Shown piece by piece: positions 1-64,000 of a stretch of 64,000 bases of DNA; position 1 is the first letter of the stretch; the number at the start of each line of letters is the position of its first letter. A program made the translations under genes and the position numbers. The stretch covers positions 124,001 through 188,000 of the forward strand of contig NW_024881981.1 of the NCBI RefSeq assembly GCF_019059575.1, written 5' to 3'. Below the pieces are notes generated by a model that saw only the letters and a list, made by a program, of their open reading frames with translations, was not told the DNA's origin and searched no databases. The stretch comes from Amphibalanus amphitrite (Eukaryota; Arthropoda; Thecostraca; Balanomorpha; Balanidae).

Positions 1-136
<136 letters not shown>

Positions 137-377
137 ATGAAGAGTACAAATCTGCTCGCATCACGTAATAACACGACATGTGCCATGTGCTTGGCACGAG
201 CTGTCGAAATAATGCTTCGGACACAGAGCACATCCCCTATGGTCACACAAAGACCTTATTAAAAATCAGTATGGGGAACACTTTGCAAAAGATATACAGA
301 GTTGGGAAACAAGCAAAAATCATGGGAGACCCACCCCTAAAAGCGAATATGCTATAACCGCTTTCCAAAAGTCTCAC

Positions 378-1346
378 ATTTCTGGTCATCTCGGAGTGAG
401 CCCGGCGACACGAGCAGCAGAAGTCTCGCGAAGTCGAGGTCTGGGTGGGAGATCTCCACTACCTTCCCCGCCTCCAATCCGGGGATAGAGGCCGGGTGCA
501 GAATCAGCTCCTCTTTGGAATCTGGAACGGAACAATGTTTTCGCACTTTAAATAATCATCCGATATCCACTGTTACGTTTTTACACAAGTAACAATACAA
601 GAAAGAATAACATATATCTTACAAATGGCAAATGTTTCGGTGGCATACATCCAAAACGTCATGTCGTTGACAATGACTGATCATTTCTAACCATAGTCTA
701 AACATAGTTTAGAAATGATCTTATGCTCTCAAAATTATCACCGAAGATGTCACGATTGTTTTGTATGCTTGAGCGGAAAGTCACCGCAAAATTTTTGGTC
801 AACGAGCAATCCAACTCGATTTTACTCGATGAACTACAGAGACATGCTTAGCGAAACTTCCAGAATCATTGCGAATGGCGCGAAAAAATAGCCCTAAAGA
901 CAGCAACAGCGTAGCCGCACGCCAATACCTTCAGATCAAAACATGATCGAGAATTCAACTCCCATCCAGGCTATGGTGGCGCCGAAAGACCCCTATTCCC
1001 GTTTACTTTCCACTATAAAGGTACCGTAAGGTGGGGCTATTTGAGACAGTGGGGCTATTTGAGACAGTATTTAAAATTGTTATAAAATAAAAACCGTTTG
1101 AAATTTATGCTTAATTTTTGCTCAGGCGAATTACTGCTCAATTCCACACATTCCTGAGCAAAAATATCACATAAAAATCAAACGATCTTCATTTTATAGC
1201 GATTTTAAATACTGTCTCAAATAGCCCCACTGTCTCAAATAGCCCCACTTTACGGTAAGTACGCCGGTTGATAAGGCTGTCTCACCTCCCCGAACCTGCT
1301 GCAGCTTCTGGTGCACGACCAGCTTCAACTGAACCTCCGCAGTCAT
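378..1346 (-). CDS. DEPDC5: DEPDC5 (GATOR1 complex subunit), first two coding exons, partial
   Basis: Model: complement(join(378..521,1286..1346)), continuing off the left edge. Exon 1 begins with ATG at 1346 and encodes MTAEVQLKLVVHQK, which lines up with the vertebrate N-terminus containing KLVIHKK. Its donor is GTGAGA and it ends in phase 1. Exon 2 follows a TTCCAG acceptor and encodes DSKEELILHP, then GLEAGKVVEISHP, then LLLLVSPGSLRDDQK. This matches the family's DDELVVNP, GDIVEIAHP and LLLQV blocks, and it ends at a GTGAGA donor, again in phase 1. From family knowledge, DEPDC5/Iml1 is the scaffold of GATOR1, the lysosomal GTPase-activating complex for RagA/B that restrains TORC1 when amino acids are scarce. 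Only 68 codons of a protein of roughly 1,600 residues are present. An acceptor-like TTTCAG sits just upstream of the ATG near 1363, so a 5'-UTR intron is likely. The assignment rests on a short N-terminal match and agreement of two adjacent exons in order and phase. Confidence 0.82.
1024..1255. mobile_element. CCGTAA-ended MITE at a TA site (mariner-like)
   Basis: The element is flanked by TA at 1022-1023 and 1256-1257. The left end starts CCGTAAGGTGGGGC and the right end is its near-exact inverse, GCCCCACTTTACGG. Each arm carries two tandem copies of GGGGCTATTTGAGACAGT. The inverted arms reach about 60 bp and include a TATTTAAAAT-type stretch. It has no coding capacity. It lies in DEPDC5 intron 1, about 30 bp from the exon 1 donor. 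Confidence 0.85.
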
Positions 1347-2789
1347 CGTAGTCTCTGGTTGATCTGAAATGAAAATGGTTAAATGATCAATCTAAGGTAT
1401 CACGTCCACATCGAGCATTACAAAATATAAATGCAAATCTAAAAATATAAATGCAACGCTCATAGAGTCAACAAAATGATCGAGCTTACTCCGTCGCCGT
1501 CGCCGTCTCCTTCTCCGAAAAAAAAACGAACATTTACGCTTTGCCACACTAAGCCAACTTATGTAAGTCAATGTGGTGCAAGAGTGGAACCTTACACATC
1601 TCCACAATATGACTCGAAAGTGAATGCACGACCTTCGAGAACATGTTCTATAGAGCGTTCAAGGCACAGAAAAGCAGATGCCACACTATAGAGGTGCTGG
1701 AACAAAATTTATATCGATTGCGTACGGGCCATGACAGTTCGTATATCGTTGATGGGTCATCCTGACTATAGATCCTGTCAGTTGGCTTGTGCCACTGAGG
1801 TTTGGATAATGCAAGATGATCTGCCTGCATTTGGCCGGATACCTGTCCGCATTACCACGCTTCACGTTAGACCACAAGGTACCTCGCCCGGTTTGCGCCA
1901 TCTCTCGCGTGAGCATGGCCATAGCCCATACACCTTTTGGGCCTCGTAAGTCCCCAGAGCACCACACAAGCCCCCTTGCACCAGCCCGAACTATGCACCG
2001 ATCGAAATGCCTCCTAGCGGGCATAACCCACATCACCCAAGTGACCGAGCCAGACTGGCCAAAAGTTTGGTCTTCCGAGTCCGATTCGCGGAAAAAGGAC
2101 GTAATTATGATGAAAGTACGTGCGTTGATGTTCGCACATAAAAGAACGTGGGCGATAAAGAACGTACTGGCAAACGAACGTATCGCTGAAACCCCAGCTA
2201 ACCTATCCTGGGAGTTCAGGGGAGAGGGAGGGAGGCAAGACTGGGTGGCACTGTGCAACCCATTCAGTACAATCACTTTCCAGCAAAGACCTATTTCATC
2301 TGAAGCATTAAGTTTGTTAGCAGCACAATTTACTTCATGAGGGACTCGTATGGGCACAAAACAAGATATTGAGGACTTGATATAACTAAGAACACAAGCC
2401 CCCTCAATTTCATTTCAGATGGAATTATCTGTACATAAACCTGTCAGTTTTGAGTCAACATAAGTAATGTAACTTTACCTCATCAATATTTTAATATTTT
2501 AATGGGTACCAGCTATACCTACCACTTATCTGTCATCAGTAATTTCATGAGCCTGAAAGCAGGATATGCAATCTTCTTTTTGCACTTTTGACCTCACCTT
2601 ATTCTTATTCAGCACTGTAGCTCTCAACTCTCCTCTTCTCACATCTTTCTATTGATGCTACCAGCTTCAAATTCTGAAATAAACATCAAGCATGGCTTAG
2701 ACTTTATGGTCATCTTTGTAGTTCGAAATGATTTTTTCAATCAAAAGGTTAAAATATCATCAAAATTAGTTGATATACAGACTAATACC
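1347..2789. other. Region upstream of DEPDC5, no recognised gene
   Basis: This holds the presumed 5'-UTR and promoter of DEPDC5 and unassigned sequence. Two overlapping frames, one per strand (1686-2357 minus and 1816-2340 plus), stay open for 223 and 174 codons, but neither resembles a family I know and they cannot both be real. A proline/serine CCGTCG repeat sits at 1487-1520. Confidence 0.5.
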
Positions 2790-2793
2790 TTAA

Positions 2794-3720
2794 CCTGCGC
2801 ACCAACGGGGGTCTGCGCAAACTTCGCACCGACGGGGGGGGCGGATGACCGCCCCCCCCCCCCCTGAGATCTCGAGAACGAAGCAAGATAGCGACAAGCG
2901 GTAAACGGCATCGGATACGCACGGTCAAGATCTACAATTTTTACACAGGTCATTTTCAGGTCAGGTCAAAGATGACGTCACAGGGTTCGAAAAAGTCAAC
3001 ATGGCGGCGCTAGATATGGAGAGTTTTTTCTCGAATAACTTTCGAATTAGTCAAGATAGGAACAAACTAAGGGCATCATCGTGATCCTCTCGTCAATCCG
3101 CATCGAATGATATATATGTTGACCTCGAAAGGTCAAGGTCAAAGGTTGACCTCAGGTCACGTGACCTCGAGGTCATCATGTATAACATTCGATGCGTCTT
3201 GACGAGCTGAACACAATGAGACCATCCACGCGTCTGTATCTTGTTCCTGTACGGAGTTATTGGCCAAAAACCTTTGGTGACCTTTGATGACGTCACATGA
3301 CCTCACAGCTGCCCAACAGCAAAACAGACCTCAAGGTAGTGAAGGTTGATCGTATATGAAGTCATGTATGGTATATGGGGCCATTCCGACCCGTTTTAGT
3401 GGTAAAAACAGAGAGTTGATTTTTCCCCCATTGACTTATAATGGGGAGGTCGCGAAATTGACCTGACCTTAGGTCACCGATATCAAAATTCCGAGATAAA
3501 CAAATTATAGCTACTAATGACCTAATAACATCCTACGACTTTCAAAGGCCTCCGACATCTACTGTAGCTCTGGCACGGTGACAAAGTTGCAAAAAAGTGA
3601 CTTGAGGTTGGGTCATTCAAAGTGACCTGGTGACCTGACCTTGAAAGGTAGGAGGTTCAAACTTGCACACCATGTGTAAAATTGATGAGGGAATAGTCGT
3701 ACCAAATTTCGCTGCGCTGT
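2794..3720. mobile_element. AGGTCA-rich TTAA element, right end missing
   Basis: The left TTAA is at 2790-2793. A G-run/C-run hairpin follows at about 2834-2865 with a short CGGATGACCG loop. From 2866 to about 3515 the sequence is nearly identical to 26237-26880, including the central palindrome (about 3100-3210) and the motif TGACTTATAATGG at about 3431. After that the two copies diverge, and no right inverted repeat is found before unrelated sequence near 3720, so this copy is truncated or recombined. Confidence 0.75.
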
Positions 3721-4155
3721 AACATTCTGCCTGTTGGCAAGCTGTGCTCCCCCAGGAACAATTCATGCTAGAGGGTAACCTTAGAATAGAACCAGCTCTC
3801 ATCTAATTAGGCGCCTAGAACCTTTTTAGGAGCATGCTCCTGCAGAGCCTAGCCACCTTTCAGGATATATTTTGATCATCTGTCAGCACAAATATCAATG
3901 AAACAACAAGGCAAGAATGAGATCTGTGCCAGCACCTGTAATAATTTCCAGCTTGAGCTCAGCTATGGCTGCAGAGGGCAAGGCTGCACAGGATATGAGT
4001 CTGTGAGATTGATGTCTTTTAACTTTATTTTATAAATTTAGCTTGAACGTCTGAATGGATGGGTTGACAGCCGTAGCCAACTCTACGCAGAGCAGTTGTG
4101 GTACTCTCATAGCAGATGTTGCCCTTGCTGCATAATCTAACCTGACCTAGCCCTA
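3721..4155. other. Intergenic, nothing recognised
   Basis: No gene, inverted repeat or conserved repeat core was found between the truncated element and the minisatellite. Confidence 0.4.
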
Positions 4156-4285
4156 CCTTCAACCTACAACCCACCAGCCTACAACCTACCAACCTACAAC
4201 CTACAACCTACAACCTACCAACCTACAACCTACCAACCTACAACCTACCAACCTACAACCTACCAACCTACAACCTACCAACTAG
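4156..4285. repeat. (CAACCTAC)n minisatellite
   Basis: Imperfect tandem copies of CAACCTAC / CAACCTACCAACCTA run for about 130 bases and then decay into TAGATACC variants. Confidence 0.93.
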
Positions 4286-4894
4286 ATACCTACCAATTTA
4301 GATACCAAAGTTTAATGTGCCCTTCAAACCTGGACACAGCCTGTCCCACTCAACTAACGTCAACTCTGTGGCTGCTCCAACCAGCCACAGACCATCCCCT
4401 TCAGGAGTCTCAAATGTCGAGCGCCGGAGCGACTCCAACCCGGGCTCTCACCACCAGGAGTCCAACACTCTACCCACTTGAACTGAGCTACAGGACAGGC
4501 AAAATTTATGATGGTTCTGCCTTTACTCAGAGTCAGAGTCAGAGTCAGAGTCCATGTAAGCAGCATACCTATCTCAAGAGCTGGCGAATCTATCGACTTT
4601 TCCCAAACGGGTGGCAGCATGCGAGACGTCTGCTATAAGAATGTCCATCAGAGCCCCATTTAATGGCATGATGCTCAGAGTATATAAGCAACATCATCTA
4701 TAGAGTATATTGAGATTGACAATTGACATAAATGATGCTACTCGCCGCCCCTTTCAGAATCAGGCCAAGGTACTAGCAATAGATTGAAATGTAAGCAAAA
4801 TTGCTTTGCTAGGTTTGCTGTCTGCTGACGTTTTCATGGAAACAGGCACGTCAGGCCCAAGCACAGGCCCAAGTGGTGGCAGGTAGAATCACAT

Positions 4895-5558
4895 CAGTGC
4901 TGCCAGATGGAGAAGGCTGTAATCCTCCAGATCAGTTACAAAAATCCTCCAGATTCCTCCAAATCCCATTGGCGGATCCAGATAGGCGGTCTTGGACGCT
5001 GCGGGAGGGCATATCTCCGAAAAGGTTTCTCCAAATTCTAAAAACTCATCGGATTTCGATTCCTTTCGCACTGCTGTGTAGTTTAAAAGATGCTTTTTTA
5101 TAATAAAAGTTGTTTAGTTTTCGTTTTATCCTTGAAAAAAAAACGAAAATTTTCTTCGATTTTGGACGCTGCAGGAGGGGGGGGGGAATTTGCGCCAAAT
5201 GTCCCCCTTTGATCCGCCCGTAGTTCGGTACCTTCAAAAACATATGGTACAATCGTACACGAAATAGGAACAAATAGTCACCATGATATTCGTGGATATA
5301 GCTACAGACTGAGACATTCCAGTCTCACGGTGATAAAGGGCAGTGATATATCCTAACGGGTAGGGTGAAGCTGGGCAGGAAAATGTCTTTTGAGTCTTGA
5401 ACGCGTTGTATTTTTCCATGAAATTGAATGTATTAATCGGGTGACAAATCCTCCAGATTTTCCTCCGGAATCAAAAATCCTCCAAACGCGAAATTTGTCC
5501 GCAAATAGAGTTCAAAATCCTCCAGATTTGCGGAAATCCTCCAAATCTGGCAGCACTG
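4895..5558. mobile_element. Non-autonomous hAT element with 8-bp TSD
   Basis: The terminal inverted repeat is CAGTGCTGCCAGAT at the left and ATCTGGCAGCACTG at the right. The flanks are a perfect 8-bp duplication, AATCACAT, at 4887-4894 and 5559-5566, as expected for the hAT superfamily. Inside both ends are several copies of ATCCTCCAGAT / ATCCTCCAAAT in opposite orientations, which look like subterminal transposase-binding repeats. No transposase frame is present. Confidence 0.9.
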
Positions 5559-5566
5559 AATCACAT

Positions 5567-6954
5567 GCTGTGCACGGTATATAGAGAAATGCCGTGAAAG
5601 ATTTCTGAAAAGATTCTTCGTGAAAGATAAATGCCCTTCACAGCATCTAAGAACTACGTTCATTGAAATGACTTATTTTACTAGAAAGTGAAGGGATATT
5701 GGGGCGTATAAATGTTTTTATTTTGATATGGCAGCAATATCCAGTCAAAGCTGAAACTTACCTTAGTTTCACTGCGATGCTCGTTTCCATAAAATTTTCT
5801 TCTTCTTGTTGGTGCTCATGCTTTTGTCACTGTAGTTATTACTATAGTCACGTGGTACAAGGCTAAAACGTTGAATTTGACCTTGTTTTGACAAGATTTT
5901 TGGATGTTATGGTACTGATTATAATAAATAAAATAATATCTGCATATTTCAAATATGAAATATTATTTAATTTGCTTTCATCTCGTTTAAAACTTCCATT
6001 TTATCATGCCCTTACCAAAAACTGAACCACAAAGAGCTCGAAGGTTACCCTTTACCAGCCAGCATCACGCGAGAGGAGCCGTTTAGGATCTCTGAATTTT
6101 GTTGGGCGCCGGCTGAGAGTTGAGTGGCCAGGAAAAATCGGCAGGTGATTAATCAGGCAATAGGTTAATTGCCTAAGACTTTGAAAGGTAAAATTTTGTT
6201 CAACTTCATTATTTTCTGGTGAAATTATACCACTGTTGGAGGCTGAACATCGATTTTCAAAAGCATTAATTTTGTGATATAGGTATTGATGTGCTGATCA
6301 AAAATTGAGTCATTGGGTCATAACATTATGCTCACTGAATTTCTCAGCAAATGGAGCAACATCAAACAGCATTAGTTAGGTATGCTTAGGCTGGAGGGAG
6401 CCAGAGCGTCGTAGGCCTTCTTGTAACTGCAACATGTCGCAAGTTGTGTAGTAAGTCGTTTTTGAAGCGATCATCTGGTAAGAAGTGTTACTTAAGTTGT
6501 AAAGTCTGTTGCAAGTTGCCTGATTTGCAACAACCTACAAATTTCATAGCAGTCTTAAGTTAAGTTGTGTTGCAAGCTGACCCTGCATTGAGGAAGAGGT
6601 CACAGGTCACAGGTTATTTGGGACATGGTCAATGAATTCACATGGTAGGTGTAAAATTGGTCAACCTGGAGATCATGAAATTTTGGTTGCAATCCGTTGA
6701 CGCTAAAGCGAGTTATAGAACTTGAACCATGGGTTGTCCATGAGGTCTCAAACTGTGCCAGTGAGTGTTGAAAATGGTGCATATGTTACATTCACACTTA
6801 TTGGGGTATTCAGGGATACAAAGTAGCCTAACACCCATTCCAGTAACTACTGACAAATCCAAAAAGGCGGTCTTGACACATTGCAAGGGGCGTCCCCCAA
6901 AAGATTTAAAAGATGACCCAATCATCCTAATTCCAAAAATGATGTGTCCCAGAT
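5567..6954. other. Intergenic, nothing recognised
   Basis: This AT-rich sequence has no coding frame I can support and no clear terminal repeats. A fragment near 6597-6660 (AGGTCACAGGTCACAGG, then GGTGTAAAATTGGTCAA) resembles the right-hand part of the AGGTCA-rich elements and may be a relic. Confidence 0.4.
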
Positions 6955-7715
6955 GACCCCTATGACCTCCCATTGAGCTCTGTGATGACCCCAAGTTGAC
7001 CTATGTGACCTGACATGTCCCAGATGACCTTTGTGACCTCTAATTGAGCTGTCTGATGACTCCAAACTGACCTCTGTGACCTGCCATGTCCCAGATGACC
7101 CAATAGAGCTCTGTGATGATCCCAAGTTGACCTCTGTGACCTGGCATGTCCCATATGACCTCTGTGACCTCAAGTGACCTCTCTGATGACCCCCCCCCCC
7201 CCCTATGGGCGCTGATGACCACTGTAGTCCGGGCGCCCAAAAACTCCAATTCATCATCATCATCATCTGACCCCAAGCTGACCTCTGTGAGCTGACATGT
7301 CCCAGATGACCCCCATGACCTCCAATAGAGCTCGGTGATGACCACAAGTTGACTTCTGTGACCTGGGGTGTTCCAGATGACCTCCGTGACCTCCAATTGA
7401 GCTCTCTGATGACTCCAAGCTAACCTCTGTGACCTGATGTGTCCTAGATGACCTCCAATCGAGCTCTGTGATGACCCCAAGTTGACCTCTGTGACCTGAC
7501 GTGTCCCGTAAGACCTCTGTGACCTCTAAGTGACCTCTCTGATGACCCCAAGCTGACCTCTGTGACCTGACGTGTCCCAGTTGACCCACATGACCTCCAA
7601 TAGAGCTGTGATGACCCAAAATTGACCTCTGTGATCTGACATATCCCAGATGACCTCTGTAACCTCCAATTGTGACCTCCAACTGTGACACTCTTACCTC
7701 TGTGACCTCAAACTC
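6955..7715. repeat. TGACCT-based minisatellite
   Basis: Degenerate tandem units contain TGACCTCTGTGACCTGACAT, then TCCCAGATGACC, then GAGCTCTGTGATGACC. Successive GAGCT...TGATGA landmarks are about 71, 62, 70 and 62 bp apart, suggesting a two-unit repeat of about 133 bp. Several minus-strand frames stay open through it and give repetitive peptides (SHRSQLG/WSHQ-like), which I read as by-products of the repeat. A C-run sits at 7190-7203 and a CAT trinucleotide run at 7252-7266. Confidence 0.88.
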
Positions 7716-8383
7716 TGAACTCATTTATTCTAAAGCATCGTTTCTAGATGCCCTTGTCACGAATCTACTGTGATCGATCCCAAATTTTATGGCAACTCGC
7801 GTGAGCCTTAGCGATCACAAGTCACCCAGTTGAGACAAAGCTTCAGAACCAGAGAAAATGCTTGACCTGGCTGTCTCACAAGATCGCAAACCATACGGGC
7901 GAATGTTCCTTTGTGCGTGATAGAGTTTTCGACCTTACCGACGTTTACTACGGTACCAGCTGATCGTGTAGCCTTTTAAATTATCGAGTAAAGCGGGTAT
8001 TTAAGCCTTGTCGCAGCTACGTTCTGTCGTATCCTCCGACAATCCGCTCTTTCCTCAACAATCAACATCCCTCCTTTTTCGCTACGACACAACTTACGAC
8101 GGGACATATGTCGTAACTTGCGACGTGTCGTAGGTGGATTTGCGACGCCCTGGATCCCTCCGGCCGTGTGGTAAATCAATACACCAAACACACTGACACG
8201 AACTCGCAGTTAAGCATCAGCCGGATGTGAACAGATCATCTCAAGATTGTAAGATGTAAGAGAAGACTGGAATCCATCAGTGGCCATTGTTTTTTTTTTA
8301 AACTGTCTCTTACAACCACCCGCAAGTTTAAAGGATTATATGCCAGGTTACAATTATAATTTGGTATGTATTGTTTGTTGCAG
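7716..8383. other. Upstream of ATP5F1D, probable 5'-UTR intron
   Basis: No coding frame was recognised. The TTTGTTGCAG acceptor ending at 8383 implies a non-coding first exon somewhere in or before this stretch. An inverted repeat around CGACGTGTCGTAGG/CTACGACAC near 8085-8135 is visible but unassigned. Confidence 0.45.
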
Positions 8384-8385
8384 CA

Positions 8386-11274
8386 ATGGCCTTGGTTCGC
8401 TCTGCCCTGCGGCTGACCCGCTCGTCGGGTGTCCTGGCTCAATGCTCCCGCTCAATGGCTGACATGCCTCTGACGTTCGCCGCTCCCAGCCAGGTGTTCT
8501 ATAACCAGCAGGACGTCCGCCAGGTGGACGTACCCTCATTCAGGTAAGTGGGACATTATCAGAAAGTTACGATGGTTTGTTGGAATTAATATCCAACTTA
8601 TTTATCCATGTTTTCATCATGTGAGCCTTAACCCGCGCCGGGCCGGTGCTCTGACTTCTGAGATTCCGCGCCGGGCCGGGGGGGGGGGGGGGGTCTGAAC
8701 GGTGAACACCTCCCCCCTCCTTCTAACTCGGCTCCTGGGCCACGTAGCGACACGCGGTAAGCGGCAATCGAAAGAACGTCCAAAATAAGGACGAAAACAC
8801 TTCGGTCATTTTTCGGGTCAGGTCAAAGGTCAGGTCACCAGAGTCCAGAGGTCACCGTAGGTCAAATGTCCACTATTTCAACATTTTGGGAACTGCCAAC
8901 GGCTATCTCGGGAACCGATAGAGCTACAGCGCCGCGGAAAAGCGCATTCGATAGCCCTTTTACAGTCCTTTCTGAGTAATGTTCTTAGATTTGACCTCAG
9001 GTCAACGGTTTAGCCTCCAGGGGGCAAAAACTCCAAAAATAGCCGTTTTTACGAAAAACGTTTTTTCGGCAATAACTTTTGACTCAAAAGAGTCATGACA
9101 TTACTTTTGCCACCATCGTGTTCCTCTCGTCGAGACGCGTCGAATGAACTATAATTTGACCTTGAAAGGTCAACTTAAAAATTTGACCTCAGGTCAAGGT
9201 CATGACCTGACCGGAAAAGGTCATGTTGCATATCAGTCGATCCGCAACGTCGAGCCGAACACATCTAAGGCGTTTTCAGCGCTCTAGCACGTCTCTATCA
9301 GAAGTTATTAGCGAAAAACTGTTAGATTCTGTTCGTGACCTGAGATGACCTCGGGGACATAACGAGGGGTCACAGTTGCCATTTTCCGGTTCAGTGTGTC
9401 CATTTTACCTACATCTCGATGTTTGAGAGTGTCTAGAATAACGTTCGTGCAAAACAGACGCTTTTCAATTTTCTCCCATTGACTTATAATGGAGAGGTCG
9501 CAAAATTGACCTGACCTTAGGTCATCGATATCAAAATTCCGAGATATACATTTTATAGATATTGTTGCTCTTATCAATCGCTCTAAGTTTCAAGGCAATC
9601 GATCAATCGGTGTAGCTATGACGAGCATTCTTATTTTTTCTGAGGTGAGGTCACTTGGCGTGACCTGGTGACCTGACCTAAGGTGACCTGGGTCTGAAAT
9701 TTTCACAACATGTGCGGAAAAGATGCACGAACAGGTGTGCCAAAAACGGCGGCGCGGAGCGCCGCCGTTTTTGAGATATCTGCGAAAAACCGCAGGAGGG
9801 GGTGTTCAAACACCCCCCCCCGGCCCGGCGCGGGTTAAAGGGACCCTCCCAGTCCCACCCTCAAAAAAGTTAATGAATTGGCATGAAAGTGATGTCGCTC
9901 GGTTCAGAAAGAGCAAAACGAATATCCACGAAATTTCATCGAAAAAAATATTCACCGGTTTTCAAGATATTAAGACTTATTTTGTTTACTTTTTGGTATA
10001 TCTGCTGTTCCTAGCGACTTCGTTTTGGAAGTGCGGCGTTTGCGGCAGATGTTACGCGCAAATAGCATAACCACCACTGCTTCACAAAGATGTTAGTATA
10101 AGGTTTTAAAATCGTTAGATCACCGCCGACGTCAATAAATTCTAATTTCTAAGGGGACATTCCAATGCATTAGCCCCTTAGAATCCGAAAACTGCAAGTT
10201 TGAAATTCCATATCTGCGAGTTCAAGCATTTTTCGATGTTGTGAGTGCCCAAACCGGTATTTGCAGGCCATGGCCACCAACTTGGCTATCTCAACTCAAA
10301 ACTAATTTTAAGGTGGGATGGTCACTTTAAAGGAAATAGTTCGACCTTCTACAATCAGGCATTTGTTGTGAATGATGATTGTCTTTTGTACTTTATCATT
10401 TTTGTTACAAATTCTTAAACATCTCTGTTTGCACCCACACCCCAATGAAAGAAACAAAACTAACAACCATATGCAAAGGTTTAAAGTTGAAATATGATAG
10501 CCTTATGATAGCCTCATCAGGAACGAGTGTAGGCTAGACCTAATTCCCACGTATCGCGGCTTGACCCCACCGCGTCTGGTTTGATCGCAGTGTATCGCAG
10601 TCTAACTGCACCGTATTCGGTATGATTACAGCGGTAACTTTGGCATCCTGCCGAACCACGTGCCGGTGCTGGCCGTGCTGCAGCCGGGCGTCGTCAGCGT
10701 GGTCGAGGCCGACGGCAGCACCAACAAGTACTTCGTCAGCAGCGGCTCCGTCACCGTCAACAAGGACTCCACCGTGCAGGTACGCCGACGCGGCGTGGGG
10801 CCCTCTGCCGTCCCTCCTTCAGGTGCTCCAGCTCTCTCAATACCTTCATTCGGCTCTAACTAATGGCACAGTCATCTGTCTCCAGCCCTCCTTGCCAATG
10901 GTGAGATACCAGGACGGAGGACGGGGTCTGATGGACGGGAAACATTTTCCCATCAGTGCTTCGCGAATTTTGTAAACGCCCATTCTGACCGTATGGATGA
11001 GCCGGTAGCACATTTGATAGCCCTGTCCTCCCGCTGTTTTAGTGCGGTGTTTCAGTCGATCCGATGAGGGTGTGTCTGGCACTGACCGATGGCCCGCTGC
11101 GCACAGGTGCTGGCGGAGGAGGCGGTGCCCCTGTCGGACCTGGACGCGGCCGCCTGCAGACAGGCGCTCACCCAGGCGCAGGCGGACCTGGCCAGCGCCA
11201 CCGGCGACCAGGAGCGCGTCGAGGCCCAGATCGCCGTCGAGGTCAGCGAGGCGCTTGTCAAGGCCTGCGAGTGA
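8386..11274 (+). CDS. ATP5F1D: ATP synthase subunit delta, mitochondrial
   Basis: Model: join(8386..8543,10632..10779,11107..11274), 157 residues. This is the F1 central-stalk subunit (bacterial epsilon homologue) that couples rotation of the c-ring to the catalytic head in the mitochondrial inner membrane. The start has an Arg/Ser-rich presequence (MALVRSALRLTRSSG). It is followed by the family blocks PLTFAAPSQVFYN, VRQVDVPSFSGNFGILPNHV, KYFVSSGSVTVN and a C-terminal helical part ending EVSEALVKACE. All three exons join in phase: the AG|C junction makes Ser, and the second junction falls between codons. Donors are GTAAGT and GTACGC, acceptors TTACAG and GCACAG. Length is near the usual 160-170. 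Intron 1 holds two adjacent TTAA elements (8632-9834 and 9839-10326). Alternative-frame readings of the GC-rich third exon are shadows. Confidence 0.96.
8632..9834. mobile_element. TTAA-flanked AGGTCA-rich element, subfamily A
   Basis: The terminal inverted repeat CCCGCGCCGGGCCGG matches CCGGCCCGGCGCGGG at the right end. Both ends abut TTAA (8628-8631 and 9835-9838). This is the target-site pattern of piggyBac-type transposons, whose ends also begin with C's. Inside are G-runs and C-runs near the ends, AGGTCA/TGACCT clusters (including AGGTCAAAGGTCA at about 8820), TGACTTATAATGG at about 9480, and the TCGAATGA / CATATCAGTCGA central inverted arms. It has no protein-coding frame and lies in ATP5F1D intron 1. 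Confidence 0.87.
9839..10326. mobile_element. TTAA-flanked MITE, subfamily E
   Basis: The left end is AGGGACCCTCCCAGTCCCACC and the right end is GGTGGGATGGTCACT, imperfect inverted repeats. The left TTAA (9835-9838) is the same TTAA that ends the preceding element, and the right TTAA is 10327-10330. The interior matches 36728-37194 in inverse orientation. Confidence 0.83.
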
Positions 11275-11606
11275 ACGACATTCTATCTCTGTTTTGGTGT
11301 GTTTAGGCCGATGACGGTATGCGAAATATACATTTGTAAATGAGAATGGTGGTAAGATCACTGATACATGGTCAATGAGGCGAAATACTGCATTCCTTAA
11401 GTACCGTCGTAAAGAAAATGCATGCTGGGCCGCTAGAACTGTTCTACCCGTCAACATCTTTGTGCATTTTCTTAACGCCTTTCAAGTCGGCGCCATTTTT
11501 TAATTTCGGATAAAGCACGACGATCACGGATGCAAGTGCACTGTCTAAAGCTTGCAAAGTCTCAGAAAAGTTACGGGAAAGGTTTGACATTACCTAGCAC
11601 CTGCTC

Positions 11607-11612
11607 TTTATT
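11607..11612 (-). terminator. Polyadenylation signal of POLR2D (AATAAA)
   Basis: TTTATT on the plus strand reads AATAAA on the minus strand, about 206 bases beyond the POLR2D stop. It is the first good signal downstream. Confidence 0.5.
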
Positions 11613-11680
11613 TCACAACTTATCACAAGGCAATGATTGATGACAATATGTCGATGAAGTAGACTACATGGGTGAATGAA

Positions 11681-11686
11681 AATAAA
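11681..11686 (+). terminator. Polyadenylation signal of ATP5F1D (AATAAA)
   Basis: This AATAAA lies about 407 bases after the ATP5F1D stop. If used, the transcript would end near 11700, past the predicted end of the opposing POLR2D transcript. Confidence 0.5.
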
Positions 11687-11817
11687 GACCAGAACAGCCT
11701 GCACTTGCGATGTTACTGATCGGCCATGTAGGCGTGTGGTCCAAACTATGTAGTAAGGGGAACGACATGACAACCATCACCACACAAATAAGCTGGCAGC
11801 ACGCGGCTGCGATACGC

Positions 11818-13494
11818 TCAATACTGGAAGCTGCGCTTGGTCTGAATGTCGTCCAGGATGGCCCGAAGTTCTTCGTCCTCGTAACGTCCCTCCAGGCTGC
11901 CGGGGGGAGAGCAGAAAGATGGCGCACAACAAAACTAAATCCAGGGTGTGGATAAATGTATTTTCATTACTTGCGACGACCAAAATGCAAGTTGATCATC
12001 AAAATATTGTTCTGATGCATAAAGTTTCTCATTTAGCCAATTACCAGGGCAACAATCACGTTCAACACTGACAAAGCACAAGTGCCAAAGGTCGGATACT
12101 AGACCCTTGGGGGCCAGGGCGACACTAGAACGACAACCACCCGAGGCCGCGAAAAACCGTCATCCTGCAGGCGATCGTGACAAACGCTCCCCTTACACCA
12201 GCATGTGTCGCAATCGGCAGCATGTTCATACACATTCTGTAGGTTGAGCGATTCCCGATATTGGGATACATGGTTGAAGTAAAGAGTTGTGACAGCCAAA
12301 CTAAAATGCTGAAATGCTCGTAGGGGATGTTAAAGGAAGGAAGCAAGACGGTATTAAAAACACGCAGCTGGGTAGTCGCGGCAGGTTGAGGATGAGGAGG
12401 AACGTCAGTAGAAGGGCACTACGTAAGACCAGTGTACATACAATGTACATTTGTCGTAACTTTCAAACATGCGACTTACCTGGGTATAAGTGTTTTGGCC
12501 TCATCAGGGTTGTCTGGGCAAAGACTGGCCAGTGCGGCAAGCTCGTACTTGTGCAGCTTTTTCTGAGCAAGGAGACTGCCGGGCGCAAAGTACCGAAGTC
12601 AGACAGATAGAATAGGCCGAATAGAGAGTACGACGGAAAAACGCTAAACGGCGGCCATCGAATGGTGAAAGGGATCAAATGTACATATGAATGAACTACA
12701 ATAGACAAACAGTTACTGCGCGACCTCCTGCGGGTTAACTGGCATAATAGCAGCACTGAGGAATGTGGAAACAAAAAACGAATCACCAATCTTCATCAAC
12801 AGTACCTACTTACTTTCGGACAGATGCAATCGTTTCTCGGTTCTTGAACTTAGCGAAACGACCGGCGTACGCCAGAGTCTTCAGGAAAACCTCCGATAGT
12901 TCTTGTTCCTCTTCGGCATTCTCATTCTGAGCCTTGCGGTGCTCCAAAAGCATGTGTACCTCTGATATCATGAGTGTCTCAGCATTGTCAAACTCTGTAA
13001 GAAAATGTCAGCAGTCAGGAATTCAGGACAAAGTTAGTACATTAAGTAGGGCCATATGTAGCAGAATCTTTATATCAAGCATAACATAAAGGCTAATACA
13101 TCACTTTAACTGATCAGATAAAACTGCTTTAAAAATGTTATTTTATTTTTTTAGTTTTTACTGCCAAGTTTTTAGGCCATATGGTCTTATAACCTGATGG
13201 CTAAGTAAGGTAAGGTAAGATAAGGTTTTACAAATGTTGCATTGCTCTGAATCAATAAAGCATTTTGTTTGCAACAATGTAGGTAACTTTGGACTCAAAA
13301 CATTTAAAAAATAAATTGCAAATGCATGAATGGCTTGAATAGCATTGAAAAGGTAATTCATAAATTGAAGTGTGCATGAATACTGTATAGTAATAACGGA
13401 TTTCGCATACTAACTGTACATACATATACTCACCTTTTGGGAACTGCAGTTCTGATGCATCCTCTTCTGGTTGCTCTGCAGGAACATGTGCCAT
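11818..13494 (-). CDS. POLR2D: DNA-directed RNA polymerase II subunit RPB4
   Basis: Model: complement(join(11818..11896,12480..12575,12814..12994,13434..13494)), 138 residues (human about 142). RPB4 pairs with RPB7 to form the stalk of RNA polymerase II, which acts in initiation, RNA exit and mRNA export or decay. Landmarks in order: acidic N-terminus with [32 protein letters not shown]; the HRDC-like core with [14 protein letters not shown] and [34 protein letters not shown]; and the C-terminus [20 protein letters not shown] followed by FQY. Every junction is in phase (K|E, R|N, S|L). Donors are GTGAGT, GTAAGT and GTAAGT. Upstream of the ATG, two tandem acceptors (TTTTTCCAG and TTTTTTCCCAG) suggest a 5'-UTR intron with alternative 3' splice sites. 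The gene is tail to tail with ATP5F1D. Confidence 0.97.
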
Positions 13495-14738
13495 GGTTTT
13501 GGCTTTGGAACTAGACTGGGAAAAAACCTGGAAAAATATCAAAGCTGCTTATATCTAAAAGTGACTGCATAGCGCATTTCGCTTTCCTGTGATAATGATT
13601 TGGGTTATGGATGCCTGAATTGTGGTTGTCACTGGCACCCATAACTTTGTTCAATGCAAACAAAGTGTTTCCACTTTCTGTGACATGTTTTATTCCAAAT
13701 TAAAAAACAAAACACTTAATACTTTAGACTTTTTAGTTGAGTAAAAGACATTACCTAGCAGGAAGTAAGCAACAAAGTTGAATGTATTCTAGTTGGTAAT
13801 GAACGCAACACATTGGACGTAATACTTCACAAATAGAAGCTTTAACCAAAAAATTGCAACATACATGCACTCTACATACCTCTAAAAAGGCTAATTTATA
13901 ATATTGTTTATAAATATACGCTACCACACCACGACAGATTCGCCGCTCCGTAATTGTCGCTTGTCTTTTGATTTCGTCGAAATATGGTAGCAACAGCAAC
14001 CATATGTTAGAGGGAATTTGGTATACGGAACAGGATTATTTGCGTTATATACACGGTGAACATTGAACAAGGGACATACCTGAGTGAGAGCAAGTAATCT
14101 TGCCTGGGCCTGAGACCAGGATGCTCGTGTTGGAAGTGTGAGATTTTGATTCCGACTCGACCCTTGTACCAAGCCTGACTCTCGAAGCCCCAGGGGAGGA
14201 TTTTTGCCCAGAGGTCGTAGAAATCACGATAACTTGGCCTCAAGGAGGATCTTTGGTGACCTGTGTTCGATATCAAATCAAGGGTGGTAGGTATATAGTG
14301 CCGGATATAAGCATGTGAAACGCCGTCTGCCCGTCTCCAATCAATGCATGAAATCGGTAACCCCATGTAAATTGTAAAGTGATGCGTCGGCGAATATTGC
14401 CATATGGACGGATGACGTGAGTGGTGGCCAGAGAGTCAACTTATATGCGCGGCCGGGCATCGGACTGCGCCGTAGATATTAGGTATCATTTTCAGGACGA
14501 AAATGTCATGATAAAAGTGTACAACATGCGTGTTTCATGTAAAAAGTGAGCAGCGCAGCACACCAGCCCAGTCGATGAAATGCGTCACTTTATGCACAAA
14601 ATGCTTTCGGAGCAGATGAAACGCAGGTGACGAATGGACAAAATGTCCTATGAATGCGTTTTTGCCGTTAGCTGTGCTATACATCGCAGAAACCGCCGCA
14701 AAACTAAATGCGCGAGCTGGCCTATTAGTCACGTCTAA
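13495..14738. other. Upstream of POLR2D, no recognised gene
   Basis: This presumably contains the 5'-UTR and promoter of POLR2D. Several minus-strand frames (e.g. 14007-14366) are open, but none matches a known family and they overlap each other. Confidence 0.45.
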
Positions 14739-15094
14739 TTAACCCGGCAGGCGGTGGGCCTACCAGCCACCTTCCGCGCGGTGGGGGGGGGGGCATTTTT
14801 TGCCCCCCCCCCCCGTATCTCCGAAACTACTGGACGGATCCAGGCCCATGTCGTCCCCTATCTCTCTGCGTGTCCACTAACACGAATGACGTCACGCATG
14901 TGGGCGGAGCTATGGGCGGAGCCTAACGCACGCGGCAGTCCAAGCCGCCATATTTGAATTTATATTTTAATAGAATCTTGCCGATATTTTGGGTGAAGTC
15001 AATTTATATGGATAGCTTGGTCACAGTTTAGCTATACGAATAATAATTTATTATGGATGTGCGTATATTCAGCTTGGAATTGCAATTAAAGTTC

Positions 15095-15180
15095 CGCACC
15101 GCCTAGATTCGAACTCGGGACCTTTGGAATACTGCGCGGGCACGCTAACCACTACACTACCGCGACCGCGCGGCGGCCGG
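15095..15180 (-). repeat. tRNA-like Pol III promoter remnant
   Basis: The minus strand shows an A-box-like segment TAGTGTAGTGGTTAGCGTGC and, about 30 bases on, a B-box GAGTTCGAATC. The would-be acceptor stem does not pair and the T-stem is poor, so this is a tRNA-derived repeat, not a functional tRNA. It lies inside the left part of the split TTAA element. Confidence 0.6.
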
Positions 15181-15779
15181 CGGCAGGGAGGCTGCGGAGA
15201 CATGGGGGGACATTTTACGCTTTTGTGAAAAAAGCAAAAGATTTAGCGAAAAACAGGTAATAGATAACTTGCAGAAAATTGTCTGCTCTTTCAGATAAGA
15301 TACTTAGGTTTGATATATCTTGTGCAGACTTCATTCTACAGTGCTTCGAAAATCGCTCATTTACATGGAGATTGAACGGGGCTTCGAGACTTGACTCCAA
15401 ATGACGTCACGAGCTGACGTCACGAAAAGGTAGAATCGCCGGACGACCCTACCTGGTATATAGGGCCTTGGACGGATCCGGAAAATTCAAACGGCGTTCG
15501 ACAGCCCCCCTGTCAAATTTGTTGAAGGAAACCAAATTTCATTGACCTCGGGGTCACCGATGACGTCACAGGTCAGGTCAAAGATAAAATGTTTCACCGT
15601 TCACGGTTCAGTTCAGTTCAGTGTATTGGAACATTCCAAACAATTGGGTGTTACTGTTCCACGTCAAGTACATGAAGCATATAAAACCACAACCATACAC
15701 ATCGAAAACCAAACACTAAAAAACGCAGAAAGATGGTGTTTAAAACAGATATAAAACATATATAAAACAGTGAACCACG

Positions 15780-17179
15780 CTACATTATATCGATGTGCTG
15801 TTCGACATTCAGCGCTGCCGTAAAAGCTCTAATTGTGGCCGCCTCCCGGACAGGCGGTGGTAGTGAGTTCCACGCTGAGGCTGCACGGCGAGAGAAACTA
15901 TGCCGCGATGCACTCAAATTACATCTGCACAGGTGCAGGTCACCCCTGTCGGTGGCACGCGTGCATCTCGCCGATACGCTCTCCCGTCGGGTGAACATTT
16001 CCCGGATCGCAGTCGGTGAGTCATCATACGACAGCGCGCTAAACACTTTGACAAGGTCACGACGCTTAACCAGAGTCTCGATCTTTGACCACTTTAGCTG
16101 TTGAAGAGCCGGTGTAATATGCTGATGTTTTTTGAGTCCAATGACGAGTCTCGCTGCAAAATTGATAACTTTTTGAATTCTGTGCAGCTGACCTTTGGCA
16201 GCCGCACCCCACACTGTCAAACAGTAAATGATGTGAGGGAAGACATAAGCCTCGATCAAGATTTTGATGGCATCACTGGAGAAGTAGTGACGAAACTTGC
16301 AAAGCGTTACTAGGAAACGGTTACACTTCTGTGCAACCGCTGTCACATGTGCAGCCCAATTTAGCCTGGCGTCAATAATAACGCCCAGGACTTTGATCTT
16401 TTCCGACGGCCGTACTACTGAGTCACCTATCTGAAAGTAAAAATTTGCTGACTTGGTTAAATTTTGTTTCGTCCCGACCAGCATGAAGTCAGTCTTTCCT
16501 TCGTTCATTTTTAAAGAATTGGCACTAAACCAGGCTTTTAGCTCTTCTAGGGTGGCTTCAAGTCTGCTTTTCATTGCATCGAAGCCAGACTCGTCAGGAA
16601 GTGTACAGTCGAGGTGCATTGTGTCGTCAGCGTAAGTGATCAGGCTGCCGTGAGACAAGTAGCAGGGTAAGTCGCCGGTGAACAATATAAACAGAACAGG
16701 TCCGATAATTGATCCCTGAGGCACACCGCAGGACACCGGCAAACAGCTCCGCCCTCCCCGAACAATCTGTTCTCTGCCGGTCAGGTAACTGCTGAACCAA
16801 TCGATGTCTAAAATGCCGTACCACGACAGTTTTGCAAGTAAGACACCATGGTCGACGCTATCGAACGCCTTCGATAAGTCGACCGTCGTCAACGACGATA
16901 CGAGTCCTCTGTCGGTGTTGTTCACCAGGCGCTCAACAGCAGCGAGCACGGCGTCCTCGGTTGAGTGACGCACCCTATATGCATACTGAGATGGGCTAAA
17001 CAGACGAGCAGAGCTGAGATAACTAGTCAGTTGGCGGCACACTACTTTTTCCAGAATTTTTGATAAGACGCTTAAAAGTGAGATGGGACGATTGTTCGAT
17101 GGGACCGAGACATCGCCAGATTTTGGTATCGGCACGACACACGCTGTTTTCCACGCGTCAGGAAACACTTTGGTAGTCA
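15780..17179 (-). CDS. LINE ORF2, reverse transcriptase half
   Basis: This open frame of about 466 codons encodes a non-LTR reverse transcriptase. Visible motifs in order: CVVPIPKSGD, NNRPISLLSVLSKILEKVV, SQYAYRVRHSTEDAV, DLSKAFDSVDH, GVPQGSIIGPVLF and the catalytic YADD, then a thumb region and a C-terminal tail ending at the stop at 15780. It copies element RNA into DNA at a nicked target. The frame begins directly at the border of the CACTG insertion and has no start of its own; the upstream half is 21689-23195. The two halves join in phase once one copy of the CA duplication is removed, with the family-typical sequence LINLSL/TTKVFPDAW at the junction. There are no stops or frameshifts, so the copy looks young. 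Confidence 0.93.
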
Positions 17180-17594
17180 CACTGAAAAAATTTTTTACTC
17201 AGGCCAGGCATTACTCAGTAATAACTCATGAAGAAACTCAGTGAATACGATAGTGGTGCTCACTTATTGGCTGATCTAACTCACATCACCAGGGTGACTT
17301 CGTTATGCGTGAGTTCTGAGTGCTTAGTTTCGTGAATTCGAACTGAGTCGGAAATGAGTTTTGCTTGGGCAAATCTAGTTTCCTGCGCAATGCATGAGTT
17401 CTCGCGAATTCACGTGCAGTTGTGCGTGAGGTACCCCCGGCTTGAAGATGCGCGCATGCGCGGCAGGGTGAGTTTCCTGCGTGATGCGTGAGTTCGCGTG
17501 ATGAGTATTATAGCCGTTGCGTTCGAAAACCGCGGCGCGCGCTTCAGTCCGTTGCGGTGACTCGCGTAGTTCACGTTGAATTGTTGAGGCTATT

Positions 17595-17816
17595 GTGAAA
17601 TTGTGCGGGAGAGTGCAGGAGCGGGGAAGGCGTGCAGCGAAGGATGGGACCGGTAAGTTATCTGTGAAGAGCTCGGTGATTGTCGATGAAGCCTTTATCA
17701 ATCGCATGCGCCGCGGAGAACAGGGAGGTGAACTGATGGACCAGCAGACATTCCCCGCCGGCGTCAGGAGGTCGGTGCCAACCGTGAACGGCGGAGCAGA
17801 TCGATCGAGAAACTGA
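17595..17816 (+). other. Unassigned open frame inside the CACTG transposon
   Basis: A 73-codon frame rich in Arg and Gly (MKLCGRVQERGRRAAKDGTG at the start) lies in a GC-rich island unlike the surrounding repeat. I do not recognise it. It could be a decayed transposase piece, a captured exon or chance. Confidence 0.2.
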
Positions 17817-17877
17817 GGGATACCTACCCGGCATAGTTCGAGAAAGAAGAGGTGAGTTATGTTATATTTAAATTTAA

Positions 17878-18798
17878 CCCTTGCATGTGTGCGGCGTTTT
17901 CCAGCTTCTAATGTGTAGGGGGGGGGGGGTCGGTTGGATTTAACCGATTTGGTCGGTTAAATTTAACCCTTGCCGTTTGGCCCCTGATCGAGCTAGAGCT
18001 TCGCGGAAAAAAACGAGCGTGTTGCCCGTGACGAGAGGAAGCCGATGATACCCAATTTTAAGGTCCTAGGTCATTGGTTGACCTTCCAGGTCAGGTCAAT
18101 GACCCAAAGTCGGGAAAATCGGGACCTATTAGAAAGTCGTAAAGTGTGGCTGCTAAGGGGTTTTTCGGGGTACTGATCACGAATATCGTGTTAGTTTTGA
18201 TCACAGATGATGTCTTTAAGCATTTAGACCAGGTCGGGTCAGGTCAGGTCAGGTCAATCAGTAGGCGTCGTGACGGGTATTCGTAGTACGTGTCAACCGC
18301 CTCTGACAGCTTCGTAACATGTTACGAAGGCACCAAAACTACTTCGTAAGTGTTCAAATGGTTGTTAAATTCGAATTCAGCTCCAAAAACTAGCCTAGAA
18401 ACATGTAAAACTCGAAAAAGTGAACCGAGGTCACCCGAGGTCACCAAAGGTCAATGACCTGACCTGACCTTCAGGTGACCTTGACACCCACCCTAATGCA
18501 TGGGAGCAACATCAAATCACATGTTTGAACGTTTGAAACCACGAAAAGCTTGCAAACGCGCGGCTAATGCGAGCCGACGTACGCCGAATCGCGATTCCGG
18601 CCAAACATGGTCTCGGAAAAGAGGTCACAGGTCAAAGGTCATTTGGGTCAGGGTCATGAAAGTTTCAGGGTAGGTGTAAAATTGATCAATGCGATGGTAC
18701 TGAAAGTTTCGTCGCGATCAGCCGCTTTTTACGCGAGTTATTCGCGAAAAACCATGGGGAAAGGGGGGTCAATCCGACCCCCCCTACACATGCGAGGG
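17878..18798. mobile_element. TTAA-type AGGTCA-rich element, subfamily D
   Basis: TTAA is at 17874-17877 and TTAG at 18799-18802. Ends are CCCTTGCATGTGTG and the inverse of CCCTCGCATGTGTAGGGG, with a G-run near the left end. It contains tandem AGGTCAGGTCAGGTCAGGTCA at about 18238-18257 and AGGTCAAAGGTCA near 18628. A related copy is at 40178-41016. Confidence 0.77.
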
Positions 18799-19350
18799 TT
18801 AGAAAAAAACATGTTTGTGGGATAATGTTGTCCTTATCCTAAAAGAACGTTCATTTGACCCTTTTTACTTCTTTAAACAAGAACTCCGTCACGACCCGAT
18901 GTTTTTTTTTGGGGGGGGCGAAGGTTGTTTGAAGTCGATTCTTTCCATGCAGCATCCATAGGCACAATGTTAAAAATGTAAAATATTGGGGGACACGTCC
19001 CCCGTACCCTTCCCCCCCCCCCGGTGGTGGAGCCCATGGTCTTAATTCCGCTCGCTGAACCGTTTAAGATTCTTTTGTCTCGTTTGTGCTTATTATTTTT
19101 CCACTGTTATTATTTTTTCCGACTGTTTTTTTTTAATGCCTACACACATATTTTCGCACACTATTCGATTTCAGCGAGCATTTTCAACCTTCCTTACATA
19201 TTAGATTATTAGATACCGCGGCGAGACGCGTTTGGACGTGACATACTTATTTCCATTACTGTTAAGTATAACACATTTTATGTGATTGTTTCAAGCTGAT
19301 TTTAATATTGGACGCCCATGGAAGTGTTTTGCGAGACTAAAACCCGAATG

Positions 19351-20402
19351 TTAAGGTGACCATCCGACCTTCACCCGCGCTGTGCTGGGTGGCGTTTTAC
19401 GCCCCCCCCCCCACCCCGCCCCCTCAGGTTTTTCGCGAATATCTAAGAACGGCGGCGCGCAGCGCCACCATTTTCGGCACACCTGCTCATACATTTGTTT
19501 CTGCATATGAAGAAATTTTAGACCCAGGTCGTTCAAGGTCAGGTCACGTCAAATGACTTAACATCGGAAAAATTTCAATGGTCGCTGACGATCGCACCGT
19601 TCGCAACGTGCCATGGAAACCGTTCGATATTTTTGTCATTTTCGCTCAGGGAATTCACCGCTCGATTTCACACCAGTTTGAGGTAAAATGTCAAAAAAAT
19701 ATCGAACGGATTTCATTGTATAGCGTTTTTGATACTGTCCCATCACCATGTCTCAAGTATCAACCTTACGGCATGTATAAAATATGTTTGCTAGTGCAAT
19801 AAAACACCTCATATGTGTTCAGCTTGACGGTTTGGATCGACTGATATGCAACATGACCTGGTCAGGTCAACCTAAGGTCAAGTTTTAAATATGGCCTTTC
19901 AAGGTCTAATTATAGTTCATTCGTCCCGACGAGAAGAACACTATGCTAACGGCAAAATAAATGTCGTGACTCTTGAGTGGAAAGTATTACAGAAAACATT
20001 TTGGTAAAAACGGCTTTTTAGAGTTTTTGCTCTCTGGAGGCTTAATTGTTGACCTGAGGTCAAATCTGAGATCAAACGCCAGCAAGAAAAAAGTCGAAAG
20101 GGCTTTTGACTGCATTTTTCCGCGGGCAGCTCTTTTGGTTCCGAGTTAAGCACCAGTTTTTCGAAAATATTGAAATAAGCAAAATTTGGCCTTTCCTGAC
20201 CTCTGGTGACCTGGCACTTGACTTGACCTTAAAATTACCCAAGTATTTCCTTAAATATCTTTAATGCTTTTTCGAAAGCCGCTTACGGCGTGTCGCTACG
20301 TGGCCCAACCCCAACAGCCGAGTTAGAAGAGGGGACGTGAAGACGACCCCCTCCCCTCAGTACATCACGGTAAACTCAGAGCACCAGCACGGCGCGGTTT
20401 AA
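19351..20402. mobile_element. Subfamily A element inserted in an E-type MITE
   Basis: This is an inverse-orientation relative of 8632-9834. The right end GAGCACCAGCACGGCGCGG is followed by TTAA (20399-20402). The left side is ACCCGCGCTGTGCTGGG, with a C-run, a GCGGCGCGCAGCGCC hairpin and matching internal blocks. The sequences outside it (TTAAGGTGACCATCCGACCTT at the left and CATTAATTTTGAGCTGAGG at the right) together resemble one end of the E-type MITE at 36728, suggesting insertion at that MITE's internal TTAA. Confidence 0.65.
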
Positions 20403-21688
20403 CATTAATTTTGAGCTGAGGTAACTTGATAACTTTTGATATTTCAATCACCTTGCATGCCCTATAACTTCCGTTTCTCTTACTGGCAAAAGAAAATCTG
20501 ATTTTTTATTGTGTTTTCAGGGAACGGCCCATTGAGCCTCCTCTGCATCTTGGCGGAGAAGGCGTCAGTGGTGGCGTACACGGGTGACGAAAATTTGGAT
20601 CACCCCTATCATAACAAGTCTGAAGAAAACGAACGGTGCCGCCTCATCGTGGAGCGAACGGAAGTCTTGTGGGGATCCATGGTTTGGAAGGGAGTCTTTT
20701 GCTGTGGGCGACGGCGCACTTTGTGCTCAGTCAACAAACGGCGCACAAAGTGCGAAACACGCTGTGGTTTGTGTGTATCCATGTGCTCCACACACCATTC
20801 AATGCTGAGCGCCAGCCACCTGTAGGCGCGAAGACTGAGGTCGAGAAGCTGGCAAAAGAGTGAAGCTGAGCTGACGTGGAGTTGATCCCCCCCCCCCCCC
20901 CCGACGCAGTTTGGCGTGTGTCAGAATTGAAATACAGCGCAATGCGACCGTTTCTACAAACATGTATTTCTTGTAAGGGCTGGGGCGAATAGTGCAAGAC
21001 TAGACGTTGGTCGGGCATGGTATAATACAGATATGTATGCTGGTTTTGGGCAATGATTCGTTATATATTGGCCAATCCCAATATATAGACTAGCTGCCTG
21101 GTAGTGGCTGTTGTATGAGCATCATGCATGCATATTGCATAATGCTGATGCGGCAGCTGTTATCATGGGCGGCGAGCCTATACATTGGCTTGAGCCAATA
21201 TAAAACGAATCCGATCAGCCGTTTCAGGCGGCGCCTGAGTAACACCCGAGTATCGTATGAGTTATCGACGTGAGTACGTCCTGAGTACAGCCCTAGTTTT
21301 CACTGAATAACCGATGAGTTCCAACTGAGTTATGGCCGTACTACCACCTGAGTTATACATTAGTACCAGCTGAGTTACATGTGAGTTACTTCCTAGTTTT
21401 TCATGAGTAATGACTTACTAATACCTGAGTTTGGCCTGAGTTGTCTGAGTAGGACATGAGTTACGCATGAGTACTTACTGAGTTTTATCTGAGTTTTACC
21501 ATCGGACAAAATGGCAACTCACTTTGTTACTCACATGCTACTCACTTGCAATGAGTTTTGCCCGAGTTTTACCTGCGTTCCGCCCTGAGTTTTACCTGAG
21601 TACGCGGATTTAGAGTGAGTTTTACCATTGGACAAAATGGCAACTCAGTCATTACTCAGAAAAGTGAGTAAAAATTTTTTTCAGTGCA

Positions 21689-23195
21689 GTGACAGATTGA
21701 TAAGGCGAAGCAAGTGCGGCCCGACTACCGGAAAACTTTGACGGACCGCCGCCAGAGGAATCTCATCGATTCCCACCGCTCGCGACGCACTCATCATCCC
21801 GACACACCGAGACAGTTCCGGTAGAGTTACAGGTGTTAGTTGGAAGCCTGCTGAGCATACTGTCGGCGGTCTGAGGTCATGTCGGCCCGCGCTAACCGCC
21901 TCTTGCAGGTCGGCAGCAATACGGGTTCCGACATCCGCGAAATACCGGTTCAATTCGTCCGCCCTCTCTTCAGGGCCACTGCGACCCGGCCCCGGCGCCA
22001 TGTTCCCCTGCCCGGGGGATGTCATAGAGAATTTTTTAAAGGTCGACCAGAAAGCCACGCGGTCACCCGATGTTAGCCCCCCACACAAAAAATGGCGCCT
22101 AGCTGCGATAAGTCGACTCTTCACTCTATTTCGCAGATTTACAAAGTCATTTTTCGCGTCCGTGGTACGCAACGACAGCCACATGTCACGAGCACTATCC
22201 CGCTCCTCCATCAGCTCGCGAAGCTCCGGATCCTCCAGCCAGGGACAGCTCGGCCGCGAGACACGCACACGTCTCGGTGGGCAGTGGCGATTCAACACGT
22301 CATTCCACACGATCATGAACTGCGTAACACACGAATTTACATCAGTAGCGCCATCTACATGGGACCAATCTGCAAGCAAGAAATCTAGACACACAGCATT
22401 CCAATCGACCTTGCGCCAATTGCGATAGATACGCCATTGTGCCGGTGTTTTCATGCGAGGGAGGTGGACGACAGTCACAATTGGTTGATGATCACTAATG
22501 GAATCGGGCAAAATAGACGTCACTGGCGCCGGATCCTTGAAGTTGGTGATAATGTGGTCCAGTGCAGACGGAGACGGGTCCAGGTGGGTGGGGCCGTCAA
22601 TGAGTTGTGTCAAGTTGAGCTCACTTAAGAGATCTAGGTAGCGGCGGGTAGTTGCCGCAGTAGCATCGAGTACGTTGAAGTTGAGGTCGCCCAGGGCGAA
22701 CAGAGGTCTGCCAGCAGCGGTAGCCTTGCGGAGCTGATTCTCGAGGTGTTCCAAACTGACCGTCACAGCACTGTTTGGCGGGCGGTATATCACGCCCACT
22801 GTGGCTGGTACACCGCCGGGCCAGGTCACCATGGCCCACAGAGACTCGAGAGGACCGCTCGCCGGCATCGACAGGATCTTCGCCGCTATCCCCTTTCGAT
22901 GGATGATAGCGACGCCGCCACCACGCCGCAGCGCTCGGTCCCGTCGCAGTACGTTGTAACCGGGAAACGTTAAAAATTCGGGCATCACATCCGACGTCAG
23001 CCAGGTCTCTGACAGGCATAGAATGTCTAGCTGCTCATTTTGTAGAAGGATCATGACGTCGCTCAGCTTCGGAATGAGAGAGCGCACGTTAAGGTGTCCG
23101 ATTTTGAGTTGACCCCGACTGGTGGGAGGCTGAACAGCGGTCCTTGCCTCCTCGGGGCTTCTAGGGAAAGCGCTATAACACCGAGTAAAACGCAT
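21689..23195 (-). CDS. LINE ORF2, AP-like endonuclease half
   Basis: The frame opens at ATG 23195 and stays open to the insertion border. The N-terminal part is an exonuclease-endonuclease-phosphatase domain with KIGHLNVRSLIPK, CLSETWL, RRDRALRRGGGVAI, VIYRPPN, FALGDLNFN and SDHQPIVTVVHLPR. The Asn, Glu, Asp and His catalytic residues all sit in their expected motifs. It nicks target DNA to prime reverse transcription. A linker with PCPWLEDPEL-like sequence (here SCPWLEDPELRELMEERDS) and GIDEIPLAAV precedes the reverse transcriptase, which continues at 17179. The joined frame is 969 codons including the stop (2,907 bases). Confidence 0.93.
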
Positions 23196-24059
23196 TTTGT
23201 CGAAAATCAGCGATAAGGCGTCAGTTGTCTAAGTACATATGTTGCTATTAGAGGTCACTGGTCATACCAAGTCAGGTCACAGGTCAGGTCACCAAAGGTC
23301 ACCAAGGGTCACCACATGAGCCCAACTTTACTAAGGTTATGTGATGCATGTTTTATGGCCAGTTTTTCATTTCCAACTCAATGGTGCTGGTTATAAGACC
23401 ATCAGGTAGGTACGGTTTAGGTCACTTTCTGGTGGAGGTCAGGTCAAGGTCAGGTCAAAAAAGGTCAAATTTCAAAGTTGATATATTTGCATAAAATAGA
23501 TATCGATTCGATGCAGCTCGTCACGGGGAGTCTAATGGTGGTCTTTGTTTTGCGCTACGAGATCTAAAATTGCTAAAAATCAAATTTGGTATGTAGATAG
23601 AAGGTGGTAGGGACTATCACATATATTCAGGTTTTTCGAAATTCAAAACACTTTTTGGATTTTTTGGCTATTATATTCAAAAAAATATATTTTTTGAATT
23701 TTAGGGTTCAAAATCCAAAAAATTCGAAAAACCGAAATAGCAGTTTTGTAGCCCTTTTGATTCCACACCTTTTATGTCAAAAACATTTTTCTGTATCTCT
23801 AAAGCTGTAGCCCTGACAGCTCTTCCCGCGAAACCTTTTTTGGGTCGAAAATGGCAAAAATGACGTCACTCTGACGTCATTAGCGGCCAACCTATCATAG
23901 CCTTTGGAAAAAGTTTTGGTCACCATGTGCGCTAGCTGCTCCCGGGAGGGTACTGAAAGTTTGGTGACGATCGGCGCAGCGGTTCTCGAGATATATCGAA
24001 AAAACTAAAGGGGGGGCAAAAAAATGCCCCCCCCCCACCCCCACCGCCTGGAAGGTTAA

Positions 24060-24837
24060 GACGGTAACGGTTCGCCAGCCGCCAGGACGCGGTTCTGTGC
24101 TGGGCGGCGCTGAGCTGATAGGTAGGCCAGAGTGGACCGACTGCGAGCTGCTCTCCGAGACGGCTGGCGACCGGTGGAGCAGTGTGGGCGCCCTGGCCTC
24201 GGGCGCGGAGCCTCGCCCGGCGGGCGGCGCACACTGAGACGGCGCCAGACAAACGGTCACGGCCGACGGCGCGCGGCGGCCGCGCAGACCCGACGACCCG
24301 GCCCACCGACACAGGTCAGTCCTACCACCGCGGGTGTGTTCACCATAATACTGTCACTCTGAATAGACTCTGGTAGTTCGGTGGAAAGTCGATCCGTGCG
24401 GGTGTCAGGTTTAGCACCGTCCGGTCCATTCGTTCACGTCTAATAATATCCCGTATCAAACTTAGGAACAGTCGAGCTGCCGCCGTGGCCTCACCATTGT
24501 GCATAATTACAGCTGCGCACAGTCATTGGCCAGTCATTCATTTCATGACCCTGTTAGGCGATGCCCGTTTTAAGTCGCGCCGACCCACTTTGCTGTTTCT
24601 TCGTGTGTCTGTATGCTGATGAACTTTGGCAGCTTAGAACTCGGTTTGTGGAAGTGACCTTTTAACCGTAAGTTGAAAATAGTCATTTAGAAGATAGTTG
24701 ATAGTTAATCGGAACATAGTTAATCGTTTGCTGTTAGACTTTTTTAGTGCAGTTAACGTTTCACAAACGATTTAATGGTAAACTACTCAACGGTTGAAAA
24801 TTAACGATTTGACTATAACTATTACAGACCAAACGTC
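24060..24837. other. GC-rich then AT-rich intergenic sequence, no recognised gene
   Basis: 24060-24330 is very GC-rich with several open but unrecognised frames. From 24660 it becomes rich in GTTAATCG/TTAACG-type words like those at 33590-34300. Confidence 0.45.
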
Positions 24838-24841
24838 TTAA

Positions 24842-25885
24842 CCCTCGCCGGACCTATTGGTTTTCTACATACGCGCCGGCCGAGGGGGGGGGGGCGGGTA
24901 CGACCCCCCCCTCGCCGTTTCGCCCCTGGTGGAGCTAGCGCGTCGCGAAAAAACGAGCGTGTGCGCCGTTACGAGACGCAGAGATTGGTACCCGATTTTA
25001 ATGTCCTAGGTCGAATTGGTGACCTCTGAGGTCAGGTCAAGTGCCCCAGGGTACGGTTCAGTTTTTGGTGAATACCTTCGCAAAAAACGGCCGCAGAGCC
25101 GCGATTTTGGCAGCATCGTGTTCGCCTTGCTCAGGCGCGTCGAATGATATACTTTTTGTTCGGGTCAGGTTAACTTAGGGTGTTGACCTCAGGTCAAGAT
25201 CAGGTCAGCACCCCCAGGTCACGAAGTTGGTCGAAAGAGGTCATGTCGCATATCATTCGATTCGGCAGTTCTTCCTGAGTCCATTGGTGGCTTTCTCGAA
25301 TCGCTAGCTCAATTTGATCGGGAGACGAAAAACTATAACAATTTGACGAAAAACTAATATGACCTTGATGACGTCATAAATGACGTCACGCAAGGTCAAC
25401 ATTGCAAAAGTGACGCATCTAACCTTGCAAGGAGTGCATCAAATCACGATTCTGTGTGCTTGAGATAGTTGGAGATCGTTCCCGGCGTCAGAATAGCAGT
25501 TTTCATTTTTCCCCAATGACTTATAATGGTGAGGTCACGAAAATGACCTGACCTCATATGACCTTTAGGAAAAATCCGAGATATACAAGTTGTGAGACTC
25601 ATAATGGATACTAGATTCTGCAAGTTTCATTTCCCTGTGACATCTCCTCTGGCAGTGAGGGCGTTGCGAAGTTGCGACATCTGAAGACCGTGCAGAGGTT
25701 CACTTATGACGTCATAGGTCAGTGACCTGACCCGACCCAAAAATGCGGTTGGTGTCAAAAGATGCGGCTTGGATCAAAGGTCAGTTATGCCAAGTTTCAG
25801 CTCTCTATCGCCAGCGTGTTCGGAGCTATCGCGAAAAAAACCTATGGGGGGGCGGCACCCGCCCCCCCCCCTCGGCCGGCGAGGG
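24842..25885. mobile_element. TTAA-flanked AGGTCA-rich element, subfamily C (copy 1)
   Basis: TTAA is at 24838-24841 and 25886-25889. Ends are CCCTCGCCGG and CCGGCGAGGG, with G-run/C-run pairs just inside each. The central arms TCGAATGATATA and ATATCATTCGA surround AGGTCA clusters. TGACTTATAATGG is present near 25517. It is nearly identical over its full length to 52231-53265. Confidence 0.9.
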
Positions 25886-26173
25886 TTAACGAAGGCCAAG
25901 CGCTGCTTGTTGTAATTATTTGTACATACACACGGGTCCGTTGGTTTCGTTGTAATTTTGAAGAGACGCGGCACCAAGAAAAAGCTTTTTCTCATCATAC
26001 CAATCTTCGAAACTAAAAAGGACTTATTGTCATGAACGAAACAATTCAAGAGCCCCAAGTGAGGAACGAACCGAAACACCCGTTAACTGGCGTTAAGCGT
26101 CCCTTTGAGGAAGGTAGACGGTTCAAGCAGTTTGTTGGAAAGTAGGTATTGAAACATCGAAAAGATCCCTTAA

Positions 26174-27170
26174 CCCTATTCCTGGCGGGCTCCGCCGGGA
26201 CAAGAAACTGGCGGGGGGGGCCGATTCGGCCCCCCCCTGAGATCTCGAGAACGAAGCAAGATAGCGACAAGCGGTAAACGGCATCGGATACGCACGGCCA
26301 AGATCTACAATTTTTACTAAGGTCATTTTCAGGTCAGGTCAAAGATGACGTCACAGGGGTCGAAAAAGTCAAAATGGCGGCACTAGATATGGAGAGAGTT
26401 TTTCTCGAATAACTTTCGAATTAGTCAAGATAGGAACAAACTAAGGGCATCATCGTGATCCTCTCGTCAATCCGCATCGAATGATATATATGTTGACCTC
26501 GAAAGGTCAAGGTCAAAGGTTGACCTCAGGTCACGTGACCTCGAGGTCATCATGTATATCATTCGATGCGTCTTGACGAGCTGAACACAATGAGACCATC
26601 CACGCGTCTGTATCTTGTTCCTGTACGGAGTTATTGGCCAAAAACCTTTGGTGACCTTTGATGACGTCACATGACCTCACAGCTGCCCAACAGCAAAACA
26701 GACCTCAAGGTAGTGAAGATTGATCGTATATGAAGTCATGTATGGTATATGGGGCCATTCCGACCCGTTTTAGTGGTAAAAACAGGGAGTTGATTTTTCC
26801 CCCATTGACTTATAATGGGGAGGTCGCGAAATTGACCTGACCTTAGGTCACCGATATCAAAATTCCGAGATATACAAATTGCACATACTGGTACCCTAAC
26901 TAAACCCTGAAGAGAAGAAATTGATCGGTCAAAAACTCTAGCTCTGGCGTGATTGCAAACTTTTCTGAGGTAGCGTCACCAAACCGCCTCTGGTGACCTG
27001 ACCTGAGGTCAGATCAACTCAAAATTTTCAGACATGTTGCGTAGAAGCCTTTTAGGAAAAGTCAGAAAATTTGAGCTTCCTAGCTCAACGCGTTTGGGAG
27101 ATATAACCAAAAAGCCTCAGGGGGGGGGGGGGGGCTCCTGAGGCCCCCCCCCCCCCCGCCAGGAATAGGC
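26174..27170. mobile_element. TTAA-flanked AGGTCA-rich element, subfamily B
   Basis: TTAA is at 26170-26173 and 27171-27174. The left end CCCTATTCCTGGCGG matches CCGCCAGGAATAGGC at the right except for the last base. Hairpins are GCGGGGGGGGCC...GGCCCCCCC on the left and a 14-G / 15-C pair around CTCCTGAGG on the right. I count about 17 AGGTCA or TGACCT hexamers by eye in 997 bases. The central palindrome spans about 26464-26580. Confidence 0.9.
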
Positions 27171-27174
27171 TTAA

Positions 27175-27582
27175 AGGTGCATCCTATTATCCGTTTTCAA
27201 TGAACGGTCCAGTGGCGAATTTACTTATCTGTTCTTAACAAAACTCCCGTCGCGTGTTAAGGGCCTTGCTCCCGTCTGTCTGAAAGATTTTTCCTCTTCT
27301 TTTTTTGCGGGCGTAACCTGGAATACATTGTTAGGTTGGTAATTACCACGTTTCATTTTAAGTTATATACCTAACTAAACATGAAATAAACCAAATTTGT
27401 TTTGCTCAATTCTCGATTATTAATGGTTGTTGATAGTTGTCGCCAAAATCTTTATCACATCAGTGTAGCTAAAATGTTTGGTTTTGTATCATACTTTTTG
27501 ATAATTATCTCTCATACTTCATACATAGTTATTTATCGTTGCATGCACCTACCAAACGCATCACATTACAAAAGGTATGCGA
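27175..27582. other. AT-rich spacer, nothing recognised
   Basis: No supported gene or repeat lies between the TTAA element and the TRIM-like element. Confidence 0.4.
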
Positions 27583-27833
27583 TGTCGCGGAGGCGCGGAA
27601 GTAGAGAGAGACTGAGCGGGCCGAGACTTGTATTCCAACTGTGGTTCTGATTCTGATTCGCCAGTGCCTGTGCGTTATATGCATGGTGGTTGCACAATGA
27701 AGGACCGGTCCGCCGACCCGCCGGGTCGGTGGACGGTGCCGACACGTGGGGAAAGTGACGGCTATTTCTATGTAACAAAGCTTGAACGTGTACTCTCTTT
27801 ATCACGATATGGAAGAAGGGAATCGGTCCCACA
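27583..27833. repeat. Left 251-bp long terminal repeat
   Basis: It starts TGTCGCGGAGGCG and ends CGGTCCCACA. It matches the right copy base for base as far as I can read. Confidence 0.85.
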
Positions 27834-28787
27834 TTATCTTCCCTCCCCCAGGGAAGCGTAGGGAACCGAAGCGATCATAACAAAGAGAGGAAACGTTTAG
27901 CTGACGGAGAAAGAAATTTCCATATGAGCGTATCACAAAATGGTATGAACAGATAAGTAAGTTTCGTGACAATTACACCTACTACCGGGCGATCCCTCCG
28001 CACTCTTGGCGGGGACCGTCCCTGGGCATCTCCATGGCCCTCGGCATCTCTGGCCGAATATCAATACAATATAATTTCAGTGAATTGACAACGATTAACG
28101 TATTTGAATGTTCATACCGTTCAGAGTATGCTCTTTCTACGTTTACTAGTGTCAAAATGACACGGCAAAGTGCAGGCAAAATTTAAATGCACTTGCAATT
28201 TCTCCGTAAATTTTGGGGTGAGCAACCACAATGAAGCGCAACAAACGACAAAACACTGACGAAAACGGATAATGAAACAGTATGGTTTTGAAACACAATG
28301 AAGTTAAAACAAATTTCACAGCACAATTTCACTGTCACTTTTTGACGAAAATACAGCAAAAGTTCATGATGGGTGAATTTTCTTGATTTCGGTGCCAATT
28401 TGTCTTGAATTTAGCGTTGAAGTTTTTGTTTTATCTTCTCTCCTTCGAGCTTGAGTCCTTCAGCGAGGTGGTGTCCATCACTCGATGACGGTGAGGAGGA
28501 CGGCGCGGACTGATGAGCCGTGCGCTGTCGGCGGGCTCCGTAGTAGTCCAGGGTAGCTGATGACCTTGCCGCAGGGCAGATAGTCTTGCTGGGCAGAGCT
28601 ACTCACTGGAGACGGTGCTGCTGGACGATGACGAGTCCAGGATGGTCAGCTCCCTAGTCGATGACGTGACGTAGGGGCGATACACTGTCACGGAGCACGG
28701 ACTAACCAGTCTGCGATGTCAGTGCAGATGTAGAGGCTGGAGTCCGTTGTGAGGGGCACAAGTCCCCTCGACCGCCGCTGCCACCAT

Positions 28788-29038
28788 TGTCGCGGAGGCG
28801 CGGAAGTAGAGAGAGACTGAGCGGGCCGAGACTTGTATTCCAACTGTGGTTCTGATTCTGATTCGCCAGTGCCTGTGCGTTATATGCATGGTGGTTGCAC
28901 AATGAAGGACCGGTCCGCCGACCCGCCGGGTCGGTGGACGGTGCCGACACGTGGGGAAAGTGACGGCTATTTCTATGTAACAAAGCTTGAACGTGTACTC
29001 TCTTTATCACGATATGGAAGAAGGGAATCGGTCCCACA
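28788..29038. repeat. Right 251-bp long terminal repeat
   Basis: This is the second copy of the repeat, offset by 1,205 bases from the first. A 68-residue frame inside both repeats (MYSNCGSDSDSPVPVRYMHG at the start) is a by-product of the duplication. Confidence 0.85.
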
Positions 29039-29642
29039 GCGAACCCTTGTGATGTGTCCACTAATGGCGCATTTTACAACGACGACGCTCTGCATCATGC
29101 AGAGGCCGGTCATGCAGTGTTGCGAATTATTGCAATATGCACCATGTGTTGCCCAATCACACGGGTGCATCGTATAACATCGATTAGCCATTTCTGATAT
29201 TCAGCCCGTGGTGGAGAGGCCTGGGCTATCTGATTCAGGGGACCACTGCAGTCAATCGGCTGGGCGAATGTATAGGTGGGAGATTGCGATACTCTGGTAG
29301 AACGAGACGGGGATGAAAGGACAGGCCTGATCAGTGATCACTAATCACGCCGCTAATATTAATATTTATCCCGCACATTAAGTCGTTTCCCATTGTTTTC
29401 TCTAATCCAGTTTAAATGGGTATGTATTTACTCAGATACCAATAAGCGTTTAATGATAATCACAGGTGATCTGCTCTGATTCCATACATTCCGATTTAGA
29501 TTAGCTCTTGGGTGTAGCCTGTAGGTATAAGTTGTTTTCCGCTCCCATCAACTCCATTCTCTTTCCAGTCACGCAGAGAATCTACGGGGCATTAGCGCCG
29601 CTGCCAGTGACCCTCCCGGCTGCGGGTGACCGGTCGTGCCGG

Positions 29643-31759
29643 CAGGGGCGTCGCCGACGGGGGGGTCGGGGGGTCGTGACCCCCCCACTCTTGAAAACTG
29701 GGGGTGTCGACCCCCCACTTTTTGCGATGCTGAGTATGCTTTTTTATTTTTATGTCAGTGAAGCAGGCGTCAGCAACACCAACAAATACATCAGATTCAG
29801 AATCGCTTCAAGAGCTCCCTAAAGCTAATTAGCCAATTAGCTAAAGGTCAATTAGCTGTGGGCGGGGAACACCAGCACAGCAATGTTTTTAAGTAGCCCC
29901 GATTCTAGTACCTTTTTATCCCTCAATGGATTGGACGCGCCAAAACTGCCCCGAGGGTTCGTCTGATCGTTAAAAAAAAATGGTCGCAGTCGATTCGTCG
30001 GATCAGTAGGTACCCGTAACTACAAAACTACAAACTAGCCTCTGCCCCAAAGCTACCATCATACCTAGCTGTACAGTGCACATGTAGGGGAAAGGGAGTC
30101 AGATGGAACCGTCTCGGGCTTTCGCAAAGAAGTCGCGCAAAAAGGAGCCGATTGCAACAAAACTTCCGGTGCGCTCGAGTTAATCACCTACTTAAAAATA
30201 AATCGATATCCCTGATTCAAATAAAGATGACCTTAGTTCACTTTTTCATAACATGCTTTTAATTTATAGGGTAGTTTTTGGAGCTGATTTTGAACTTAGC
30301 GCCCATCTGAGCATTTAAGAAATAGTTGTGTTGCTTATAACATGTTAGGAAGCAATCGGTGGTGGTCATCCACTTTTAGGTAGGTACTGGTCGATCTGAC
30401 CTGACCTGATCTACCCCAAATGCATGGAGTCATCATCTTCGTTCAAAACTAAGATAACATTCGTAATCAGAACCTCGAAAAAACATCACAACTTACATTC
30501 GTTAAGTTCTAGCAGGTCCCGAGTTTCTCTACTTATTGGCGATGACCTGAGTCCCGAGATGACCCGAAACCTTGTAAATGGGTATCATCGGCTTTCTCTC
30601 GTCACGGGCAGCATGCTCTTTTTTCCGCAAACCTCTAGACCGATCAGGGGTCGAAAGCATACCTCAGCGTTACTTTAGTATACGTTATACGTTAGCGACT
30701 GGGAAACCACCAATAGAAGGGCTACAGTGAAGCAGAAAACATATTCGATAGCTCTTTTAACGCTCTTTCGCTAGCTTCGCGTTAGATTTCATCTCAGGTC
30801 TATGTTTGGCCCATAAGAAGGCAAACAGCTAACTGGACAGATTCTGCCGAAACATCTGCTTTGCAATAACTTTAGATTCCGTGAATTTGTATGGTATGTA
30901 CATATGTTGTCTTGTCACCACCGTGTTGATCTCTTTGAGACGCGTCACATGAGTTAAAATTTGACCATTCGGCATTCAGAATTAACGTTAAAACGACCTC
31001 AGGTCAACGTTATGTCCTGATCGAAAAAGGACCTCCTGCTGCATATGAATGGATCCGTGTTGTTGAGCTGAACAGTGAACACCTTCCAGGTGCTGTCATC
31101 GCTCTACCGCGTCTTCGTCAAAAGTTGTAGAAAAAAAATGCTGGTGGCCCTCGATGGACATTTCCACAAATGACCTTTCGAGTCATCACTCGCCATAAGT
31201 TGCACCCTGTCCCTGGCAACGATGAGCTGATTTGTCATGGCTCCAAAGATATTTTGCGTTTCTGACGAACTTTTTCAAAGCAGGAGGCATTCGTGCTTTT
31301 TCTAATTTCTCATTATTTTCTAATGATGAGGTCACGTATTTGACCTGCCTTCAGATCATAGATGTAAATCTTCAGTTAGAATCATGGATTGCTGACACGT
31401 ATAACCCCATACATTAGGTATACACTATACAGTGTACCAAATTTCGAAGTTATGGGAGAAAAGCTACAAGAATGGCGAGAGGGGAAAGTTTTAAAGAGGT
31501 ATACCGTATAACTGAACTTGACATGGCGACCTGACCAAGTGACCAGTGATAATTTTTACGCAAGTGATGTAGGTAGGTATACCTACCTAATAGGTTATAC
31601 CAAATTTGGCGGCGCTGCGCGCCGATTTGTTACACGCGCACACACACACATACGCACGCACAAAACTGGGAAGTGTGGCAAAAAAAAAAACATCCCTACC
31701 CATCGGGTGAAGACTAGAAACCCGACCCCCCCACTCAAAAATCCGTGGCGACGCCCCTG
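29643..31759. mobile_element. 2.1 kb non-autonomous hAT element with 8-bp TSD
   Basis: Ends are CAGGGGCGTCGCC and GGCGACGCCCCTG. The flanks are a perfect 8-bp duplication CGTGCCGG at 29635-29642 and 31760-31767. Both the CAGGG terminus and 8-bp duplication are typical of hAT. No transposase is present. The interior (roughly 30230-31560) holds a heavily diverged AGGTCA-type element with recognisable blocks such as GACGCGTC and TAATGATGAGGTCACG. The flanking DNA on both sides is GC-rich and reads continuously once the element is removed. Confidence 0.92.
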
Positions 31760-31926
31760 CGTGCCGGCGTTATCAGCAGTGACGCCGCCCTCCCACGCGC
31801 CCGGCAGTCCCTCTCAGCTCTCCCGCGCGAGCTGACCTTCACACTCACACCTGGTCGCCGGCTGACGAGCGGGCCGGTGCTCGGGGCTGTGGCCGGACCG
31901 GCGCCTGCCCTCGGGACCCTGCGGGG

Positions 31927-32093
31927 ATGGTGTTGCGGTCAGCTCGCGGCCTCCTGTCATTTCTCCGGCTCTGCGGTGCCACGGGACACGTTAGACGGCC
32001 ACAGGTGGCTCCGACACCGCCCGCCGAGCCGCCGAGACGCCTCATTAACATCACCCGCGGAGATGACATCACCACCAAGACGATATACGATAG
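31927..32093 (+). CDS. Possible first exon of an unidentified mitochondrial protein
   Basis: An ATG in a good context (GGGATGG) opens MVLRSARGLLSFLRLCGATG. This is an Arg/Leu-rich stretch without acidic residues, like a mitochondrial presequence. RRLINITRGDDITTKTIYD follows, and then a possible donor (GATAG|GTTAAT). I do not recognise the family, and no matching downstream exon was found before the CAP-Gly gene. It could be a retained gene fragment, the start of a gene with a long intron, or a chance frame in a CpG-rich promoter of another transcript. The hAT element ends 160 bp upstream of the ATG. Confidence 0.35.
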
Positions 32094-32100
32094 GTTAATG

Positions 32101-32329
32101 ATCTCTGTGGCTTATTTTTCAGAGGAGACATCCGAGCCAGATACCGATCGTTTCGGAGTAATTGTCCCAACCGAAACGAGCTAAATACCGAATGCAAAAA
32201 TAATTACAGACGCATCTTTCCGAGGATGCGGACAAAGCTAGGACCAGCCCGTCGTAGCCCTTGATCAGTCTCCGGTGTTCTGCACTGCCCATCAAGGCAC
32301 AGACAACCGGTGACGGCAGCTCTGAAAGC
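32101..32329. other. Spacer with no recognised feature
   Basis: No supported gene or repeat is seen. It may be intron sequence of the 31927 exon. Confidence 0.35.
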
Positions 32330-32575
32330 CGTATCACATAAGAATAGCATAACACGTGTTCAATTAGTACTAAGAACGGGCGGACAGACGGACGGACGGA
32401 CGGATAGCACGGACGGACGGACGGACAGACAGACAGGACGGGACAGGACGGGACTGGATGGACGGACAGACGGACAGGCGGATAGACGGACAGACAGACA
32501 GACGGACGCCGTCCGTCTGTCCGCCCGTTCTTAGTACTAATTGAACACGTGTGTATGCTATTCTTATGTGATACG
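32330..32575. mobile_element. Foldback MITE enclosing a GGAC microsatellite
   Basis: Inverted arms of about 62 bp start CGTATCACATAAGAATAGCA on the left and are repeated in inverse at the right. Each continues through CACGTGTTCAATTAGTACTA and AAGAACGGGCGGACAGACGG. The loop is a GGAC/GGACAGAC tetranucleotide array. It lies 149 bp upstream of the CAP-Gly gene start codon, probably in its promoter or 5'-UTR. Confidence 0.88.
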
Positions 32576-32723
32576 ACGTCGGACGTAGATGTAATTGAAG
32601 ACTTGCCTGTTCCTGTTTCCTGAAGATCGAAAATATTATGGAACTCGGACCATGTATATGTTCATATCACTATCACACTTCAACGTCTTTTTTTTCTCGA
32701 TCGGCAGAATACTGCATATCACC

Positions 32724-35700
32724 ATGGACGACTACGAATCGCTGAGGCGGCTCAGCGAAGCAGGTGTTGCGCGGCGCTTCTCGACAGGTATAGCTACTAG
32801 CTAATACGTCATGTTGTGATTTAGCCAAAGCAAAAATATGACGACAACCTCGGCTCTACATAAACCGTATCGCATGTCTTGATATATTTTGTAATTTGCG
32901 CCCATTTAAAAGCAACTAGCTTTACTAGAGTTACTATGAATTTTTCCCATTTTGCCTTGCTCTGTCCTTGCTAAAGGGGATTTATGACTACCGTCGACCT
33001 GTCCCACAGACACTGTGTTGACACGGGACACGGACAGCTTCATGGTCGGCGAGCTGGTGTTTGTCGGCGGAACGTTGCCCGGCAAGATCGCCTACATTGG
33101 CGAGACAAAGTTTGGCGGCGGCGACTGGGCCGGTGTCGTGCTCGAGAAACCCTTCGGTAAGTCCGCCGGACCACTGCACCGAGGAGCAACCGGCTAATGT
33201 GTTTACACATGCATGAACGGTGAAACACAGTGCGCAGAAGCTCCGGGTTTAGGGTTATTCCATGTCCTATGGTGAATGGATTAACTACATCGCCCGATAG
33301 TTTTGTGCCATGAGCTAAAGAAACGGCATCGCAAAGTGACGGAGTGCCATTACGTTGATTATCATCGTATACCTGTCTGTCAACGTTCTCACCCAAGTCG
33401 AGTCTGTTGTTCACAGATAAAGTAATTGAATAGAAGCGTATTCGGGAATGCATTATTTTTCAGAAAGCGAATCGATTGCCTTCGCTTCGCATTGGCAGAC
33501 CCGCTGATGCTACGTGACAAAGGAAAGTATAAGACAATAGGTATTGGTTTCCGGTGAACCGCTGGTAAATATGCCGTTCATCGGCAAATCTTTAGATCGT
33601 ATATATTTAATCGTTATCCTGTAAATCCTTCAGGGTAACGTTTAAATGAATATGAATAAACTGTTAATCATTAACCGTTTATTCATTCATATTTAATCCG
33701 TGTATAATTAAATCCTTTAAGACTTTCCGTTAAATCGTGAAAAAGTTTTTCGTTGATTATTCAAATCGGGAATCATTTGTTGTTAATCGTAAATCGACAC
33801 ATGAATGATTAAATCCGTTGTTGTTAAATATTTAATCGTTTATTCCTTTGTTCTTCAACCGTATTTCTTGTAACCCTTAAAATCGAGAATCGTTAAAACA
33901 ATAAGGCCTTTAGTCAACCTGTTAACTTGTTAGTAACTGAGGGCTGTGAAACGTTTAACATTTAATTGTTAATAATGAAATCGTTAAATTGTTAATAGTT
34001 AAATCGTTAAATTGCCAAGTCGTTCAACTTTCCGTAGTTCAATCATTGATGGCTTAAATAGATGATTCATCTTGAAATGTTAATCCTTACCTATATCATA
34101 AATCGTTATCGTTTATAATGCCTTCTTCAATCGTTTAATCGCTCTAGCGTTAGTTGTTAATACCCTTGTTAATCGCTATCCGTAACATCGGTAGTCATTA
34201 AATCGTATTATTGCTGATAGTTACATCGGTAATCGCAACACCGCTGGCCGTCACATCAATAACGGTTAAAAAGGTAATTGCATGGTAATTGGCTGCAATT
34301 GGCATATTGTTACTTAATGATAAAATTGTGTACCTACCTTTAAAAAGATATATAATAGGTACCTACATACATCTTAATTAAACTTAGCCAAATCAACCAC
34401 ATGAATAGTCTGTATAACAGCACGAAGTCTTGCGGTCACTACCCGCTACCGGACCTCTCTTTTACCGCCTGACGTAAAAAAAAACTGAACCATTGCCCCG
34501 TGAGTCGGAATCTGTTTCTTGGACCATTTCCCCGTTCTTTGTTGCCAGGAAAACACGACGGCACCGTGGGTGGTCACCAGTACTTCCAGTGCGAGCCGCG
34601 GCACGGCGTGTTCTCTCGGCTCACCCGTCTCAGCCGGGAGCCGCTGGGGTCGCCGCCGCCCGAGTGGCACGCCCCCTCCACCTCCGCCGGCGGCGGGTCC
34701 CCCTCCCGGCGCAGCTCACAGGCCTCGGCAGACGGCGGCGCCGACTCTCGGCCCGGCTCGCGGCGCACCTCTCGCTCCAGCCCGGTGGCTACCCTGCCCA
34801 CCGGCGCGCGCCGCAGCTCCAGCCCGGCCAAGGCGCCGCCGTCTCCGGCGCGGCGCAGCTCCAGCCCCAGCTTCACAGGTGAATAAAAAGGGCAAAGACT
34901 AATACAAATATAGGCAACTGCGGAATAAGTTCACATGCTGAATAACTATGTAGTAGGCATTTGATGCATCAGTCATATGATGAGTCGATGACCGACGATT
35001 ATGGCTCATGCAGACTGTAGACTAGCATGCTATCGTCGCTCTGTTTCTGCGTGCAGTGCCGACGCCGGCGCGGTGCGGGGATCGGGTCTCGGTGAGCAGC
35101 AGCGTCATCGGCCGTCGGCTCGGCACCGTCCGCTACGTCGGCCACGCCGAGTTCGCCGACGGTGTCTGGGTCGGTATCCAGCTGGACGAGCCGCGCGGCA
35201 GGAACGACGGCAGCGTCGCCGGCAAGAGGTGGGCACCGGCCTATTCAATATACCCTGGGTACCGGCACCGGACCGTGACAGTTCAGGGCTCCTAAAGGCG
35301 AGCTATTGGGGAAAGCAATTTGGTTACGGCGTCAAATGTCAATTTCTTTAAAATGCCTGCTCAGAACAAAACGATCCGGATAAACGGCAATCTAAATGTC
35401 TATTTTAATCCCTAAGAAATCCTACAAGGAATATTTTATTTCAATTATAGTGCGTTGCGTCTTAAATCTGCAGATCATCTGATAGTTAACCATAAGCCAT
35501 AAGCCTATAGACAAAGTTAGCCAGTCAGTTATTGAGTACCTATTGCTGCCTTTCTGCACGCTAATGCTTGCGTATGCTCGCTTATACGGCTCTGGCAGCT
35601 GCAGTGCAGGCCAAATATTGAATGCTTCTCGTTCTCCAGGTACTTTGAATGTGAGCCGGACTACGGGCTGTTCGCGCCGCTGAACAGGGTGACGGTCGTG

Positions 35701-35760
35701 CAGCGGCGCATCTCGGCGAGTCGCGACCACGTTGGTGCCGACGTGGACGGCTTCTACTGA
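32724..35760 (+). CDS. Protein with two CAP-Gly domains, CLIP-170-like
   Basis: Model: join(32724..32787,33010..33156,34549..34878,35057..35228,35640..35760), 277 residues, all junctions in phase. CAP-Gly domain 1 (about 34-100) reads FMVGELVFVGG, FGGGDWAGVVLEKPFGKHDG and YFQCEPRHGVFSRLTRL. CAP-Gly domain 2 (about 187-257) reads CGDRVSV, FADGVWVGIQLDEPRGRNDG and YFECEPDYGLFAPLNRVTVV. Between them is a Ser/Pro/Arg-rich linker with repeated RRSSSP motifs. CAP-Gly domains bind the EEY/F tail of tubulin and EB proteins, with the GKNDG loop central; here the loops are GKHDG and GRNDG. The order CAP-Gly, Ser-rich, CAP-Gly is that of CLIP-170/CLIP-190, but the protein stops just after domain 2 (VDGFY) without the long coiled coil or zinc knuckles. 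It may be a short paralogue, or a CLIP gene whose longer isoform uses exons I cannot see. The linker frame also reads open in two other frames, which are shadows. Confidence 0.9.
33590..34300. repeat. Degenerate TTAATCGTTAA-type array
   Basis: Intron 2 of the CAP-Gly gene contains about 700 bases of recurring TTAAATCGTTAA, GTTAATCG and AATCGTTA words with irregular spacing, like an old decayed AT-rich satellite. Similar words occur at 24660-24835. Confidence 0.6.
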
Positions 35761-36632
35761 GCTCGGCTACCTCGGCTGGCGTCTGCTGGAGCCGCTACCA
35801 CCGCGTCAGTGTCCTCCGAAGATGGACAGCCTAAGATAGATGTCTGGTCAACTGTCAACTCCAGCGATCCTTGTCACGAAGAGATGACAAGTGCGACTTT
35901 TCGAGTGGCGATGACTGCGGTTGTCTGTCCGATGGTCTGGACTTGATGCAGGCCACAGACATAACAAATGCCAGGGCGTGGTGTCCTGCACATGTTAGAG
36001 GAGGGGTTAATCCCCTATAGCTTAACTATAGTCATCCTAACCTGAGGTCAAGTTTTCTCTAATGTTTTAAAGGTCGCGGTCGGCGCTGCGTATCGCCGCA
36101 ATCATCACCTAGTTAATACGCAGCCAAGTAAAACGTGCCACGCTGTAGGTATATTGTACATTGTACAGTATTTATAACAGTATTACACAGATTGTGAAAA
36201 TATGGATTACCTATCTAATGACTATTTGCTCCATGATGTCCGAGGTCAGGATAACTGCTTAGATACTTCAATGACCTTGCCCATAAAAAAATACAATTGC
36301 GCATTCGATACGGTGCCTCTGACATGTTGTTTTTAAACGGTCAGCGGATGTTTCTGAATGATAAATGGGTGAGTCGTCCTTGTATTCCTATAATCGGCAC
36401 TGATGTTAGATATATAGGTAGGTTCGCTCTGAGGCACAGTCGGCGACCACAGGGACGCGGTCACAAAACTTCGGCAACCATGCGACTTTATGTAGGCACC
36501 CATTTGATGCTATGTACGATACGTACCTAAATACGTGAAGTGTATGCTGATTATCGGCACATATTCTTCACACACGGCAGATGCCTTTAAGTGGCCATGA
36601 ACTTACCTAAGGAACTTATAGGCACCCCATGC
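35761..36632. other. Probable 3'-UTR of the CAP-Gly gene
   Basis: No further coding frame was recognised. Sequence continues to an AATAAA at 36633. Confidence 0.45.
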
Positions 36633-36638
36633 AATAAA
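36633..36638 (+). terminator. Polyadenylation signal candidate (AATAAA)
   Basis: The first clear AATAAA after the CAP-Gly stop, 873 bases downstream, and before the TTAA element at 36724. Confidence 0.4.
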
Positions 36639-36727
36639 ATATGCCTAAATGTTATTCCGAGTCCCATTTTCACATGGCCTGTCCGTGTTACTGACAGCTA
36701 GAGCTTAGTTGCCGGGCCGCGAGTTAA

Positions 36728-37194
36728 AGGGACCCTCCCACCTTAACATTAGTTTTGAGTTGAGATAGCCAAATTGGTGGCCATGGCCTGAAAATACCGG
36801 TTTGGGCACTCACAACATCGAAAAATGCTTTAATTCGGAGATATGGAATTTCAAACTTGCAATTTTCGGATTCTAAGGGGCTAATGCATTGGTATGCCCC
36901 CTTAGAATTTGTGACGTCAGCGGAGGTCTAACGATTTTTAAATCTTTTACTAAAACGTTTGGTAGCACGCGGTGGTATATGCTGCTTTGCGCGCAACAAA
37001 TGCCGCACTTTCAAATAAAGTCGCTAGGAACATCTGAGATCCCAGAAAGTAAACAATAGTAAAAGTCTAATATCTTGAAAACCGGTGAATATTTTTCGAT
37101 GAAATTTGGTAGATATTCGTTTTCGCTCTTCCTGAACCGAGCGACATCACTTTCATGCCAATTCATTAACTTTTTTGAAGGTGGGAGGGTCCCT
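36728..37194. mobile_element. TTAA-flanked MITE, subfamily E
   Basis: The inverted repeats AGGGACCCTCCCACCTT and AAGGTGGGAGGGTCCCT are perfect, with TTAA at 36724-36727 and 37195-37198. The interior is the inverse of 9839-10326 (for example ATATTTTTCGATGAAATTTG). At 467 bp it is the best-preserved copy of this family in the window. Confidence 0.92.
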
Positions 37195-37198
37195 TTAA

Positions 37199-38893
37199 GC
37201 GTCAAGCAAGAAACGGTAAACAACATTTCAAGATACCGCCTTTTTTCTCGGGGTAAAGGAAAATTGACCTACCAAAGGTCATTCAATTCAAAGTCAGAAG
37301 TTTTACGGCTTCTGGACCTTGTCAAACATTTTTGACCTCAGGTCAGACCGTACCTGATCCCTAAGGTTTTGGAATTGGGATGTTGCGTCCCTTGGGATGC
37401 TGCGCTCTTGGATGCTTCAATACTCACTCGATCCGTCACTTTCCACCCAACACAAATGAAGGGAAACGTTAAGATTCAGCGAGATTCATGCATAGGAATC
37501 TGTATTTTTATAGCCTTGACTCTTTGGAAACCTGCTTTGGAAATGCAAAATTCTTATGACGTCATTTTCAGGTTACTGGTGTGCCCTTCAAATATTCGCT
37601 ATCCTTGATATTTTTTTGATGCAATTGTGGATGCTCTGCGGCAATTGATACGGAGGCATTTTATTTTGTTTTGGTGGGTAATTTTAATTTTAATTAATAT
37701 TTTATTCAGTGTCAGGTGCTGGAATTGTAAGTGAGACTCACTGTGATTTGAGAGGGTCAAATTGCAAACTCATTTTTGCATAGGCCAAGGCCATCTGCAT
37801 AGGCTGAGAGACACGACAGGCTTGGGCTCTTAGGCTGAGGGGAATTTTCATCCGTGTCATATTTTCTGTGTTTCTACGGTTTCTACATCAAGAGTGTCAG
37901 GCATACTTACTGCAATTTATCTTAAATCATATTCTATTGATTCTTTTGCTTGTTTGCAAGCCTCTCAAATTATTTATTCATCACTTTTGACTTATCGTGA
38001 CTCCAATTTTGAGGTGCCAAAATGTGATTTGATCCTGCTTCTGGTCCCGGTGATTTAATCTCTGGCTGCGTCCAGCACTTAGCCTTTCATGATCCACTCG
38101 GGGCTGTGGTTGTGTTCGCCACTTCCCATTTTGATTTAAGATGCAAAGTTAATAGTCACACGAAGCTTATTAATGGTCAAGCTAGCCTGGTCCAGAATTA
38201 TTGTTAAAGTATGTACTATGTAATTATGTAACCGCTGAAAACAGTTTTTATGGAATCAATTTATTTTGAATTTGTTTACTTAGATGCCCTAAATAAACTT
38301 GATAGTTTAGTTGATATGACTATCAACTTTGCATCTCACCAGGGGTGAGTGGCAAAAACAACAGCGACTCTGACTCTGAGTGGGTCCTGAAAGGCTTAAC
38401 GCTGGACGGCCAGAGAATAAAAGGCCGGGACTAGAAAGAGGCCACATTTGTCATGGCAATTGTCATTCTGCACAGGTATCATGCCAAGTCTAACTGAGTT
38501 GAAAAAACTAATGGTCATTGAAAAAAGCAAATATTAACTCACCTTACGGCTTACAGTTTACACCAACTTGACACCCACCGGCCACCTAGCACCCCACTTA
38601 CTCCTGGGCCAGGTATCTCTGGTGGTTGATGAAAGATAGCAAGGTTAGCAAAACAACATTACTGTCCCAGCTGAATAAGAAATGACATTTTGAGACTGGA
38701 TTGTGGCAAATTTTTGTCTTACTGGTGTCTGCAAACATGAAAATTAAATGAAATAAAGTTTGCTTACAAAATATAGTATTATTGCCAGCATTTATGTAGG
38801 TGCCTTGATTTTTAGTGTGGCATGGATGCTAGGTACCACTGTGGCACTGTGAGCCCATTTTCATGAGCATATGTAAGAGTTGGATGCTATAGG
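37199..38893. other. Intergenic, nothing recognised
   Basis: No gene or clear terminal repeats were found. A short AGGTCA-containing relic lies at about 37260-37350. Confidence 0.4.
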
Positions 38894-39492
38894 TACCGTA
38901 AACCGGGGTGAGTTGATATGGGGTGGTGAGTTGATATAAATTGCTCGAAAAATGTTAAAATGTGTGCTGCTCATCCATTTGTAAACCAATTTTTAGTTTT
39001 ATTTTTCTGTGAAGTGAAGCAACCAATAAGTGATGCATATAGCTGAGAAAGGCATGCATGTGGTGCAGTGCCTTCTTAACACATTACTTTTTTCAAAGTC
39101 CTTTTTTTCTTCTGATTTTGAAACTAAGGAAAAGTCCCCACCCTACAGCAAAGACGGTGGATATTAATGAAACAACATGCACTGGGAAAGAAACTACCAT
39201 CAATTTACTGTTGATCCCAGGTAGTTTTGGGTTTTACCTATAACAACGCTTTTTTATAATTTTAAGAAAAGTGACAGGTGGTGAGTTGATATGCCATCAG
39301 GTGGTGAGTTGATATGCATGATAAAAGCTGATACCAGGCTGGTAGGCATGCAAATTAGCATGAAATATGGGTCTGCAGGTAAGACAAAGTCAATTAGACC
39401 AACTCTTCTCCTTTTCTTTCCCCACATCATTCCATCAACCCCCAAAAGCTTTAGTTTTTTTCTGAATGCTTGAGACGAGGCCTGTTAGTATC

Positions 39493-39828
39493 ACTGATGT
39501 TAGTTGTCGGACTTTCGTCCCCGTCTTGAGTTGAGATGTTAGTTTCACAACGTTTCAGCCAGTAGCTTCTCCGGCCGTAGTCAAGCCTGCCTCGATAGTG
39601 GAGTGGTTACAACCGTGGACCATCACCGGGGAAACCCGAGTTCGATTCCCGCTGACTACAGGAGCTTTCGAACTGTTTGACGCGTACGGCGCAACGCCAC
39701 CAACATCCAGGTCCTTGAGGGTCAAAGAACACCTGACGAGTGACGACGGCCGGAGAGTAACTGGCCGAAACGTTATGAAACTGAATCTCAACTCAAGACG
39801 GGGACGAGGTCCGACAACTAACATCAGT
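39493..39828. mobile_element. Foldback element containing a tRNA-like promoter
   Basis: The left arm starts ACTGATGTTAGTTGTCGGAC and the right arm is its inverse. Similarity continues about 85-90 bp per arm through CCCCGTCTTGAGTTGAGAT, AACGTTTC and CTCCGGCCGT. Between the arms, on the plus strand, lies an A-box-like TAGTGGAGTGGTTACAACCG and a B-box GAGTTCGATTCC about 30 bases on (39594-39660). It looks like a SINE or tRNA-derived unit trapped in, or part of, an inverted-repeat element. Confidence 0.8.
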
Positions 39829-40177
39829 AACCCCAAAGTTTTTTTTTTCTGTGGACATACCTAACATGCAAAAGGCACAGCACAGCTCCCTGTCAAGTCT
39901 CAAGATGGCTCCCTACAAGCTACAAAGGAACACTATGGAACACCTATATTACATACAGATTAAAAAACTGTTATATTTATTCGTAGTTTCGAAAATGACA
40001 GAACTGTCATTTCTGTATGGCTAACAGCGCGGGAATTCTGATCTCGTGAAACTGATTAGTTTTCCTGCTTGGCAGTTGCCAACCGAGAATGAGAGGCAAA
40101 ATGAAATGGAACAAACAATATAAAGAAATTGACTGGTGTTTGGCCCTCGCCCGTATTCGTGTTTTGCCAGCGTTTAA

Positions 40178-41016
40178 CGTATGGGGGGGGGGGGGGGGTC
40201 CGTTGGAATCCCATCGTCGTTTGGCCCCTGGTGGAGCTAGAGCTTCGCGGAAAAAAATGAGCGTGTTGCCCGAGACGCGAGGAAGCCGATGATAACCAAC
40301 TTGGTCATTGGTTAACCTTCCAGGCCAGGTCAATTACCCAGAAGTCGGGAAAATAGGGGGTTATTTGAAGTTCGTAAAGCGAGTTTATTATTTTTTGGCT
40401 GTTGCTGATCGCGAATGTCATGTTAGTTTTGCTCACAGATGTCTTCGTACATTTAGGCCAGGTCAGGTCAGGTCAGGTCAACCAGTAGGTGTCCTGCCGG
40501 CTATCCATAGGGAGTGTCAAGTGTCAGCTACCACTGACGGTGTCGTAACATGTTACGAAGGCACTAAAACTACTTCATAAATGATCAAATGCATGTTAAA
40601 TTCGAAATCGGCCCGAAAAAAACTACCCTAGAAACATGTAAAACTCCAAAAAGTGAACCGAGGTCACCAAAGGTCAATGACCTGACCTGACCTTCAGGTG
40701 ACCTTGACAGTTGACACCCAAAATACTGCGTGGGACCAACATCATTTACATGTTTGGACGTTACAATCACAAAAAGACTGGAAATGCGCGGATAATGTGA
40801 GCCGACTACGCCAAATCGCGATTCCGGCCAAGCATGGTCTCGAGAATCAGGTCACAAGTCAAAAACCATTTGAGTCAGAGTCATGAAATCTTTAGAACAT
40901 GTGTAAAATTGATAAACTCGAGAGGTACTGAAAGTTTCGTCGTGATCGGCCGCTTTTTGCGCGAGTTATGTGCGAAAAGCCGAGGTGGTCCGTTCGCCCG
41001 CCTATAAGTGCGAGGG
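40178..41016. mobile_element. TTAA-type AGGTCA-rich element, subfamily D (copy 2)
   Basis: TTAA is at 40174-40177 and 41017-41020. The right end CCTATAAGTGCGAGGG matches the family; the left end CGTATGGGGG is shortened. Blocks GTTTGGCCCCTGGTGGAGCT, AGGTCAGGTCAGGTCAGGTC and CATGTTACGAAGGCAC are shared with 17878-18798. Confidence 0.78.
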
Positions 41017-41762
41017 TTAATTTTGGCTTTTGATGCCGAATTCTGTTTTATGTCGCTTAGAATACAGTCCGAATTAGATTCGCTTCACTTCACTTCATTA
41101 ATATTTTGTTGACTACCAGTCAACAAAAGCTCAGAAGTATATGTATTCTTTCATTTCAATCCATTGTTTCTGTCAGAGGCATATCAACCTTGACCCGCAA
41201 CTGACAATGTGTTTTAATTACAAGAAAATACACTTGTAATTCCAAAATATATTGCCAGTTTTGATACCGTTGGCTTGAGGACACGTGACTAGCCAAGTTC
41301 AGAATGTTCTAAGTAAAACTAAGTATCATAAAGCGAAAAAATGATGCTGCTAAAATCAAGCCATTTTGATCGCGCTGTGTTGGACATGATTGCGTTTTCA
41401 TGAATGTGAGGTCTGCTGCCAAACTACTAGCATTTTTCTAATGGTTTCTTTCAGGATGTGTTCTCTCATCCTTTTTTTAAACACTGGCATTTTATCAACT
41501 CACCTCTGAGCTTCTTTAGCCGAGAAATTTTGAAAAATCCAAAATCATATCAACTCACCCCCTGTGGGGTGGTGAGTTGATATGAACTTTGGCGTTTTAA
41601 AAAAGGGGCTTAATATATACATTTTTTATTCATTTTTGCTGATTGCCTCCCCAAGGCATGTGCCATGAAACTGGCACAAAAAGAATTCCGTAAATGAATG
41701 TGGCTTTTAACGAAATCTAGAATAACCTCAAAATCCATATCAACTCACCCCGGTTTACGGTA

Positions 41763-42237
41763 CTCTAAAAATATTATTCTTTGATCATTTTTCACACCAT
41801 ATGTGCTCTTCCTCAGGCATTCAGATTTGTTTTGGTAAAATGTGTACCTAGGCATCAAATTGACATCCTGGCAAGTGGCAGGTCTCCATTCCTAGTGAAT
41901 TGAGATACATTTATCTTTACCTCACTTTGCTTCTGATCTGACTGGTAACTAACCCTTTTTTCCTTTTCAGGTATAATCAAATGCCTTTGCTAGCATAATG
42001 TGATACCTCAGTCCCCAATGACAATAAATCATCTCCAGATGAAACTTAATTCTTTATGTTCTTGCATGTATGAGAAGAAATTCAGTGAAGCAAATTTCCC
42101 CTTTCTCATTCCTTTTGCCCTGACAGGCAACCAGTGTGTGTTACGTGAACTGTAGCTTGTTTTCCCTGTTAGCCTGCCTCCTATTCGCCTCTCCTCTGCA
42201 TCCAGTTCCCCTACTCCTGCCGTGTAAGGAGGTGACC
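41763..42237. other. Upstream of TBC1D10, probable 5'-UTR
   Basis: A CCCTGACAG acceptor at about 42119-42127 implies a spliced non-coding leader. Nothing else was recognised. Confidence 0.45.
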
Positions 42238-45080
42238 ATGTCGGCTGAGGTGCCGGCTCAGAAGGCCGGTGGGACGGCAGCTGAAATGGATGTGTCAGAC
42301 GATGAGACCACCTCCAGCTCTGAGCAGGCCACCAATGCTGCCATCTCGACTGTCTCCACCATACCGGACAAGTATGGCTTCATGCACGTCGATGGCGACA
42401 ACGTTCATTATGAGTGAGTATGTCAAAAAGTACCTGCATTTCACACAGGGTGTGTCTATCATAATTGTCACAGAAGTGTAGGTCATATTGCATTCATGGC
42501 ATGAGCTGGGGCTTGTACTCACTGAGGATGTGGTGATGCAATGGCTATAAACGTTTTTAGTTCAACTTGTTCTCTCGAAGATTTGCTGATCTAGCAGATA
42601 AGCAAATTGGATATCATATTGTTTTGTGCTACGATTTCGGTGGACATTTATCGTCAAGCACGGGATCTTTATGAAGTGATGCATTTTAGTTTGAAAGAAT
42701 GGAAACTCATTCAATAAAAATGTGTCACTCGTTTACCCAATTCTGTGATTTATGTGCTTCTTGCCAGGGAGGAGAAACTGCCGGTTAAAATGCTACGGCA
42801 GAGGGAACACAAGTGGCTGGAAATGCTGGAACACTGGGACAGTTTTATGACTCACAACTTCAAAAAGGTGAGTTGCCTACGTTAGCTACTAGGCATAACA
42901 AAATCTGGTTGAAAGTACACATTTACCAAGGAAGTCTTTAATTATATGTTCATTGATTCACTATCATGGCTGATGTCAGATACCATCTTCCAGTCACGAG
43001 AACGGCCACATTTGTGCGTACGACCAAGGCAGCGGATTACCACCATACGTGTCGTTTTCCGGCCTCGCCAGAGTAACTACCTACAACTGTTTCTATCACT
43101 TGATCAATTTTCATCGGTGCATAGCTCTTCACTACACTTCACCTCCGATCAGAATATCAGTATATTCCGATTCTTGCAGTGTTTTTTTTTTTTTTTTTAC
43201 TTATTCCGAACTGACCGGAGACGCGCGCTCGGCGGTCTGACAGGTGCGGAGCCGGTGTCGGAAGGGTATCCCGACTTCCCTGCGCGCCAGGGCGTGGCAG
43301 CACCTCTGCGGCGGCTACTACATGCTGCAGCGTAACGCGGGCGCCTACGATCGGCTGCTGGAGCTGCCGATCGACGCGCAGGTGCTGGACGAGATCCGAC
43401 GCGACCTGCACCGACAGTTCCCCATGCACGAGATGTTCATGCGGAAAGGAGGGCATGGGTGAGTCATTCGGTAACTGAACTTGATAAAAGCACTTTTAGT
43501 CATTGAAACCTTAATGTTGCGGTTTGGTGAACAGTGACACTAGGCACGCTTGTAGGTATGTAACACGTTCCTGTTTTTTCTTCTCTCTCTGACAGGCAGG
43601 AGGAGCTGATGAAGGTGCTGCGCGCCTACGCCGTGTACAACCCCTCGGACGGCTACAGTCAGGCGCAGGCCCCGCTAGCCGCCGTGCTGCTCATGCACAT
43701 GCCCACCGAGCAGGCGTTCTGGTGTCTGGTCTCCATCTGCAAGGAGTACCTACCCGGCTACTACGGCCAGGGCCTGGAACGCGTCCAGCTGGACGGCGAC
43801 ATTCTACACGGACTGGTGAAGAAAGTGTCGCCGCACGTGTATCGGCACCTGGTAAGAGCGCCCATTTGCCGTGTGGTTATCTGTCGTTATTGCACAACAT
43901 TGCCACACCTGTGAGTCATATGCTACCATCGGTGCGATTTTTCCCTATCAGCCGGCAGCGTTGCATGCATTATAATGCTTTACTTCCGCTTGTATTCCAA
44001 GTTAGCAGAAGTTGGCAGGTATCTAACAGGTATTGGTACCTACCCTCTTCGAGTTAGCTGAAAACTGGTGATGTATGTAGACTAAAAGGGTTGGGAAATC
44101 AATAGAAATGCGGCATCAGGTTTTACATTAATTAGCTGGCTCAACAATTATACCAACACAATATTTTCATCTGCAGCGGTTCCTATTACGGAATTACTGT
44201 AAAGTTACTTCAAGTACAGATGTGTTGTGCAATGTGCGCATTGCTGGAATGCTGTCACAGCGTCCCCCTCCTGATGACCGCGCCGTTTCCGTGCTGTACC
44301 CGCAGAAGAAGCAGAAGCTGGACCCGGCGCTGTACATGGTCGAGTGGTTCATGTGCGTCTATAGCCGGACGCTGCCGTGGGCCTCTGTCCTGCGCGTCTG
44401 GGACATGTTCTTCTGTGAAGGTAAGGCACAAACCTTCTTTTCCTGACGTTCGAACCAATGGTTATGCAAAATACTCGCGTTATACTGCTACTAGAATTTA
44501 ATGTCGCTAGGTAGCAGCATCACACCTATCATCATACAGTTATAGTAGCTCCTACTGACACCTAGTAGCACCCCATTGATGGTTTCAACACGATCGTCGA
44601 GTCGTTCACACCAATTCAGTGTATGTTTTAATATACTGAGAGCTCCGCTCGCCCTCCGCCCGGCAGGTGTGAAGGTGCTGTTCAGGGTCGGCCTGGTGCT
44701 GATACGGTACGCGCTGGGACGGCGCGGCATCCTAAAACAGTGTCCCACCATGTACGAGACGGTCGAGTTTCTCAGAAACCTGCCGCCGGAAATCATGCGA
44801 GAGTCTGTGCTGGTTCAGGAGGTGAGTGAATCTTACATGCTTCAACTCTGTGTGATCATAGAGACGAGTATATCGATAAGGTGGAATAAAGAATATGTCT
44901 GTCCTGTGTATTGTAATGCGATTACAAATGTTGCTGTCCTGTTGGCAGATGACAAAGCTGGACCTCGATGAGGACGCCATGACTCGTGAGCACCACAAAC
45001 AGCTGAAGAAGCGTCAGAAGGCCGAGCGGCGCCGGCAGAAGGCCGAGGAACGAGAGGGTCGGGAGCGCGCGGCGCGGTGA
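42238..45080 (+). CDS. TBC1D10: TBC1D10-type Rab GTPase-activating protein
   Basis: Model: join(42238..42413,42768..42867,43244..43458,43596..43851,44306..44420,44667..44821,44949..45080), 382 residues. The TBC domain (about 93-310) accelerates GTP hydrolysis on Rab proteins at membranes. Catalytic signatures are present: IRRDLHR gives the IxxDxxR arginine finger (Arg149) and GYSQAQAP gives the YxQ glutamine finger (Gln186). Family-specific blocks are [78 protein letters not shown] and [12 protein letters not shown], close to vertebrate TBC1D10A and fly whacked. All exons join in phase. The N-terminus (about 60 residues) is acidic and Ser-rich. The C-terminus is a short Lys/Arg/Glu-rich helix ending ERAAR, shorter than in vertebrates. 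An upstream in-frame codon before the chosen ATG is not needed. The next gene, ATP2C1, is tail to tail. Confidence 0.95.
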
Positions 45081-46851
45081 CCCGCCAGGCGCGGCGCCCC
45101 GTCCTTCCGGCACTGAGGCGCTCCGCCCTGCCAGCGGACCGCCGCCCACCACTGCCACGCAGCTAGCCCGCAGCATAATCGCTTTAACGGGGCGCCGCGC
45201 CATGCTCGTTTTCTGACCGCGCGACCCTAACCATACATGGCAGCGTACGATAGGTATGGCTAGGTTTATTCCACGTGCATTCCTGTTGGCGGAGAGCGCC
45301 GATATTTGTGACGTTATGAGCTTTTATTACCGGCGTTGGCGGCTGTTCGGCCGCACACCCAAATAACCAGTGATAGAGACCATGAATAGAGAGACCGTAT
45401 GTAGGCATGAGAGTATGGTGCGCGTCTCAGCTCCGTCAGAGGGCTGTGCGGCTCGCCCGAGGGCCGTTCTGATCAACATTACTGTGTCACTGTTGGATGG
45501 CACGCTCGGTGGCCCTGTGAGATGCAATGCGGTTTGCGAAAGGCGCCGCCCTCCACCGACCGAGTCCACGGCTGCTTGCTTTTTTACTTTTTGCACACGG
45601 CGCGGAGAACGTTTTGCTTTATTGTTTGACTTGAAATAATCGAAGGTCAACTCGATTATTGAGGCGGGAACGTAGGCGAGATACGCCTCCTTAAAATCGC
45701 GACGGTACTTCTTTCCATTCATTCTTGTTTGATCAGAAATAACGCTTTTCCTCATAGTTTCCGATCAGTTTCCCGTAAAGCTACTGTGTATAACTTCACT
45801 ATCATAGCTTATATCAACCTTCTGGCGCTAACGAGATGTTATCGTATGTTATGATTGTAAACTGTGCCATGACTGTTGTAATAACCAACGTGTTTGGACG
45901 TCACGATTCGCAAATAAATAAAATAATACACAGTGAGCGGAGAGTGTTCTTAAAACAAGGATCAACGTCGTGAAGAGACTGAGAAAGTTGTGAGAAGTAT
46001 CGGGGCTTACTGGTTAACCCCTTTCCCCCACATAGTACATACCCTTATCGCCTTAGTAACCGAGCCTGTTGATAACTTGAAACACCGGTCGAGAGTGAGG
46101 AATACGCAATCCAAATATCTCGTGGTGTGTCAGGTAGGTGCATAGGTTGCGCCGAGAGCATCTTGGCTCCGCTTTTTTCCAATTTGTGATTTACGTGAGA
46201 TTTCGTCGCTATCGAGAGGTGGCCTTAGTATCCTTGTTTAGAATCTTCGACGTGAACCTGTCTCGAAATCACGTAAAAAAAAATGAAGACACAAATATGA
46301 TAATGGAGCATCATCGCCGCAAACTGCTGATTGCATGTCTGAGTATAATATTATATTGACCAATCATGTACATACAGTTCAAAAGCGACATTGTTCGGTC
46401 GCCGTCACCAATCGCACCACATAATCCCTAAAGGAACGACAACACATCGACAACCTAAAACCGCCCGTAAAGCCCGTTGAATGCTAGTTGTCGCCCAGCT
46501 AGGACATGCCACTGGGCCGGTGGCAAGAAGTGAACACAGCCCGCCGCGCGGTCCTGAGCCCTCCGCACTGCGGGCTACCCTGACCGGGCCAAAACAGCCG
46601 CACACTCACAGACACATGGACACATCACACATTAACCCGCTCCCTGTCAGATTCCGCGTCACCGGACGGGTTTAACCACCCCCAGCCCGAACCAGACACA
46701 CCCACATAATTGCCGCTATAGTTGCACTGCAGTATATTCGGCCGTCAAAGTGCCTCGTAAGTCTCATCACACTGTTTCGGCGAGCTTCTGTGTTGGCTGC
46801 CGTATATAAGGATAACTAGAGTTTAGTCCGAGAGGACTGTCATGAGTGACG
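45081..46851. other. Tail-to-tail intergenic region
   Basis: It holds the 3'-UTRs of TBC1D10 (plus) and ATP2C1 (minus). No other gene was recognised; frames such as 45327-45755 (minus) have no family resemblance. Confidence 0.45.
45913..45922 (+). terminator. Polyadenylation signal of TBC1D10 (overlapping AATAAA)
   Basis: AATAAATAAAATAA holds overlapping signals, the best candidate for the TBC1D10 3' end, about 830 bases after its stop. Confidence 0.5.
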
Positions 46852-62928
<16,077 letters not shown>

Positions 62929-63588
62929 GGCGGGGCGCGGCCCGGGCGCGGTCAGCACGAGCGGCGCCGGGGAGGGGGCAGAGCGCGGCCGGCCGGCGAC
63001 ACTCACACACTGGCGGCGCGGCACGACACGGCGCGCGCCGCCGCACTGGCCCAGCGGACCCGGACAAAGATCACTGGCCAACGCACCGATAACTGCCCCC
63101 CGACAGCACCGCCGGCCGCTCACTGCGCCTCCGGAACGACGTGAGACCAGATCTGGGTCGACGGGAACGCTATACCAAAACTTGGGTAGGCATGCCTGAC
63201 ACGCAATGTTATGGTGATGCTCAGTACAAGGCATGCGCATTGCACAAAGTATACAAATCTATGCTGAGTTGAGAAAAACAAGTTGCAAGCTTGAGTTATT
63301 TTAAGATGTCATCACCTCGCACTTAAAAGGCAAAATAATGTATTGTGTATATACCTATCAATCATAACACAAGACTTCCTTTTTTATCACCATTTACCTT
63401 ACCATTTGCCATAATTCATGAGACTTACCTACTTCAGCTTTTAAGGCAAAGCTTTCAAAGCTAGTAATACAGCCACATATATACCTATCTATGCTTACAT
63501 ACAAAACTTCAAACATTCTCTGTCAGCAAAGAGCCTCTGTGTTTATCCGTGTTTGTTTGGCGCAGTGGTGTTTCTGCTCTCGCCTGCA
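62929..63588. other. ATP2C1 upstream region
   Basis: 62929-63130 is strongly GC- and CpG-rich and is probably the 5'-UTR and promoter. The exon 1 frame stays open here up to an ATG at 63240, so a longer N-terminus is possible. The rest is AT-rich and unassigned. Confidence 0.5.
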
Positions 63589-63774
63589 GGGCCCTGCTTT
63601 ACGGCACGGCGCTACAGTGCGCTATGCGTATCGTGGTGTTGAGTTTCCATGGAAACATCAACACAGTCAGACGCTCTAACATGGGAGAGCGCCCGAGTTT
63701 GTTGATGTTTCCATAGAAATCCAGTACCATGATGCCGCCAGCGTGCTGTAGCGTCGTTTTGTGAAACAGGGCCC
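63589..63774. mobile_element. Short foldback MITE upstream of ATP2C1
   Basis: The left arm GGGCCCTGCTTTACGGC pairs with the inverse of the right-arm sequence AAACAGGGCCC. Arms continue through CGCTACAG and TTTCCATGGAAACATCAACA / TTTCTATGGAAACATCAACA for about 80 bp. Confidence 0.82.
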
Positions 63775-64000
63775 AGGTCAAACAGTTCAGAGGCGGCGGC
63801 CGAAAGGCAAAGCTACGCACCGCCAAAGTGACGTCACACACTGTCGTCCTTGTTTGTTTGTTACCTACGTACGCAGTCCCAGCTGAAATATCCCGAAAAG
63901 TGTAGCATTCGACGTGGCTGATGTGATCATTTTTGACGAAGTTATTTACCAAAAATCGGATCCCTACTTTTGGACCTTTGACCTGTCCTCAGAGGTCCTC
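63775..64000. other. Window edge, probable start of another AGGTCA-rich element
   Basis: The last 100 bases (GCATTCGACGTG, AAGTTATTTACCAAAAATCG, GACCTTTGACCTG, TCAGAGGTCC) match the order of blocks in subfamily C. The element would continue beyond the window. Confidence 0.45.

Follow-up and report, generated by a model that had tools for sequence, protein, structure and literature searches.

What maintains a single hexamer in a whole group of repeats is the question raised by the window analysed here, a 64,000-nucleotide stretch of Amphibalanus amphitrite (RefSeq assembly GCF_019059575.1, contig NW_024881981.1, positions 124,001 to 188,000, forward strand). The commonest hexamer of the window is AGGTCA, with 120 copies of AGGTCA and 130 of TGACCT, a total of 250 on both strands. 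It matches the nuclear-receptor half-site, for which the available part of PMC1785376 gives the consensus RGKTCA. An initial annotation of the window had assigned these half-sites to a family of transposons, with members at about 2.8, 8.6, 17.9, 19.4, 24.8, 26.2, 40.2, 52.2 and 60.6 kb, and had proposed that the elements could spread receptor-responsive enhancers or use a receptor-like protein for their own mobility. We report here the identity of the elements, the layout and conservation of their half-sites and the explanations that may account for them.

Classification and features of the elements

The repeats are piggyBac transposons of the T. ni type, in the form of non-autonomous copies (MITEs) accompanied by autonomous relatives. 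That the annotated elements are transposons is borne out by the family of the 26.2-kb element, for which the best 40 of 1699 candidates in the genome were scored (98-100% identity): 29 of 30 fetched copies have a TTAA target-site duplication, the exception (L014) showing TTAT on both sides, and each of the 30 carries the tip CCCTATTCCTGGCGGG at one or both ends. The elements differ in their tips and share a common layout, namely TTAA, an inverted repeat starting with CC, a G-run/C-run palindrome (recognized by its pattern in 13 of 16 ends) and then clusters of half-sites, which form the rungs of a ladder; half-sites less than 45 bp apart are grouped into one rung. The piggyBac terminal motif, worded CC[C/T]T in the accessible text of PMC2872659, occurs at 10 of the 16 ends (nine CCCT, one CCTT), and the remainder are CCCG (five) and GCCT (one). 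Tips of different elements have an identity of 0.55 across 14 nt, which falls to 0.44 when nt 5-14 are compared. A repeat of the tip with at least 11 of 12 matches lies at +27 in C33_3, C44_3, C702_3 and F2_L and at +33 in E8.6_L, the remaining 11 ends having at most 8 of 12 matches.

The TTAA-flanked MITE at 26174..27170 (forward strand; terminal inverted repeat CCCTATTCCTGGCGGG, right tip GCCTATTCC) holds 18 half-sites in five rungs and two copies of the 8-mer TGACGTCA; its central imperfect palindrome (26450..26593, no strand assigned; CGAATGATAT ... ATATCATTCG) is dense with half-sites. A relative at 2794..3775 (forward strand, right end approximate) is about 98% identical to this family over 651 bp, with a diverged right third, and has 19 half-sites and two TGACGTCA. 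The TTAA-flanked MITE at 8632..9834 (forward strand; inverted repeat CCCGCGCCGGGCCGG) carries 24 half-sites in six rungs, and a diverged relative lies in opposite orientation at 19352..20407 (reverse strand, ends approximate, ten half-sites). At 17878..18798 (forward strand) a piggyBac MITE with the inverted repeats CCCTTGCATGTG / CCCTCGCATGTG and 17 half-sites in four rungs is flanked by TTAA on the left and TTAG on the right; about 79% identical to it is the MITE at 40139..41016 (forward strand, 12 half-sites, TTAA on the right, left end approximate). The TTAA-flanked MITE at 24842..25885 (forward strand; inverted repeat CCCTCGCCGG; 17 half-sites, three TGACGTCA) has relatives at 52231..53265 (forward strand, about 94% identical, 21 half-sites, three TGACGTCA, ends approximate) and, in opposite orientation, at 60596..61612 (reverse strand, about 80% identical, 11 half-sites, ends approximate).

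Related stretches beyond those initially annotated occur at about 23.25-24.04 kb and 30.1-31.1 kb, together with shorter matches elsewhere in the window. The former is a partial element (23252..24042, forward strand, both ends unplaced) with 11 half-sites at 23252-23462, related to a second MITE family, of which copies L004, L005 and L008 begin TTAACCCGCGCGGGGCTGGGG; the latter (30108..31140, no strand assigned) is a degraded member of the whole group of elements, with six half-sites. The 23.25-23.46 kb array adjoins a non-LTR endonuclease ORF; a LINE 5' end was considered as its carrier and rejected, the array being related to the second TTAA MITE family. RNA families and tRNAs were not reported within the window.

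Autonomous relatives and transposase lineage

Transposases with the domain PF13843 (DDE_Tnp_1_7) are common in the genome, with at least 116 matches, all over the cut-off (116 scored of 232 candidates). Autonomous partners share the ends of the MITEs: the non-coding regions of the transposase loci C33, C44 and C702 align with MITEs, and half-sites are present in the non-coding ends of these three loci and of C1173, a sister copy of C44. C33 spans 4.7 kb of the joined stretch, bounded by TTAA at 397 and at 5116-5119, and contains an intact ORF of 645 aa, with 16 half-sites upstream inside the element, one in the ORF and 16 downstream. The corresponding counts are 9, 0 and 3 for C44, and 11 (5' limit unplaced), 1 and 18 (to the right tip) for C702, the last figure excluding 18 more from a nested 26.2-type MITE at 4332-5326. 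The longest ORF of each joined autonomous relative is a piggyBac transposase, and these longest ORFs give no sign of a receptor-like protein carried by the elements.

The MITE at 8.6 kb aligns at 86-776 with C33 5056-4379 (67%) and at 479-1211 with C33 1136-397 (61%). It is homologous to both non-coding ends and therefore corresponds to a C33-like element minus the gene, descended by internal deletion from an autonomous piggyBac. Its module 479-776 matches both ends of C33 in opposite orientation, which offers a likely explanation for the palindrome at the centre of these MITEs. C33 shares 99.9% identity with C257 along 1.4 kb on the 5' side and 1.6 kb on the 3' side, and equally 99.9% with C431 along 1.6 kb of 5' sequence; upstream of its position 539, C257 departs from C33 and C431.

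The closest solved structure to the C33 transposase is T. ni piggyBac (6X67, E 1.2e-56; piggyBat 9C0F, E 4.6e-21), with C33 alignable to residues 98-593 of 6X67, C-terminal zinc domain included. The ladder-free transposases L069, L070 and L071 are nearer to piggyBat than to T. ni piggyBac. The zinc-domain profile of C33, C1173 and C702 has the T. ni CRD (5LME) as first PDB match, a weak one (E 0.0053; next 0.054) that spans only the C-terminal half of the domain, and a PDB search with the zinc domain of C33 alone did not find 5LME. The zinc domains of C33 and C1173 are 43% identical.

Twenty transposase 3' regions were compared, counting 700 bp past the stop, or the shorter available sequence, where no tip was located. 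Four are of T. ni type, as typed by zinc pattern except that L082, with a broken frame, was grouped with its sister L083; these four (L082, L083, L085 and L090) have 3, 3, 5 and 7 half-sites in 615-700 bp past the stop, that is 18 in 2.6 kb. The remaining 16, of which eleven were typed as piggyBat-like by pattern and three by eye and two are truncated, have 0 or 1 half-site each (7 in 9.7 kb, near chance), and they include near-identical copies and stand for about nine kinds. The T. ni-type elements are probably one lineage, so that the association between ladder and T. ni type is unreplicated.

Abundance and arrangement of the half-sites

The initial annotation had reported half-sites far above chance, and this holds in each of its nine elements, which contain 10-24 AGGTCA/TGACCT against averages of 0.33-0.58 and a maximum of 4 in 300 dinucleotide shuffles per element. 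Its count of about 17 in the 26.2-kb element becomes 18 on recounting (26170-27174). Of the 250 half-sites, 167 fall within the 10.8 kb of sequence homologous to elements; a tandem array at 6.9-7.9 kb supplies 31, which leaves 52 for the rest of the window. With the nine elements and the array masked, the remainder of the window has 70 half-sites versus 26 expected (30 shuffles, maximum 37), and part of this excess falls in further element remnants. The enrichment persists when tandem runs are collapsed, with 4-6 separate clusters left in each of the six whole window elements measured.

Across the genome (807.55 Mb, 2644 contigs) AGGTCA occurs 972,618 + 970,466 times versus 189,579 + 188,561 for the reversed control; the total of 1.94 million is 5.1 times that of the control. 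AGGTCAGGTCAGGTCA occurs 36,932 times versus 185 for its control. The 8-mer TGACGTCA is found 207,243 times (control 17,092), an enrichment of 12 times, which exceeds that of AGGTCA; it is present in 6 of 18 families, scored over 16 non-redundant loci plus the non-coding regions of C33 and C44, a spread that shuffles equal for some 8-mer. The 86.8 kb that flank 29 copies of a single family contain AGGTCA 217 times, which makes it third among the hexamers (33-63 for eight permuted controls); 95 kb near receptor exons contain it 101 times and place it 67th (35-64 for these controls).

Response-element spacings named in the initial annotation are present, with DR1 at 8820/8827 and 18629/18636 and AGGTCAGGTCAGGTCA at 18241 and 40460; TCAAGGTCA, placed near 26511 as an extended monomer site, does occur at 26507, as part of an AGGTCA-AGGTCA pair (26504/26510). 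As a general description these spacings do not stand: DR1 is minor, and overlapping repeats and 10-bp steps prevail. Adjacent direct repeats in 16 loci have gaps of -1 (overlapping, period 5) in 35 cases, 0 in 12, 1 in 8, 2 in 4, 3 in none, 4 in 16 and 5 in 5, with three IR1 pairs. These counts show no preference for DR1-DR5 or IR1, and the frequent DR4 equally fits the 10-bp step. GGGTCA is enriched (30 versus 4.6 expected), in line with a purine at position 1; AGTTCA, which RGKTCA allows, was seen 3 times versus 6.6 expected, showing no tolerance at position 3. No clear receptor-type 5' extension stands before isolated half-sites, where the highest value is 0.28 bits at -2 and TCA precedes AGGTCA in 6 of 81 cases.

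From 121 candidates, the search for zf-C4 receptor domains yielded 77 matches at the level of exons, many of which seem to form haplotype pairs. These matches are unlike a repeat family, and a receptor gene captured by a transposon is unsupported. The genome encodes FTZ-F1/NR5A-like and RXR/USP-like receptor domains, and further ones that we take to be HR3-, HR38-, HR39- and HR78-like. Judged from sequence, binding of the AGGTCA clusters by nuclear receptors is plausible but unproven.

Periodicity and polarity

In eight arrays, 28 of 30 successive gaps between rungs measure 142-207 bp, the others being 58 and 380, with a median of 170. The best period is 172 bp, with a power of 3.41 that is reached by none of 2000 random placements of the same numbers and spans with a minimum distance of 55 bp (maximum 2.46); the arrays are related by descent and therefore do not amount to eight independent tests. 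The tips are in phase with the ladder, the first rung lying about 150-210 bp inside, and in the 16 ends a single half-site, at 105 in E24.8_R, is nearer than about 130 bp to the tip. The rungs contain 1-7 half-sites, mostly inward-pointing, and the ladder reaches through non-coding DNA up to 0.6-1.1 kb inside the ends. Over the 16 related ends the inward:outward counts are 44:11 in rung 1, 46:16 in rung 2, 16:8 in rung 3 and 1:5 in rung 4, with the tips of four ends (24.8- and 17.9-kb elements) set 2-4 bp off.

The same step is seen genome-wide in same-strand pairs of AGGTCAGGTCA, of which 77,695 have a start-to-start lag of 151-181 (reversed control 56), 839 a lag of 231-261 (control 22) and 7,591 a lag of 316-346 (control 6), counts that are built from same-family copies in a genome part of which may be two haplotypes. 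At a lag of 71-101 there are 1,971 pairs (control 101), and many of the listed places are tandem arrays. GC phasing around the rungs is not significant (34 spacers, 16 loci, p = 0.074), so that it is the period alone that points to nucleosome positioning. Spacers of different elements show homology, with 35 matches under 1e-3 and none once the spacers are shuffled; among adjacent spacers inside one locus the strongest direct-orientation match has E 0.001 (13 loci).

The non-redundant loci derive from 47 clusters, from which the 6.9-kb array and clusters with fewer than six sites (32 left) and then similar copies (17 left) were dropped; 13 loci served the adjacent-spacer test and 16 the tests of half-site spacing, 5' extension and GC. 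The ends and families are related and the loci were mostly picked for half-site clusters, and therefore the counts are not independent and motif sharing is partly built in. This bias of locus choice was removed for the constraint test only, by its repetition on stretches chosen by their spacers.

Conservation of the half-sites

The half-site ladder is the best-conserved internal feature of the repeats. In pairwise alignments of elements, with identity calculated from the spacers only and with permuted hexamers of the same composition and no CpG as control, 1020 of 1511 half-sites (68%) versus 1024 of 4103 control hexamers (25%) are intact at 60-70% spacer identity. The values are 342/465 versus 464/1490 at 70-80%, 324/417 versus 736/1477 at 80-90% and 610/638 versus 1916/2254 above 90%; the pairs overlap and the counts are not independent. 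Because a repeated motif may attract aligners, the test was repeated with half-sites masked in the alignment, which gave 92/137 versus 182/691 at 70-80%, 294/391 versus 356/876 at 80-90% and 578/608 versus 1034/1291 above 90%. Because the earlier loci had been picked for half-sites, it was repeated again on stretches chosen by masked spacer similarity alone, with 43/73 versus 45/266, 72/100 versus 84/242 and 140/142 versus 250/306 in the same three classes. In 15 of the spacer-chosen alignments the subject has fewer than four half-sites; here 33 of 51 half-sites and 23 of 105 permuted hexamers are intact.

Among 30 young copies, no substitution was found at 105 half-site positions (6.7 expected), against 44 at 690 other non-CpG positions, a result that is only supporting because the copies are the best-scoring of 1699 candidates. 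The initial annotation had held that half-sites mutating as fast as other positions, with no preferred spacing, would speak against its reading; the half-sites change more slowly than words of the same composition, and their clusters do have a preferred spacing of about 170 bp.

Interpretation

The explanation that we prefer, with a probability of roughly 0.45, is that the ladder is a conserved cis-acting array needed by the transposon, laid out in nucleosome-length steps and bound by a host factor that recognizes AGGTCA. The non-coding ends form a ladder with an AGGTCA cluster every ~170 bp inward from the tip; a sequence-specific protein would occupy it about once per nucleosome length, and this occupancy would keep the ends accessible and/or help expression of the transposase gene. 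The putative binder, the least certain step, would most likely be a host AGGTCA-binding protein of the nuclear-receptor type. We place a host factor somewhat ahead of the transposase, since lineages that have diverged in their transposase-recognized tips have retained one and the same hexamer. The inward layout at both ends fits a role in mobility at least as well as a role as exported enhancer.

Several observations count against a host-bound array. TGACGTCA, which is no receptor site, is even more enriched genome-wide than AGGTCA; the spacing within rungs is not receptor-like, and isolated half-sites are without a clear receptor-type 5' extension. Inward polarity is expected of a transposase array, rung 4 is reversed (1:5), and the ladders follow one transposase lineage. 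A bolder version, which we regard as unlikely, is that a piggyBac lineage captured a host receptor code as a landing ladder that exposes its ends and accounts for some 1.5 million extra half-sites in the genome. Each nucleosome, counted inward from either tip, would then have its receptor-bound rung, which would position the chromatin, and host receptors would have to work against a background of half-sites made by transposons.

The half-sites could instead be internal sites for the piggyBac transposase, bound by its zinc domain or another DNA-binding part, with the ladder recruiting transposase and pairing the ends; we consider this possible, if doubtful. A short-motif array at both ends, oriented to the ends, was found, as in subterminal arrays of transposase sites. 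Such a role would suit the concentration of half-sites in the non-coding DNA to either side of the gene, with 0-1 in the coding sequence, and their inward polarity, as well as the half-sites in T. ni-type 3' regions (18 in 2.6 kb, versus 7 in 9.7 kb in the other 16) and the likewise enriched TGACGTCA. Against the PDB, the zinc profile built from ladder-bearing relatives matches the T. ni CRD best (5LME, E 0.0053), although only with the C-terminal half of the domain. According to the parts of the sources at hand, TGAC, which is part of TGACCT, is also contained in the CRD sites TGACGCATG and TGACGTACG of T. ni piggyBac (PMC7351741), and the left end of piggyBat has three transposase sites (PMC11707139). 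What makes us doubt the transposase is that the same hexamer occurs in the C33 and C1173 lineages despite 43% zinc-domain identity and differing tips, and that half-sites are absent within about 130 bp of the tip in 16 ends, bar the one at 105 in E24.8_R. Moreover, judged by the available part of PMC7351741, the place that the CRD palindrome takes in T. ni piggyBac is occupied in the present elements by the G-run/C-run palindrome (about nt 14-40 or 40-67); this also weakens the simpler proposal that the half-sites are just the T. ni piggyBac CRD site.

It is quite improbable that the ladder is mainly a promoter or enhancer of the transposase gene, timed by receptor or hormone and kept by the MITEs as inherited baggage. 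Such a function would agree with half-sites on both flanks of the ORF, with differences between MITE families that may largely reflect differences between their parents, and with the resemblance of AGGTCA plus TGACGTCA to regulatory motifs. It agrees poorly with a 3' side of C33 that is loaded as the 5' side (16 and 16), with sites polar towards the element ends, and with the gene-less 26.2-kb MITE, a young family of ~99% identity that keeps the full ladder. Least probable is a passive origin, in which the ~170-bp step echoes tandem duplication of a motif-bearing unit and the motif is now functionless. In its favour, the 5' region of the C33 type has identical tandem repeats of 188 bp and C44/C1173 have repeats of ~187 bp, and with shared family ancestry a step set once could be inherited. 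This origin is already disfavoured by half-sites conserved far beyond same-composition words, and adjacent spacers show no direct match stronger than E 0.001 (13 loci), whereas those of different elements do show homology.

If a host factor binds, the ladder would be a direct case of a cut-and-paste transposon exploiting chromatin and host receptors for its mobility, and the receptor-motif landscape of the genome would be dominated by transposons. If the transposase binds, the ladder would give piggyBac, which is in wide use for genome engineering, a hitherto undescribed design of its ends. With either binder, the regular ~170-bp step makes a link between transposon structure and nucleosome array testable by standard assays.

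Comparison with known systems

Text searches of open-licence papers turned up no piggyBac ends with AGGTCA clusters spaced at nucleosome length; already known, from the available parts of the sources, are coral piggyBac MITEs whose internal regions are better conserved than their tips (PMC2872659) and, in Alu, a repeat rich in receptor sites (PMC1785376). The accessible text of PMC7351741 describes for T. ni piggyBac the same TTAA target, inverted repeats starting with CCC, a palindrome just inside the tip and a second tip copy about 27 bp inside one end (RE bp 34-63 resemble LE bp 7-35), which in the present elements is found in 5 of 16 ends at +27 to +33. It differs in having one CRD-binding palindrome per end, and no ladder of repeated hexamers is described in that text.

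The coral CMITEs, in the portion of PMC2872659 available, are likewise of piggyBac type and flanked by TTAA, with an internal region conserved beyond the TIRs between families and one family seemingly derived from a piggyBac-like element; both they and the present elements contain CCCCATTGAC. In contrast to the latter they are ~100 bp long with one conserved 75-bp core, and periodic AGGTCA clusters are not reported in that portion. The Alu-DR2 repeats of primates resemble the present elements as a repeat family with about 100,000 consensus receptor direct repeats across the genome, but are retroelements with mainly DR2 retinoic-acid response elements that arose largely by CpG deamination (PMC1785376, in the part available). 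Unlike Alu, the present elements have many half-sites per copy, no DR2 preference, a ladder layout and half-sites kept between transposon lineages.

Subterminal arrays of transposase sites, in which a short motif is repeated inside the ends, are known from Ac, CACTA and Hermes. The same likeness extends to piggyBat, as far as the available part of PMC11707139 describes it. The present elements differ from transposons with such subterminal arrays in the nucleosome-length step, in a reach of up to 0.6-1.1 kb, and in a motif that is identical to a host transcription-factor consensus and common to lineages with different tips.

Other genes and repeats in the window

Two fragments of non-LTR retrotransposons on the minus strand (window 15783-17198 and 21684-23228) carry frames for a reverse transcriptase (RVT_1) and an endonuclease (Exo_endo_phos). 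A gene for a cation-transporting P-type ATPase (Cation_ATPase_N), which appears to be SPCA-like, begins within 62692-63258, also on the minus strand. A tandem array whose unit of about 71 bp is rich in TGACCTC occupies 6945-7672, and long open frames run along its minus strand; the region at 6.9-7.9 kb contains 31 half-sites (AGGTCA/TGACCT), and homology between the array and the piggyBac elements was not found at the thresholds used.

Related elements in the genome

The piggyBat-type piggyBac element at positions 963-3643 of stretch L069 (contig C103) has an open 595-aa ORF and only 2 half-sites. Eleven matches to the transposase profile PF13843 score between 258.2 and 258.7 bits (among 116 scored of 232 candidates), which suggests a young family. 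Copies of the piggyBac MITE at window 26174..27170 were found inserted at TTAA within other half-site elements, namely in stretches L015 and L028 and in the piggyBac transposase locus C702 (4332-5326), a nesting which gives a relative age order.

Sequence motifs

The motif TGACGTCA, the CRE/ATF consensus, is present in the window at 26346, 26662, 25369, 25381 and 25707. Genome-wide it was counted 207,243 times versus 17,092 for the reversed control (12-fold over). Genome-wide counts in general may be inflated, because both haplotypes seem partly present in the assembly. The latter is suggested by receptor exons, many of which are paired with equal scores on different contigs (e.g. C493/C582, C495/C620 and C780/C189). 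Among the matches listed on contig C1, many TGACGTCA pairs are 316-350 bp apart, about two steps of the ladder of half-site clusters (rungs).

A second phrase, CCCCATTGACTTATAATGG, adjoins a rung at window 3426, 9474, 25511, 26800 and 52887 and at position 1651 of stretch L095, and has been retained in several MITE families and in the autonomous C33 element. The core of the coral CMITE elements likewise has CCCCATTGAC (PMC2872659).
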